Shown piece after piece: positions 1 through 48,228 of a DNA stretch of 48,228 nucleotides. The stretch lies in IMG/VR virus record IMGVR_UViG_3300031539_008099, positions 1 through 48,228 of that record, one strand, 5' to 3'. The translations under genes were made by a program, and so were the position numbers. Position 1 is the stretch's first letter. Each line of letters starts with the position of its first letter. The notes under the pieces are model-generated. The model made no database searches and was not told where the DNA came from. It saw only the letters and a program-made list of their open reading frames with translations. Source of the DNA: a virus.

Positions 1-12
1 CTATTGACATTA

Positions 13-105
13 CTACTTTACCACCTTAACGGGATTTTTTACTTTCCTCGGTTTATCTTTCCGGTTATGCCTTTCACTGAGTTTAATATTGTGTCTCTTT
101 GACAT
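13..105 (-). CDS. Small basic protein, 30 aa
   Basis: A 30-residue lysine/arginine-rich ORF (MSKRHNIKLSERHNRK at the N-terminus) with no recognisable fold. The start is supported by AAGGGGG seven bases upstream of the ATG. It is a late member of the leftward unit that starts near 620. Ten of its residues are lysine, so nucleic acid binding is possible but is only a guess. Its stop is followed at once by the ATG at 10, the start of the gene that appears to cross the window ends. Confidence 0.6.
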   Translation of the reverse strand: MSKRHNIKLSERHNRKDKPRKVKNPVKVVK

Positions 106-162
106 ATTTACCCCCTTTATATTCGGTATGTTCAGAAGATTAGCCGGTGCCATAGTCTTGAT

Positions 163-339
163 TTACTTCTTGGGTTTTGAGCCTATTTCCACTGCGTTGA
201 CTGTTACCTGGTAACGCTTCCCCCCATTGTCAACCTTGAAAGCTCCATTGTAACCTCTTGAGCCAGTGGAGAATGTTTTTGCTTGTAGCTCAACTGTTGT
301 CAAGGTCTCGCCCAGTTCGCTTTTGATCGCCACTTTCAT
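163..339 (-). CDS. Hypothetical protein, 58 aa
   Basis: I do not recognise this small protein. It starts MKVAIKSELGE, and the ATG at 339 is chosen because GGAGGT lies seven bases upstream; the ATG 15 bases further upstream overlaps that ribosome binding site. The sequence alternates beta-type hydrophobic stretches and ends GSKPKK. Its 5' end overlaps the preceding gene by 50 bases, which suggests coupled translation in one leftward transcript. Confidence 0.65.
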   Translation of the reverse strand: MKVAIKSELGETLTTVELQAKTFSTGSRGYNGAFKVDNGGKRYQVTVNAVEIGSKPKK

Positions 340-520
340 GGTCCTTACCTCCATAGTATAGATTTCGGTTGTAAAGTGCCTGGCTATCAGCTTCTAACTT
401 CTGGAGATCCGGTATTAAGTTCTTTAGGCGCCGGCATACACTTTCCAATTCGCCAATTAGCCTTGCCACTTTACGAGTAGTCGGGGACATTGTCCTTAGT
501 GTTCTTTTCCTATATGCCAT
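290..520 (-). CDS. Small basic helical protein, first gene of the leftward unit
   Basis: A 76-residue protein, basic at the N-terminus (MAYRKRTLRTMSPTTRKVAR), followed by a predicted amphipathic helix (about residues 16-50) that could form a coiled coil. GAGAGGTG precedes the ATG. It is the first gene after the promoter at 591-619, with a leader of about 65 bases. The last 17 codons overlap the next gene in another frame. Function unknown. Confidence 0.65.
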   Translation of the reverse strand: MAYRKRTLRTMSPTTRKVARLIGELESVCRRLKNLIPDLQKLEADSQALYNRNLYYGGKDHESGDQKRTGRDLDNS

Positions 521-700
521 AAACTACACCTCTCTATTGCTATGGCATCGGCCGGTTATATTCTATTATTAAAGTACTTATAATGTTATTATTTTAGCAC
601 TATGTTAATTATTTGTCAATACCCTCTAATATATTCTTATTAGAATATTTATAGCATATATGCTAATAATAAAAAATTAAAGCTTCCGGCTAGTAGTAAT
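521..700. promoter_or_regulatory. AT-rich intergenic region with promoter and palindromes
   Basis: This gap separates the 3' end of the leftward accessory unit from the start of the next leftward unit. Besides the promoter at 591-619 it holds a perfect 14-base palindrome (TAGCATATATGCTA, about 653-666) and an inverted repeat with ATATTCT/AGAATAT arms (about 631-648). Very AT-rich. Such elements beside a promoter usually mark repressor operators; no repressor can be assigned. Confidence 0.55.
591..619 (-). promoter_or_regulatory. Sigma70-type promoter for leftward early unit
   Basis: On the reverse strand TTGACA (619-614) is followed after exactly 17 bases by TAAAAT (596-591). The start of the -10 sits in an 11-base motif CATAGTGCTAA that recurs at the same position in the rightward promoter at 10563-10591, so both are probably bound by the same regulator. 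Confidence 0.7.
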
Positions 701-1027
701 TTATTTTAAAATTTCTAAAATTTTTTGGCATTGGATCTTGATTTGATATTTTATATCATCTGGCATCTGAGCAAGAAGCTTGCTATCTATAAGCTCGATC
801 CTGGCATCTTTGCTTGCTCTCCCTCTAGGCACTAGCCTTTCAAGCCTCCACAATGGAGCAAGCTCCAGGTTCATCTTATCAAACCTAACTTCCCTAACTT
901 CACCAGTCCTTTGACTAACACCGTATTTCACCGGCCTGATCCATCCGCACATCGGGCACTGTAACCGCTCTACTGTAAACCCTTCCCCGGCATTTGGTGT
1001 TACCGCGTCCTTATAACTTTTAGCCAT
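701..1027 (-). CDS. Hypothetical protein with one CPxCG knuckle, 108 aa
   Basis: It starts MAKSYKDAVT at the ATG preceded by AAAGGAGG; an in-frame ATG 33 bases upstream lacks such a site. Residues about 22-28 read CPMCGWI, one half of a zinc-ribbon-like pair, but the second cysteine pair is missing apart from a lone Cys near the C-terminus. The rest is charged and probably helical. It is the last gene of the leftward accessory unit, just before the AT-rich region. Function unknown. Confidence 0.65.
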   Translation of the reverse strand: MAKSYKDAVTPNAGEGFTVERLQCPMCGWIRPVKYGVSQRTGEVREVRFDKMNLELAPLWRLERLVPRGRASKDARIELIDSKLLAQMPDDIKYQIKIQCQKILEILK

Positions 1028-1092
1028 ATTGCCTCCTTTTGGCTGCCTCAATGTTGACAAAAATTAAACAAGTGTACTATCATCTGTAGTAC

Positions 1093-1383
1093 TCATCTCT
1101 TCCCGATCAAGTAATAGCTATCAAGAACTTCCTTTAATTTAGTTTTGTCATCACAGTATTTGCAGCATAAATAAGCTATCCGTTGCGCAGAGTCATCAGA
1201 CTTGATTTCCTCTACCATTTTACCATTATAGTATAAGAGTATATTGTTACCTTCAAGTACAAGGCGGAACTTCAACCTTAAAATTGCTGGTGGTAAGGTG
1301 CTAGTGAGATCTACCTTTCTACTTTTTGGCTTTTCTACATGATCGACTTCAGCATCGGCTAATTTACTTGGTGATTTAGACAC
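1093..1383 (-). CDS. Hypothetical protein, 96 aa (GTG start)
   Basis: The ORF opens with GTG after AGGAGA. The N-terminal 25 residues are polar and basic. The middle carries a short beta-hairpin-like stretch (NNILLYYNGKMVEEI), followed by YLCCKYCDDKTKL, a cysteine cluster without a full zinc motif. No family recognised. It sits between two other small leftward genes of the accessory unit. Confidence 0.6.
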   Translation of the reverse strand: MSKSPSKLADAEVDHVEKPKSRKVDLTSTLPPAILRLKFRLVLEGNNILLYYNGKMVEEIKSDDSAQRIAYLCCKYCDDKTKLKEVLDSYYLIGKR

Positions 1384-1399
1384 ATCTTCTCCTAAAAAA

Positions 1400-1756
1400 C
1401 TACATTACTAACTGCCTGTTAATGGTATTGGTCAAGTCTTTCTTTTTAGTGTCAGATTTTACAGTCCTATTGCGGTTGTTTGAGCGTTTTTTTTGAAATT
1501 CTATTAACCCCTTGCCCCTCTTGGCCCGCGCATCAGTTGATAATTTTAACGGTGCCCGGGGTGGCTTAATTCTCTTCTTCGATATTTCATACTCTCGACC
1601 ACCATACCCGTTGTCCATAACAGGTTTTAGGCCAAGCCTTTTTTCCAAATGCTTTTGCCATACCTTATTATACGTAAAAATACTTGCCATAGGTTCAGCC
1701 TCATTCCAATTGATTATCGTTTCCTTCTCATAATTGCTCAACCTTTCTTTTGCCAT
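1400..1756 (-). CDS. Conserved mobile-element protein, 118 aa
   Basis: It begins MAKERLSNYEKETIINWNEA and continues with a segment containing SIFTYNK. This resembles small proteins I recall from phages and conjugative elements that begin ETIINFNEAE and contain VYTYNK, whose function is unknown. The C-terminal half is basic (KKRSNNRNRTVK), which fits nucleic acid contact. AAAGGAGGTGAT immediately precedes the ATG. It lies just downstream of the first methyltransferase. Confidence 0.65.
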   Translation of the reverse strand: MAKERLSNYEKETIINWNEAEPMASIFTYNKVWQKHLEKRLGLKPVMDNGYGGREYEISKKRIKPPRAPLKLSTDARAKRGKGLIEFQKKRSNNRNRTVKSDTKKKDLTNTINRQLVM

Positions 1757-1789
1757 ATCACCTCCTTTCAGTTGATATGCTGATTTTTC

Positions 1790-2881
1790 TCATAATCTCC
1801 TAACCGCTATAACATCCTCATACTCAATCTGTTTCACCTGCGGATATTTTTGGTGGTATATAATCCGCCAGAACGATTGGGATGGTAACTTCCGGTAAAA
1901 TCTCTCCTTGAACTCAAAGCCAGCTTGCTCACATAGCTTAATCGTGTCCAAGTCTAATCTAACTACCTGCTTATTGCGGATGAAATTCTTGAGAACCAGT
2001 ATCATTAAGCCGTTGGGTTTGAGAACCTTATGACATTGTTGATAAATTTGGAGCATAGCCTGGAGATAGGTTTCACCCTTGAGGTTACCAATATTGTCTA
2101 CCTCAACTGAATATTTACCCTCAAAATACCCCTTAGCTGCCTTGTTCCCTTCACTTGTAAATACATCTGGCCTCTGCATCTTAGCCAATCCCTTTTCTAC
2201 ACGCCTTTTTTGCCTCTCAATATTCATATTCTCGGCGCTGTAAACCCGCCCAGCCAAGTTCGGATCCATATAATGTCCATATTTTGCTATACCCCCACCA
2301 GACATAGCCTCCTCATAAGGTGGGCTGGTAACAATGCTATCTATTGAACCATAGGGAAGATTGCCTATATTCTTATTATTGGGGCTATAGCCTTCACCAA
2401 TGCTTGGATGACTTCCCCTCCCAAACCTCGCAGAAGTAGGGTCTTTAGCCAATCTTTCCCAAAAAGGACTTCGGCTGGGTCCGCTTGCCCCTGTTTCGGC
2501 ATAAGGTGGTGAAGTAACAATCGCATCAGCCAACAAGCCTTCTAAGTTCCTGGCATCGCCCTGTATTATCTGGCAAGTTCCCATCTCGTATCCTAGTTGT
2601 GGCTTCATTCTGACTATCTGCCAATTTTGGTAGCACATATCACAAAACTTATCCTCTAATTCAACCAACACCACATCCCGACCTATCGTGCAAGCCAGCA
2701 TTTGGGTCCCCATCCCTGCCATTGGGTCTAAAATCACATCGCCTGGCTTGGTATAGCGCTCTGTTATCCACAGGCATAATTGAGCATCCATCTTAGCAGG
2801 ATGAGCAAAGCTATCAGGGATAAAGAAGTCTTTGCGAAATGCAGTATCTCTTTTGAATTTTATTACTTCAATCTGCTTCAT
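1790..2881 (-). CDS. DNA methyltransferase, copy 1 (SPPY type)
   Basis: A SAM-dependent DNA amino-methyltransferase. Motif I is LDPMAGMGT (residues 51-59). The catalytic motif IV occurs twice, as TSPPY at 123-127 and again at 185-189. SPPY is typical of N4-cytosine and some N6-adenine enzymes, so the methylated base cannot be called. Copy 2 (3784-4764) is nearly identical at both ends but differs between and after the SPPY motifs, which is where target choice may lie. Start ATG follows GGAGCTAACGAA. No restriction endonuclease partner is obvious, so self-protection of viral DNA is a likely role. Confidence 0.88.
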   Translation of the reverse strand: MKQIEVIKFKRDTAFRKDFFIPDSFAHPAKMDAQLCLWITERYTKPGDVILDPMAGMGTQMLACTIGRDVVLVELEDKFCDMCYQNWQIVRMKPQLGYEMGTCQIIQGDARNLEGLLADAIVTSPPYAETGASGPSRSPFWERLAKDPTSARFGRGSHPSIGEGYSPNNKNIGNLPYGSIDSIVTSPPYEEAMSGGGIAKYGHYMDPNLAGRVYSAENMNIERQKRRVEKGLAKMQRPDVFTSEGNKAAKGYFEGKYSVEVDNIGNLKGETYLQAMLQIYQQCHKVLKPNGLMILVLKNFIRNKQVVRLDLDTIKLCEQAGFEFKERFYRKLPSQSFWRIIYHQKYPQVKQIEYEDVIAVRRL

Positions 2882-2927
2882 TTCGTTAGCTCCATTACTT
2901 TCCTGGCAATACCTTCGCGCTGCTATT

Positions 2928-3776
2928 TCACACTTCTAGGTTCCCAAAAAGTTGTATTCTTTCAAGTTTAGCCATATCAAATAATTCCAATTGCCCTTTT
3001 TCCTGTGGTGTTCGTAGGTCTACTTCTTCCAAAGGGAAACATGAACTATGTAAATAGCATTGACCCTCAAACCTACCATAGTTCCGCCTTATATGCTCAT
3101 CTATTAGAATTGCGGATTGCCATTCCCTTTTCGATGCTTTAATTGAGCGCCATTCAGTATTACGATGGAATGGACATCCTATGCAAGATGATTTAGGGAC
3201 AGCTAGCCCATTATAATTTTGTTGGAGCCACAACTTACATTGAGTCCTGTTTATTGGCTTCATTTGCAATAAGGGAAATTTATTTATTACCAGCTTATCT
3301 CGGCTAATATTTGCTCGTGATACCTCATCTGTGCTAATCCCAATCCAAAGTTCTATTGCCCCCAACGGAATATGTTGCCTTGGTTTTATTCCAAGTAGTT
3401 TTCGCAATTCCCTTGATATTGGAATCAACTTGTAGTCAGTTGTGCATTGCCGCTTCGCTAGTCCCTTCTTACCCCTTTTATCTACCACGTGAAATGGAAT
3501 TGATATATACCGATTATTCCCCTTACCACTAATTCGCTTGCCTTCTAACATATCATCCTTAATATTCCCTGAAGATACTTTTATAATTGGTATCCCTGCT
3601 TTTTGAGCTTCCTGCTCGAGCCACTCTAAATGTTTATAAGTAGCTTGGGATTCCCAACCAGTATCAGCAAAAATAGCAAAGTCGGGTTTTGGCAGTTCAC
3701 CCTTACAAGCCATAAGCAATATAGTTGAACTTTGCACACCTGCTCCTAATGATAAGGCCGTCAATTTATATGCCAT
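2928..3776 (-). CDS. PP-loop ATP pyrophosphatase, PAPS reductase-like
   Basis: An adenine nucleotide alpha-hydrolase-like protein of 282 residues. The PP-loop is LSLGAGVQSS (residues 8-17), followed by FADTGWES. A cysteine cluster SSCIGCPFH lies near residue 200 and RQCTTDYK near 110. This family (PAPS reductase/DndC-like) adenylates substrates or handles sulfur, and phage versions are mostly uncharacterised. The C-terminus contains QLELF, which matches the bacterial sliding-clamp-binding consensus QL(S/D)LF. It sits between two methyltransferase copies, which suggests a DNA or nucleotide modification role. The ribosome binding site is weak (GAAAAG). Confidence 0.82.
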   Translation of the reverse strand: MAYKLTALSLGAGVQSSTILLMACKGELPKPDFAIFADTGWESQATYKHLEWLEQEAQKAGIPIIKVSSGNIKDDMLEGKRISGKGNNRYISIPFHVVDKRGKKGLAKRQCTTDYKLIPISRELRKLLGIKPRQHIPLGAIELWIGISTDEVSRANISRDKLVINKFPLLQMKPINRTQCKLWLQQNYNGLAVPKSSCIGCPFHRNTEWRSIKASKREWQSAILIDEHIRRNYGRFEGQCYLHSSCFPLEEVDLRTPQEKGQLELFDMAKLERIQLFGNLEV

Positions 3777-3783
3777 ATTCTTT

Positions 3784-4764
3784 TCATAATCTCCTAAACG
3801 CTATAACATCCTCATACTCGATTTGCTTCACCTGCGGATATTTTTGGTGATATATAATCCTCCAGAATGATTGAGATGGTAACTTCCTGTAAAATCTCTC
3901 CATAAACTCAAAACCCGCTTGCTCACATAGTTTAATCGTGTCCAAATCCAAAGGGACTATCTGCTTATTGCGGATGAAGTTCTTTAAGACTAGAATCATT
4001 AAGCCTTCGGGCTTTAATACTATATGGCATTGTTGATAGACTTGTAGCATAGCCTGGAGATAGGTTTCTCCCTTTAAGTTGCCGATATTATCCTTACTAT
4101 GACTATACCTTGGATTAACAACCATAGAACCCTTAGTTAAAGCTCTAGCTGTCTCCTTAGAGATTAAGCCCTTATCTATTTTAGCTTGTAATCTCTCACC
4201 GCTTTTATCTATACCCCCTTCACAAAATCCCTCATATGGTGGGCTGGTAACAATACTATCTATTGAACCATAGGGAAGGTTGCCTATATTACTCTGGTCT
4301 CTCTGTGTGTACCAGCTATCAGGCGACTCATCGGTATAGGGAATCATGCCAGCCCGGGAGCCTCTCATCCCCCCATCCATTCTGTTTGTGTATGGCGGGC
4401 TCGTTACTACACAATCAGCTAGCAAGCCTTCTAAGTTTCTGGCATCGCCCTGAATTATCTGGCAAGTTCCCATCTCATATCCAAGCTGTGGCTTCATCTT
4501 CACTATCTGCCAATTTTGATAGCACATATTACAAAACTTATCCTCTAGCTCGACTAAAACTACATCCCGACCTATCGTGCAAGCCAGCATTTGAGTTCCC
4601 ATTCCTGCCATTGGGTCTAAAATCACATCGCCTGGCTTGGTATAGCGCTCTGTTATCCACAGGCATAATTGAGCATCCATTTTGGCGGGATGAGCAAAGC
4701 TATCAGGGATAAAGAAATCCTTGCGAAACTGTGTATCCCTTCTGAATTTTATTACTTCAATCAT
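3784..4764 (-). CDS. DNA methyltransferase, copy 2 (SPPY type)
   Basis: A 326-residue paralogue of the enzyme at 1790-2881. Motif I DPMAGMGT is at residues 50-57, with TSPPY near 121-125 and again near 173-177. The first 120 and last 90 residues match copy 1 almost exactly, and the phrases NIGNLPYGSIDS and NIGNLKGETYLQAM are shared. The segments after each SPPY differ completely in sequence and length. The start follows AAAGGA. Divergent central segments between conserved ends suggest different sequence specificities. Confidence 0.88.
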   Translation of the reverse strand: MIEVIKFRRDTQFRKDFFIPDSFAHPAKMDAQLCLWITERYTKPGDVILDPMAGMGTQMLACTIGRDVVLVELEDKFCNMCYQNWQIVKMKPQLGYEMGTCQIIQGDARNLEGLLADCVVTSPPYTNRMDGGMRGSRAGMIPYTDESPDSWYTQRDQSNIGNLPYGSIDSIVTSPPYEGFCEGGIDKSGERLQAKIDKGLISKETARALTKGSMVVNPRYSHSKDNIGNLKGETYLQAMLQVYQQCHIVLKPEGLMILVLKNFIRNKQIVPLDLDTIKLCEQAGFEFMERFYRKLPSQSFWRIIYHQKYPQVKQIEYEDVIAFRRL

Positions 4765-4936
4765 ATAAATCCTTTAGCTTCCGCTCTATCTCCAGGAATA
4801 TAGGCCACCGCTTAGTAAAGTCGTAAAAGTTATAGCCCAGTTCCTCAGCTAATTTCTCAAGTGATATTTCGCTATCAAGCCATTTAGCCATAAAACCCAG
4901 TATTTTACCCGTCATCAACCAGTCTATCTGCTTCAC
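4757..4936 (-). CDS. Small acidic/aromatic protein, 59 aa (GTG start)
   Basis: A short ORF (MKQIDWLMTGKILGFM at the N-terminus) that opens with GTG after the module GGAGCTAACGAA, which also precedes the starts at 2881 and 5839 and, as a variant, 8201. Its stop overlaps the start of methyltransferase copy 2 by 8 bases, so the two are probably translationally coupled. Predicted helical; LEKLAEELG could be part of a helix-turn-helix, but it is too short to assign. Confidence 0.55.
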   Translation of the reverse strand: MKQIDWLMTGKILGFMAKWLDSEISLEKLAEELGYNFYDFTKRWPIFLEIERKLKDLYD

Positions 4937-4957
4937 TTCGTTAGCTCCATTGTCTTC

Positions 4958-5839
4958 CTATACTCCAAACTCCGTGTCCCATTTTATTATCGTATCTACT
5001 ATCTCGGCATATCTCTTTCTACTTATATATTTATTATTCCCCTGTAACTCACGAAGCGATTCAAGTGCTTCGTCATCATGCCCCCCATATTTGCCAACTA
5101 CAAACTCCCCCAACTCGTTCCGCTTTATCAATGACCTATTGGCTATAAGGGCAAAAATGCTGAATAGCGAAGCCATATCTCTTTGAAACTCACCGAGTTT
5201 GCTTAAAAGATGTTCCCTTTCCTGCCGTAGTTCTTTATCTAAAGTTGCTTCCTCTAGACTAGCCTTCACGACTTCAACAGTGGGTTCAATGAAATACCTA
5301 TTTACTCCTCTGCTCTTTAGAAATATGTTCACAGCTTCCTGAAAGGCTAATGCTGTTCTGTGCCCCTCATCGCTCTGTAACAACTCCTGCTTGTCACGAT
5401 TAGCGGCTGCCAAGATCTCTTTATGGGCAGCCCTCATAAAAGCAGCCAGCAGGGAATCATCCAAAGTGGGGTTATCATTCCTGCGACAATGCCTCTTGAT
5501 AACTAATTTATCTCCCCACGGTTGCATCAATCCCACTCCATCTGGTAATTCGCCAATCTGCACAATGTCTTTAGGTGCTACGAACCAGAATTCGTGGAAG
5601 CAGTTTTTAACCCACTGATGCTTTTGTGCGTTTTGTAATTCATGAATAAAATCAGACCTGGCCACTTTTATTTCAAACGCCGACCTAGTAATCCCCTTAG
5701 ATGGCCACAAACTAAAAACAGCAACATCAATCCACCGAGTCTGGTATGAACCAGTGGCATCAGGAACTTGCTCTAGCACTATATGGGCATCACCCTCGTA
5801 TCTCTTGCGAATTAACCTGACCAAATCCTCTGCTTTCAC
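4958..5839 (-). CDS. PD-(D/E)XK nuclease-like protein (MmcB-like N-terminus)
   Basis: The N-terminal 125 residues fit a PD-(D/E)XK nuclease-type fold: WIDVAVFSLW supplies the Asp strand and AFEIKVARSDF the E-x-K strand, followed by EFWFVAPKD and GVGLMQPWGDKL as in MmcB-like proteins. The remaining half is helical and charged with possible coiled coil. I place the start at the GTG (5839) because GGAGCTAACGAA lies just upstream; an ATG 39 bases earlier would overlap the integrase gene. Likely a repair or DNA-processing enzyme in the cluster with the integrase and methyltransferases. Confidence 0.68.
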   Translation of the reverse strand: MKAEDLVRLIRKRYEGDAHIVLEQVPDATGSYQTRWIDVAVFSLWPSKGITRSAFEIKVARSDFIHELQNAQKHQWVKNCFHEFWFVAPKDIVQIGELPDGVGLMQPWGDKLVIKRHCRRNDNPTLDDSLLAAFMRAAHKEILAAANRDKQELLQSDEGHRTALAFQEAVNIFLKSRGVNRYFIEPTVEVVKASLEEATLDKELRQEREHLLSKLGEFQRDMASLFSIFALIANRSLIKRNELGEFVVGKYGGHDDEALESLRELQGNNKYISRKRYAEIVDTIIKWDTEFGV

Positions 5840-5843
5840 TTCG

Positions 5844-6707
5844 TTAGCTCCAAAATCGCAATAGCGGATGCTTAGCAAAAATATCTTTATCGCCTTCGGC
5901 CTCTAAAGTTACCACTTTCGTTCCCTCTAACCCAATGAATGAACTGGCATGGTATCGCGCATCCATCGCCAAGTCCCCTTCTGAACCACCCTTCCACCTA
6001 AGAAATTGGTGAACGCTAAAGGGATCCAAGTCTGAAGTATGCAGTACGCTCAAGACAGTGCGCCTAATACTATGCCAACCCAACCGATATTGCTTCAATT
6101 TCTCTAAACCACCGGAATTATTCACAATCCGCCAAAACACCTGAGCCATCCCTGTAAGGCTATAAATCTCATTGAAGTCGTGGGCCTCTAGGTAAGTATG
6201 GATCTCCGGTGGGACCAAATGGTATCTTTCTCGCCCATGCTTAAGAGTAGCAACAAATAGTGTATTATTAACAAGGTCAACATCACCAGCTTTAAGGTTC
6301 GCCATTTCCTGGCGTCTGAGCCCATAGATAGTAGAAAGAGCCAAAAAAGCAGATTCATCACTATGTAGTTTCCCACTCTTTGCTGCATTGACCATAATTT
6401 TTATGAGCTCGGGGTCCAGCGCCGGCTTATTTTCATCTCTCTGCCCTATCTGGGGTGCTTCACCCCGCCTGAATGGCCACTCAACCCCATTAACCACAAA
6501 CAGCCTGCGGACTATACGGAAGGCAAAGCTCCTAGTACCAGTCGATTTATTATTCCCTTTCAGCCTCTCCATATATTTGGTAACGGATTCCCTGTCCATG
6601 CCGTTAGCATGATCAAGAAAGTCCCCGGCATAGCTCAAGTAATGACTTTTATTTTTACTCATAACTAGGTTTGAAGAATATTTCTCTAAAAGTTCAGCTT
6701 TATCCAT
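5844..6707 (-). CDS. Tyrosine recombinase (integrase)
   Basis: A 287-residue phage-type integrase. It has an N-terminal SAM-like arm (residues 1-75) and a catalytic domain with Arg in YGLRRQE (131/132), Lys in TLKHGRE (156), HSIRR (H212, R215), RWKG near 238 and the nucleophile Tyr in ARYHAS (252). It would catalyse site-specific integration and excision, so the element is probably temperate. AAGGCGG precedes the ATG. The excisionase-like proteins at 12661 and 40474 are possible partners. I could not locate attP. Confidence 0.88.
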   Translation of the reverse strand: MDKAELLEKYSSNLVMSKNKSHYLSYAGDFLDHANGMDRESVTKYMERLKGNNKSTGTRSFAFRIVRRLFVVNGVEWPFRRGEAPQIGQRDENKPALDPELIKIMVNAAKSGKLHSDESAFLALSTIYGLRRQEMANLKAGDVDLVNNTLFVATLKHGRERYHLVPPEIHTYLEAHDFNEIYSLTGMAQVFWRIVNNSGGLEKLKQYRLGWHSIRRTVLSVLHTSDLDPFSVHQFLRWKGGSEGDLAMDARYHASSFIGLEGTKVVTLEAEGDKDIFAKHPLLRFWS

Positions 6708-6724
6708 TTAACCGCCTTTAGGAA

Positions 6725-6898
6725 TTACCTCCATAGCTCCTCTATTATTAGCATACCAAATGCAATTGTAAGGGCACCAGCAACTACCCCCAGCAGACTA
6801 GACACAAAGCAGCTGGGAAGATACCCATACGTTAGATATCCAACAATAATACTGTTTACAACTGCAACTACTACTAAGGTAACCCATTTTCTATTCAT
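6725..6898 (-). CDS. Small two-helix membrane protein, 57 aa
   Basis: Two hydrophobic segments are visible, about residues 5-22 (VTLVVVAVVNSIIVGYL) and 31-51 (FVSSLLGVVAGALTIAF), joined by a short loop with one Cys. Its ATG overlaps the stop of the upstream gene as ATGA, indicating coupled translation. A role as a holin or envelope protein is possible but not shown. It sits between the integrase and the deoxyribosyltransferase-like gene. Confidence 0.6.
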   Translation of the reverse strand: MNRKWVTLVVVAVVNSIIVGYLTYGYLPSCFVSSLLGVVAGALTIAFGMLIIEELWR

Positions 6899-7350
6899 TT
6901 TCTATTCTCGAAGGAATGTTTTAATCCTTGAATCATTAAGTTCAATTCCTCAGTTCTGAATAAACCGTTTGCAAGCCCATACATAACATCAAATTCCCCC
7001 TTTGGGAAATCACCGTAGATATACAATCCCTTACCTTGCCCTACGGCATAGCCAGCTTCTAAATGCGAGCTCCTACCACAAGGCATAAGCATCACAACGG
7101 CATCAGCCCAATCTAGCCACTTCCTATCTTCCTTAAAGGCGCGCTGTGTTCTATAGTCCGCAAGCATCTCAATAGCATCGTAATATTTCAAGTCATCTTC
7201 GTTATCAACTAACTCCGACCAGTGGAATGAATACCTGCTATCCGAGGCACGGCAAAATGCGTCAACCTCAAATCCTTCTTGCTCTAGCCTCTTGGCTAGT
7301 AGCAAAACACGCTCTTGGTTCTTCCAGCTAGAGGCTATGTATATCTTCAT
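6895..7350 (-). CDS. Nucleoside 2-deoxyribosyltransferase-like protein
   Basis: It starts MKIYIASSWKN, the first strand of the deoxyribosyltransferase-like fold, and contains WADAVVMLMPCGRSSHLEAGYA, where Glu98 in the HLEAG motif matches the catalytic glutamate of the family. Members cleave or exchange the base of deoxynucleosides or deoxynucleotides; phage copies are usually tied to nucleotide pools or base modification. It overlaps its neighbours on both sides by ATGA and is probably co-translated with the radical SAM-like gene. The substrate cannot be deduced. Confidence 0.78.
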   Translation of the reverse strand: MKIYIASSWKNQERVLLLAKRLEQEGFEVDAFCRASDSRYSFHWSELVDNEDDLKYYDAIEMLADYRTQRAFKEDRKWLDWADAVVMLMPCGRSSHLEAGYAVGQGKGLYIYGDFPKGEFDVMYGLANGLFRTEELNLMIQGLKHSFENRK

Positions 7351-8201
7351 CCTGGCATTTCCTGCCTTAATTTAGCCTTATCGCTTTCCCAGAACACATC
7401 ATCCATTAAAGCATCAGGAACAAGTAAGTCTCTTAAATTATTTTTAAGGAACACAGGTATTCCAGCCTTATCAGCAGCCTTGACTATCTCCTCTACCCAG
7501 GAAATCTCAGGCGGTTTATAAGGCTTTGTTTGAGCACCGATGATTACCCAATCAAGATATTTAACAATTTGCTCGGTTGTATATTTTACTGATGTAGACC
7601 AATCTAGCAGAGGTTCAAATGACATATACTTCACTTCCGCATCTACCTGCTGTAACCATTTACTTCCTATCCAAGCCATACTAGCATTAGCAGCCGTAAC
7701 TCCCACCCAGCAATTATCTGGAAAGGGACTGAACTTGATTAGGTTCTGTGGCTGCTTGGTGAGGAGATAGAAGCGGTGCTTGGGACTATTCCTTATTACC
7801 CAAAATATATTTTCTTGCCACTCTCTGGGTATCCAACCCCCAAATAGCTCTCCCATATCACAAACGAAAATGCCTTTGGCACTTTGCCTATGTGTTACTA
7901 ACCTATTGCTTCCCCATCGGCTTTGCTTGGTTAATGGTTCTGTGACTTTTTCAGGCCAGAAGCGGGGATAGAAGGGGGCATCATAACGGCTATCTACTTC
8001 CCAACCATTCCCCTTGTGGAGCCACCCTTCTTGCAAAGGAGCTACATTTCGGTTAGCCAAATACCTCTGCTTCAGCCGCCCATTAGCCAGCTTCCTTGCG
8101 TAGCAGTAAGGGCAATTATTTAAGCAGCCAGTTATAGGGTTGAACGTATAACCTTGGCTACCATCTGGATTCTTTACCCATTCAATCTTTGTTTTGTTCA
8201 T
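7347..8201 (-). CDS. Phage Gp37/Gp68-like (DUF5131) radical SAM-type protein
   Basis: A 284-residue protein that starts MNKTKIEWVKNPDGSQGYTFNP, characteristic of the phage Gp37/Gp68 family. Cysteines at 26, 30 and 33 (CLNNCPYC) form a CX3CX2C radical SAM-type cluster site, and later motifs LLTKQP, WVGVTA, SFEPLL and WVIIGAQT follow the family pattern. Members are widespread in phages and mobile elements and their substrate is unknown. It starts after GGAGGTAACGAA. Confidence 0.85.
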   Translation of the reverse strand: MNKTKIEWVKNPDGSQGYTFNPITGCLNNCPYCYARKLANGRLKQRYLANRNVAPLQEGWLHKGNGWEVDSRYDAPFYPRFWPEKVTEPLTKQSRWGSNRLVTHRQSAKGIFVCDMGELFGGWIPREWQENIFWVIRNSPKHRFYLLTKQPQNLIKFSPFPDNCWVGVTAANASMAWIGSKWLQQVDAEVKYMSFEPLLDWSTSVKYTTEQIVKYLDWVIIGAQTKPYKPPEISWVEEIVKAADKAGIPVFLKNNLRDLLVPDALMDDVFWESDKAKLRQEMPG

Positions 8202-8490
8202 TTCGTTACCTCCTTATTCTTCAGGCTGGCTAGTAGCCCTTACCTTTCAGTATTTTAATTACTACTCATTTGTTGTTAGCCCTTTTGTTACCTCCAGGGT
8301 AGCCAGCCCTGCTTGCCTGAGCCTACGTTCCTGTCTCCTGAGATTATGTAAGAGACCTTGAATCTACTCTGGAACTAACCCTCTGCCGAAGGTTCTCGGC
8401 TCAGGTTCTTGCCAGCTTATTTTCACCGCAGCCTCCTCATATAGCACACTATCCAGTGTCACTGCGTAACTGGCAAGCATTATTTAATTT
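8202..8490 (-). other. Gap with inverted repeat and a broken small ORF
   Basis: The gap between two leftward genes holds the interrupted ORF at 8262-8426 and an inverted repeat: GGCTGGCTA near 8225 and TAGCCAGCC near 8300. The second arm is also part of a local hairpin (CAGGG/CCCTG). These could form a stem in the leader of the radical SAM-like gene. No RNA family is recognised. Confidence 0.4.
8262..8426 (-). pseudogene. Small ORF interrupted by an in-frame TAG
   Basis: A GTG start at 8426 with GAGGAG just upstream opens a frame of 20 codons that ends at TAG (8366-8364). The same frame then stays open for 33 more codons to a second TAG (8264-8262). The second part is convincingly protein-like: an amphipathic, arginine- and glutamine-rich helix with LHNLRRQERRLRQ. 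TAG is used as an ordinary stop elsewhere in this genome, so I read this as a nonsense-interrupted gene rather than recoding. Function unknown. Confidence 0.45.
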
Positions 8491-8688
8491 TTAAGGTTCC
8501 CTCTTTATGATTTTCCCGAAGTTCTGCCGTACAAACTCATCATTGCACCGTTCAATACTTAATCCCCATCTTATCCATTTAGCCAGTTCCTTCGCTAAAT
8601 CCTTTCGGGGTATTTGGGGACTAGCAACACACGTAAATTTGCCATTTGGTTCAATCCCCATATAATTCAGTGCCTTTACTTCTGACAT
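8491..8688 (-). CDS. Hypothetical protein, 65 aa
   Basis: The start at 8688 (MSEVKALNYMGIE) is chosen because GAGGA lies six bases upstream. Earlier in-frame ATGs at 8721 and 8712 lie inside the preceding gene. The protein has a basic/aromatic helix (AKELAKWIRWG) and a C-terminal KIIKREP. No family recognised. Part of a run of very small leftward genes typical of phage early or accessory regions. Confidence 0.55.
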   Translation of the reverse strand: MSEVKALNYMGIEPNGKFTCVASPQIPRKDLAKELAKWIRWGLSIERCNDEFVRQNFGKIIKREP

Positions 8689-8698
8689 CTTTTTATCC

Positions 8699-8875
8699 TC
8701 AGTGCTTATCATTTTCAACATCCTCCAGCTTGATTATTTTCTTGCCGCTATCCCCTACAATCTCAAAAACCAATTCCCCTTTAGAGATATAGGCGGTGGC
8801 ATTTCGGGTATGTAAATCCTTCGCTGCCTGCCGAACAGCTTGCAATGCTTTTGCGGATACAACTATTTTTGCCAT
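8699..8875 (-). CDS. Hypothetical protein, 58 aa
   Basis: A small ORF starting MAKIVVSAKALQAVRQ with GGAGAAGAG upstream. It is predicted to be helical at the N-terminus, then a beta hairpin (AYISKGELVFEIV) and an acidic tail. Its stop lies just before the start codon of the next gene and its start follows the previous stop closely, so it fills the gap of the operon. Function unknown. Confidence 0.55.
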   Translation of the reverse strand: MAKIVVSAKALQAVRQAAKDLHTRNATAYISKGELVFEIVGDSGKKIIKLEDVENDKH

Positions 8876-8877
8876 AT

Positions 8878-9114
8878 TTACTCTTCTCCAGTTGAGTATG
8901 TACGTCCACTCGTAATGGTCATGGTTATCTGATTTTTCTGATTTTTAGGTAAAATCTCTAAATGGCCCAATACCCCAAAGCTGTAAGCGTTAACACGGCG
9001 GCATATCGTCATATCCCCATCATCATTCAATCCCAAGACAGCTTCTATGAATGTCTCATCCAATATGCCCTCTGGCTCAATCTGTAAACTAAATCTGGTT
9101 ATTTTTAACTTCAT
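8878..9114 (-). CDS. Hypothetical protein, 78 aa
   Basis: It starts MKLKITRFSLQIEPEG after GGAGATTAA. The strand-rich composition with alternating polar and hydrophobic residues, including HLEILPKNQKNQITMTI, suggests a small beta protein. No recognised family. It belongs to the run of small leftward genes. Confidence 0.6.
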   Translation of the reverse strand: MKLKITRFSLQIEPEGILDETFIEAVLGLNDDGDMTICRRVNAYSFGVLGHLEILPKNQKNQITMTITSGRTYSTGEE

Positions 9115-9265
9115 TTAATCTCCTTACTTGAATTCTGCTATGTCTTTCGGTAGCATTATTCCTTATGTCTTCTACTCTCTCTTGTTCAATAGCCCGTTTT
9201 ACCCTTTCCTGCTCAGGACACCTAATTGTTATTCTTTCACCTTGTCTCACTAGCAGCTTTACCAT
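9089..9265 (-). CDS. Small charged protein, 58 aa
   Basis: A highly charged ORF (Arg, Glu, Lys) with ERVKRAIEQERVEDIRNN forming a likely long helix. It overlaps the next gene by 26 bases. The ATG at 9265 lies directly on the AAGGATG junction with the previous stop, so re-initiation after the upstream gene is more likely than independent binding. A GTG at codon 6 is an alternative start. Existence is uncertain. Confidence 0.4.
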   Translation of the reverse strand: MVKLLVRQGERITIRCPEQERVKRAIEQERVEDIRNNATERHSRIQVRRLNEVKNNQI

Positions 9266-9267
9266 CC

Positions 9268-9381
9268 TTACTTAAATTCTGCTATAATGTCCTTGAGGGA
9301 TTTGTTCCCCCAGGATTTGGCCGCAAGCTGTAGGATTCTGAAAACTACCCTAGCTTGCCCGGTCATCCTAATTACCAACAT
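9268..9381 (-). CDS. Small protein, 37 aa
   Basis: A 37-codon ORF (MLVIRMTGQARVVFRI at the start) with GGAGG seven bases upstream. The hydrophobic/basic pattern is consistent with one amphipathic helix. It is preceded by the hairpin at 9396-9418. Function unknown. Confidence 0.45.
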   Translation of the reverse strand: MLVIRMTGQARVVFRILQLAAKSWGNKSLKDIIAEFK

Positions 9382-9395
9382 TCCATCCTCCATGT

Positions 9396-9418
9396 GGGGA
9401 GAGGTGATATCTCTCCCC
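9396..9418. promoter_or_regulatory. Intercistronic hairpin
   Basis: A perfect 8-bp inverted repeat, GGGGAGAG and CTCTCCCC, with a 7-base loop (GTGATAT). It lies between leftward genes, just upstream of the ribosome binding site of the 37-codon ORF. On the forward strand it is followed by a T-rich stretch, but there is no rightward gene to end. It may set mRNA stability or attenuate downstream genes. Confidence 0.5.
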
Positions 9419-9429
9419 ATGTTTTATTT

Positions 9430-9765
9430 TTAACTATCCAAGCTCGACCCTGCTTGGCGCAATCTAAACAACCTCTTAAGCCCTGCTAAATCGCCAGTTG
9501 GATAACCTGTTCTCCTATCTTTTATTTTTTGCTCAGAGGATCGTTGATGCCGTCTTTGAGCTAATGTTTTCGGGGGCCTGCCTCCCTTCAAACCTATCTC
9601 CCGGTAATGTTCGATGCCATATCGTAGGAATGTGGTTAACCCGCCTAATCGGCCAGCGCTCTGTCGTTTTTCGTGGATAGTGGGAAGGGGAAGGTCGATG
9701 TTCCCCTTCCCTGGAAAGGAGGAAGAAAATTTACCTGAAGCCGGGTTGTTATTAATATCCGTCAC
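9430..9765 (-). CDS. KGG-motif small protein, 111 aa
   Basis: The centre contains GRLGGLTTFLRYGIEHYREIG followed by LKGGRP. This resembles a motif of small phage and bacterial proteins with a GG-hydrophobic-YG-x-EIG-KGG pattern, whose role is unknown but which may bind nucleic acid. The C-terminus is rich in Arg. It starts at the ATG overlapping the stop of the upstream repeat-rich gene (ATGA), so the two are probably coupled. Confidence 0.6.
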   Translation of the reverse strand: MTDINNNPASGKFSSSFPGKGNIDLPLPTIHEKRQSAGRLGGLTTFLRYGIEHYREIGLKGGRPPKTLAQRRHQRSSEQKIKDRRTGYPTGDLAGLKRLFRLRQAGSSLDS

Positions 9766-10418
9766 CTTAGAACCTCTTTTATAATTGCTAATATGTCTAT
9801 GTTGGAATCCTTAGCATCAGCAGCATGAGCAGCAGCATAAGCAGCATACGCATCATCATCAGCAGCAGCAGCAGCAGCATACGCAGCAGCATGAGCAGCA
9901 TAAGCATGAGCAGCATAAGCATGAGCAGCATAAGCAGCATACGCATCATCATCAGCAGCATACGCATCATCATCAGCAGCAGCATGAGCAGCATAAGCAG
10001 CATAAGCAGCATCACGGGAACGGTCTGTACCATCTAGCCAACTTTGCCCCCACTTAACAAATGCCGGCTCTGCATAAACACGGAGAGCGCACTTAATGGC
10101 TATCGCAACCCTCTGCTCTGTAGATATTTCTGGTAGGGGAACTTTTTTAATGGAGATGAACTCTTTGCAGCCTATTTTGCACCCATCACTGATTGTCTTC
10201 CCCTTTACTTTCCCCTCCCAACACTGGGGATTTTTAAAATCCCCATGAATAGCATTAAAGAAACTAGCCATTTCTGGCTCTGCATAAACGTGGATGCAGG
10301 TATTTGTGCAAAGAATCATCTTGCCTTTATTCGCACGATGCGTGATATTCTCCGCCCATTGTGTTGCTCCCCGAGTTTGTCCCTTATCATCAGTTAGTTT
10401 ATAGTGATATTTACTCAT
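9762..10418 (-). CDS. Ala/Tyr/His/Asp repeat protein
   Basis: A 218-residue protein. The first 130 residues form a globular domain with repeated motifs of the form CxHVYAEPEMA and CALRVYAEPAF. Then comes a low-complexity tract of about 65 residues built from AYAAYAAHAAADDDA-like units, ending in a helix (IDILAIIKEVL). I recall similar Ala/Tyr tracts from phage proteins of unknown function, possibly the DUF7666 type, but I cannot confirm the assignment. GGAGGG precedes the ATG, and it overlaps the leader ORF by ATGA. Confidence 0.65.
   Translation of the reverse strand: MSKYHYKLTDDKGQTRGATQWAENITHRANKGKMILCTNTCIHVYAEPEMASFFNAIHGDFKNPQCWEGKVKGKTISDGCKIGCKEFISIKKVPLPEISTEQRVAIAIKCALRVYAEPAFVKWGQSWLDGTDRSRDAAYAAYAAHAAADDDAYAADDDAYAAYAAHAYAAHAYAAHAAAYAAAAAADDDAYAAYAAAHAADAKDSNIDILAIIKEVLR
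9813..10013 (-). repeat. Trinucleotide-based low-complexity repeat within a gene
   Basis: Reverse-strand codons GCT, TAT, CAT and GAT recur in varying order, giving forward-strand CAT/AGC-type triplets. The period stays a multiple of three, so the protein frame is kept. Such tracts expand and contract by slippage. Confidence 0.8.
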
Positions 10419-10486
10419 TTATTCTTAACCCTCCAGAATTTGGGCAGTATTTTCAGAATCTTGATAGCCTTTATTTCATCAGTCAT
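10415..10486 (-). CDS. Possible leader peptide, 23 aa
   Basis: A 23-codon ORF rich in Ile and Lys (MTDEIKAIKILKILPK) that begins 23 bases after the -10 of the leftward promoter and ends ATGA, overlapping the next gene. GGAATGGAAAG precedes it. It may couple translation into the repeat protein gene or act as an attenuating leader; no regulatory stem is evident. Confidence 0.45.
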   Translation of the reverse strand: MTDEIKAIKILKILPKFWRVKNK

Positions 10487-10509
10487 TTTCTTTCCATTCC
10501 TGTAAGAAT

Positions 10510-10538
10510 AGTTTACCACCCACTTAACTATTTGTCAA
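10510..10538 (-). promoter_or_regulatory. Sigma70-type promoter of leftward accessory unit
   Basis: Reverse strand TTGACA (10538-10533), a 17-base spacer, then TAAACT (10515-10510). It faces away from the rightward promoter at 10563-10591, with 24 bases between the two -35 boxes, so one regulator could control both directions, as in phage switch regions. Confidence 0.65.
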
Positions 10539-10562
10539 GCCTATTACCAGCACATAACAGAC

Positions 10563-10591
10563 TTGACAAGTATTTATCATAGTGCTAATAT
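10563..10591 (+). promoter_or_regulatory. Sigma70-type promoter of rightward replication unit
   Basis: TTGACA (10563-10568), a 17-base spacer, TAATAT (10586-10591). The 11-base string CATAGTGCTAA at 10578-10588 is identical to the one in the promoter at 591-619 and in the same register to the -10, which points to shared control. Confidence 0.7.
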
Positions 10592-10619
10592 TAGCATAAA
10601 AGCTTATGGAGGGGCAAAA

Positions 10620-10862
10620 ATGCCAAAAATAATAAAGGTTCCGGACAATAAAAATTGCCATCCTTACTGGCCCGACTGGTTAAGGCTAAGCGGATATACC
10701 GGCGACCTAGAAATCTATGAGGGGGTTTGTTCTTTAGTTATACCCCGCCCTAAAAGTTCAAGTAAGGATGTGGCAAGAGACCTGAAAATATTATCTCAGC
10801 AATTTGAGTATAAAGGGGACATAGAAAATAGAGTTGAGAAGATCGAGGTGACCAATGGCTGA
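10620..10862 (+). CDS. Hypothetical protein, 80 aa
   Basis: It starts MPKIIKVPDNKNCHPYW; this ATG is chosen because GGAGGGG lies just upstream, while an earlier in-frame start lies inside the promoter. First gene of the rightward unit that leads to the replication genes. It contains a short CHPYWPDW motif and a basic segment (IPRPKSSSKDVARDL). Function unknown. Confidence 0.65.
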   Translation: MPKIIKVPDNKNCHPYWPDWLRLSGYTGDLEIYEGVCSLVIPRPKSSSKDVARDLKILSQQFEYKGDIENRVEKIEVTNG

Positions 10863-11067
10863 AATAAAAGTAGAGAAGTCTCCTGCCATCCAAAAAGGGA
10901 GACCTGGTTCAGTCCATCTCCTACTAATCGGGGATGATGGCGAAACCAAAGCCACTGTGATGGTCTACCCCAAATTTGAGAAACCCCCCTTCACAGACAC
11001 CTTCATTGTGAGAATCAACAAGGGGAGTCCACTCTTCCCAGATGTAGATGTGAGATTAACTCTATAA
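10855..11067 (+). CDS. Hypothetical protein, 70 aa
   Basis: It overlaps the previous gene by 8 bases and starts MAEIKVEKSPAIQKGR after GAGGTG. Strand-rich with LLLIGDDGETKATVMVY, suggesting a small beta protein. No family recognised. Coupled to its upstream neighbour. Confidence 0.6.
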   Translation: MAEIKVEKSPAIQKGRPGSVHLLLIGDDGETKATVMVYPKFEKPPFTDTFIVRINKGSPLFPDVDVRLTL

Positions 11068-11109
11068 GGAGGATGCGAAGTGAAATCAGGAGAGCTATGA
11101 GGTGTAGTA

Positions 11110-11265
11110 ATGGATTTATTCATCAAGATAGATACCGGAACAGATAACAGCTATAGGTGGATAATAAACCCACTTTTTCTCCTGCTAGTTAATTGGGCAA
11201 TGGCAAATGTTGAGGCTGTGTCTGCCCTTTTTGGTATAACAAAGCGCCCCAGAGTAGAGCGCTAA
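11110..11265 (+). CDS. Small single-pass membrane protein, 51 aa
   Basis: An ORF beginning MDLFIKIDTGTDNSYR with GAGGTG upstream. Residues about 18-40 (WIINPLFLLLVNWAMANV) form one hydrophobic segment, followed by a basic tail (TKRPRVER). This orientation is typical of small phage membrane proteins. Function unknown. Confidence 0.55.
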   Translation: MDLFIKIDTGTDNSYRWIINPLFLLLVNWAMANVEAVSALFGITKRPRVER

Positions 11266-11280
11266 GGAGTAGGTAAAATT

Positions 11281-11760
11281 ATGAGGGATTGGTTATGTAA
11301 ATTGCTATGTGGTAAATGGTGTGATATACAACTTACAGAGACATGGAAAAAGACATGGAAGGTAGCATATAAAATAGGTTATGAGGATGGGAAGGCTGGA
11401 AGAGAACCGATGCCGCCTCCACCAACGCGGGGATGCAAAGTGGAATCAGGAGAACAAGTGTTTCCGCTTCTATTGAAAGAAATTCAGGAGTTGCTCCACA
11501 TTGGCTTGAGACCGGTTGGTGTCCCTAATGAGATAATTGGAGATATTATGGGAGCTTATTTACTAATACCAACTAGAGGTAGCAAGTGGTGGCAAATTGA
11601 TGACTCTAAATGGGATGGTAGCTATATCCCACTCATACTTTATAAGGGAAATCGGGCTTGTATTCTGGTTTGCTATGGGAAAGAGGAACTGTGGCAAAGG
11701 GAATTAGCAGACAAGTTAACTGAGATTTTAGGTATGGATGTAACTGCAAGGGGAGATTAA
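11281..11760 (+). CDS. Hypothetical protein, 159 aa
   Basis: The N-terminus MRDWLCKLLCGKWCD is short, hydrophobic and cysteine-rich, which could be a membrane-associated helix. It is followed by a charged helix (AYKIGYEDGKAGREP), a proline stretch, and a mixed alpha/beta C-terminal region (ACILVCYGKEELWQ). GGAGTAGG precedes the start. Its stop overlaps the start of the zinc-ribbon gene (TAATGG). I do not recognise the family. Confidence 0.6.
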   Translation: MRDWLCKLLCGKWCDIQLTETWKKTWKVAYKIGYEDGKAGREPMPPPPTRGCKVESGEQVFPLLLKEIQELLHIGLRPVGVPNEIIGDIMGAYLLIPTRGSKWWQIDDSKWDGSYIPLILYKGNRACILVCYGKEELWQRELADKLTEILGMDVTARGD

Positions 11761-11945
11761 TGGACCTGCTAAGTGAACTCATTAAAGCTGGTTTAAGATA
11801 CCTTTCAACAGAAGAAGGTGCAAGGTTAATCACGCAGACGATCATGCAAACGGCAAGGTATCAGACATGCCCTAAGTGCTTACGGCCAGTAAATAGTAGT
11901 TCTGAATTTTGCCCGTATTGTGGTGGAAGATTATGGAGAAACTAA
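11760..11945 (+). CDS. Zinc-ribbon protein, 61 aa
   Basis: An N-terminal helix (MDLLSELIKAGLRYLS) is joined to a four-cysteine zinc ribbon, CPKCLRPVNSSSEFCPYCGG, at about residues 37-56. Such proteins are often adaptors for protein or nucleic acid contacts. The start overlaps the stop of the previous gene. Confidence 0.65.
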   Translation: MDLLSELIKAGLRYLSTEEGARLITQTIMQTARYQTCPKCLRPVNSSSEFCPYCGGRLWRN

Positions 11946-12037
11946 GACTCAGGCCGGGAAGGAGTCGCCGCCTACGTCGTAGGCAAAGGCTAAACTATTC
12001 TAAAAGGAATGAAAGGGGAAACACCAGGGAGAAAGAA

Positions 12038-12262
12038 ATGACAGCTAAAAAAGGTAAGGAATTAAGCCCGCGGGAGAGAGAGGTACATAGCCTCTTAGCC
12101 ACAGGTTGCAGCAATAAGGAAATCGCCAAGGCTTTATATATCACAGATCAAACGGTTAGGAACCATATTAGGTTTATCTTCCTTAAGCTAGGAGTTGACA
12201 ACAGAACTCGCGCTGCTCTTATGTACTACCAAATTCCCTTGATTAAAATGAGTGAGAAATGA
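12038..12262 (+). CDS. LuxR-type helix-turn-helix regulator, 74 aa
   Basis: A stand-alone GerE/LuxR HTH domain: LSPREREVHSLLATGCSNKE, then IAKALYITDQTVRNHI and LKLGVDNRTRAA, matching the four-helix DNA-binding domain with no receiver domain. It would bind promoters of this element or the host. I start it at the ATG preceded by GGGAGA; an in-frame ATG at 11933 would add an extremely Arg-rich 35-residue extension (RLRPGRSRRLRRRQRL) and overlaps the previous gene, so it cannot be excluded. Confidence 0.75.
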   Translation: MTAKKGKELSPREREVHSLLATGCSNKEIAKALYITDQTVRNHIRFIFLKLGVDNRTRAALMYYQIPLIKMSEK

Positions 12263-12445
12263 ATGGACAATAAGCATAGGTACCGCGCCGTGTTAGAGCA
12301 CAAAGATCCCACCCTCGCCGCTCTTGAGAAGCGACAGGGAACTATACATGAGGATTACACCTACACCTTCTCCTGGGAGCAAGCCAAACGGTTCATAAAA
12401 AATAAGAACCCAAACTACAATATAGTGCTTTTGGTAGAGGATTAG
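12263..12445 (+). CDS. Hypothetical protein, 60 aa
   Basis: It follows the LuxR-type gene without a gap. It starts MDNKHRYRAVLEHKDP and contains YTFSWEQAKRFIKNKNP, a helix plausible for a small globular protein. The ribosome binding site is weak, so translation probably depends on coupling to the upstream gene. No family recognised. Confidence 0.55.
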   Translation: MDNKHRYRAVLEHKDPTLAALEKRQGTIHEDYTYTFSWEQAKRFIKNKNPNYNIVLLVED

Positions 12446-12451
12446 CGAGCC

Positions 12452-12640
12452 GTGCCTAACCAAATTGATTATACAGGTTTTCTAGGAACCGTTTTAACCA
12501 AGGAAGGTTTTACCTTGGCAGAATGTGGTCATGTACTCTCCTTAAAGAGGAGAGGGTGCGTCGTTAAAACTTGGCCGGAGCAAAAGGTCACAGTGGCAAC
12601 AATAAAGCGTTATGCACAAGAAGTATTGACAAAAAAATAG
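12452..12640 (+). CDS. Hypothetical protein, 62 aa (GTG start)
   Basis: It opens with GTG after a weak GCGAG site and reads MPNQIDYTGFLGTVLTKEGF, then GHVLSLKRRGCVVKTW. A small alpha/beta protein of unknown function, the last gene of this short operon before the promoter of the excisionase-like gene, whose -35 box lies inside its 3' end. Confidence 0.55.
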   Translation: MPNQIDYTGFLGTVLTKEGFTLAECGHVLSLKRRGCVVKTWPEQKVTVATIKRYAQEVLTKK

Positions 12641-12654
12641 CGGAGTCATATACT
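12626..12654 (+). promoter_or_regulatory. Promoter giving a probable leaderless mRNA
   Basis: TTGACA (12626-12631), a 17-base spacer and TATACT (12649-12654), followed by only six bases before the ATG of the excisionase-like gene. The transcription start is therefore expected at or next to the A of ATG. No good Shine-Dalgarno sits at a normal distance. Confidence 0.7.
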
Positions 12655-12660
12655 ATATAC

Positions 12661-12885
12661 ATGCTCCCAAAAAAACCTGTCACAACCATCACGATAGAGA
12701 CGAGCTCGGTTCTTAATCTGGGCGATGCAGTTAAGTATCTCCATATAACACCGCGGACCATGTTCCGCTGGATTAACAAAGGCAAGGTTCGCCCTATCCG
12801 AATCGGCGGACATTTATTATTCTCTATAGAGGAACTTAAGTTACTAAACTTGCAGCAAAAGAAAGACCTAAAGAAACGACACTGA
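12661..12885 (+). CDS. Excisionase/MerR-type DNA-binding protein, 74 aa
   Basis: A winged-helix DNA-binding domain of the excisionase/MerR-N type: VLNLGDAVKYLHITPRTMFR, then WINKGKVRPIRIGGHLLFS and IEELKLLNL, matching the helix-turn-helix and wing of small excisionases. It may act in prophage excision with the integrase at 5844-6707, or as a repressor. The ATG lies six bases from a strong -10 element, so the mRNA is probably leaderless. Confidence 0.78.
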   Translation: MLPKKPVTTITIETSSVLNLGDAVKYLHITPRTMFRWINKGKVRPIRIGGHLLFSIEELKLLNLQQKKDLKKRH

Positions 12886-12962
12886 CCTTTAATCCCTCCC
12901 TCGTTAAAATAGATTAGGCGGGATGTGTGTGAAATCGATGTTGGGCAAAAAGGGTGCGAGCC

Positions 12963-13919
12963 ATGTCTAGCAAAAATGGTTTTATTTATCTATATAAAAA
13001 GGCACTGTCCCTGAATTACAGTTCGCCTTTGTTTGGATTTTTTACAAGATGCCTACTGTTAGCAAACCACTCTAAGGGAAAAGAACCAGGGGTTGTTAAT
13101 ATATCCACCAGGGAACTGAGCAATATAGCACACCTCAGCCGGCCAACAATTATCACTTATTTAAAGGAACTTAAAAATGATGGAACTATTAAGCTACTTT
13201 CCACAGGCACCCGCCGGACTAAATTTTACTTTATTAACTATGTCCAATATCAGACACAAAGGCAAACTGGTCAAAACGAGATACCAGTTCAGGGCCAAAC
13301 TGGTAAAAACGAGATACCAGTTCAGGGCCAAACTGGTCAAAACGAGATACCAGTTATACAAACTGGTAAAAACGAGATACCAGTTATACAAACTGGTCAA
13401 AACGAGATACCAGTTCAGGGCCAAACTGGTCAAAACGAGATACCAGTTCAGCTAGGGGATAAAAACCAAAAAAACGCCCAAAATTTAACAAAAATGCAAA
13501 CTGGTAAAAACGAGATACCAAAACTGGTAAAAACGAGATACCAAACTGGTAAAAACGAGATACCAAACTGGTCAAAACGAGATACCAGTGCTAAAGCTAA
13601 ATCAAAGCTAGGAAGTAATAGTAAATTAAGTAATATAAGTAAGAGTAGGGGGGACTTCTCTACTTTTGAAGAAAATTTATTTAATATTCTTTTAACCTGT
13701 AAGGCCATTAAAGGCGGTGATGCCTATAAACTACCTGAGTTAATAAAAGACTATCCTTGTGTTAATTACGGACTGGAGTTTAAGAAATTTGTGGAATGGT
13801 GGCCTGGTCCTAAGAAAAGGAGAAAGCCATGGGCAGTTTTACGAAACTGGTTAGAGAGATCACAGAAGGAAGTTATTAAACCAGAGTTAAAGGATTCAGG
13901 TTTTTACAAACCACTGTAG
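12963..13919 (+). CDS. Replication initiator (phage replisome-organiser-like) with embedded iterons
   Basis: Residues about 1-95 form a winged helix domain (NISTRELSNIAHLSRPTI, YLKELKNDGTIKLLS), as in phage and plasmid initiators. The middle (about 100-210) is an artefact-like repeat: the same DNA unit is read as TGQNEIPVQG, then as KLVKTRYQ and WSKRDT in other frames. The C-terminal part (from about 235) ends with WWPGPKKRRKPWAVLRNWL, a basic segment found in DnaD- or helicase-loader-like proteins. AGGGTG precedes ATG at 12963. dnaB follows 11 bases later. I infer that it binds its own iterons and loads DnaB, as lambda O binds iterons inside its gene. Confidence 0.75.
   Translation: MSSKNGFIYLYKKALSLNYSSPLFGFFTRCLLLANHSKGKEPGVVNISTRELSNIAHLSRPTIITYLKELKNDGTIKLLSTGTRRTKFYFINYVQYQTQRQTGQNEIPVQGQTGKNEIPVQGQTGQNEIPVIQTGKNEIPVIQTGQNEIPVQGQTGQNEIPVQLGDKNQKNAQNLTKMQTGKNEIPKLVKTRYQTGKNEIPNWSKRDTSAKAKSKLGSNSKLSNISKSRGDFSTFEENLFNILLTCKAIKGGDAYKLPELIKDYPCVNYGLEFKKFVEWWPGPKKRRKPWAVLRNWLERSQKEVIKPELKDSGFYKPL
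13264..13589. other. Iteron array, probable replication origin
   Basis: Ten copies of AAACTGGT(C/A)AAAACGAGAT followed by ACCA start at 13264, 13297, 13330, 13360, 13390, 13423, 13498, 13521, 13543 and 13565. The first six carry full AACTGGT/ACCAGTT inverted arms with an 11-base spacer. The last four are packed at 22-23 bases, about two helical turns. An A-rich stretch (about 13455-13497) separates the two groups, and an AT-rich run follows at 13600-13650, a possible unwinding element. The unit is read in different protein frames, so selection acts on DNA. Confidence 0.82.
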
Positions 13920-13930
13920 GAGATTGACTG

Positions 13931-15262
13931 ATGGCTGAAGAAAAACTACCCCCTCACAATATTGAAGCAGAGGAATCGTTACTGGGTGCTATCCTGCTTG
14001 ATAGTAACCAGATGAGCCGCATTGACCTAGAAACAGTTGATTTCTTTGAGGAAAATCACCAGGCTATTTACCATGCTATGCTCAATCTCTATAAACTTGG
14101 TGGTGGGATTGACCAAGTGACTGTTGCGCATGAGATAATGCGTCTAGGCAAACTTGAGCAGGTTGGCGGAGCCGGATACCTAAGTCATTTAATTTCAGTT
14201 GTTCCTACATCACTGCACGCGCCGTATTATGCTAAAGTGCTAAGGGATTGTTCACTGAACCGCCAGTTGCTCGATGCTGCGGGGCAGATTGCTGCGATAG
14301 GTTATGCTAACGGAGATCCACTGGAGGGGTTATCTAAAAGCCAGACCACCCTGAGTAGCATTAGCAAACTTATATCGCGTGATGAACTGCTGACACCGCA
14401 AGATATAGCGGGGAGGGCGGATGTAAGATACGAGATGTTGAGAGACATCCAGCCAGGACTTTCTAGCGGCTTTGCCCCCTTGGATAATAAGATTGGTGGG
14501 CTTTCAGATGGCGATTACATTATCCTGGCAGGACGCCCAGGAATCGGCAAGAGCACCCTAGCTTTACAAATAGCAGAAAATATAGCAGTAAACCATAACG
14601 CACTCTTTATTTGTCTTGAAATGACCGCGGATGCTATAACTGATAAGCGTATCTCTTGGGTTATTGGGAAGTCTGTTAGCATTGTAAGAAGGGGGAATTA
14701 CGGGGATGATTTGTTTGATGATATCACCTTTTCTGTAGGCAAACTTGCTGAGCGAAACCTATATCTCAGTCACGGGCCGGCTACAACACATTCCTTAAGA
14801 CGGGTTATGGAGAGTATGAAGTTGAGCTATGGCTTAGATATTGCATTTATAGATTACCTTCAGCTTCTACGTGACAGGTTCGGGAATAACGCTAATGAGC
14901 GCATAGGTTTTATCAGTGGCGAATTGGCGAACATGGCTAAAGAGTTTGACATACCACTGGTGGTATTGTCTCAGTTAAGCCGCGCACCTGATGGCAGAAT
15001 GGATCGTAGGCCCCATCTTTCTGACCTGCGGGAGAGTGGCAGCATTGAGCAAGACGCCGACCTCATTGTTTTTCTTTACCGCGACTCTTACTATGATCGT
15101 GAGGTCGAACCAGACGGTGCTGAAACTGAGGTGTTGATAGGTAAAGACCGAATGAGGGGGTTATCAGGTAAATTAAGCCTTTTCTGGGATGCTGAAGGGG
15201 AAAGGTATGTTAGCAATAAAAGACGCGCAAAAGATGCCCGTCCTACATTAGGCCTCTCTTGA
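13931..15262 (+). CDS. dnaB: Replicative DNA helicase DnaB
   Basis: A full-length 443-residue hexameric 5'-3' helicase. The N-terminal domain starts LPPHNIEAEESLLGAILLD. The RecA-like domain has Walker A AGRPGIGKST (about 200-209), the helicase motif LFICLEMTAD, Walker B DIAFIDYLQLL (near 303) and the arginine finger region LSQLSRAPDGRMDRRPHLSD with GSIEQDADLIVFLYR. It would unwind DNA at the origin in the gene just upstream. AGGAGATTGACTG precedes the ATG. The last 20 bases overlap a convergent leftward gene. Confidence 0.96.
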   Translation: MAEEKLPPHNIEAEESLLGAILLDSNQMSRIDLETVDFFEENHQAIYHAMLNLYKLGGGIDQVTVAHEIMRLGKLEQVGGAGYLSHLISVVPTSLHAPYYAKVLRDCSLNRQLLDAAGQIAAIGYANGDPLEGLSKSQTTLSSISKLISRDELLTPQDIAGRADVRYEMLRDIQPGLSSGFAPLDNKIGGLSDGDYIILAGRPGIGKSTLALQIAENIAVNHNALFICLEMTADAITDKRISWVIGKSVSIVRRGNYGDDLFDDITFSVGKLAERNLYLSHGPATTHSLRRVMESMKLSYGLDIAFIDYLQLLRDRFGNNANERIGFISGELANMAKEFDIPLVVLSQLSRAPDGRMDRRPHLSDLRESGSIEQDADLIVFLYRDSYYDREVEPDGAETEVLIGKDRMRGLSGKLSLFWDAEGERYVSNKRRAKDARPTLGLS

Positions 15263-15560
15263 TTAAACTATCTAAGGCTGCCAATGCCCTAGAGCCGTCG
15301 CTTGATACACCCAATAAAGATTGTTTCAAATCTCTAATGAAGGCATATTCGTCATACTTGGCGTAAGGTTCTAATATCTCGAGTATCCGACTTATTCTAG
15401 AATTTAACATATAAGCATCAGTTCTCAAACTTTCCACATCATCCCGGATGGATTTAAGAGAACTGAAAGTTACTGAACGCTCAATAGCAGACAAAGCCTC
15501 CGCTTTGGCTATTTGTGGCACGTGTCTTGGCTTTCCTAAACCGCGTGTCATATCACTCAT
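15243..15560 (-). CDS. Coiled-coil hypothetical protein, 105 aa
   Basis: The start is the ATG with GGGAGGTG just upstream; a GTG three codons earlier overlaps that site. The sequence from about 22 to 70 (AIERSVTFSSLKSIRDDVES onward) is heptad-like and helical, followed by a second helical region. It converges on dnaB with a 20-base overlap and is the last gene of the short leftward unit 16711-15243. Function unknown. Confidence 0.6.
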   Translation of the reverse strand: MSDMTRGLGKPRHVPQIAKAEALSAIERSVTFSSLKSIRDDVESLRTDAYMLNSRISRILEILEPYAKYDEYAFIRDLKQSLLGVSSDGSRALAALDSLIKRGLM

Positions 15561-15565
15561 GTTAT

Positions 15566-15814
15566 TCACCTCCCTAGTTTTTTAAGTATAGCGCCAACTA
15601 TAAAGGTAGCCAAAGAACCAAATATAATAATAGGCGCAATGAAGCTATAAGGGCCTTGGCGTATTCCTGTCAGTCCAGCACTGCGCTCAGGCAAAGGATA
15701 CGCTTCTGGATGAGCCCAGTATTCCTCTGGCGGAATGCTATAGTGTCGGCAAGCACGCTCTGCATCAGTTAGTGGAACACCTTTGCCGCGCTCTTCTCTA
15801 GCTTGTCCTCTCAT
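15566..15814 (-). CDS. C-terminally membrane-anchored small protein, 82 aa
   Basis: The N-terminal part is polar and contains LTDAERACRHYSIPPEEYW and AHPEAYPLPER. Residues about 57-76 (YSFIAPIIIFGSLATFIVGA) form one membrane segment followed by ILKKLGR. The tail-anchored layout recurs in the rightward late region (20592, 21617). It belongs to the short leftward unit, so it could be another surface or membrane component. Confidence 0.65.
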   Translation of the reverse strand: MRGQAREERGKGVPLTDAERACRHYSIPPEEYWAHPEAYPLPERSAGLTGIRQGPYSFIAPIIIFGSLATFIVGAILKKLGR

Positions 15815-15816
15815 TT

Positions 15817-16059
15817 TTATCCCCTAAATGAAGGAAATCCCGGTGGCATTTGTATTGGTCTAGTCATAGGTTGAGCTTTGGGAGTGCTTAATATCATACA
15901 GAGTGCTATAAAAACGCAAATACCCTGCTTTTTAGGCGTTGTTATCCCCGGTTTCATCACAGCTACCTCTGCCCATAAAGCGCACTTGCCCTGTATGCAA
16001 AGTTGTTGGCTGAATGGGCATAGTTTGATTTGTTCAACCTCTTGGTTCTCATTTCCCAT
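15817..16059 (-). CDS. Cysteine-motif membrane-associated protein, 80 aa
   Basis: Residues 14-28 carry CPFSQQLCIQGKCALW, a three-cysteine cluster, followed by a hydrophobic stretch ICVFIALCMILS (about 47-58) and a proline/methionine-rich tail. It overlaps the upstream gene by 11 bases. Function unknown; metal or Fe-S binding is possible but not shown. Confidence 0.6.
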   Translation of the reverse strand: MGNENQEVEQIKLCPFSQQLCIQGKCALWAEVAVMKPGITTPKKQGICVFIALCMILSTPKAQPMTRPIQMPPGFPSFRG

Positions 16060-16711
16060 TTGATACTACCTCCTTTTCGACTTCCTCGGCAGCCCGCTGA
16101 GCGGCTGCTGCCTTCATTTCTTCGAGTTTAGCTTCACTAATACCCTTAGCGGATAGTCTACGCTTAAACCATTCTCTGCCTATATCATTACGAGTAGTCT
16201 GAGTGCTGGCTGCTAATCTCTCCAAGTCAGCTATATTGTCTAAGCTCTCTAAGCTATGCCTAATGGAACGACTATCAGTAAGTACTTTATTAGCCAGTTC
16301 CTTTTCCCACTTCGATAAATCTGCTATCCGCTCGGGTCGGAGATCAACACGCTCCATTGCGTTAAGCTCATCCATACACATGTTCATGCGATCAATAACC
16401 TCGCTTGAATCTACGCCATCCTTTTTGGCAAATCTCATAGCCTCGTTTAATAATCCCGAGCACGTTCCGTAATGACCCATAGCGCAGGGGACACATGCAG
16501 TAGCAATATCGTCTGGTTTCTTCTCTGTTTTAACGGGCAATTCCCCACCGGGCACTTCAGAGTCAGCATTTTCTGAACCATAAATTCTTTCAAGTGCTTC
16601 TTCTGGAGTTTCGGCTTGTGGTTGAGGTTCTGTGTGGCGATGTGGGGGTTTAACCAATTGGGAGACCATTTTAATGCCTTCGTTAATGATAGTACCGCGG
16701 ATATTAGACAT
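16049..16711 (-). CDS. Hypothetical protein with Cys/His cluster, 220 aa
   Basis: Residues about 1-70 are polar and proline/glutamate-rich. The central CVPCAMGHYGTCSGLLNEA holds three Cys and one His, a possible metal site. The C-terminal 120 residues are helical and charged, ending in an alanine/glutamate helix (AAAAQRAAEEVEKEV). The first ATG (16711) lies six bases from a -10 element, which suggests a leaderless mRNA. An internal ATG at 16669 preceded by GAAGG is an alternative start. First gene of the short leftward unit. No family recognised. Confidence 0.6.
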   Translation of the reverse strand: MSNIRGTIINEGIKMVSQLVKPPHRHTEPQPQAETPEEALERIYGSENADSEVPGGELPVKTEKKPDDIATACVPCAMGHYGTCSGLLNEAMRFAKKDGVDSSEVIDRMNMCMDELNAMERVDLRPERIADLSKWEKELANKVLTDSRSIRHSLESLDNIADLERLAASTQTTRNDIGREWFKRRLSAKGISEAKLEEMKAAAAQRAAEEVEKEVVSNGK

Positions 16712-16717
16712 AGGAGA

Positions 16718-16746
16718 ATTAAATCACGTTGTTCCCCCTATGTCAA
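16718..16746 (-). promoter_or_regulatory. Leftward promoter, probable leaderless mRNA
   Basis: Reverse strand TTGACA (16746-16741), 17 bases, TTTAAT (16723-16718), then six bases to the ATG at 16711. It is divergent from the promoter at 16836-16864. CGTTGT is repeated three times between and within the two promoters (near 16727, 16774 and 16850), a candidate shared operator. Confidence 0.65.
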
Positions 16747-16835
16747 GTAATACTTAAAAACATATAAAAATTACGTTGTGGTTTACACATTACGTATAAT
16801 TTTTACACTAGCTAACTATACACCCAGAAATACAC

Positions 16836-16864
16836 TTGACTAAAAATGTTCGTTGTGTTTTAAT
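16836..16864 (+). promoter_or_regulatory. Rightward late promoter, probable leaderless mRNA
   Basis: TTGACT (16836-16841), a 17-base spacer, TTTAAT (16859-16864), then seven bases to the ATG at 16872. It heads the first half of the long rightward region. A TATAAT near 16795 without a good -35 is a weaker alternative. Confidence 0.62.
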
Positions 16865-16871
16865 CATAGAA

Positions 16872-17444
16872 ATGGCAAAAACGAAAGATAAAGCATTTGC
16901 TCTTTTTGCATTGCATAAAGAGCCATCATCGCCTGAGGTTAAGGCACTAGGCATAAAGTCTGGCACAAGGTGGAACTATTATAACCAGTGGAAGAAGTTA
17001 GGTGAACCTAATCCTGATGTATCAGCAGCAGAGCTCGGGGTGGTTCCACAAAAAGCGACAAAAAGGGAGAAAAGAGTATCAGATAAAGTAACTTTACCAG
17101 GTGGCGCGGTTATTGGGTCATATAAGCCTGATGAAGCTATTGTGAAGCCAGTAGTACCAAGTGAAGGGGAAGCTACGGAACAACCTGAACCTGAAAGCGG
17201 TGAACCCAAAATACCAATAAACCTGGGTGGAGACCATGATCGTCCTTCTATTCTTGGAGAAGTTGTGGGTACTGGTATACCGGTTACTGTGGTTCTTTCT
17301 CTTAAAAGCCTATCCTTTTGGGAAATAGCCCATAGTATCGCACCAGGCCTTACGTTGGATAACTTTATTGATGATTGCGTTGAGGACTTTTTCAAGGGCA
17401 GAGGGAAGGATTTGGGATTAGTCGAAATAGGAGATGCAAGATGA
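16872..17444 (+). CDS. Probable DNA-binding protein, first gene of late region, 190 aa
   Basis: Residues 1-45 (FALFALHKEPSSPEVKALGI, then KSGTRWNYYNQWKKLG) look like a helix-turn-helix that senses sequence or binds DNA, of a type seen in phage packaging and regulatory proteins. A polar linker of about 80 residues follows, then a C-terminal domain (VTVVLSLKSLSFWEIAHSIA, LDNFIDDCVEDFF) like a small ribbon-helix dimer. Start chosen for its fit to the promoter. It could regulate late genes or recognise DNA for packaging; no terminase small subunit family could be confirmed. Confidence 0.6.
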   Translation: MAKTKDKAFALFALHKEPSSPEVKALGIKSGTRWNYYNQWKKLGEPNPDVSAAELGVVPQKATKREKRVSDKVTLPGGAVIGSYKPDEAIVKPVVPSEGEATEQPEPESGEPKIPINLGGDHDRPSILGEVVGTGIPVTVVLSLKSLSFWEIAHSIAPGLTLDNFIDDCVEDFFKGRGKDLGLVEIGDAR

Positions 17445-17722
17445 GATGTTGCTGTCAGACTTTTGGGCCTAGCACCCGAAGGTTTACTACTGATGAAGCT
17501 AGGCTTATTGGTGGAGGGCTCGGAGTTGATTGGGGGGCTATAGACATTGAGCAATTCCGTGAGGGACTTGAAGTAGAAATGGAGCATGGGTGCCGTGACC
17601 CTAAGACGAATATTACTTGCGATGATGTTCTCCTAACCGGGATGATTGCGCTGGCTCACATAAAAGAGATTCCTGACTACTATACCAGGTTAAAGGAAAT
17701 GGAAGAGAAAACAGGAGGGTAA
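17441..17722 (+). CDS. DUF5661 family protein, 93 aa
   Basis: The pattern FTTDEARLIGGGLGVDWGAI, QFREGLEVEMEHGCRDP and IALAHIKEIPDYYTRLKEME is that of the DUF5661 family, small helical proteins found in bacteria and phages with no known function. It overlaps the previous gene by four bases (ATGA), with GGAGATG upstream. The N-terminal CCC is unusual for the family. Confidence 0.75.
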   Translation: MRCCCQTFGPSTRRFTTDEARLIGGGLGVDWGAIDIEQFREGLEVEMEHGCRDPKTNITCDDVLLTGMIALAHIKEIPDYYTRLKEMEEKTGG

Positions 17723-17723
17723 T

Positions 17724-18686
17724 ATGGCTAAAAAAGAATATGGTTTGGTTATAGGACAGCGTGGATCAAGTTCAAGCGACCCTGTAACTGAAATATTAAG
17801 GAGGAGAATGGCTGAAACAGAGCAAAAAAAACAGAAACGGCAAGACGAGGTGGATGACTTGGAGCACAAAGCGAAGGTAGAGGAGTTGAAGGGGAAGGGG
17901 AAGGAACCAGCAACGATTACTTTCAAACCGGTGGAAATAGATGTGAACGAAGGTAAAAGGGCAGCAGAGGAACGTGCTCAAAGGGCTGAGGTAGAAGTAG
18001 CTACGGAGCGTGATAAACGTCTTGAGACTCAAGAGAAGTTAGAGCAGGAGCGCATGGCCAACTTAAGGTCTGATTTTACTAAGCAGCTTGACGACTTAAA
18101 AAAGCTCCTGGAAGGGGGTGTGGGGAGTAAGCAAAGTATCACGGAGAAGATAGCTGAAGTAAAAAGTAATGCAGAGGAATTGGGGTACGGACCCAAGCAG
18201 GCAGGAGGCATACCGCCAGAGGTTCAAATACAACTACAGCAAATGCAAACTGACCTTCAGATAAGATTGGCTAATATGGCTGATGAACGTAGCCGCCGTG
18301 ATAAAGAGTGGGATTTAACATTAAAGAAATACGGCGATGATAAGGAATTGGAGCAACAGCGCTTGGCACAGGAAGCAAATGCCGATGCTGAGCGCACGAA
18401 ACTCATGAAGGGTGGCTTGGATACACTAGGGCGTATAATGGGCAAGGCGATGGTTGAGCCCGGGTCGGTGCCAAGTGGGATTAGCAGTAGAGCAGTTAAG
18501 GATTATGCCCTTGAAGCTGAGGAGGGTGAGGCTGGTGGATTTAGTTGCCCTAACCCTGGCTGCGGCACGGAACTATATTTAGCCCCTGATACGAGTAGGG
18601 TTCAATGCGCCAAATGCGGCGCTATGTCCAATTTTACCCGAATACCAAAAGTTGAGGCCAAAAGTGAAGATACTCCAGCAATTTAA
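17724..18686 (+). CDS. Long coiled-coil protein with C-terminal zinc ribbon
   Basis: Residues about 25-230 are almost continuous charged coiled coil (EEERAQRAEV-type heptads, DDLKKLLEGG). The C-terminal 45 residues carry a four-cysteine ribbon: CPNPGCGTELY and VQCAKCGA. This architecture is typical of scaffolding or structural adaptors rather than enzymes. GGAGGG precedes the ATG. Its end overlaps the next gene by 23 bases. It might be a virion assembly scaffold; this is inference from position and composition. Confidence 0.62.
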   Translation: MAKKEYGLVIGQRGSSSSDPVTEILRRRMAETEQKKQKRQDEVDDLEHKAKVEELKGKGKEPATITFKPVEIDVNEGKRAAEERAQRAEVEVATERDKRLETQEKLEQERMANLRSDFTKQLDDLKKLLEGGVGSKQSITEKIAEVKSNAEELGYGPKQAGGIPPEVQIQLQQMQTDLQIRLANMADERSRRDKEWDLTLKKYGDDKELEQQRLAQEANADAERTKLMKGGLDTLGRIMGKAMVEPGSVPSGISSRAVKDYALEAEEGEAGGFSCPNPGCGTELYLAPDTSRVQCAKCGAMSNFTRIPKVEAKSEDTPAI

Positions 18687-19020
18687 GCAGAAATCCGTTG
18701 CTGTTGGCGAAGCTGCTATTAGTGAGGTTGCACCAGTTATTTTCCGCGGTGTAATCGCTGGTTGGTTGGAAGGTAAAACAGCCGAAGATTTTTACAAATT
18801 CATTAAAGCCCACGTAGGCCAGAATTGGCTTATTGAGTTGGTTCCACCAAGGGCCCAAGGCAGAATCCATACTTTTGCGAAAGGTGGTGTAGATTGGCTA
18901 ACTATAGAGTGGTTCCTACAAGCTATTATTGGAGAGCATCCCGATATTGCCAGCCTAATTGCCAGCTCACCTGAAGTAAAAGCTGAGTTGGAGAAGCAGC
19001 TAGAGAATATTCAGGCTTGA
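18664..19020 (+). CDS. Hypothetical protein, 118 aa (GTG start)
   Basis: It starts at GTG with GAGG seven bases upstream (reading MKILQQFKQKSVAVGE). Predicted mostly helical with amphipathic segments (VIFRGVIAGWLEGKTAEDFY, FLQAIIGEHPDIASLI), perhaps membrane-peripheral. Overlap with the coiled-coil gene suggests coupling. A terminator-like hairpin follows at 19053. Function unknown. Confidence 0.6.
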   Translation: MKILQQFKQKSVAVGEAAISEVAPVIFRGVIAGWLEGKTAEDFYKFIKAHVGQNWLIELVPPRAQGRIHTFAKGGVDWLTIEWFLQAIIGEHPDIASLIASSPEVKAELEKQLENIQA

Positions 19021-19052
19021 CAAAAAGCACTTTCTGTTTTAATCTAAAGCAA

Positions 19053-19074
19053 GGGGCGAGCAACGCCCCTTTTG
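19053..19074 (+). terminator. Intrinsic terminator
   Basis: GGGGCG, loop AGCAA, CGCCCC, then TTTT. It lies 33 bases after the stop at 19020 and 18 bases before the next start, so it probably attenuates rather than blocks expression of the downstream membrane-protein genes, because no new promoter is evident behind it. Confidence 0.75.
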
Positions 19075-19091
19075 CATTATAGGAGGTGAAT

Positions 19092-19316
19092 ATGAGAGGC
19101 AAATGTAGTAGCTGTTCGGCGGTGGCTGAGGCAGAGCGGGTTGCAAGGAATTATCAAATAAGCCAGGGGGAGGGTGTCACAATTCCTACTTGGGCATTTT
19201 TCCTTCTTTTAGGCACAGGCATTGGCGTGGTGGTTGGCCCGGCGCTTATGGCCACCACAGCCACAGGGAGTGCAAGGCTTGCTGAGTTAAGCAGGCAGTA
19301 TATCGAGAGGAAGTGA
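19092..19316 (+). CDS. Single-pass membrane protein, 74 aa
   Basis: It starts MRGKCSSCSAVAEAER at the ATG preceded by AGGAGGTGA. The MRGK start and CxxC recall two other starts in this region (20592 and 21189 also begin MRGK). One transmembrane helix at about 32-54 (TWAFFLLLGTGIGVVVGPAL). The C-terminus is polar. Likely part of a viral or cell envelope. Confidence 0.62.
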   Translation: MRGKCSSCSAVAEAERVARNYQISQGEGVTIPTWAFFLLLGTGIGVVVGPALMATTATGSARLAELSRQYIERK

Positions 19317-19319
19317 TTA

Positions 19320-19490
19320 ATGAAGCTGAATGTTACAATTACACCCGAAGATAAAAAAGATGACTCAGTGATCGTTTTCCCGGTAGAGATCCCCCAGAAG
19401 CACTTTGACATAGCCAAGCATTCTGTAAAGTTAGCCGTTGCTATTAAAAGCGCCATAGAAAATATAAGAGACGATCTCAAGGAGGAGTAA
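19320..19490 (+). CDS. Hypothetical protein, 56 aa
   Basis: A small ORF starting MKLNVTITPEDKKDD between two coding genes, with its stop overlapping the ATG of the next gene (TAATG). Strand-rich first half with VIVFPVEIP, helical second half (LAVAIKSAIENIRDDLKEE). The ribosome binding site is weak, so translation probably depends on coupling. Function unknown. Confidence 0.55.
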   Translation: MKLNVTITPEDKKDDSVIVFPVEIPQKHFDIAKHSVKLAVAIKSAIENIRDDLKEE

Positions 19491-20137
19491 TGCTGACGAT
19501 ACAAAGCAGCATTTCTTGTGATGACCAGCCTATAGATGGCGCGACAATTATGGGCGAAAGTCGCTTTTTAACAAGCTGGATTACGCCTGAGAGCCTTGAG
19601 ATCCAGGAGAAATACAAAGAGCTAACCAAAAATATTTCAGGGCAAAGAGATAGAATCATTGCTGTCTGGCAATATGTCAAAAATATCCCCTACACTCCAT
19701 TCGTTAGTGCCAAAGTAAATATCGGCGGTAGAGTGTTTAGCCAGAACGATGCTTGGCTTGATGCCGGCCAAACCTTGCAGGCAAGGAAACTTAACTGCAT
19801 GAATAAGTCAATCCTTTTGATTTCATTATTGCGCCAGGAGCTTTCAGCCGATACTGCATTCATGTGTCTGAACAATGTCAAAACTAATGGCATCGGTGGT
19901 CACGCTGTGGGCTATCTCCGACTGGATGATGACTATATTTTGGAGACCACGAATCCCGGTATCAAAAGTCCGTTTTTAAAGGCAGAGGATATGGATATTT
20001 ACGAGGCAGTTGTTTTCGTAAACGATAAGGAAACTAGGTATATCCCATCGACTCAACTTCGAGAACCCTTGGGCACGTGCTGCGTGAGGTGGTTAGAGGA
20101 CTACATTAACGAAAAGCTTTGCACGGAGTATGTATAG
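19490..20137 (+). CDS. Transglutaminase-like cysteine protease-fold protein
   Basis: The triad pattern of the transglutaminase-like superfamily is visible: Cys103 in LNCMNKSILLISLLR, His138 in GIGGHAVGYL and an acidic/polar position in ILETTNPG about 14 residues later. The usual final Asp is not clear (Glu152 or Asn155 could serve). Such domains act as cysteine proteases, cross-linkers or cell-wall enzymes. Here it sits among membrane-anchored structural candidates, so virion maturation or host entry is plausible. GAGGAG precedes the ATG. Confidence 0.68.
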   Translation: MLTIQSSISCDDQPIDGATIMGESRFLTSWITPESLEIQEKYKELTKNISGQRDRIIAVWQYVKNIPYTPFVSAKVNIGGRVFSQNDAWLDAGQTLQARKLNCMNKSILLISLLRQELSADTAFMCLNNVKTNGIGGHAVGYLRLDDDYILETTNPGIKSPFLKAEDMDIYEAVVFVNDKETRYIPSTQLREPLGTCCVRWLEDYINEKLCTEYV

Positions 20138-20595
20138 TGGCTTGGGAACTTGTAGCAGAAGGCGCACCAGATACCTTTCAATCTACTGGGGCTATTGATG
20201 ATTTACCTCATGGCACACGAATTAAACTCGAGGTGGACACGATATGGGGGTTGGCTTACTTAGCTAATATATGGGGTGCGGAGTGGGTGATTCAGAGATT
20301 CATTGAGGCGGATGTTACTATCACAGATGCCTATAGTGTTGGTCCAGACAGGGTGGTTGCCGAAGGCTATGTTAGTTCACCAGCGGCAGTGGCTACTATC
20401 ATCTGGGTCGTGCTTGTGGTCCTAGGCATTGCAGGGATAGCATATATTGTTCATGAGTTAAGGCTTTGGGCACAGACTGGTGTTCCCCCTGATGTGACAA
20501 ATATAGTAAAATGGGGTGCAATAGGGGTATTAAGCGTATTGGGAATAAAGCTTGCCACTAAGCTTTTAGGCAAACCAAGGAGGGCGATGACATGA
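20137..20595 (+). CDS. Two-helix membrane protein, 152 aa
   Basis: It starts at the GTG overlapping the preceding stop (TAGTGG), with GGAG upstream. A soluble N-terminal beta-like domain (about 1-85) precedes two hydrophobic helices, about 88-112 (ATIIWVVLVVLGIAGIAY) and 127-146 (WGAIGVLSVLGIKLATKL), with a basic tail (GKPRR). The domain order resembles a membrane-anchored virion or surface protein. No family recognised. Confidence 0.62.
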   Translation: MAWELVAEGAPDTFQSTGAIDDLPHGTRIKLEVDTIWGLAYLANIWGAEWVIQRFIEADVTITDAYSVGPDRVVAEGYVSSPAAVATIIWVVLVVLGIAGIAYIVHELRLWAQTGVPPDVTNIVKWGAIGVLSVLGIKLATKLLGKPRRAMT

Positions 20596-21185
20596 GGGGT
20601 AAAATAAGTAGCCCGGGCATAACAGGTGCTTTTACGAGAGTTGATGTACCAGCAACACTCCCAGTTGGAAGTGAAATAAACGTAAAATTAGACGGCAACT
20701 TATATAATTACGATTTTAGCTGGTGGCGTGTGTGGACTGGCTGCTTTACAGCAGAGCGATCTGGTTATCAAGACTATGCTCAGTTCGGTGGCAATGGGGT
20801 GGAAATAGGCCCAGAGCGGGTAGCAACGCTTGGTCTTGGCCCAATGCCTGATAGCTCCGTAGATATTACAGTCAAACTATGGGGGAATCCTTACCCTTTG
20901 AATTGGGATTGGGGGGGTGGATATGGCTGGGTGTTAGCTGCTACGCGGGCAGTAACTATCGTTCCATCTGGTGTTCCACCAACTCCACCAACTGAGTGTG
21001 ATACTCCTGGAGCGACTCAATGTTTTGGTGCCGATGGTGCCGATTTATATACCTGTATAGCTGGTGAATGGGTTTTAGCAGAGGCGAACTCCCCTGAGTG
21101 TGAAGCGCCGAAGGGTTTTGACTGGAGGTGGATTGCGCTTGGTGGCGGAGCCATAATTGCTGTTATAATACTTAAATCGAGGTGA
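20592..21185 (+). CDS. Tail-anchored surface protein with Cys module, 197 aa
   Basis: A beta-rich ectodomain (residues 1-125, aromatic-rich near FSWWRVWTG) is followed by a proline linker and a cysteine module (about 136-171): CDTPGATQC, DLYTC and LAEANSPEC. It ends with one membrane helix and a short basic end (WIALGGGAIIAVIILKSR). The same Cys module occurs near the N-terminus of the protein at 37951, so the two may be related by domain shuffling. Likely displayed on an envelope. Confidence 0.65.
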   Translation: MRGKISSPGITGAFTRVDVPATLPVGSEINVKLDGNLYNYDFSWWRVWTGCFTAERSGYQDYAQFGGNGVEIGPERVATLGLGPMPDSSVDITVKLWGNPYPLNWDWGGGYGWVLAATRAVTIVPSGVPPTPPTECDTPGATQCFGADGADLYTCIAGEWVLAEANSPECEAPKGFDWRWIALGGGAIIAVIILKSR

Positions 21186-21188
21186 GTT

Positions 21189-21617
21189 ATGAGAGGCAAA
21201 GTGAATTTGTTAGCAGAACGGGCGAGTGGTACAGCGATAATAGCTGGGATACTTGATGAAGAAAGTTGGGATGCTATAGGAATTGCTGCTATTACGGGGG
21301 GGGAACTCAGGGACCCTAAGATTTTTGACTGGACTGCTGGACCGGTGGGGCAGGTATCTTATGACGAAGGGGATTTCCCGGTACCAATTACTTTAAATCA
21401 TGAGGTTACCGCTGAAGTTATGAGCCTGAATAACAGCCCTGGCAGCGGGAATTGTAGATGCACGGTATGGTTTAAAGACCCAGATGGTTTAACAAAGGGG
21501 AGCCACACTGAGACATTTTCTTTAGACCCATATAGTGCAATTTACACCGCTACTACTCGTGTCTCTATCAACAAGAAGGGGACTTGGAAGCTTCATGCCC
21601 TGCTAGAGGCTATCTAA
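21189..21617 (+). CDS. Beta-sandwich-like protein, 142 aa
   Basis: It starts MRGKVNLLAERASG and carries LDEESWDAIGIAAIT (residues 22-36), nearly identical to LDEKIWDAIGVGEIT in the next gene, showing tandem paralogy. The remainder is strand-rich, like an immunoglobulin-type fold (TVWFKDPDGLTKGSHTETFS). It lacks the tail anchor of its paralogue. Possibly a soluble partner on the same structure. Confidence 0.6.
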   Translation: MRGKVNLLAERASGTAIIAGILDEESWDAIGIAAITGGELRDPKIFDWTAGPVGQVSYDEGDFPVPITLNHEVTAEVMSLNNSPGSGNCRCTVWFKDPDGLTKGSHTETFSLDPYSAIYTATTRVSINKKGTWKLHALLEAI

Positions 21618-22168
21618 TGACTACAATTTTAGATAGGAAAACTTGGGGCCTGGATAATATCTCTGCCAGTACCTCAGTGCTTGATGAGAAAATTTGGGAT
21701 GCTATAGGCGTTGGCGAGATAACGCCTCCGGACGTTGACGGTCTAATAAAAGACCTGCGCTTCTGGAATGTTGACAAGTGGCAGACGGCCCCGCCAAGCG
21801 TTGCAGTAGGGGGCATAGTAGGGGTCAAGGCCACTGGCAGAAACACTGGGAAAAACCTAGACAGTATGACGATGAACGCCATTATTATCGACCCTGACGG
21901 CAAAACTATTGCAACCAAGACAGTTACTCAGGATTGGGTGGGGACAGGGGTAGAGATAGCAATAGAGTGTAGCGGCACTAAGGCCAAGGAGGGTAGCTAC
22001 ACAGCCTATGTGGAGCTGATAGGCAAGTATGCAGGTATGGCATACGTGCTTGATGAGTGGGAAAACACCATAGCGGTTATTAAAAAGGGATTCTCCTGGA
22101 AATATGTGGGGATTGGGTTAGGTGCGCTAGGTGCTATACTATTAGTGCCTAAAAAGAAGAAGAAATAA
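21617..22168 (+). CDS. Tail-anchored beta-sandwich protein, 183 aa
   Basis: It starts at the ATG overlapping the previous stop, with GAGG upstream. Residues 1-40 contain two versions of the paralogous motif (ILDRKTWGLDNI and VLDEKIWDAIGVGEIT). Residues 60-150 form an Ig-like beta-sandwich (AIIIDPDGKTIATKTVTQ). The C-terminus is one membrane helix and five lysines (GIGLGALGAILLVP, then KKKKK), a clear tail anchor with the body outside. Confidence 0.65.
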   Translation: MTTILDRKTWGLDNISASTSVLDEKIWDAIGVGEITPPDVDGLIKDLRFWNVDKWQTAPPSVAVGGIVGVKATGRNTGKNLDSMTMNAIIIDPDGKTIATKTVTQDWVGTGVEIAIECSGTKAKEGSYTAYVELIGKYAGMAYVLDEWENTIAVIKKGFSWKYVGIGLGALGAILLVPKKKKK

Positions 22169-22169
22169 A

Positions 22170-22400
22170 ATGACGGATGGTAATAAACTGGTTTTTGCAC
22201 TTCTAGCACTAGGTGGTATCTTTGGCTTTATCTATTTCATCAGCAGGCCGAGTATAGAACCGGTAGCAAGGCAAAGAGTTTCACTAAGACCGGTTAGCCA
22301 AGCTAAAACGCAATACATTAACGAGGAGACATGGGAATGGATAGATTGGAAAGGGCGGGACAGGAGTATAACAGTCCATCGGAAATTAACTCAACTATAA
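22170..22400 (+). CDS. N-terminally anchored membrane protein, 76 aa
   Basis: One membrane helix near the N-terminus (residues 7-25, VFALLALGGIFGFIYFIS) followed by a polar, basic body containing YINEETWEWID, a motif echoing the LDEExWDAIG element of its neighbours. It overlaps the next gene by 64 bases. Function unknown. Confidence 0.58.
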   Translation: MTDGNKLVFALLALGGIFGFIYFISRPSIEPVARQRVSLRPVSQAKTQYINEETWEWIDWKGRDRSITVHRKLTQL

Positions 22401-22789
22401 TTGAGCGGAATCCTCATTTAGCTAAAGTTACTCCTGAGGTGCTTCAAGTTATCTTGCTTGATGAACTAACTGGCAGGGTAGGTGAATATGTCGAGAAAGT
22501 AAGTTTTAAGGGTAAACTGGATGTGCGGCCACTTGCTGCGAATGAAACAACGCAAAATATTTCTTTTGTGGATGGCTGGCCTAACACTCCTTGGATAAGT
22601 GCTTTGCTAATTAACGATGGGCCAGACACAGCATATATTGGAATAAATAGAGCATCTGGTTGGATAAGACTGCTCCTAAATGAAACAAGGGCTCTTGACT
22701 ATTCTAACGCTGACGAAAAAATAGAAACTATTTATTACAGATGCGACCCAGGTGAGAATGCTTCAGTAAGAGCGGAGGGCCAATACTAG
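22337..22789 (+). CDS. Beta-rich structural-like protein, 150 aa
   Basis: I choose the ATG at 22337 (MDRLERAGQEYNSPSE) because GAGGAG is eight bases upstream; another ATG lies two codons earlier. The central part (ISALLINDGPDTAYIGINRA, RLLLNETRALDYSNAD) matches a beta-sandwich pattern seen in phage particle proteins in which a NDGPDTAY-type loop recurs. Located just before the fibre gene. Assembly role inferred. Confidence 0.55.
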   Translation: MDRLERAGQEYNSPSEINSTIIERNPHLAKVTPEVLQVILLDELTGRVGEYVEKVSFKGKLDVRPLAANETTQNISFVDGWPNTPWISALLINDGPDTAYIGINRASGWIRLLLNETRALDYSNADEKIETIYYRCDPGENASVRAEGQY

Positions 22790-22790
22790 C

Positions 22791-24452
22791 ATGGCAGGCA
22801 TTACAGGAACAGTGCCACCTCATATTAACCATTTTAACGATATTGGCGATGTCAATGTCCCCGCACCAGTTGACGGCTATTTTGTTTACTGGGATGCCGC
22901 TGCTGGAAGGTGGCAGTGCCAACATGTAGTTACCACTGTTGATCACCTTAATGATATTGGTGACGTTAATGTGCCTGCCCCGGCTGACCAGTATTTTCTT
23001 TATTGGGATAATGCTGCGGGCAGATGGCAATGCAGGGCTCTAATTGATGCTGATATACCAGCTACCATAGCCAGGGATGCTGAGGTTGTTTTTGATATAG
23101 CTACTCATACTGCTTTGCCTAATGCTCACCACGCTCAAGACCACGCAGCAAGCCACGAACCAGGTGGCGGTGATGCTATGGCGGTTGATGCTATAGCAGC
23201 CACAGGTAGTTTGAGAACGCTTGGCGTGGGGGCACAGCAAGCAATGCAGGGCAATGCTACACCTATTCCTGCTGCTCACGCTGCCAGCCATGAGAACGGA
23301 GGAGGCGATGAAGTATCAGTTTTAGGGCTATCTGGATTACTGGCCGATGGGCAGACTCCGCTTGCACACGCAGCAAGCCACGAACCAGGTGGCGGTGATG
23401 CTATGGCGGTTGATGCTATAGCAGCCACAGGTAGTTTGAGAACGCTTGGCGTGGGGGCACAGCAAGCAATGCAGGGCAATGCTACACCTACTCCTGCTGC
23501 TCACGCTGCCAGCCATGAGAACGGAGGAGGCGATGAAGTATCAGTTTTAGGGCTATCTGGATTACTGGCCGATGGGCAGACTCCGCTTGCACACGCAGCA
23601 AGCCACGAACCAGGTGGCGGTGATGCTATGGCGGTTGATGCTATAGCAGCCACAGGTAGTTTGAGAACGCTTGGCGTGGGGGCACAGCAAGCAATGCAGG
23701 GCAATGCTACACCTACTCCTGCTGCTCACGCTGCCAGCCATGAGAACGGAGGAGGCGATGAAGTATCAGTTTTAGGGCTATCTGGATTACTGGCCGATGG
23801 GCAGACTCCGCTTGCACACGCAGCAAGCCATAACTGGCTAGGAAGTGACCAGCTTGAATTTCAGAATGCCTTTATAATGAATTCCCGTATTTTTCATTGT
23901 GACTGGCAGGCAGCCGATTATTGGACTCAAGTGCCAGGCGGCACAGGCAGTATCAGCATTGACATCCTGAATACCTTGCTTGCCACAGGAGCTACCAGTG
24001 GAGGCTCTGCCAGATTATACACCACAGCTTTGGGCTGGTCTTTGGGTGATAGTGTCCTGCAATTTTTGGTTAGTCCCTGGAATGTCCCCTCGGCACAGAC
24101 TGTCTGGCTAATCTTTAGACGTGGTGGAAGTACCGTTGGTGATGTTGTAGAGCATTGCGGCTTCAAGGTTATAAACGAAAGCATTTATGCCAGTGTTGGA
24201 AGCCAAGCTGGTGTGCAAACCATAGAGGACACAGGTGTTGATTGGGCCCGATATGATACGCTTAGTCTGGCTATTCGTGTTCCAGATGACGAATTAAGTG
24301 TTGAGTTTTACGTCAATGATGTTCTTACAAATACCATTACAACCAACCTCCCACGTTTCACTTATGGGCTACTCGTTCTTTACATCGAGAGTACTGACAA
24401 TGTGACACAAACTCTCCGCTCATATTCAGTCGGCTATTATAAAAACCCTTAG
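22791..24452 (+). CDS. Fibre-like protein with three 75-residue repeats
   Basis: The N-terminus has a tandem of two modules of the form HFNDIGDVNVPAPVDGYFVYWD, each ending RWQCxH/A. Then come three almost identical 75-residue repeats with HAASHEPGGGDAM and HAASHENGGGDEV, a motif type common in phage fibre proteins. A beta-rich C-terminal domain (about 350-553) resembles a lectin-like or chaperone-less tip. Likely the host-recognition fibre or spike of the particle. The GAGGG upstream of the ATG is weak. Confidence 0.75.
   Translation: MAGITGTVPPHINHFNDIGDVNVPAPVDGYFVYWDAAAGRWQCQHVVTTVDHLNDIGDVNVPAPADQYFLYWDNAAGRWQCRALIDADIPATIARDAEVVFDIATHTALPNAHHAQDHAASHEPGGGDAMAVDAIAATGSLRTLGVGAQQAMQGNATPIPAAHAASHENGGGDEVSVLGLSGLLADGQTPLAHAASHEPGGGDAMAVDAIAATGSLRTLGVGAQQAMQGNATPTPAAHAASHENGGGDEVSVLGLSGLLADGQTPLAHAASHEPGGGDAMAVDAIAATGSLRTLGVGAQQAMQGNATPTPAAHAASHENGGGDEVSVLGLSGLLADGQTPLAHAASHNWLGSDQLEFQNAFIMNSRIFHCDWQAADYWTQVPGGTGSISIDILNTLLATGATSGGSARLYTTALGWSLGDSVLQFLVSPWNVPSAQTVWLIFRRGGSTVGDVVEHCGFKVINESIYASVGSQAGVQTIEDTGVDWARYDTLSLAIRVPDDELSVEFYVNDVLTNTITTNLPRFTYGLLVLYIESTDNVTQTLRSYSVGYYKNP
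23142..23816 (+). repeat. Three tandem 225-bp repeats in the fibre gene
   Basis: Units start at 23142, 23367 and 23592, each beginning CACGCAGCAAGCCAC, followed by a partial fourth start at 23817. They are nearly identical, with one visible difference (ATTCCT versus ACTCCT near 23270), which shows recent tandem duplication or gene conversion. Confidence 0.92.
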
Positions 24453-24463
24453 CTGGATTAATC

Positions 24464-24571
24464 ATGCGAAACTTTAAAGTTATTTTAGGATTGACACCCA
24501 AGGAGACCCACGCCTTCGTTATAGGCTTCTTTGATAAAAAGATACATTTAGAGGGATTGACAATTATTTGA
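24464..24571 (+). CDS. Possible small ORF, 35 aa
   Basis: A 35-codon ORF (MRNFKVILGLTPKETHAF at the start) in the gap behind the fibre gene. It has a weak ribosome binding site (TGGATTA) and a mildly hydrophobic centre. It may be a remnant, since the motif LTPKETHAFVIGFFD looks like a fragment of a longer protein. Low confidence. Confidence 0.3.
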   Translation: MRNFKVILGLTPKETHAFVIGFFDKKIHLEGLTII

Positions 24572-24620
24572 AAGTTTAGTAGAGTTGTAAAGTCGAGAAG
24601 CAAGGAAAATTAAATTTAAC
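24572..24620. other. AT-rich stretch before structural promoter
   Basis: A short AT-rich gap after the 35-codon ORF that holds no gene I can see. It leads into the promoter at 24621-24649. Confidence 0.4.
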
Positions 24621-24649
24621 TTGACAAATTTTTAATACCGTTTTAGACT
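24621..24649 (+). promoter_or_regulatory. Strong promoter of the second late unit
   Basis: TTGACA (24621-24626), a 17-base spacer and TAGACT (24644-24649). Transcription would start near 24656, giving an untranslated leader of about 125 bases before the ATG at 24783. The following genes have excellent ribosome binding sites, which fits high expression of structural proteins. Confidence 0.68.
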
Positions 24650-24655
24650 TAGATA

Positions 24656-24782
24656 TTAAGTAACGCTACTGGTCGAGGTAGCATAGAAAAAGGGGCGAGC
24701 ACCTTTTAGCGATAAAAGGCATGAAAGGCTCGCCCCTTTCCTTTTATCCAGAAGGTGCTCACCTTAAAACAGGAGGTGTTAC
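24656..24782 (+). promoter_or_regulatory. Structured 5' leader with alternative pairings
   Basis: Hairpin GCTAC/GTAGC (24665-24682). A long stem AAAGGGGCGAGC (24689-24700) pairs with GCTCGCCCCTTT (24728-24739) over 12 bp and encloses a hairpin CCTTTTA-GCGA-TAAAAGG with a GNRA tetraloop. The U-rich run after the long stem makes it terminator-like. A competing 9-bp pairing GAGCACCTT (24697-24705) with AAGGTGCTC (24752-24760) would open the long stem. This fits an attenuator or RNA switch. No known riboswitch family is recognised. Confidence 0.6.
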
Positions 24783-25142
24783 ATGATTAGATTGGTAGAG
24801 GATGTAGGAGCTCCAGCCTTAGTATTTGCGGCTGATTGGGGGACAGACTACGCTGATAGCAAGTCCGCGGCAACTTCCTTTAAGCTGAACAGGCCCATGG
24901 GGATCGGTTTGGCGGCTTTGGGATATATCGTCGGGGGATGGCTTGGCTACGGTGGGACGTTTGTCAAGAACCTGGGTATCGCCTCTTTTGATTGGGGCGC
25001 CAATGCCATCAAGGGATATATCCAGGAAGCCGGTGGAGTAAGCCGCGCTGCACAGAGAGTTGCGGTGCATTCCAGAGCGGGGGTAAGAAGTTATCCCGCA
25101 CAGCCACATGACAGAGAGGGAAACTGGCCTACGGCTGTGTAG
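24783..25142 (+). CDS. Membrane-associated protein at head of structural operon, 119 aa
   Basis: It starts MIRLVEDVGAPALVFA after AGGAGGTGTT. A hydrophobic, glycine-rich region (about 36-75, GIGLAALGYIVGGWLGYGG and beyond) could span a membrane once or twice. The C-terminal 35 residues are polar and basic. First gene behind the structured leader and so probably made in large amounts; perhaps a minor capsid or internal membrane protein. No family recognised. Confidence 0.58.
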   Translation: MIRLVEDVGAPALVFAADWGTDYADSKSAATSFKLNRPMGIGLAALGYIVGGWLGYGGTFVKNLGIASFDWGANAIKGYIQEAGGVSRAAQRVAVHSRAGVRSYPAQPHDREGNWPTAV

Positions 25143-25179
25143 TAGTGTCTCTAAATAAAATATAATTTTTGGAGGTAAT

Positions 25180-25731
25180 ATGTACAGAACAAGTTTTCTA
25201 GTTCCCTGGGAAGGGATGACCCCCACTGAGATTAGGTCTTATAAGCAGAGGGCAATTGATAGAGGTGTTGCGAGACTGGGGCCCGCTCCTGGGTTAAATA
25301 TAGTAACAACCCCAGATGACCTTACGGTCAGGCTAATCAGGGCTTGGGCTGACCTTGCTGTTACCGGTAGTACAGTAAATGAGGATCAATGGGCTTGGAC
25401 TCTGGCGGCAGGTCTTAATCCAGGCTTGGTTAACGTTGTGCTCCAGGCCAACCAGTTGGTCGTATTCTATGGGGTTGATGACTATGATGCCAACCCTGTA
25501 GCAACTCTCATGACTTTCGCAACTGCTGCGGCTGGAGGAGTAACCAAGATGATAGCTGACCTTCAAGACTGCCGGGGCTTCACCTATTGCGCCGGTATGT
25601 TCAGCGAGCCAGTCGTGTATGACCCACAGCAAAGAATCTATATAAGCGTAGAATCTGATGCTGCGCATGCCCCTGAGATGATCAAGCTTTTGGGCTACAT
25701 GATTGAGCCTAGTGGTACAACTCTTAGCTGA
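25180..25731 (+). CDS. Candidate major structural protein, 183 aa
   Basis: An excellent site (GGAGGTAAT) precedes MYRTSFLVPWEGMTP. Helical first third, then an alanine/glycine-rich middle (ATLMTFATAAAGGVTKM) and a short beta C-terminus (RIYISVESDAAHAPEMI). Its size, position behind a strong promoter and the hairpin that follows it (25744) suggest an abundant virion protein. I do not recognise a capsid fold from sequence. It could be a single jelly-roll or a helical-bundle protein; structure prediction would decide. Confidence 0.55.
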   Translation: MYRTSFLVPWEGMTPTEIRSYKQRAIDRGVARLGPAPGLNIVTTPDDLTVRLIRAWADLAVTGSTVNEDQWAWTLAAGLNPGLVNVVLQANQLVVFYGVDDYDANPVATLMTFATAAAGGVTKMIADLQDCRGFTYCAGMFSEPVVYDPQQRIYISVESDAAHAPEMIKLLGYMIEPSGTTLS

Positions 25732-25743
25732 TGAGGTGTAATC

Positions 25744-25802
25744 GGGAGGGGTAAATAAAATACCCCTCCCAAAAAATAAAATAACCGCCCATAGAAAGGC
25801 GG
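25744..25802 (+). terminator. Two hairpins between structural genes
   Basis: A perfect 10-bp stem (GGGAGGGGTA / TACCCCTCCC, loop AATAAAA, 25744-25770) is followed by an A-rich run, and then a 5-bp hairpin CCGCC/GGCGG (25785-25802) that abuts the ribosome binding site of the next gene. There is no T-run, so a processing or stabilising role is more likely than termination. Confidence 0.5.
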
Positions 25803-25817
25803 ATGGAGGTAAAAACT

Positions 25818-26309
25818 ATGGGACTTAATACAGTAATCAAGAGAATCTCTCTTGACATAATGCAGGTGGCTATAAGGCCAGCGGAGATATATCTTCTCGC
25901 TGATTATAACCCAGGTAGCCTATTCACAATAGTAGGCGGACCAGTCTGGATAAAAGGTCTCTTCGCTCATGCTATCACAGCAGAAAATTCAGGAAACACA
26001 ATAGCTATAGCAGTATGTGGTGTAAACATGCAGAATGCTGCCGTAGTTGCAGATAGTCTGGTAGGTGACATAATCATGTGGCCTCTTGGTGCTGCTGCTA
26101 CGCAGGTTATAATCCCGAATCTGGCAGCGCAACCAATGCCAACGTTGGCATCGGAAATAATTGGGCAATCCGGAGGGCAAGTAGCAGGCATTGGTTCTGC
26201 TGGTGGTGATAATATTGCCCTGACTGTCGGTGGCAATTTAGTTTCACAGTTAGTATTCTATGTCGTCTACTATCGGTTGTCTCCTAACTCTGAGATAGTA
26301 GTCGCATAG
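25818..26309 (+). CDS. Beta-rich candidate structural protein, 163 aa
   Basis: It starts at the ATG with GGAGGT eight bases upstream. Strand-rich throughout (LFTIVGGPVWIKGLFAHAI, TIAIAVCGVNMQNAAVV, SQLVFYVVYYRLSP). The composition (few charges, many Gly/Ala/Val) is typical of capsid or decoration proteins. It forms, with the 183-residue protein, a pair of small abundant candidates. Fold unproven. Confidence 0.55.
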   Translation: MGLNTVIKRISLDIMQVAIRPAEIYLLADYNPGSLFTIVGGPVWIKGLFAHAITAENSGNTIAIAVCGVNMQNAAVVADSLVGDIIMWPLGAAATQVIIPNLAAQPMPTLASEIIGQSGGQVAGIGSAGGDNIALTVGGNLVSQLVFYVVYYRLSPNSEIVVA

Positions 26310-26340
26310 GGATAAAATGATTAGCAGGAGGTGAATTATT

Positions 26341-27381
26341 ATGGGAATGGGGAATGTAGTTAAAGCGATTTGGACGCTTCTTAACGGAACTACTAGCCCG
26401 AACGTTTCACTAATCTGGAACTTACTCAACGGGACTACCAACCCGGATGTTGTCGCCCTCTACAATAACCTGTATCAAAACCTAGAGGGAGCGAAGATGG
26501 GCCTAGGTAAAGGTCGAAAAGGCAACGTCTTCTTTGTGAATGGTGGAGCTGATGGAGTTACGACGGGTCTTGATACCAATAGTGGAAAAACTCCTGCCCT
26601 AGCATTTCTAACTATAGCCCATGCTATTGCTCTGTGTACGGTTAATGACAATGACGACTTCATCTACTGTTTCAATGTCTATAACCAAGACGCTTTCCCA
26701 ATCACAATTACTGGAGACAGCATACATATCATAGGCTTGGCAGGCCCAGATGGCAGTTGGCCTCAAATGGATGCTAATGCAGACGCCGAGGCTGTATTCT
26801 ATCTTCCCTCGGGTATTGAGAATTGCGAAATTGCTGGTTTCAGTCTTGGTGCTGGCGCCGCTCACGGTTGCATTGAGCTAGCCATAGGCAACAATATGAC
26901 ATGGATTCACAACTGCACCTTTGGACACGAGTGGGTAGGTGGTGGTCAAGATGGTGTTCGCTTAGTAACTGGTACCACAGATAATGTGTTAGTAGAGGAT
27001 TGCTGGTTTTACGGTAATTGTGCACCAGGAGGTAAACTTACCCGGTCTGGGGTTATTTCCCTTGGTACTACTGCTACAAGACACTGTACCATCAGAAATA
27101 ACTACTTCGTTAGATTGCCTGGGCCAGCCATACACATTCTAGGCAATACCGCTTGGGAAAACTCAATCATCCACAACATAATTGGTCGTGGTGCTGATGC
27201 GCAAGGTAATGCGATTACTCTTAATGCGAATTGCGAGGGTTGTCTTGTTTCTGGCAATGAAGCTGCCTTTGGCCCAACAGCAGAAGCAGGTCTAACAGCT
27301 CCATACTTAGACCAAGCTGGTGGAACCGCAAATGACTGGTGTTCCAATCAATCACAAGAGATAATGAAAATTCCTGCATAA
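26341..27381 (+). CDS. Right-handed beta-helix protein, 346 aa
   Basis: After an N-terminal repeat IWTLLNGTTSPNVSLIWNLL (two copies of a WxLLNGTT motif, residues 11-30), the body is a parallel beta-helix (SIHIIGLAGPDG, NCEIAGFSLGAGAAHGCIEL, VLVEDCWFYGNC, CTIRNNYFVRLPGPAIHILG). It resembles pectate-lyase-like spike or surface proteins. No catalytic Asp cluster is evident, so binding of host glycans or a structural spike is likelier than lyase activity. Confidence 0.72.
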   Translation: MGMGNVVKAIWTLLNGTTSPNVSLIWNLLNGTTNPDVVALYNNLYQNLEGAKMGLGKGRKGNVFFVNGGADGVTTGLDTNSGKTPALAFLTIAHAIALCTVNDNDDFIYCFNVYNQDAFPITITGDSIHIIGLAGPDGSWPQMDANADAEAVFYLPSGIENCEIAGFSLGAGAAHGCIELAIGNNMTWIHNCTFGHEWVGGGQDGVRLVTGTTDNVLVEDCWFYGNCAPGGKLTRSGVISLGTTATRHCTIRNNYFVRLPGPAIHILGNTAWENSIIHNIIGRGADAQGNAITLNANCEGCLVSGNEAAFGPTAEAGLTAPYLDQAGGTANDWCSNQSQEIMKIPA

Positions 27382-27394
27382 AGGAGAGTGAGAA

Positions 27395-27607
27395 ATGGGA
27401 GAAGAATACAGTTTCAAAGTCAAAAAATGCTATTGTGGAACTGTCTTAGCAGGACTGAAAGCAGAAGCAACAAGTTTCAGGTATGGAACTCAACCACAGG
27501 CTAAGTGTCCTAATTGTGGTAGGGACATGCTTCTTGATGCTCCTCCAGTTGAGCCGGCTGTGCCTGTACCTGCTGCGCCTGTAAAGAAGACCGCAAGTAA
27601 GAAATAG
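27395..27607 (+). CDS. Zinc-ribbon protein with proline-rich tail, 70 aa
   Basis: Cysteines at CYCGT (13-15) and CPNCGRD (38-41) form a four-cysteine ribbon. The C-terminal 25 residues are Pro/Ala/Val rich with KKTASKK at the end. GGAGAG precedes the ATG. The role may be as an adaptor between structural proteins. Confidence 0.6.
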   Translation: MGEEYSFKVKKCYCGTVLAGLKAEATSFRYGTQPQAKCPNCGRDMLLDAPPVEPAVPVPAAPVKKTASKK

Positions 27608-27620
27608 TGGATAAAGGCCG

Positions 27621-27643
27621 GGGCGAGGGCTTGATACTCGCCC
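27621..27643 (+). terminator. Hairpin with GGGCGAG core
   Basis: GGGCGAG, a 9-base loop and CTCGCCC, in the gap between 27607 and 27686. It shares the GGGCGAG core with the hairpins at 19053 and 24692. There is no T-run, so complete termination is unlikely. Confidence 0.45.
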
Positions 27644-27685
27644 AAACTAAATAATCTCCGCAGAGGAGAATAGATAGGAGGTTAT

Positions 27686-28264
27686 ATGGGTAACGAAGAG
27701 CGTTATTATTCAAGACCGGGACCTATTGCCCCACTCGCATTGGTCGATGAGTGGCTTGGCATCTGGTTGATGACCCAGTGGCAGTGCTATCGAGTGCTGC
27801 ATTATGAACCTATACCCCGCTCACATCAGTTCGTCTTTGACTTTGGTGCTGTATTAGCGGGTGCTTGGAGTGGTAATACTTCCACAACCGCAGTTCTACG
27901 GCAGAGCCAAACACCGCCTGGAGCTATGCAATTAAGGTTCTACCCCCTCGATGATGTTGAGATTCTGTTCTACATCGGGAATGCCGATACCAGGTTTACG
28001 ACCACTGTGGTGACAGCTCAAGCGGACATATTTACCATGCAGGTTGACCCATTCCTTCACAGCACTGAGGTTCTAGTTCTGACGTCTAGTTTCCCCTTCA
28101 TAAACGTCTTTAACCCTATGGGATATAACCTGGCTCAGTCACGGGTGCAGTTCTTTGGCTACCGCTATGCTTTGGATGACGCGTCACATAGGACATTTCA
28201 TACCGGGGCGGAAGCAAGGAAAGTATTAGGGCCGATCACCTTAGCGTCGAGCGGCGGATTTTAG
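27686..28264 (+). CDS. Candidate structural protein, 192 aa
   Basis: Strong AGGAGGTTAT site. An aromatic-rich N-terminus (LALVDEWLGIWLMTQWQCYR) is followed by a beta-rich body (MQLRFYPLDDVEILFYIG, FTTTVVTAQADIFTM, EVLVLTSSFPFINVF). Probably a virion component with the preceding genes. It ends just before the AGGGAGG site of the next gene. No family recognised. Confidence 0.55.
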   Translation: MGNEERYYSRPGPIAPLALVDEWLGIWLMTQWQCYRVLHYEPIPRSHQFVFDFGAVLAGAWSGNTSTTAVLRQSQTPPGAMQLRFYPLDDVEILFYIGNADTRFTTTVVTAQADIFTMQVDPFLHSTEVLVLTSSFPFINVFNPMGYNLAQSRVQFFGYRYALDDASHRTFHTGAEARKVLGPITLASSGGF

Positions 28265-28284
28265 TTAAGGGAGGTAATGATTAA

Positions 28285-28632
28285 ATGGAAGAACCAACAA
28301 AAACGAGACATACTTCTGACCTTGTTCAAATAGCGGCTCCGGCGGCCAATACTCTGATTTACACTCTCAGCCAGGGCAGGACAGCTAAAATCAAGAAAAT
28401 CATGCTCCTGAACAACACCGGGGCTAATGATACCGTTGTTTTTGGTGAGGTTATTGGTGGTGTGTGGACTCCGAGACTGCCTGCTGTCTATGTGCTTACT
28501 CCCTTTGATGAGCAGCTTGGTGAGTGGGAAATCCCGGAGTATGAGTTTGAGACGAATATCTGGGCCAGGTCTGCTAACGCCGGTGTCGGAACAACAATGG
28601 ATGTGTCCATTGAGGTCGAGGAAATAGGCTGA
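28285..28632 (+). CDS. Small beta-sandwich structural protein, 115 aa
   Basis: The pattern VQIAAPAANTLIYTLSQGRT, then AKIKKIMLLNNTGANDTVVF and TTMDVSIEVEE fits a compact beta-sandwich as found in decoration or spike-base proteins. GGGAGG precedes the start. One of several small beta proteins in this cluster. Confidence 0.55.
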   Translation: MEEPTKTRHTSDLVQIAAPAANTLIYTLSQGRTAKIKKIMLLNNTGANDTVVFGEVIGGVWTPRLPAVYVLTPFDEQLGEWEIPEYEFETNIWARSANAGVGTTMDVSIEVEEIG

Positions 28633-28646
28633 GGAGGTAGTCTCTA

Positions 28647-29168
28647 ATGTCTGAACCTTACGAGGAGTATTTAGACTACCTCAAGGCTAATGTTTCGGTG
28701 CTTGAGCGTCTCGGGGATTCCCTGAGCGGTGCTGACGAACGGTTGGACTATGCCGTCAAGGAATTGCTTACCATTCGCCCCACAATCGAAACACTAAACA
28801 GCTTAATTCAAGAGCTAAAGGAGGCGGGGTTTGTTATGCCATTAAAGACACAGCAAATAGTTTTTCAGCAAACGTTACTAGCTAACCAGGGAATAAGGCT
28901 TGAAGATCTAGTGCCACTGGATGGAGTTATAACATCAGTTACGATGCACTTTCCGCTCAACTGTAATGGCTTGGTCGACGTAGCTTTCGGGCATGGTTAT
29001 AAGCAGATGTGCCCTATATCCGGCTTTATAGCCCTTAACGATGCCTGCCCTGTTTTTCCTACTCATGAGACGTGCAAACGAGAAGAGGCAATCTGGTGCA
29101 TAATGGACAACCATGATGGTGGTTTTGCTCATACAATCGCCTGCATTGTGACTATCGAGGGGAGTTAG
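28647..29168 (+). CDS. Coiled-coil plus beta-domain protein, 173 aa
   Basis: Residues 1-60 form a heptad-rich helix (LKANVSVLERLGDSL, VKELLTIRPTIETLNSLIQEL), suggesting trimerisation. The C-terminal 110 residues are beta-rich with several His/Cys (LVDVAFGHGYKQMCPI, CPVFPTHETC). A trimeric stalk with a small head would fit a spike protein. Inference only. Confidence 0.55.
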   Translation: MSEPYEEYLDYLKANVSVLERLGDSLSGADERLDYAVKELLTIRPTIETLNSLIQELKEAGFVMPLKTQQIVFQQTLLANQGIRLEDLVPLDGVITSVTMHFPLNCNGLVDVAFGHGYKQMCPISGFIALNDACPVFPTHETCKREEAIWCIMDNHDGGFAHTIACIVTIEGS

Positions 29169-29169
29169 T

Positions 29170-29961
29170 ATGAGTGCGATGTACACAGTTAAAACAAGGG
29201 GCGTAGGGCTTCCTGACTATGCCCAGGCTAAGCCTGTTGGATCTATGGCAGTTGGCCCAGTTTATACCTCTGCCGATGTTGCAGAATTAGCTGCTAGGCT
29301 TGGGAGCATTGACACCTTCGACAGGCGGGGGAATGTCATTTGGATGGATAACTTTGATGGTGGAATAGAAAAGTGGGGTTACTTTACAAATTTCCCAAGA
29401 CCTAAGTGGTTACACATTGGGCATACGGGCGATGGTTTTTGCATGGAAGTTTCCAGGGATGCTGGGGTTGGTAATATGCAAGAAGTAGACCACACATTGC
29501 CTTATCCAGTGCTTTCAAAGATAGGGCTTGAGGTTTCGTGTAACTTTATATGGGGTATCTGGACAGTAGAATTGTTTATAGACTGTTACACAGGGACAAA
29601 ATGGTATGGTGGGAGAGTTCGTTATGACTTTATATCTAAGATATTGTCTATCGCAGTAGATCCGTGGGATGCAAGACAAGAACTGCCTAGTTTGGGGGAA
29701 TTGATTGCGCTCGGGGGGATCTCTATATTCCATAACATAAAACTTGTGTGTGATTTCGCTACGGGCAAGTACGAACGGTTGGTGATTGATGGCGTTAAGT
29801 ATGACCTTACATCCTATTATTTATGGGAAGAAGATTCTGATGTTGTCCCACACCTTGCCGTAGAGTATTATATTGACAACGCCAGCGCCATAGGGCAATG
29901 CCAGAGCTATTTAGATAGTGTTATAGTAACGCAGAATGAGCCAGCTAATCCAATAGCCTAA
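29170..29961 (+). CDS. Concanavalin-like (LamG-type) fold candidate, 263 aa
   Basis: The second half matches the pattern of a LamG/concanavalin-like jelly roll (DNFDGGIEKWGYFTNFPRPK, KIGLEVSCNFIWGIWTVELF, NIKLVCDFATGKYERLVIDG, DSVIVTQNEP). Residues 1-55 are a linker containing VYTSADVAELAARLG. Such domains often bind sugars on spikes. GAGGGGAG precedes ATG 29170. Likely a particle surface protein. Confidence 0.6.
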   Translation: MSAMYTVKTRGVGLPDYAQAKPVGSMAVGPVYTSADVAELAARLGSIDTFDRRGNVIWMDNFDGGIEKWGYFTNFPRPKWLHIGHTGDGFCMEVSRDAGVGNMQEVDHTLPYPVLSKIGLEVSCNFIWGIWTVELFIDCYTGTKWYGGRVRYDFISKILSIAVDPWDARQELPSLGELIALGGISIFHNIKLVCDFATGKYERLVIDGVKYDLTSYYLWEEDSDVVPHLAVEYYIDNASAIGQCQSYLDSVIVTQNEPANPIA

Positions 29962-29975
29962 AAAAGGAGAATAAA

Positions 29976-30650
29976 ATGCCAGGAGTTTTTATCTGGGGGT
30001 GCGAGAATCCAGAAGACGGAAGAAACTGGATTCCAGTTAAAGTTGGGCCTGATGGAAGTCTTTTTGTTAGTGTGGCTGAAGTTGCACTTGATTCTGGAGT
30101 AGCTACTGCTGGAACAGCCAACACTCTTACTGATAATACCAAGGGCTGGCAGGTCGATATCTTTAAGGACGCCATAATTGAGATACTGGATATTTCTACT
30201 GGCATTTCATATACCAGAGAGATTGATTCTAATACTGCCGATACCCCAAATTTTGCTACCCATCCCTTACCAGCAGCAGTTGTTGCAGGTGATACTTATT
30301 CAATAAAGAGAGTAGTCAATTCGCTTAGTCCATTGGCTCGGGCTGAGGTGCATAATGTTGCGGTTGTGGGGGGTGCAAATATTCTAGGTGCTGCGTTAGC
30401 TCCGGTTAACACACCAGCATTGTTTAGACTCACGGCAGGATTTGATACTGCTGGCATACTTAGCATTATACTGATTCGAGGTGGAGTCCCTATGACCCAA
30501 AATTTCAATCATGGAGTTGTTTTGACAGCTAACTCGCTTTTTATGTTTGACGCAGTTTTGCATTCAGGCGACACGTGCAACTTTGTCTACTCAGTGAATG
30601 CACAGCTACAGACTTTTCGTTTGGATGAAATTGTAGCCGCTGTTTGGTAG
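29976..30650 (+). CDS. Beta-rich structural-like protein, 224 aa
   Basis: It starts MPGVFIWGCENPEDGRNWIP after GGAGAATAAA. An N-terminal beta domain (to about 110) is followed by a C-terminal sandwich with GILSIILIRGGVPMTQN and LFMFDAVLHSGDTCNF, a pattern I associate with repeated small phage surface proteins. Located immediately upstream of the homing endonuclease gene. Confidence 0.55.
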   Translation: MPGVFIWGCENPEDGRNWIPVKVGPDGSLFVSVAEVALDSGVATAGTANTLTDNTKGWQVDIFKDAIIEILDISTGISYTREIDSNTADTPNFATHPLPAAVVAGDTYSIKRVVNSLSPLARAEVHNVAVVGGANILGAALAPVNTPALFRLTAGFDTAGILSIILIRGGVPMTQNFNHGVVLTANSLFMFDAVLHSGDTCNFVYSVNAQLQTFRLDEIVAAVW

Positions 30651-30658
30651 GGGTAAAT

Positions 30659-31411
30659 ATGGGATTTCAAAAAGGATATACACCTTGGAATAAAGGACTC
30701 ACAAAAGCTACAAGTGAGATTCTGGCAAATGGCGCCGCATATAAAAGCCAGTATGTGAGATTTGTTTTCCCTGATTTGATGCCATCTTTGAATTTAGCCT
30801 ATCTTCTTGGGGTTATGAAAGGTGATGGCTGTATTAGTAGAAATATAAAGAGCCATAAGCATATTTTATTATTGACTGTTAAGGATAAGGAGTTGGCTGA
30901 AGAGTTTAATAAAGTCGTGAAAGGTATTGGGTTGCATCCGAACCTATGGCAAACTAGGAGAGGTTATTATCGAGTTGAGGCAAATTCTAAAATCTTTTAC
31001 GAGTGGTATAGAGATTTATCACTTAGATCCCTTCAAGGCTTATTGCCAACAGAAAGTGAGAAGGCAGTATTTCTGAGAGGTTATTTTGATAGTGATGGGG
31101 GCTGTTATCCCCTACATGGAATTGTGGCAACAAGCACTAATAGTAAATTATTAAAGTTCATTCAGAACCTACTTTTATCTTTACAGATTTGGGCGAGTTT
31201 TGAGAAAAATCACCTTGGGGGAACAAGTTTAAGAGTTCATTCTGGTTCGTGTGTGAAATTTAGGGAATTGATTGGTTTCGTCATAAGGAGAAAACAAATG
31301 GCGTTAGAACAATATGTTGACCATAGGTTAGAAATTCTATCTAAAGGTTATCACCCACGTTATGCAAAACTATTTAGGTCATTTGCAGAGCTATCCGCAG
31401 CTACTCAATAA
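30659..31411 (+). CDS. LAGLIDADG homing endonuclease, free-standing
   Basis: 250 residues with two LAGLIDADG motifs, LAYLLGVMKGDGC (46-58) and LRGYFDSDGGC (139-149), each with the required acidic residue. The N-terminus (KGYTPWNKGL) resembles a NUMOD-type DNA-binding motif. It lies between two structural genes, neither of which is visibly interrupted, so it is an intergenic mobile gene rather than part of an intron. It would cut an allele lacking the gene and promote its own spread. AGGGG precedes ATG 30659. Confidence 0.88.
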   Translation: MGFQKGYTPWNKGLTKATSEILANGAAYKSQYVRFVFPDLMPSLNLAYLLGVMKGDGCISRNIKSHKHILLLTVKDKELAEEFNKVVKGIGLHPNLWQTRRGYYRVEANSKIFYEWYRDLSLRSLQGLLPTESEKAVFLRGYFDSDGGCYPLHGIVATSTNSKLLKFIQNLLLSLQIWASFEKNHLGGTSLRVHSGSCVKFRELIGFVIRRKQMALEQYVDHRLEILSKGYHPRYAKLFRSFAELSAATQ

Positions 31412-31421
31412 AGGAATATGA

Positions 31422-31838
31422 ATGGGATTAGGACAGCAAGTAAAGTTCTTGGCCAGTCCTCCAAGGCTCTACACGGGAGCAGTGGTAGGCAACTGGCAAT
31501 CGGGCCTAGCATCCAGCGGGCAACCAGGGGACGATTTTCTTCTAATAGGGGCTCCAGATACTATCTACTACCCTTTGGGTATATTCGGCATACCGATAAT
31601 ACTTATATGGATTGGGGATTTAACCCCGGGTGCGACAATAACTTATCGCACTTATCTCACAGCATTCGGGGCTTTGCGTTTTAATTATGATGATGACTAT
31701 GTTGTTGGAGTTGATGAAGATATTATGGCCGTAGCTATTTGGACAGGACATGGACAAGCACGAATAGAGATAATGAGCGACGACCCTTTGGACAATGGAA
31801 CATCTATACCTTATGAGTATTCGTTGAAAACATATTAA
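31422..31838 (+). CDS. Small beta structural protein, 138 aa
   Basis: It starts MGLGQQVKFLASPPRLYTGA with GGAAT upstream. Strand-rich with aromatic residues (TIYYPLGIFGIPIILIWIGD, LRFNYDDDYVVGVDEDIMAV). Part of the same family-like set of small beta proteins; it could be a head or spike component. No family recognised. Confidence 0.55.
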   Translation: MGLGQQVKFLASPPRLYTGAVVGNWQSGLASSGQPGDDFLLIGAPDTIYYPLGIFGIPIILIWIGDLTPGATITYRTYLTAFGALRFNYDDDYVVGVDEDIMAVAIWTGHGQARIEIMSDDPLDNGTSIPYEYSLKTY

Positions 31839-31851
31839 GGAGAAATGATAT

Positions 31852-33636
31852 ATGCCAGGCGAGAGTATTCCTCAAGGCTTATGGCTTCCGCCAAGAACAG
31901 CCACTCTAGTTGTAGCTGCTAGTAATTCCTCTGACCGAGGTAGAGCGCAGGCCGATTTTGTCTGCGATGGAGTCAACGACCACATAGAAATCCAAGCAGC
32001 CTTGGATGCCCTTCCTGCTACTGGCGGAGAAGTATTCCTGCTTGATGGAACATATAACATTGAGGCTTCTCTAGCCCTTGATAGTTACCAGACATTGAGG
32101 GGTTGTGGCAGGAATACTATTCTCACTACTACTACTGCTGACCTTGACATCATTACTGCCACAGGCGGCGATGGAAGTGAGAAGGTGGGGATACTTATTG
32201 CCGACCTTTGTGTTGATGGGCAGGCAGGTGGCGTTGCTGGGGGTGAAGGAATATACCTGACCTATGTTGATTACAGCAAAATCACCAATGCGTGGTTACT
32301 GAATAATGCCTATGGCATTGATCTTAAGAATAGTAGCAACAACACCGTTACTGGCAACACCTGCCAGGGGAATCTTATAGAAGGAATTTGGTTATATCAT
32401 AGCAATAACAACACCATTACTGGCAATACCTGCCAGGGGAACAACTGCAATGGGATTTGTCTTTATAACAGCAATAACAACACCATTACTGGCAATACCT
32501 GCCAGGGGAACGGCGAGGACGGAATTTATCTTGAGTATAGCAACAGCAACAACACCATTACTGGCAATACCTGCCAGGGGAACGGCGAGGACGGAATTTA
32601 TCTTGAGTATAGCAACAGCAACAACATCACTGGCAACACCTGCCAGGGGAATCTTGACGGGGGAATTTGGTTATATCATAGCAATAACAATACCATTACT
32701 GGCAATACCTGCCAGGGGAACGGCGAGGACGGAATTTATCTTGATAACAGCAACAGCAACAACATCACTGGCAACACCTGCATAGAGAACTCTCAAACTA
32801 ATGATAATGCATACGCCAACATTTGGCTTGGAAGCTCTGATTATAACCTTATTGCCTCTAATCTTTGCCGAGCACCCACTATTGGCACTACTCTCACAAC
32901 AGGTGAAGCAGCAGGTGCAACAGAAATTCATGTAACTGCTATTACTGGCTTTGAAGTCGGCATGGGCGTGGTGATAGATTTAGATGGTCTGGGTGGTGGT
33001 ACAGAATACCACCATATAGTTGCAGTAGCTGCTGGCATAATAACAATTGATGCTGGGCTTACCAACATTCAAGCTGCTGGCGAGACAATAGATGTGCCAG
33101 AGGCACAGTATGGCATCAATATCTCTAATGATACCTGTGACAAAAACATCATCCAAGGTAATGACCTTCACGATTCAGGCAAGACAGCTAATTTTAACGA
33201 TGCTGGCACCTGCACAATAGTCAAGAGCGATAACCGGGAAATTGAGATAACCCAGGTTAAGAATTATGCCTATGTAAAGAATACTAGCGGTGGTGATTTA
33301 GTTGCTGGAGATGTGGTTAGCTATAAGGCAGTGGCAGCGGGGAATGAGGTTACTACTCCTGCCGCAGGGGGTGAAGACCAAGTATTCGGTATGTTAGGAG
33401 AGGATATAGCCAATAATGCTATGGGGTATGTTCAGGTTAGTGGCAAAACTGTTTTATTGAAGGCTACTAATGCCGTCGGTGGCAATATAGGAATTGGAGA
33501 TTTCTTATGTACTGAGATTGGCAACAGGGCAATGAAGGCTGGTGCTGGTGATATGGCTTTTGCTATAGCCTTAGAGGTTTGTGCTGCTGCTGATGTTACG
33601 ATTGATGCACTGATTGTAAGTTCGTTAAAGGTATAA
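31852..33636 (+). CDS. NosD-type right-handed beta-helix protein with repeats
   Basis: 594 residues. The start matches pectate-lyase-like proteins (VAASNSSDRGRAQADFVCDG, IEIQAALDALPATGGEVFLL). Residues about 160-310 hold at least seven coils of the pattern NTITGNTCQGNGEDGIYL, a classical parallel beta-helix. A C-terminal beta domain (about 460-594) follows with VKNTSGGDLVAGDVVSYKA, like tail or spike tips. Probably a depolymerase-like or binding spike; no catalytic residues were identified. Confidence 0.78.
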   Translation: MPGESIPQGLWLPPRTATLVVAASNSSDRGRAQADFVCDGVNDHIEIQAALDALPATGGEVFLLDGTYNIEASLALDSYQTLRGCGRNTILTTTTADLDIITATGGDGSEKVGILIADLCVDGQAGGVAGGEGIYLTYVDYSKITNAWLLNNAYGIDLKNSSNNTVTGNTCQGNLIEGIWLYHSNNNTITGNTCQGNNCNGICLYNSNNNTITGNTCQGNGEDGIYLEYSNSNNTITGNTCQGNGEDGIYLEYSNSNNITGNTCQGNLDGGIWLYHSNNNTITGNTCQGNGEDGIYLDNSNSNNITGNTCIENSQTNDNAYANIWLGSSDYNLIASNLCRAPTIGTTLTTGEAAGATEIHVTAITGFEVGMGVVIDLDGLGGGTEYHHIVAVAAGIITIDAGLTNIQAAGETIDVPEAQYGINISNDTCDKNIIQGNDLHDSGKTANFNDAGTCTIVKSDNREIEITQVKNYAYVKNTSGGDLVAGDVVSYKAVAAGNEVTTPAAGGEDQVFGMLGEDIANNAMGYVQVSGKTVLLKATNAVGGNIGIGDFLCTEIGNRAMKAGAGDMAFAIALEVCAAADVTIDALIVSSLKV

Positions 33637-34151
33637 TGAAAGTAGGAGACTGGAAATTGGAAGGTATAGCAGAAAGACTCCCAATGGAGAACTTCAGGAA
33701 GGGCGTTGCATCACCTGTGGCAGTCGTGCGCAGTGGAATTGCGGGTTACTTGTTCACCGCCGATGCAGAAATCCTCTATGTCCAATTTTGTGTTCCTAAA
33801 GGTTGGAATGGTAAGAGTGACCTTGAACTTATACTCCATTGTGTGCTTAATGCGGATGAGACTGCCAATGACCTAATAGACTGGGAGACATCAGTAATAA
33901 GTATTGCTGACCATGAGGATGTGGATGTTGCTGGAACTCAAACACCAGGGGCAAACCATGACATCGGAAATTTTAATGGTGCTGGCAGCTTCCATATGGT
34001 GCCAATAGTCCTAGATTATGACCATGCCACCTGCCCAATTAACCATGGGGATAACGTCTCCGTAACCTTGAGCAGAACAGCTAATGTTGGTACTGATGGC
34101 TATGTGGCTGGTGTGATAGTCATTGATATATGCCTGAAGTATAACATGTGA
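33636..34151 (+). CDS. Beta-rich structural-like protein, 171 aa
   Basis: The start overlaps the previous stop (TAATG). Two sheets are suggested (LYVQFCVPKGWNGKSDLELI, FHMVPIVLDYDHATCPINHG, GYVAGVIVIDICLKY). The composition resembles small phage surface proteins with a PKGWNG-type loop. Function inferred from context only. Confidence 0.55.
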   Translation: MKVGDWKLEGIAERLPMENFRKGVASPVAVVRSGIAGYLFTADAEILYVQFCVPKGWNGKSDLELILHCVLNADETANDLIDWETSVISIADHEDVDVAGTQTPGANHDIGNFNGAGSFHMVPIVLDYDHATCPINHGDNVSVTLSRTANVGTDGYVAGVIVIDICLKYNM

Positions 34152-34224
34152 AGATATAATGAGTTTCAAACGATTAAAGGAACTGGTTGATGGCGAATAT
34201 TGCTAATGTTAAAGGAGTGGCATA

Positions 34225-34413
34225 ATGAGTCTTAGTGGTTTAGCGAAGTTGATTATCGGGGTTCTGTTTACTGTAGGTTTTATCGTTCTCTGCGCTATGA
34301 AGATAGTGCCGCCGGAGGCATATTGTGCCGTGGCAGCCGCTACGATAACTTTCATTGTAGAGGAATGGCGTAAGGAAAAGGAGATTGATAGACTGCTAGG
34401 GAGGAAAGAGTAA
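34225..34413 (+). CDS. Two-helix membrane protein, 62 aa (holin-like size)
   Basis: Two hydrophobic helices, about 5-25 (GLAKLIIGVLFTVGFIVLC) and 31-46 (AYCAVAAATITFIVEE), followed by a strongly charged tail (WRKEKEIDRLLGRKE). This is the size and layout of a class II-like holin, but no other lysis gene is recognised, so it could equally be a virion membrane protein. AAAGGAG precedes ATG. It is the first of a run of coupled small genes. Confidence 0.58.
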   Translation: MSLSGLAKLIIGVLFTVGFIVLCAMKIVPPEAYCAVAAATITFIVEEWRKEKEIDRLLGRKE

Positions 34414-34553
34414 TGGGTTGGACATGGGAACAAGTAAAGGCGAAGATAGAGCAAGACGCCGCGCTGGATAAGATCGAGCAGGCAGTTGAAGAAATGGAAG
34501 CAGCAAAGCTGAATTTAGAGATGATTCTGGAGGGCAAAACATGGCACAGATGA
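34413..34553 (+). CDS. Small coiled-coil protein, 46 aa
   Basis: Its start overlaps the preceding stop (TAATG), and it overlaps the next gene by 13 bases. It starts MGWTWEQVKAKIEQDAA and is almost entirely helical (ALDKIEQAVEEMEAAKLNLE). Likely translated by coupling. Function unknown. Confidence 0.5.
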   Translation: MGWTWEQVKAKIEQDAALDKIEQAVEEMEAAKLNLEMILEGKTWHR

Positions 34554-34708
34554 TTTACTGCTACCACTGCCGTAGAATGGTTGCCTTTAAGCAGAAGGAT
34601 AAAGGAATCTTCTGTAAAGAATGTGGTCGTGAGATCTATTCTGAAAAGAATGTCGGCGCACCGTATCCCGACTCAAAAAGTCCAGAACCAGTAGGGACAG
34701 GAACATGA
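34541..34708 (+). CDS. Zinc-ribbon protein, 55 aa
   Basis: A four-cysteine ribbon with CYHC near the N-terminus and CKECG about 17 residues later, followed by a polar tail. GGAGGG lies seven bases before the ATG. Its stop overlaps the start of the next gene (ATGA). One of several small zinc ribbons in this genome. Confidence 0.58.
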   Translation: MAQMIYCYHCRRMVAFKQKDKGIFCKECGREIYSEKNVGAPYPDSKSPEPVGTGT

Positions 34709-34977
34709 GGGATAGGACATTATATCTATTTGCTTGGCCAAGCCAAGAGGACTTAGCCAGAGTATTAATACATATCCCGGTTGGGCTTTTAATAGGCTTC
34801 TCCTATTTTGCCCACTGGGCATTCCCTATCGTTCTTGGTTATCTGTTCTGGCAGTATGAAGAAAATGAGGACAGACATCTAAACGATGGTGCGTGGAAGG
34901 ATATAAAGGGGGCAATTTGGGGTCTTGGAATTTTGTCTGTTACAGTAGCTATACTTAAACTGTTGGGGTTGTGCTAA
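34705..34977 (+). CDS. Multi-pass membrane protein, 90 aa
   Basis: Hydrophobic segments at about 20-48 (VLIHIPVGLLIGFSYFAH, FPIVLGYLFW) and 70-89 (IWGLGILSVTVAILKLLG) suggest two or three membrane passes. Begins within the stop of the zinc-ribbon gene. Possible envelope or lysis protein. No family recognised. Confidence 0.6.
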   Translation: MRDRTLYLFAWPSQEDLARVLIHIPVGLLIGFSYFAHWAFPIVLGYLFWQYEENEDRHLNDGAWKDIKGAIWGLGILSVTVAILKLLGLC

Positions 34978-34995
34978 AGTTAGGAGAGTAATATA

Positions 34996-35151
34996 ATGAT
35001 TATGGGATGCCTGCGGGAAAGTTCCAAACGGAACAGGGATTCGGCTTTTCCAATTGCCTCTACCGGGCAATTGGGTTTCACCGAGCAGTCCTCCCCGTGC
35101 CAAGCGACGCTGGTCCCGGCGGTAAATGGTGTTTCAGGCATCCTAAAATAA
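34996..35151 (+). CDS. Questionable ORF across a structured element, 51 aa
   Basis: An ORF with GGAGAG upstream that runs through the inverted-repeat element described at 35004-35144. Its composition (serine-rich, scattered Cys) is not clearly protein-like, and it may be a by-product of a structured DNA or RNA. I list it because a ribosome binding site is present, but I favour the structural explanation. Confidence 0.3.
   Translation: MIMGCLRESSKRNRDSAFPIASTGQLGFTEQSSPCQATLVPAVNGVSGILK
35004..35144. repeat. GC-rich inverted-repeat element
   Basis: A region richer in G and C than its neighbours is closed by a perfect 9-bp inverted repeat, GGATGCCTG (35005-35013) and CAGGCATCC (35135-35143). 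Inside is a hairpin GTTCC-AAAC-GGAAC (35021-35034). A second stem, CCAATTGCC/GGCAATTGG with a 7-base loop (35050-35074), is extended by TCGG/CCGA. This resembles a small structured RNA, or a non-autonomous mobile element with terminal inverted repeats. No family recognised. Confidence 0.6.
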
Positions 35152-35163
35152 GGAGGTGAAGGC

Positions 35164-36162
35164 ATGGTAAAGATAGATGCAACTAGAGAAGCAAAAAGGA
35201 TAATCGAGGCGAAACACTATCCTAATGTTACGGGAACGGCAATAGGTTATAAAGTCATAAACGGGGAACGGACCAGGGATATTGGGGTGATAGTGTATGT
35301 TAAGCAGAAAGTGTCCGAGAAGCTATTGCGTCCCACTGACGTAATACCCAAAAAGATTGGCGATATTCCTATTGATGTTGTGCGGGCAGAGTTCAAAGCT
35401 CTTAATCTAGAGCCACCACTAATAGACTTTGAGGGTCCAGTGAAATCAGGATACTCTTGTGGCCATCCTGATATAACTGCGGGAAGCGTAGGTCCCTTTG
35501 CAAATAGAAATGGTAAAAAGTGTTTGGTGACCAACGCTCATGTGGGCGCAAACACTAACGATGGTGAGATAGGCGATCCACTGTATTACCCGGGTCCGTA
35601 TGATGGAGGCAAGCCGGAGAATACTATAAGCCACCTAGTCGCCACTATCCCAATTCAGATGATAGACAGTCTTTGTCCTATAGCCAAAGCTGTTGTTGGG
35701 AGTTTTAATTTCCTTGCCAAACTTCTTAAAAGACGAAGCAGATTGCTGCCACCTATCCGGCAGATTACAAATCAGGTGGATTGTTGTGTTCATGAATTAG
35801 CTAGTGGGGTTGAGATAGACGAGAACGCTCCTAACATTGGTAAGCCTATAGGAATTTCAGAAGCAGTATTAGGAATGAAGGTTCGCAAAACCGGGAGGAC
35901 TTCAGGATATACCGAAGGTGAAGTAACTGGCATTGAAGCTATGGTCCAGGTCTCTTATGGTGTGCAAGGGGTTGCTATATTTGAAGACCAAATCATCTCT
36001 GATATACCCTCCGCCGGTGGTGATTCAGGCTCAGCAGTATTTGAGAATAGCAAGCTGAGTAATCTAGTGGGTCTATTATTTGCAGGGGGAGAGGGAGTCA
36101 CGGTAATGAACCGGATGCAAACTGTTTTTGATAAGCTCGAAATTTCGTTAAGGAGTAAATAA
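35164..36162 (+). CDS. Trypsin-like serine protease
   Basis: 332 residues with a chymotrypsin-type triad: His126 in LVTNAHVG, Asp206 in NQVDCCVH and Ser288 in SAGGDSGSAVF. The first 90 residues are a separate alpha/beta domain (GTAIGYKVINGERTRDIGVI) with no signal peptide. GGAGGTGAAGGC precedes the ATG. A protease inside a virion-like cluster suggests a maturation or entry role; a trypsin-type fold would be unusual for tailed phage maturation. Confidence 0.8.
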   Translation: MVKIDATREAKRIIEAKHYPNVTGTAIGYKVINGERTRDIGVIVYVKQKVSEKLLRPTDVIPKKIGDIPIDVVRAEFKALNLEPPLIDFEGPVKSGYSCGHPDITAGSVGPFANRNGKKCLVTNAHVGANTNDGEIGDPLYYPGPYDGGKPENTISHLVATIPIQMIDSLCPIAKAVVGSFNFLAKLLKRRSRLLPPIRQITNQVDCCVHELASGVEIDENAPNIGKPIGISEAVLGMKVRKTGRTSGYTEGEVTGIEAMVQVSYGVQGVAIFEDQIISDIPSAGGDSGSAVFENSKLSNLVGLLFAGGEGVTVMNRMQTVFDKLEISLRSK

Positions 36163-36163
36163 A

Positions 36164-36343
36164 GTGGTAAGAATACTAGCCATTGCCCTTGAAACTGTTG
36201 GTATATGTGCCATCATTGGGGGGCTTGTATTTGAGGCACAAGTACACGCACAAATAGGACTTATTGTTATAAGCGGCGGTGCAGCTCTCATTGCTATTGG
36301 AGCCTTACTCTATGCTAAAATCTACAAAAATTGGAGGAGGTAA
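36164..36343 (+). CDS. Two-helix membrane protein, 59 aa (GTG start)
   Basis: Two hydrophobic helices, about 3-23 (ILAIALETVGICAIIGGLVF) and 31-51 (IGLIVISGGAALIAIGALL), with a basic tail (AKIYKNWRR). GTG start with AAGGAG ten bases upstream. The stop overlaps the next start (TAATG). Possibly part of the envelope. Confidence 0.55.
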   Translation: MVRILAIALETVGICAIIGGLVFEAQVHAQIGLIVISGGAALIAIGALLYAKIYKNWRR

Positions 36344-36639
36344 TGGCACTGAGCAAGAAAGAAAAGGTTGGAGTAGTGGGAGTAGGTATAGGAGTAGTAG
36401 CAACAGTAGTAGTAGTTGCTAGGGCTAAGGCAGCTCCTCTACCTAGCTTAGCTACTTTATTGGGTATAGTGTCTGATGCTGACACTGGAAAGCCGATAAG
36501 TGGCATCGAGGTAAGCCTGAATAGCTGGGTAAAAACTACTGGAGCAAATGGTAGATATGAATTCGCCAATATAGAACCTGGAACCTATGGCTTGGTTTTC
36601 ACTGACCCACAAGGAATGTACGAGAGGCTGGAGATCTAA
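36343..36639 (+). CDS. Membrane-anchored carboxypeptidase-regulatory-like protein, 98 aa
   Basis: It starts MALSKKEKVGVVGVGIG at the ATG overlapping the previous stop. A valine-rich membrane helix (about 9-26) precedes one transthyretin-like domain (ATLLGIVSDADTGKPISGIE, then GANGRYEFANIEPGTYGLVF), which matches the CarboxypepD_reg-like beta-sandwich. First of four neighbouring proteins with this domain. Confidence 0.7.
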   Translation: MALSKKEKVGVVGVGIGVVATVVVVARAKAAPLPSLATLLGIVSDADTGKPISGIEVSLNSWVKTTGANGRYEFANIEPGTYGLVFTDPQGMYERLEI

Positions 36640-37364
36640 TGATAACTCTAGAAGTTGGTATAAATAGGTTAGATGCTCAGCTAAGAATAATCACACCCGA
36701 ACCGCCTTTCACTATTGAAGGAATATGCTTCAGTAAAATAGGAGGACCTTTCTGTCAAGACGAGTTGGTTAGAGGAACTTACTATCCAATCATAAAAGTC
36801 CGGTATGAAGAAAGAGAAGGGTGGCCTGTTAGAATCATATTAGATGACCTTGAACTCATTATAAAAGGTCCATCATCAAGGTCCGATGCCCATTTATTTG
36901 ACTTTACGCCTGAACTTGATGCTGGCAAGACAACCGGTATAGGACCGCATACTCCGCCTAATGGCGTAGGCCATATCGCAAACATACTCGCAGCAAATGC
37001 TGGCATCTATACTTTTACTACAAAGTTGCATTATCAAGGAAAAGAAATTCTCTCGCATACAGAAGAAGTTATAGTGGGAGGAGCTGAAAGTGACTTCGGT
37101 TCATTCAGTGGCGTAGTACGATATTCAGATGGTTCACCGGCAAGCGATGTATCAGTCCTTACTTCAGGTTTATACACAGCGATATATGATAGGACAGATT
37201 CTGCGGGAGAATTCAGTATTCCTAGTATTTCAATTGGTAAACGTGCAGTAGATATTGGCCCGCCTGGAACCCAGACAACATTCGCTTGGTTTGAAACTTT
37301 CCAGGTAGATATTCAACTTGGTGATAACGTCTATGATTTTGATTTGGAGCATGCACATCGTTAG
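36639..37364 (+). CDS. Protein with C-terminal carboxypeptidase-regulatory-like domain, 241 aa
   Basis: The start overlaps the previous stop, after GGAG. The first two-thirds form a beta-rich domain of unknown family (PPFTIEGICFSKIGGPFCQ, YEEREGWPVRIILDDLELII). The last 75 residues match the transthyretin-like pattern (FSGVVRYSDGSPASDVSVL, AGEFSIPSISIGKRAV). Probably extends from the preceding anchored protein. Confidence 0.62.
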   Translation: MITLEVGINRLDAQLRIITPEPPFTIEGICFSKIGGPFCQDELVRGTYYPIIKVRYEEREGWPVRIILDDLELIIKGPSSRSDAHLFDFTPELDAGKTTGIGPHTPPNGVGHIANILAANAGIYTFTTKLHYQGKEILSHTEEVIVGGAESDFGSFSGVVRYSDGSPASDVSVLTSGLYTAIYDRTDSAGEFSIPSISIGKRAVDIGPPGTQTTFAWFETFQVDIQLGDNVYDFDLEHAHR

Positions 37365-37374
37365 GAGGTGAATT

Positions 37375-37944
37375 ATGTCAATAACATTAATCGCAGGTCA
37401 AACAACACTAAATGTAACAGTAACCCCAGTGTATGTTCCACCACAAACAGCAACTCTATATGGAGTAGTGACTGACGCTGATACTGGCCACCCAATCGAA
37501 TCTGTGAAAGTAGAAGTTCGGGCACCAGCTTTTGGTGGCGACCTGATAATCAAATCTGGTTACACTGATGCAAGTGGTTACTATGAAATTACTGATATAG
37601 ATTTAGAGGCTAATTATCTTCCTCCCAACGCTGTTTTATTCACGCATGACGAATATGAGTCAAAAACTGTACCAGTAGCATTTGAGCCTGGGGTAATAGA
37701 ACTGAATACGACTTTGTCTCCGATAGTTCAAAAACAAACAGCAGTTTTACAAGGGCTAGTCACTGATGCTGATACAGGAAGTCCCATAGTCGGAGTACTG
37801 GTAGAAGTTCTAGGAACAGGACTATCCACATATACTATTTCAAAGATTTCAATGTTAGAAGGAAATTATAAAATAACTGATATTCCAGTTGGGACTTATA
37901 CTATTAGGTTTAGCCATATAGATTATGAGACTTTGGAGGTGTAG
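37375..37944 (+). CDS. Tandem carboxypeptidase-regulatory-like domains, 189 aa
   Basis: Two transthyretin-like repeats: TATLYGVVTDADTGHPIESV, then DASGYYEITDIDLEA; and TAVLQGLVTDADTGSPIVGV, then LEGNYKITDIPVGTYTIRF. The shared GVVTDADTG/GLVTDADTG core shows recent duplication, and the same core occurs at 36343. GGAGGTGAATT precedes the ATG. Likely an external filament or stalk unit. Confidence 0.68.
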   Translation: MSITLIAGQTTLNVTVTPVYVPPQTATLYGVVTDADTGHPIESVKVEVRAPAFGGDLIIKSGYTDASGYYEITDIDLEANYLPPNAVLFTHDEYESKTVPVAFEPGVIELNTTLSPIVQKQTAVLQGLVTDADTGSPIVGVLVEVLGTGLSTYTISKISMLEGNYKITDIPVGTYTIRFSHIDYETLEV

Positions 37945-37950
37945 CTGGAC

Positions 37951-39861
37951 ATGACTCATCTAACGAAGGTGCAAAAGGTTGTTGCGGGGGCAGGAATAGC
38001 AGGTTTGGTAACGGCTTTAGTTGTTAAAGCCGCGAAGGTCTGCACTCCAGGAGAAACTAAGTGTGTGGGGTTCGACCTCTATGAGTGCAGCCCTGAATGC
38101 AAATGGGTGCTGGTGGAGGCAAACTCCCCCGCCTGTGAAGTTAGGTATGGGGTCATCACTGGCAAGGTAACTGACGACCAAGGTATCGGATTGCAGTATG
38201 CCAATATCACTGCTGATGGTAATTCAGTCCAGGCTGATGCTGATGGTGAATACTATATTAGACTTCCTGTAGGAATATATACAGTTACATTCTCCAAGCC
38301 CCTTTATATCACTGAGACAAGGGAAGTGAAACTCACCCCTGAAAAAATTGTAACTCTTGATATTACTCTACAGGGCCAGCCTGAAGGTGAGCCAGCAGTT
38401 AGGTGGATGGGAATAGTCCCTGCAATAGCTGCTGTGGGGGAAACGGTCAAAATAAGCTGTGAATGTATTTGCTACACCCCGGGAACATATTCAATCGATT
38501 GCACTATTAATGGAACAGTAATGACGAAGAACTATACTTTTAGTGAAACAAAGGTCTGGGATGATAAGGTTTTCTTATTCATACCTACCGCAGTTGGCAC
38601 ATACAGTGTCACCATTTTAGGAGTTACTCAAACCCTTGAAGTTGTAGAGGAAGCCGTAGGGATCCTTGCCTGCCCTAAATGTGGTTCACCCGCAGGCACT
38701 GATGCTGAACTTGTTGAGCACATGATGAATTGTTTTACCTTCTGGGGCGACCCCTCCAGTGCTTGGAGCTACACCTTGTGTCCCTATTGTGGTGAAGAAT
38801 TTGGTGAGTATGACTTGTGGGGTTGGATGCCTCAACATGAGGTAATTATCCGCAAACTAATTGGCCATATCAAAAGCAGTCACCCCTTGATTTGCCCATA
38901 TTGTGGGGTGGATTTCACCTTTGCTGGTTGCGCTCCCGGGGCCGAATGTACTGAAGGCAGACCCAGACTGGAAGTGCTACAAGACCACATGAGGGATGTT
39001 CACGATATAGTCCCAATTCCTCCTGAAGTTACTGTTATTCCAGTATCCTCAGGTATCGTTCCTGAGACTGGGCAAATATTTGAAAGTATTGCAGATATGA
39101 TATCTCCCACGGAAGGGGATAGGTTCGACATTGGAAAGATTATCAATATCATCAAAACATCAGGTATGAAATATGCGAGCAAATACCCTGGCGCTGCATT
39201 TGTAGAAGGTCCGATGTATGTAGCAAACTACGGATGTGAGGCTGACATCTGGAATTGTCCCACAGGTGGATTGCCATATTCTGGCTTCAAGGCAATAATC
39301 CCCGATCTGGATGGCAAGGATTGGGCTTGCACGGCTGAACGGTGGGATGGCACTAGCTTCATAAAAATAACTTCAGTGAGCGGGAACGGCAGCATGGTAA
39401 AGTTCAGGCTAAACGCTAAAGGCTATTATCACAACTTCAATACTAGGAGCGAGTACCAGACTGTTCACATTAAAATCGAGTATGATGACAAAGTGCTATT
39501 GATTTTGCATCCGCTATACACAATGTCTGGCAGTGGTTACAATCCAGCACACACAGGTGCAATTGTCCCAGGATGGGCCCTGAATTGGCTAAATGAAGAG
39601 CACCAAGAAACATTGGCTGACTTGCTAGAGATGAGAGACTTTCTAACCCAATATGCCGGTATAAATTTGTATGGTGAACAAGGAGAAAAACAAAATTATT
39701 ATGCCAAAAGCTGGGGTTTGGGTACTGGTGGTAACTACACGGCAAGCCAAGTATATGCAGCATACAATAGCCGATTGGCTGAGGAAAACGAGCACTACAA
39801 TAGCTGGGAGAACATTTATGAACAGCTAAAGGCTAAGTATGATGCTAACTGGGGGGATTAG
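37951..39861 (+). CDS. Large anchored surface protein with zinc fingers, 636 aa
   Basis: One N-terminal membrane helix (about 10-28) leads into a Cys module (CTPGETKC, DLYECSPEC, LVEANSPAC), a carboxypeptidase-regulatory-like domain (VITGKVTDDQGIGLQYANIT) and further beta domains. Three Cys/His clusters follow at about residues 240-350: CPKCGSPAG with EHMMNC, CPYCGEEFGE with HIKSSH, and CPYCGVDF with DHMRDVH. The last 200 residues are a mixed domain with many Tyr. The largest protein of the genome and probably an outer structural or adhesion component. Confidence 0.65.
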   Translation: MTHLTKVQKVVAGAGIAGLVTALVVKAAKVCTPGETKCVGFDLYECSPECKWVLVEANSPACEVRYGVITGKVTDDQGIGLQYANITADGNSVQADADGEYYIRLPVGIYTVTFSKPLYITETREVKLTPEKIVTLDITLQGQPEGEPAVRWMGIVPAIAAVGETVKISCECICYTPGTYSIDCTINGTVMTKNYTFSETKVWDDKVFLFIPTAVGTYSVTILGVTQTLEVVEEAVGILACPKCGSPAGTDAELVEHMMNCFTFWGDPSSAWSYTLCPYCGEEFGEYDLWGWMPQHEVIIRKLIGHIKSSHPLICPYCGVDFTFAGCAPGAECTEGRPRLEVLQDHMRDVHDIVPIPPEVTVIPVSSGIVPETGQIFESIADMISPTEGDRFDIGKIINIIKTSGMKYASKYPGAAFVEGPMYVANYGCEADIWNCPTGGLPYSGFKAIIPDLDGKDWACTAERWDGTSFIKITSVSGNGSMVKFRLNAKGYYHNFNTRSEYQTVHIKIEYDDKVLLILHPLYTMSGSGYNPAHTGAIVPGWALNWLNEEHQETLADLLEMRDFLTQYAGINLYGEQGEKQNYYAKSWGLGTGGNYTASQVYAAYNSRLAEENEHYNSWENIYEQLKAKYDANWGD

Positions 39862-40036
39862 TTAAACTCACTCTTACTACAGGATATTTTGGGTCATACC
39901 TGATATTTCTAGACCATATCCAATGCCAACGAGCGTGCTCCCATCTGCGTGGCTTATCTTCATATGGTAATCTATGACCCGAAGTGGTATAAAAATAAGT
40001 CTTTACCTTTAACAGGGATAATATCCAGCCAATCAT
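39845..40036 (-). CDS. Small basic protein, 63 aa
   Basis: A leftward ORF that converges on the large surface protein with a 17-base overlap. It starts MIGWILSLLKVKTYFYTT, with AAGGG upstream that is also the stop of the previous gene, and contains PRRWEHARWHWIWSRNIRY. Aromatic and basic, function unknown. Confidence 0.5.
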   Translation of the reverse strand: MIGWILSLLKVKTYFYTTSGHRLPYEDKPRRWEHARWHWIWSRNIRYDPKYPVVRVSLTNPPS

Positions 40037-40038
40037 TT

Positions 40039-40287
40039 TTACCCTTGATTGTCATGCTCAAAATACAGGCATGACTCGCAAGCCTCGGATAAAAAGTGGG
40101 CGGTTACCAAAACCCGCGGAAGACTCATGGAATAATCGGGATCTCCTTCGGAGCATCTCTTCGTCAGTGGGAGCCCCTTAGAGCAATAGACTCTGGGCCT
40201 GTCTTGGAAAATCTTAGTTTTGCAGTGTACACAGTTTCTAGTGCTTCTTTCTTCAAAGGGCCAAGTGCCTTCCCACTTCTTGTCCAT
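40039..40287 (-). CDS. Cysteine-rich small protein, 82 aa
   Basis: It starts MDKKWEGTWPFEERSTR and carries six cysteines, of which CVHCKTKI, YCSKG and CESCLYF could bind a metal as two CxxC-type pairs. It is followed directly by the 63-residue gene. The ribosome binding site AAGG is distant. Function unknown. Confidence 0.55.
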   Translation of the reverse strand: MDKKWEGTWPFEERSTRNCVHCKTKIFQDRPRVYCSKGLPLTKRCSEGDPDYSMSLPRVLVTAHFLSEACESCLYFEHDNQG

Positions 40288-40473
40288 TTTATATTAACCT
40301 TAACCACTTAAGAGTTTCGTATATTATTACTCTTATTAGTTCTCTGAATCCCTTAAAGCTCATTCTTAACCTCACTGGCCGGGGGCAGGAGAGGACCCTC
40401 GCAAATGAATAAACGAGCCAGGTGCTTGATCGATGAAGCACTTGGAAAACCTGCCCCCGATGATTTAGTCATT

Positions 40474-40677
40474 TTATATAAAAGGATCCAGTATAGCTTG
40501 GGCGTTCCTTACCCATTGTTCATCAAAATATCTTACTCCGCTATCAATAAGGGTGGGTTTTGGGAAAATACCTCTATCAATGCGAAGGTCTAGTTGAAAA
40601 CGGCTAAGCCCTAGTCTTTTCCGCGCTTGTGGGGCGGTTAAATACTTTGATGCTAACTCTAACTTTGGTGTTGGCAT
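40474..40677 (-). CDS. Excisionase-like HTH protein, 67 aa
   Basis: A MerR/excisionase-type winged helix: ASKYLTAPQARKRLGLSRFQ, then LRIDRGIFPKPTLIDSGVRY and DEQWVRNAQAIL. I start it at the ATG (40677, MPTPKLELASK), because a TTGACA-N17-TTACTC promoter places transcription seven bases upstream, again a probable leaderless mRNA. It may repress the divergent gene at 40766 or act in excision. Confidence 0.7.
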   Translation of the reverse strand: MPTPKLELASKYLTAPQARKRLGLSRFQLDLRIDRGIFPKPTLIDSGVRYFDEQWVRNAQAILDPFI

Positions 40678-40684
40678 ATCCCAA

Positions 40685-40713
40685 GAGTAACACAAGACTG
40701 ACAGTTTTGTCAA
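40685..40713 (-). promoter_or_regulatory. Leftward promoter, probable leaderless mRNA
   Basis: Reverse strand TTGACA (40713-40708), 17 bases, TTACTC (40690-40685), then seven bases to the ATG at 40677. The -10 is weak. It is divergent from the promoter at 40729-40757 with only 15 bases between the two -35 boxes, so the two must interfere or share an operator. Confidence 0.5.
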
Positions 40714-40728
40714 GGGGATTTTGTGCGC

Positions 40729-40757
40729 TTGACTTAGAGCGTAATAACAGACATAAT
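40729..40757 (+). promoter_or_regulatory. Rightward promoter, probable leaderless or very short leader
   Basis: TTGACT (40729-40734), 17 bases, CATAAT (40752-40757), then eight bases to the ATG at 40766. AAGGA within those eight bases is too close to the start to act as a normal Shine-Dalgarno. Confidence 0.58.
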
Positions 40758-40765
40758 TAAAAGGA

Positions 40766-41095
40766 ATGAGACAGATAGAATATCGAGAATGCCTTAGACC
40801 TTACATTACTGGTTCAAAGACTAAGGAACAGAGACAATTAGATTTTTGTACTGGGGCCAAGGTCTGCTCGAGGGGAATATCAGTAGAGGAGGCCAAGAGG
40901 ATTTGTAGTCTGCCTAAAGAGCCTAAGTTACCGGGGAGGAAGCATAATGGCAAAACTTGTGAAAAGGAAACCTTGGAGCTTACTAAGTGTATAATTGGCA
41001 GAATTGACATGAACCTGGCCAGTAATAATATCGAACTGGCAGTTAGGAATGCGATAATGGGGTGCCGATGTGGAAAAGACACGCAAAATAACTAG
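40766..41095 (+). CDS. Cysteine-containing hypothetical protein, 109 aa
   Basis: It begins MRQIEYRECLRPYITGSK and contains seven cysteines (DFCTGAKVC, KRICSLP, KTCEKE, TKCIIG, GCRCGK), suggesting a metal-binding or disulfide-bonded small domain. First gene of the rightward unit leading to the SAP genes. It overlaps the Com-like gene by 26 bases. Function unknown. Confidence 0.6.
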   Translation: MRQIEYRECLRPYITGSKTKEQRQLDFCTGAKVCSRGISVEEAKRICSLPKEPKLPGRKHNGKTCEKETLELTKCIIGRIDMNLASNNIELAVRNAIMGCRCGKDTQNN

Positions 41096-41246
41096 GGAAA
41101 GAAAACAGAGTGAATTAAACCCAATATACTGTAATGGGTGTGGAAGATTTTTGGCTTATGAGGCTATTGTAGAAGGAAAACTCCGTATTAAATGCCGGCA
41201 TTGCAAAGGTTGGTCTACACTTGACATTTTAAAAGATAGTAAGTAG
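41070..41246 (+). CDS. Com-like zinc-finger protein, 58 aa (GTG start)
   Basis: The pattern YCNGCGRFLAY, 13 residues, then IKCRHCKGWSTL closely follows the Com zinc-finger family of Mu-like phages, in which two CxxC pairs bind zinc and the protein activates translation of a methylase (mom). Here the family match is by pattern only. The target is unknown, but this genome also carries DNA-modification genes. GTG start inside the previous gene. Confidence 0.65.
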   Translation: MEKTRKITRERKQSELNPIYCNGCGRFLAYEAIVEGKLRIKCRHCKGWSTLDILKDSK

Positions 41247-41249
41247 AAT
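41221..41249 (+). promoter_or_regulatory. Sigma70-type promoter
   Basis: TTGACA (41221-41226), 17 bases, TAGAAT (41244-41249). It lies in the 3' end of the Com-like gene and would drive the gene at 41340 with a leader of about 85 bases. Confidence 0.55.
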
Positions 41250-41339
41250 AGAATTTGAGTCAGGTCACACGGCCACTAAAAGCCCTTTTGTCAGGCTAAT
41301 TCGGCTACAAGACCCCCAAAATAAAGGAGTTATACTAAA

Positions 41340-41588
41340 ATGATTATAGGTGGTTTAGTGGGTTTCACTAACCCTAAAAGACGCCCAGCACCACACCGCC
41401 TCGAGCACATATTAACCAGGCAAAACTCTGGTTTCTATGTTGCCCGTCTACCGCGCCCATATCCAATGAATGCCCCTCAGCGCCGGGTGAGAGATGTTGC
41501 GAAGTCCTGTGGTATCCACAAGGGTATAAGCCGTGGTGCGTTAGTAAAATCTATGATAGACTGTGTTGGTCCCGCTATGCGGAAATAG
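41340..41588 (+). CDS. Hypothetical protein, 82 aa
   Basis: It starts MIIGGLVGFTNPKRRPAPHR after AAAGGAG. The core YVARLPRPYPMNAPQRRVRD and CGIHKGISRGALVKSMIDC looks like a small basic helical protein with a SAP-like or HeH-like turn (GIxKGISRxxL). It is followed by a strong terminator and may be expressed on its own from the promoter at 41221. Function unknown; DNA binding plausible. Confidence 0.6.
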   Translation: MIIGGLVGFTNPKRRPAPHRLEHILTRQNSGFYVARLPRPYPMNAPQRRVRDVAKSCGIHKGISRGALVKSMIDCVGPAMRK

Positions 41589-41617
41589 ACTGGGAGCATA
41601 AAGCCTGCGGGGGTAAG

Positions 41618-41650
41618 AGGGGTAGGGTTATAACAACCCTGCCCCTTTTT
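41618..41650 (+). terminator. Strong intrinsic terminator
   Basis: An imperfect 12-bp stem AGGGGTAGGGTT / AACCCTGCCCCT (one T:G mismatch), loop ATAAC, then TTTTT. It isolates the gene at 41340 from the thioredoxin-like gene that follows directly. Confidence 0.8.
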
Positions 41651-41656
41651 GGTAAA

Positions 41657-41977
41657 ATGGCAAAACTTAAGATTTTCATTTCAGAACACTGCTTGCCCTG
41701 TCAGCAATTAAAAGAGATTGCTAAGAATGGTGGCTTTGGTGACGATGTGGAGGTCATTGATATAGAGACAGAGGAAGGCTTCCCTAAAATAGCCGAAATG
41801 GAGTTAGTAGAAATTCCAGTGGCTTACGAAGATGGCAAGAAATGTGCTATAAAATATTCTAACGATAATATTGAAATTAAGTGTCCTGCTGAGAATAAAA
41901 TAATAGGCGAGACTGAGACTGAAGTTAGTCCAGAGGGGAAAGATGCCGAAGGTTCCGCACGAGCCAGTCAAGGGTGA
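41657..41977 (+). CDS. Thioredoxin/glutaredoxin-like redox protein, 106 aa
   Basis: It starts MAKLKIFISEHCLPCQQLKE: the strand plus CLPC active site (Cys12, Cys15) of the glutaredoxin/thioredoxin fold, and VEIPVAYEDGKK supplies the cis-proline strand. Residues from about 75 are an acidic, glutamate-rich tail. It could reduce a disulfide or supply electrons to a nucleotide enzyme. The ribosome binding site is poor and the gene lies directly behind a terminator. Confidence 0.7.
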   Translation: MAKLKIFISEHCLPCQQLKEIAKNGGFGDDVEVIDIETEEGFPKIAEMELVEIPVAYEDGKKCAIKYSNDNIEIKCPAENKIIGETETEVSPEGKDAEGSARASQG

Positions 41978-42401
41978 ACAAGCAGGTATGCTTGGAGTCC
42001 CCTGCAAAGTTCATACTCAAAAGCGACCCTATAAGGTAGGACAGATGGAGTTTGAAAGCTATGCCAAATATAAGACCACAATGTCTGACCGCTTTACCAT
42101 CGACTGCTCTTATTGCGGTTTTCTCACCTCAGAGAAAACATTCAAGGAAGCCCTGGAGACCGCTGGGAGGCTTAAACTACGCCATCAGTCAAAGGGCGAG
42201 AAAATAGCCATTTTTGACCGACTGGCCCAGCGTGGTGCCTGCAACACCTGGGATGCGGAAGGGCACTGCATAGGCTACAAAGAGTGGAAGGAAAAAGAGG
42301 CGATGGATTGGAAAGCAGTAACCGAATTAAAGCAGATGTGCAGTCAAAGAGGTTTGCCAACCGACGGTAGAAAGGAAGATCTAATTAGAAGGCTCAAATG
42401 A
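41943..42401 (+). CDS. SAP-domain protein with zinc-finger-like motif, 152 aa
   Basis: The centre holds IDCSYCGFLTSEKTFKEALE, a Cys pair with later LRHQSKG and CNTWDAEGHC that may form a zinc site. The last 35 residues form a SAP helix-turn-helix (WKAVTELKQMCSQRGLPTDG), a DNA-binding motif. GAGGGGAAAG precedes ATG 41943. Overlaps both neighbours. Likely DNA binding. Confidence 0.68.
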   Translation: MPKVPHEPVKGEQAGMLGVPCKVHTQKRPYKVGQMEFESYAKYKTTMSDRFTIDCSYCGFLTSEKTFKEALETAGRLKLRHQSKGEKIAIFDRLAQRGACNTWDAEGHCIGYKEWKEKEAMDWKAVTELKQMCSQRGLPTDGRKEDLIRRLK

Positions 42402-43039
42402 AATTTGAAGGCATACCAATATTAAAACCTGCTCAAAGACCCTCTTTAGCCTTTATGAGGCAATATGTTCGTGTCACCTTTCTTGAAGAAGGGGTTACAC
42501 AGTTTATTTCAATTGAGGGAAGGGCTGGAGGTTATCAGGCGTTAGTTACCAGTGATAAAGGGGTTAAAGTTCCTGTAGGTAATTTATCAGTAACGCCAGA
42601 GGACGCTAGGGGGAGTGCAACGAAAATACTTAGTGAAAACCTAGAACTATTTGAAAGGGGTTGGGCAAAGCAGAGACAAACTTTTAGAAAGGTTGCCGAG
42701 AGTATAAGGAAAAAGAAAACTATATGGGCACAAAAGCTCAAACCATATAATAGGGAAATACTCTACAGAATCGTAGCAGGTGGGGAAATTGATAAACTCA
42801 TTACCGTAGCACCAGAAAATATACTGGAGGAGATCCCAGCCATAGAGAACGCAAAAGAAGATATTTATTGGTGGACTGTAGAGGAGCTCCGCGCAGAATG
42901 TGCAAGACAGGGTTTGCCAACCGAAGGACATAAAAAGCTACTAATTGAACTTTTGGCTCCGGGAAAAGGTATCAACCCTCCATACCCCACTAAAGCCGGC
43001 CAGGTTTGGGACCCGATAAGGCATATATGGGTAGAATAG
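42398..43039 (+). CDS. SAP-domain protein, 213 aa
   Basis: A beta-rich first half (YVRVTFLEEGVTQFISIEGR) and a basic helical middle lead to a SAP domain at about 157-190 (WWTVEELRAECARQGLPTEG), followed by a short proline/aromatic tail (PTKAGQVWDPIRHIWVE). Overlaps the previous gene by four bases. Role unknown. Confidence 0.65.
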   Translation: MKFEGIPILKPAQRPSLAFMRQYVRVTFLEEGVTQFISIEGRAGGYQALVTSDKGVKVPVGNLSVTPEDARGSATKILSENLELFERGWAKQRQTFRKVAESIRKKKTIWAQKLKPYNREILYRIVAGGEIDKLITVAPENILEEIPAIENAKEDIYWWTVEELRAECARQGLPTEGHKKLLIELLAPGKGINPPYPTKAGQVWDPIRHIWVE

Positions 43040-43040
43040 A

Positions 43041-43559
43041 ATGGATTGGCACACTATAGCAGGATCATCAGCGAAGACTATTCTTTCCGCATTAGATACA
43101 CTTTCGCCAAAAGAGCAAGTTTTAGTTGATATGGATTTGCACCGTAGGTATATTGAAGCCTCAAAAAATAAAATGGCAATTGAATTTTTAAAGAAAGATA
43201 CATTAGAAAAACAGAAAATACTTGATATTTTTGAAGGGAAAAATAAGAATCCGGAAGACATTAAAAATGCTATTGGTGTATTAACCCGAGACCAAAAAAT
43301 ACATCAATTTTGGGCAGCAAGAGGAGGAAGATTTGGTGGAAAAGAATGGAATAATAAATGGATTAGTATTTATGATAATTGGAAATCCCAGCTCACCGAC
43401 TTCTACAACCAAGCAGTTAAAGGAATAATAATCCCTAAAGCCGCTCCTAGTATGCCCTTTTACTGGTATAGTATCCCCGAGCTGAAACAGATATGCCAGC
43501 AAAGAGGATTGTCTACTGAAGGCAGCAAAGAAGATTTAATAAGGCGGGTGAGAAGGTGA
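43041..43559 (+). CDS. SAP-domain protein, 172 aa
   Basis: A helical first 125 residues with LTRDQKIHQFWAARGGRF, then a C-terminal SAP domain (YWYSIPELKQICQQRGLSTE, then EDLIRRVRR). The domain repeats the layout of its neighbours but the body is different in sequence. The ribosome binding site is weak; translation is probably coupled to the gene before it. Confidence 0.65.
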   Translation: MDWHTIAGSSAKTILSALDTLSPKEQVLVDMDLHRRYIEASKNKMAIEFLKKDTLEKQKILDIFEGKNKNPEDIKNAIGVLTRDQKIHQFWAARGGRFGGKEWNNKWISIYDNWKSQLTDFYNQAVKGIIIPKAAPSMPFYWYSIPELKQICQQRGLSTEGSKEDLIRRVRR

Positions 43560-44014
43560 AACTTACAAAAAGGCTAATTGAGGAAGCTGAAAATGAAGCA
43601 CAGCAAGAGTTACTTGAAATTATCAAGGAATGTAGAGAGCCTGAAGCAATCATAAAGGAAGCCAAAAGCGCTGTCCACTTCATGGAGCGCGAAATGGACT
43701 TACGGAGAGTTCCCTATGGTTATGAATTTGCCCCCAAAAAAAGTAGCAAGGGCAGGTCTTTAGGTGCTATAGGATATTTTATTGGTATCCCCACAGCAGT
43801 ACTTTCCATTAAACGCAAAATTTATCTGAAGTTTATTGAGGACTTTCAGAAGGAAATAGAAGAGCGCCGTACTATTTATCTTTTGCCTAGAGGCGTAAGC
43901 CCCTATAATTGGAATATTACTGAACTCCGTGAGATGTGTCGCTCTGAAGGGTTGCCTGATAGTGGAGACAAGAATATACTCATACAAAGATTAAGGAAAG
44001 TAAAAAAGCAATAA
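43556..44014 (+). CDS. SAP-domain protein, forward copy of an inverted pair
   Basis: 152 residues. A glutamate-rich helix (IEEAENEAQQELLEIIKECR), a helical core (AVHFMEREMDLRRVPYGYEF) with the phrase IGYFIGIPTAVLSIKRKIYL, and a SAP C-terminus (NWNITELREMCRSEGLPDSG). The opposite-strand gene at 44308-44769 encodes a close paralogue. GTG start after GGGTGAGAAG. Confidence 0.68.
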   Translation: MKLTKRLIEEAENEAQQELLEIIKECREPEAIIKEAKSAVHFMEREMDLRRVPYGYEFAPKKSSKGRSLGAIGYFIGIPTAVLSIKRKIYLKFIEDFQKEIEERRTIYLLPRGVSPYNWNITELREMCRSEGLPDSGDKNILIQRLRKVKKQ

Positions 44015-44021
44015 CTCTAAC

Positions 44022-44117
44022 TCAGCCAATTTTTATCCGGCATCCAACCTTCCCATAAGGTTTTGTAGATTTTACACGTTTTAGACGCTTTACCATACTC
44101 TTCAGCAGTTTAATCAT
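44022..44117 (-). CDS. Small basic peptide, 31 aa
   Basis: It starts MIKLLKSMVKRLKRVKST, extremely lysine/arginine-rich, with its ATG overlapping the stop of the upstream gene (ATGA). Might be a small nucleic acid or membrane-active peptide. Translated only by coupling, if at all. Confidence 0.4.
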   Translation of the reverse strand: MIKLLKSMVKRLKRVKSTKPYGKVGCRIKIG

Positions 44118-44311
44118 TCTAAACCTCTCTTGCCAATCTTGATCTTCCTACCAATGAGACGTTTACGCATACCCCACTGACCGTGAGAGATTTCGTCAAG
44201 TAAATTATCGTCAAGCCCACATAGGGCAAGCGTATCTAGCATATATTCCTTCCTATCTTCCTTCCACCTCTCCTTTAATGCCTTAATGTTGACTCGTAGA
44301 GTTAAAATCAT
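44114..44311 (-). CDS. Small charged protein, 65 aa
   Basis: Its ATG overlaps the stop of the SAP paralogue (ATGA), so it is coupled to it. Helical and basic (IKALKERWKEDRKEYM, LIGRKIKIGKRGLE), with DTLALCGLDDNLLDEISHG in the middle. No family recognised; nucleic acid binding is plausible. Confidence 0.52.
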   Translation of the reverse strand: MILTLRVNIKALKERWKEDRKEYMLDTLALCGLDDNLLDEISHGQWGMRKRLIGRKIKIGKRGLE

Positions 44312-44769
44312 TTTAGCCTTTTCACCTTCCTCAGCCTTTCTATCAATATACGCTTATCTCCATAATCAGGCAATCCTTCAGAGCGGCACATCTCCCGGAG
44401 CTCGGCAACATTCCAGACATAGGGACTTATACCTCTAGGTAAAAGATAAATAGGGCGGCGCTGTTCTAATTCCTTCTGAAAATCATTGATAAACTTCAAG
44501 TAGATTTCGCGTTTAATAGATAAAACTGCTGTAGGAATACCAATAAAATATCCTGTAGCACCTAAAGATTTGCCCTTGCTACTTTTTTTTGGGGCAAATT
44601 CATAACCGTAGGGTGCTCTCCGTAAGTCCATTTCCCGCTCCATAAAGTGGACAGTGCTTTTGGCTTCCTCTATGATTGCTTCGGGCTCTCTATATGCCTT
44701 GATAATTTCAAGTAACTCTTGCCGCGCTTCATCTTCAGCTTCCCCGACTTGCCTTTTTGTAGGTCTCAT
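44308..44769 (-). CDS. SAP-domain protein, reverse copy of an inverted pair
   Basis: 153 residues, nearly the same as the forward copy at 43556 (EEARQELLEII-type start, AVLSIKREIYLKFI core, SAP VWNVAELREMCRSEGLPDYG). The main differences are scattered, so both copies look functional. The promoter is exceptional: TTGAAT-N17-TATAAT and six bases to the ATG, with a 14-base palindrome in the spacer. It can be read as an autoregulated, leaderless gene. Confidence 0.7.
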   Translation of the reverse strand: MRPTKRQVGEAEDEARQELLEIIKAYREPEAIIEEAKSTVHFMEREMDLRRAPYGYEFAPKKSSKGKSLGATGYFIGIPTAVLSIKREIYLKFINDFQKELEQRRPIYLLPRGISPYVWNVAELREMCRSEGLPDYGDKRILIERLRKVKRLK

Positions 44770-44775
44770 GTTTCC

Positions 44776-44804
44776 ATTATAGTCAACATTGCAATGTTAT
44801 TCAA
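44776..44804 (-). promoter_or_regulatory. Promoter with operator palindrome, probable leaderless mRNA
   Basis: Reverse strand TTGAAT (44804-44799), 17 bases, TATAAT (44781-44776), then six bases to the ATG at 44769. The spacer is mostly a perfect 14-base palindrome, AACATTGCAATGTT (44785-44798), which abuts the -35 box: a classical position for repressor binding. Confidence 0.72.
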
Positions 44805-44866
44805 TACCAGATATAATATATTTTGTTCTATCCCTAAACTACGATGCCAACGTGACGGGCAGTACC

Positions 44867-44898
44867 AGGGGGGGGGTTGTAGTAATACAGCCCCCCCT
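44867..44898 (-). terminator. G/C-rich hairpin after the ATPase operon
   Basis: A run of nine G (44868-44876) can pair with seven C (44891-44897), around a loop that can add a short TGTA/TACA stem. It lies 32 bases after the stop of the P-loop ATPase gene. There is no U-run on the leftward transcript, so its role as a terminator is uncertain. Confidence 0.45.
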
Positions 44899-44929
44899 TA
44901 CTTACAGTATCTTCCCCATTAAGTGGCGA

Positions 44930-45814
44930 TTAGTTCAAGCCGAACAACCTTAAAACTAAATCATCTTTGTTGCCTGTAGTCGGCAATCCTCTTTCATGGC
45001 ATAGCGCTTGAAGCTCGCTAACATTGTGCCAGTAAGGATCTTCTAAACCTTGCGCTTTCATCTCTTCTCGTAATCTCTCTGGAGACAATTCAAGTTGCTT
45101 TGCTTTCTCTTCTATGCTACTGGAGTAGTCAACGCCAACGCCACTCCAGATTTCAGACAAATCCTGAGACCAAAAGCTAGGCAAGCCATTCTGCAATAAT
45201 CCCTGCCAGCGTATTCTAGGGGCAACAATATAGGTATTTTTCAATACTTCGTCTTCAGACGGCATTTCATCGAACCGCTCTCCAGCTCGGGACATCATTC
45301 CCATAATGACATCAGCACTTTTCTTTGAAGCAAATTCCAGAAGGTAAGGCGGCCGCTTAAAAAGAAAGGCTCTAAAAAATGGTAGGTATGTCCCCTTGAC
45401 TAATCGTGGGAAATGATAAGCCAGAATGAAGATCTGCTTGCGTTGTCTCGGCAAGCTCAAAAAGTTTATGACCGCCTCTTTGTCCTTGTTGCTATCCAGG
45501 GGTAACTGAATATCTGCTTCGTCAATAAAAACTATCGCGTTCTCGTTTGATGCTATTTCCATGATATCATCAAGGAACTTGAAATTATCAGGTAAGAGTG
45601 TCCGCTTGTTTTTAGGTAAACCTACAACCGAAGGAGTCAAACCATATTTCTCACTATACCTCTCCATAATGAAATATGCCAACGCAGATTTTCCTGTTCC
45701 AACATCACCGGTTAGTAAATATGACGCTTTCGGCTGGATCACTTTATCCCACTGATCTTCTTCTGCTTTATCTGGTGCTCCAAAGTTTTTTAAGAAATCA
45801 TCTATTTCACTCAT
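44930..45814 (-). CDS. P-loop ATPase with C-terminal SAP domain (packaging candidate)
   Basis: 294 residues. Walker A is LTGDVGTGKS (34-43) and Walker B is AIVFIDEAD (93-101). RKQIFILAYHFPRLVKG (about 125-140) is a sensor-like strand followed by an arginine that may act in trans. This fits the HerA/FtsK-like or Zot-like ATPase class used by non-tailed viruses to move DNA. Residues about 259-294 are a SAP domain (YWHNVSELQALCHERGLPTT). ATG 45814 follows GGAGG and overlaps the stop of the DnaX-like gene. Confidence 0.7.
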   Translation of the reverse strand: MSEIDDFLKNFGAPDKAEEDQWDKVIQPKASYLLTGDVGTGKSALAYFIMERYSEKYGLTPSVVGLPKNKRTLLPDNFKFLDDIMEIASNENAIVFIDEADIQLPLDSNKDKEAVINFLSLPRQRKQIFILAYHFPRLVKGTYLPFFRAFLFKRPPYLLEFASKKSADVIMGMMSRAGERFDEMPSEDEVLKNTYIVAPRIRWQGLLQNGLPSFWSQDLSEIWSGVGVDYSSSIEEKAKQLELSPERLREEMKAQGLEDPYWHNVSELQALCHERGLPTTGNKDDLVLRLFGLN

Positions 45815-46506
45815 ACCGCTACTGCCTCCTTTCCCATAATAATACACTGCTCAAACAAATTCTCGGCTTTCCTCATATTACCACCACTAGACTGAGCTAT
45901 AAACTCTGCGTGCTTAGGGTCAAGCTCTATTTGCTCTGCCTGGGCTATTGAGCGTATTTTACCCTTTATATCCTCCAGCTTCAATTTCTTAAATGGGAAT
46001 AGTTCACACCTGCTAGTCACTGTGTCAGGTATTTTGGTGATGTCAGTTGTGCAGAGTATTATGACTAGGTGTTGTGGCGGTTCTTCAAGCAACTTTAGCA
46101 ATCCATTCCACGCCGGATCTGTTAGTTGGTGGCACTCATCTACGATATACACTTTTTTATTGCCGATAGGCGAAAAGAACGCCTTGTAAGCTAAGTCCTT
46201 TACATCGTCTATCCCCCTGTAGCGCGCTCCATCAATTTCAAGGACATCCCAAGATCGGCCCTGGCGGATGGCTTTGCAGGACTGGCACTCACCACAAGGT
46301 TCACCCGTGCCATCAAGGTTATAGCAATTCAAGCAAGATGCTAATACGCGAGCTGTCGTTGTTTTACCTGTGCCGGAAGCACCAAAGAATAGGTATGAGT
46401 GGTGAAAGGACTTAGCCTGTGCTTGTTTTTTAAGTATAGATGTTATGTGATCCTGCCCTAAAACCTGCTCAAAGGTCTGTGGTCTGTATTGATTATAAAT
46501 TGCCAT
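45811..46506 (-). CDS. dnaX: DnaX-like clamp-loader ATPase, short form
   Basis: 231 residues covering only the AAA+ ATPase portion of the bacterial gamma/tau subunit. It starts MAIYNQYRPQTFEQVLGQDH. Walker A is GASGTGKTTT, the zinc module is CLNC and CGECQSC, Walker B is VYIVDECHQL and the SRC sensor/arginine finger is VTSRCELF. It lacks the usual collar and tau extensions. It may load the host sliding clamp on viral DNA. ATG 46506 follows GAGGGAGG. Confidence 0.88.
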   Translation of the reverse strand: MAIYNQYRPQTFEQVLGQDHITSILKKQAQAKSFHHSYLFFGASGTGKTTTARVLASCLNCYNLDGTGEPCGECQSCKAIRQGRSWDVLEIDGARYRGIDDVKDLAYKAFFSPIGNKKVYIVDECHQLTDPAWNGLLKLLEEPPQHLVIILCTTDITKIPDTVTSRCELFPFKKLKLEDIKGKIRSIAQAEQIELDPKHAEFIAQSSGGNMRKAENLFEQCIIMGKEAVAV

Positions 46507-46687
46507 TTTTAACCTCCCTCTTGAACTCCATAACCTCAATGGTCTTTATTTTTTTGAGAGGTAAGGATGCAAAGTCATCCTCCTCAACTAGATCCTGGCT
46601 AACCTTCTTATTTCCACTAGACGGGTATAGCTTCGCTGGTATGGCAGCCATACCAAAATTAACACTGCCTTTCCAAATGCTTCTCAT
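46493..46687 (-). CDS. Miniature Ku-like protein, 64 aa
   Basis: It starts MRSIWKGSVNFGMAAIPAKL, a near-perfect match to the N-terminus of bacterial Ku (IWKGxIxFGLVxIPVKLY), then jumps to DFASLPLKKIKTIEVMEF, which matches the Ku segment before the beta-barrel core (xLxxLxPxxSRTIEIxxF). The roughly 60 residues between these in real Ku, and all of the DNA-ring and C-terminal parts, are missing. AAGGA precedes ATG 46687. No ligase D is present. It could act as a Ku mimic, inhibitor or adaptor, or be a remnant. Confidence 0.68.
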   Translation of the reverse strand: MRSIWKGSVNFGMAAIPAKLYPSSGNKKVSQDLVEEDDFASLPLKKIKTIEVMEFKREVKNGNL

Positions 46688-46689
46688 TG

Positions 46690-46929
46690 TCAAACTTCCT
46701 TTTTCAAGTCCCATAGGTAACAGTCTATCGTGTCCCAAGTGATACCTATTGAGCAATCTTGTTTGTTGTCCATTCTGTCAAGAATATCTCTGGCTTGATC
46801 CTGGCTGCACTTGATACCTTTTTCTTTAGCTCGCCCTAGCACATCATCCTCACACCAAATAGCGATAGCAACATGGTCATTAGGACTCATACCCTTAAAT
46901 CTGTTTTTTGCCTCTGTTACTGTTGGCAT
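46690..46929 (-). CDS. Hypothetical protein, 79 aa
   Basis: It starts MPTVTEAKNRFKGMSPNDHV after AAAGGAGG. Contains AIAIWCEDDVLGRAKEKGIK and RDILDRMDNKQDCSIGITWD, a compact helical pattern that I associate with small phage proteins of unknown role. Between the mini-Ku and the 53-residue gene in the leftward unit. Confidence 0.6.
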   Translation of the reverse strand: MPTVTEAKNRFKGMSPNDHVAIAIWCEDDVLGRAKEKGIKCSQDQARDILDRMDNKQDCSIGITWDTIDCYLWDLKKEV

Positions 46930-46942
46930 AGTTTATCCTCCT

Positions 46943-47104
46943 TTATTCAGAATATTTATAATAGTCGCTAAGTTCAATATCATACTTGCGTAACAATCGG
47001 TAAAGATATCGGTCAAAGGACTCACCAGGTCGCCATTTATGATTTGCAAAGTCTCTTTCTACTAACTTAACTCGGTCTGGAATTGGTAACGCTACTATCG
47101 CCAT
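46943..47104 (-). CDS. Hypothetical protein, 53 aa
   Basis: I start it at the ATG (MAIVALPIPDRVKLVE) following GGAGGG; an upstream in-frame ATG lies inside the preceding gene. Charged with FDRYLYRLLRKYDIELSDYY. The MAIV start is shared with the gene at 47106. Function unknown. Confidence 0.55.
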   Translation of the reverse strand: MAIVALPIPDRVKLVERDFANHKWRPGESFDRYLYRLLRKYDIELSDYYKYSE

Positions 47105-47105
47105 T

Positions 47106-47591
47106 TTAACCCTCCATAAAAAGCTCGAGCTGCTTTGGTGCTTCCACCTCAACTTCTGTTATGGCTTGCCGCTTCTCTGCTCTCTTCCTCTCCTGCCTGT
47201 GCTTAATCCGCTGCTTGTATATCCAATCTTTCAGGTCCTGAAGGCGGTTTATATCATAATCGCTTAGAGTGTTTACCCTAATATCCTCTGGAAATTCAGT
47301 ACCACGTCTGGACATCACCTTACCAGCAATATAGAGGTAAATCTGTGTCCAATGTTCCCCCATAGGAGCGGTTAAACTGGCAGTATAAAGATAGGCACAA
47401 GCCTCAGCGTCGCTAGCTGTCGGCTTTTCTCCCACCAACGCCGCTACATTACCGAATAACCGCTCCAGCGTTATCTCTCCTTTGATCCAGTCTGGTAAAC
47501 TATCCCCCCAACCACCGGGCATCACGATTATTGCGTCAGTGAAAACACCCACAAGGTTATCCATTTGCCTGTCTAGGTTTACTATCGCCAT
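47106..47591 (-). CDS. Hypothetical protein with clamp-binding-like motif, 161 aa
   Basis: It starts MAIVNLDRQMDNLVGVF after GGAGGGG. The body is mostly helical with TLERLFGNVAALVGEKP and AYLYTASLTAPMGEHWTQ. The C-terminus ends KQLELFMEG, in which QLELF resembles the sliding-clamp-binding motif QL(S/D)LF. Position beside the DnaX-like ATPase supports a link to replication. No family recognised. Confidence 0.58.
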   Translation of the reverse strand: MAIVNLDRQMDNLVGVFTDAIIVMPGGWGDSLPDWIKGEITLERLFGNVAALVGEKPTASDAEACAYLYTASLTAPMGEHWTQIYLYIAGKVMSRRGTEFPEDIRVNTLSDYDINRLQDLKDWIYKQRIKHRQERKRAEKRQAITEVEVEAPKQLELFMEG

Positions 47592-47785
47592 TGTAATCCC
47601 CTCCATAATATAAAAAATGCCAAGCTCTGAGCCTCTTTCGGATCCAGCTCAATAGTCCCGTTTGGTATGTCCTCGAATATACTAACTCTTGTGATTTGGA
47701 ATTGCTTACCATCATAATCAACCACTAGCCGACTATGATTGTTTGTGATTACCTTGCTTTCTAATTCAACCTTAACCTCTGCCAT
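47582..47785 (-). CDS. Hypothetical protein, 67 aa
   Basis: It starts MAEVKVELESKVITNNHSRL after AAGGGGG. Strand-rich with LVVDYDGKQFQITRVSIF. Overlaps its downstream neighbour by 10 bases. Function unknown. Confidence 0.55.
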   Translation of the reverse strand: MAEVKVELESKVITNNHSRLVVDYDGKQFQITRVSIFEDIPNGTIELDPKEAQSLAFFILWRGLQWR

Positions 47786-47828
47786 AATTTACCCCCTTTT
47801 ATTCCGGGAATAGTATTGCCAGCCTCTT

Positions 47829-48071
47829 TCATTCCCCCTCTTCATCAATACGAGCTATCACTTCTAACATATCCTTCCTGCCATTCCCTGATAATATGGC
47901 CTGAATATCCATATTGCCATATTCCAAGTTATCCTGTGTTTGTTCCCAGGCTGCCTTCCCTCTTGGAGATTTAGCATCGCTAGCGATGCCAGCTCCGCCA
48001 ATGTTTTTACCTTTGTATTGAACCTGATGTCCCCTAGAATTTGCTATTACATTAAAATCCTTTCTGTCCAT
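47829..48071 (-). CDS. Hypothetical protein, 80 aa
   Basis: It starts MDRKDFNVIANSRGHQVQYK after AAGGAGGG. The middle (IGGAGIASDAKSPRGKAAWE) resembles a small phage protein in which a GGAGIA-type loop leads into a helical C-terminus (DMLEVIARIDEEGE). Function unknown. It is followed by two hairpins on the upstream side. Confidence 0.55.
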   Translation of the reverse strand: MDRKDFNVIANSRGHQVQYKGKNIGGAGIASDAKSPRGKAAWEQTQDNLEYGNMDIQAILSGNGRKDMLEVIARIDEEGE

Positions 48072-48114
48072 CTTTCCCTCCTTAATCTTGCTATGCTTTA
48101 CTGTGCCTCTTCAG

Positions 48115-48147
48115 TGCCTTTCGGCAGACGCCGGATTATGCCGGCGT
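48115..48147. promoter_or_regulatory. Tandem hairpins
   Basis: TGCC-TTTC-GGCA (48115-48126; on the leftward RNA TGCC-GAAA-GGCA, with a GNRA tetraloop) is followed by a 7-bp stem ACGCCGG/CCGGCGT (48128-48147). They lie in the gap after the end-crossing small gene. They might be a processing signal, an attenuator or a small RNA. No long U-run. Confidence 0.5.
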
Positions 48148-48154
48148 TTCGGCT

Positions 48155-48228
48155 TTAGTCTCCGAAGTAAAATTGTCTTGCATAAGTCAATAAGGCTTTG
48201 TCCTCTTCATCAGTTGTATCCGCATATC
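48155..48228 (-). CDS. 3' part of a small gene that continues past the window end
   Basis: The leftward frame at the right edge reads YADTTDEEDKALLTYARQF and YFGD to a TAA stop. It has no start in the window. If the sequence is circular it continues in frame into positions 10-1 and starts at ATG 10 (MSIG...), giving a 27-residue acidic peptide with AAGGTGG upstream of the ATG. Function unknown; a host-takeover peptide or a simple small gene. Confidence 0.5.
   Translation of the reverse strand, partial: YADTTDEEDKALLTYARQFYFGD

Follow-up and report, generated by a model that had tools for sequence, protein, structure and literature searches.

A putative replication origin of ten iterons inside the gene of a viral DnaD-like initiator

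An origin of replication that lies inside the gene of its own initiator is an established arrangement, found in lambda (PMC7466680), SPP1 (PMC6316719) and pSK41 (PMC5703833). The iterons of lambda gene O are about 19 bp long and spaced about 20-24 bp apart (20, 24, 23), and those annotated at 39034, 39054, 39078 and 39101 fall in gene O frames 0, 2, 2 and 1, respectively. SPP1 carries its oriL within gene 38, whose product binds direct repeats there, with an AT-rich unwinding element adjoining them (PMC6316719). In pSK41, the winged-helix N-terminal domain of Rep, a RepA_N protein, binds four Rep boxes that lie centrally in its own gene and encode a linker (PMC5703833).

The window analyzed here is a whole IMG/VR virus record of 48,228 bases. 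Its plus strand carries, at 12954-13919, a gene whose likelier start is the ATG at 12963 and whose sequence indicates a winged-helix DnaD-like phage initiator of PHROG 186. The whole protein matches phrog_186 ('DnaD-like helicase loader') at E=5.6e-9 and its N-terminal domain alone at 1.5e-8; the same domain matches phrog_2514 at 3.5e-4, and the open reading frame also matches a generic winged helix in Pfam. The winged helix (about 12963-13262) is followed by a linker encoded by repeats (about 13263-13600) and then by a C-terminal domain. We conclude that the ten repeats under this linker are very probably initiator-binding iterons of a replication origin, placed inside the gene of the initiator that would read them.

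A domain model built with AlphaFold2 from 39 aligned members, all of which match both phrog_186 and phrog_2514, reaches a pLDDT of 82, and its helices and strands follow one another as in a winged helix. Its Foldseek matches in the PDB are weak and of the generic wHTH kind; 4pql, 4pt7 and 5kbj (plasmid Rep) are among the first sixteen, and 5kbj and 4pt7 bring a Rep-DNA complex and an initiator into the list. The C-terminal part (13590-13919) has no match in Pfam and thus no DnaB_2/DnaD domain (PF07261). This domain occurs in some PHROG 186/2514 members only, L009 being the one case among five relatives scanned, and is not strictly defining. Translated searches with the initiator found no close relative, nor did searches of viral contigs, phages, plasmids and genome contigs with the iteron pattern, the initiator, the DnaB and the ATPase. 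The weak matches of the initiator are to Staphylococcus, Vibrio and Lactobacillus phage initiators, which are about 30% identical along the full length of the domain and share its Y..YQ end.

The array consists of ten copies of AACTGGT(C/A)AAAACGAGATACCA at 13265-13587, in which position 8 is the sole variable base. Exact copies of AACTGGTMAAAACGAGATACCA start at 13265, 13298, 13331, 13361, 13391, 13424, 13499, 13522, 13544 and 13566, and all ten lie on the plus strand. The count expected from 100 dinucleotide shuffles is 0, and the rest of the record holds no copy with three or fewer mismatches, the best outside match having six. Start-to-start steps of 33, 33, 30, 30, 33, 75, 23, 22 and 22 agree with the periods of 22 and 33 reported by TRF, and the 75-base step, where an A-rich insert of 53 bases parts unit 6 from unit 7, divides the array into two groups. 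Iterons 1-6 (13265-13448) are spaced 30 or 33 bp apart, and each runs on as ACCAGTT to give AACTGGT-N11-ACCAGTT, a 25-bp element with 7-bp inverted arms. Beyond an A-rich spacer on the same strand (13449-13498; the 50-bp segment from 13451 is 68% A+T and contains 28 A), iterons 7-10 (13499-13587) stand nearly head to tail at a spacing of 22-23. The inverted arms are down to 4 bp in units 7-9 and nearly full in unit 10, which ends in ACCAGTG. The ten repeats, the division of their spacing after the sixth and the full arms of the first six had all been described in a first-pass annotation of this DNA, and all three observations are borne out.

At 10.5 bp per helical turn, no spacing departs from a whole number of turns by more than 0.19 turn (a chance of about 0.012), with the phase drifting across the last four units. 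The array also folds far better than its shuffles, with z scores of −6.9 as RNA and −9.3 as DNA, which could mean that the inverted arms work as hairpins, be it in single-stranded DNA or in the mRNA of the initiator. The same folding is expected of a dyad that serves as a binding site, however, and units 7-9 keep the 22-bp unit exact without full arms. The arrays of relatives hold few such dyads, with a median of one hairpin-like element per 330 bp and at most 4 against seven in the window array, and Rfam offers no match to the array. A hairpin function is hence scarcely credible, and binding of the initiator to duplex repeats is the preferred reading. Terminator-like matches on the minus strand of the array were rejected as by-products of the inverted arms.

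Counted from the start of the open reading frame at 12954, eight units (1-7 and 9) are in the same frame and encode TG[Q/K]NEIP, and only units 8 (LVKTRYQ) and 10 (NWSKRDT) are shifted. The earlier claim of one frame for the first six copies and others for the last four is therefore right in that shifted copies exist and wrong in where it divides them, as units 7 and 9 are unshifted. Position 8, which reads C A C A C C A A A C in units 1-10, displays the double use of this DNA. A T there creates a stop codon in the common frame, and an A or G creates one in the frame of unit 10, so that C, the base found in unit 10, is the only one open in both.

Recoding the window protein synonymously leaves 1.9 units on average (maximum 6) against the ten observed. 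The first-pass annotation had taken constant DNA under different frames to mean selection on the DNA. The window array alone does not imply this, because not only the copies but also the spacers among them (CAGGGCC, ATAC) are identical, as recent duplication would also make them. The repeats could then be a coding minisatellite, a disordered linker grown by replication slippage whose copies and 22-bp unit are recent duplications without function at the DNA level; other coding tandem repeats do occur in the record at 9797-10033, 23142-23830 and 32245-32790. Yet both letters of position 8 occur with both types of spacer, which indicates that this position was changed or shuffled repeatedly while the 21 other sites stayed fixed. 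Selection at the DNA level finds better support in a comparison across relatives.

For this comparison, the 80 loci of a profile search of viral contigs were stripped of near-duplicates and joined with earlier loci and the window to give 80 distinct genes. The loci covered are the ones closest to one family member (L017), and their identity to the window protein is only about 20-33%. A tandem repeat, called significant when at most 1 of 60 dinucleotide shuffles was as good in the 160 bp after the winged helix, is present directly behind this domain in 74 of the 80 genes, the window included. The mean self-match score is 24.7 behind the domain, compared with 6.3 inside it and 7.2 further downstream. 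Periods of 11 (47 genes), 9 (7), 22 (6), 33 (6) and 12 (4) are found, the cases with 9- and 18-bp periods being mostly A-rich tails and not iterons. Arrays lie wholly within the open reading frame in 77 of the 80 genes, and 67 of the 80 score higher than synonymous recodings of the same gene (at most 1 in 100 as good; lags 11, 12, 22, 23 and 33 only). Since 11 is not a multiple of three, each copy falls in the next frame; copy-by-copy rotation is seen in eight of nine relatives examined, and the exception, L013, has a 12-bp unit. An A-rich purine tract follows the 11-bp array in loci L019-L098, with a mean A+T of 0.72 against 0.63 for the gene.

The units themselves differ among phages (GGACAACAAAC, TGAACAACAAG, AACCAACAACA and others), and what persists is their place and period. 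Such fixed place and period with unlike units has the look of a binding-site array under selection, and, as far as these sequences indicate, intragenic iterons indifferent to frame are the rule for the DnaD-like initiator family. A minisatellite accounts poorly for an array that recurs at the same place in so many relatives with unrelated unit sequences, and the family period, mostly 11 and thus no multiple of 3, contrasts with the periods of the record's other coding repeats (9-24, 225 and 69). Slippage without function is on these grounds improbable, and we retain the reading of the repeats as binding sites. The combination of an 11-bp array behind the winged helix with an A-rich purine tract after it seems to mark origins generally in DnaD-like phage initiators, and we found no published statement of such an 11-bp rule for this family in the open-access literature. 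The 11-bp period is the commonest in the family but not universal, so it is not strictly defining, and the 22-bp unit of the window falls outside it.

A comparison of the window with the closest described systems shows both a shared plan and differences in its parts. The N-terminal domain is homologous, at about 30% identity, to that of the 'replication initiation protein' of Staphylococcus phage IME1361_01 (PHROG 186/2514). Initiators of PHROG 186/2514 have, as in the window, an array placed directly after the Y..YQ domain end, a rotating frame and then an A-rich tract; the window array begins at 13265, right after the domain end at about 13262. Typically, however, they use direct repeats of 11 bp (e.g. 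AAATCAACAAC) that lack a dyad. The window is unusual within this family in having a dyad unit of 22-25 bp, with inverted arms, in two spacing classes.

The likeness to lambda gene O, which also has inverted-repeat iterons in mid-gene, likewise read in more than one frame (three in lambda), and then an AT-rich tract, is one of function and not of homology. A relationship to lambda O was rejected on sequence, as the initiator has no PF04492 match at E<=1 (5.7e-36 for lambda O, the positive control) and an hhalign probability of 7%. Inverted arms had been offered in the first-pass annotation as a distinction from lambda, a point that does not hold, since lambda iterons are imperfect inverted repeats as well (PMC7466680). 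The differences are instead that the loader gene P comes next in lambda, which has four iterons, whereas dnaB itself comes next in the window, which has ten units. The 10-mer TCAAAACGAG, common to the window unit and lambda iteron 1, is a curiosity at a chance of about 0.01 and was given no weight. SPP1, by its published description (PMC6316719), resembles the window in having origin repeats inside the initiator gene and differs from it by an additional origin and by gp39, a separate loader. The layout is also like that of pSK41, with repeats placed centrally in the initiator gene and encoding a linker, but the RepA_N domain PF06970 is absent among the Pfam matches of the initiator at E<=1, which places it in a different family by sequence.

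A candidate DNA-unwinding element of 76% A+T (13597-13646, plus strand) starts 10 bp after the last iteron, and by nearest-neighbor energy only four other 50-bp segments in the 48-kb record are less stable. Next to the initiator gene lies a gene for a full-length DnaB replicative helicase (13931-15262, plus strand; PF03796 at E=4.2e-65, PF00772 at E=1.8e-27, phrog_19 at E=1e-82). The winged-helix initiator, the dnaB next door, the AT-rich tract after the last iteron and the array at the same place throughout the family together argue for an origin, in agreement with the first-pass annotation, which had called this the likely origin on the strength of an initiator-type protein and an adjoining dnaB. 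The initiator might instead bind the array mainly for autoregulation, copy-number control or partition, with the origin proper elsewhere. Extra iterons are indeed regulatory in some phages and plasmids, and the top generic wHTH match in Foldseek is the partition protein TubR. The position of the array beside the AT-rich tract and dnaB speaks against such a role, as does the fact that neither the surroundings of the promoter nor the rest of the record contain an iteron-like site, and no partition ATPase or filament gene was recognized among the proteins scanned. We regard a mainly regulatory array as quite improbable and continue with the origin.

Cumulative GC skew had been proposed as a check, with a minimum near 13.4 kb. 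The minimum falls at 10,558, with the maximum at 44,008, but skew is positive on the coding strand of every gene block, the island of minus-strand genes at 15.2-16.7 kb among them. Skew in this record mirrors the direction of the genes, is uninformative about the place of the origin and was rejected as evidence.

Binding, melting and DnaB loading at the array are inferred from lambda, SPP1 and pSK41. By this analogy, the winged helix, probably in dimeric form, would bind the dyad unit of 22-25 bp. This unit is the likely site, as opposed to the tighter dyads between units, because the 11-base gap between its arms is constant and the stretches between units vary. Several bound units, lying on roughly one helix face, could then assemble into a nucleoprotein complex of the lambda O-some kind that would melt the candidate unwinding element, and the C-terminal domain and/or a host loader may bring in the viral DnaB. 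Units 7-10 would be the likelier core because of their lambda-like spacing and the adjoining AT-rich tract. Units 1-6 may be auxiliary or regulatory, by analogy with the extra iterons of Stx phages, which are auxiliary (PMC7466680). The encoded peptide would be a tolerant linker in which mainly length and openness matter.

The rest of the record points to a virus that may be unusual, perhaps tailless, or incomplete. It has no terminal repeats, and no terminase, portal or capsid protein was recognized among roughly 30 proteins scanned against PHROGs; terminase-sized open reading frames are absent apart from identified or fibre-like ones, and the structure model of a candidate capsid protein (25803-26309) is unusable at a pLDDT of 29. 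Packaging could be the task of an AAA ATPase that carries a SAP domain (44930-45847). It ends a run of proteins at 41943-45847, each with a SAP-like motif at its end, within which inverted 458-bp copies, 84% alike, lie at 43557-44014 and 44311-44768. Two DNA methyltransferases, 70% identical (1790-2881 and 3784-4764, minus strand), flank a PAPS-reductase-like gene; their ends are nearly identical in DNA, while their central segments, perhaps for target recognition, differ. A fibre-like gene contains an in-frame 225-bp unit repeated 3.1 times at 99% identity (23142-23830), which either expanded very recently or arose in assembly. A 9-24 bp tandem array at 9797-10033 (minus strand) encodes a low-complexity stretch rich in alanine, tyrosine, histidine and aspartate (AAYAAHAADDD), and a homing-endonuclease-like gene (30644-31411; phrog_4645, 2.3e-9) lies within the structural gene cluster. 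On the minus strand at 45811-46756, a DnaX/clamp-loader-like gene of 242 aa is preceded by an 87-aa open reading frame whose resemblance to a Ku-like protein (phrog_4873, 1.1e-5) is confined to the first 47 residues of the latter. A host call from the DnaX-like protein was rejected, its best matches, in Clostridia and Actinobacteria, being only 45-46% identical; a search for P0001 in three genomes from these matches found nothing and carries no weight.

Lambda and SPP1 are among the phages in which an intragenic origin has already been described, and the window is in this respect a fairly ordinary new case. It nonetheless locates a replication origin, with good support, in a virus without close relatives in the collections searched. 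A more tentative and on balance doubtful proposal is that a DnaD-like lineage swapped 11-bp direct repeats for lambda-type dyad iterons and a two-module origin, with four core units and six palindromic control units. If true, an unrelated initiator family would have converged on the lambda O-some, and this in a virus without recognized tailed-phage packaging genes. The family-wide regularity is probably of more use than the window itself. It suggests a rule for metagenomic viruses, to seek a frame-ignoring tandem repeat directly behind a DnaD-like winged helix, which would give an origin call from sequence alone, and the surveyed arrays form a natural data set for DNA that serves as binding site and code at once.
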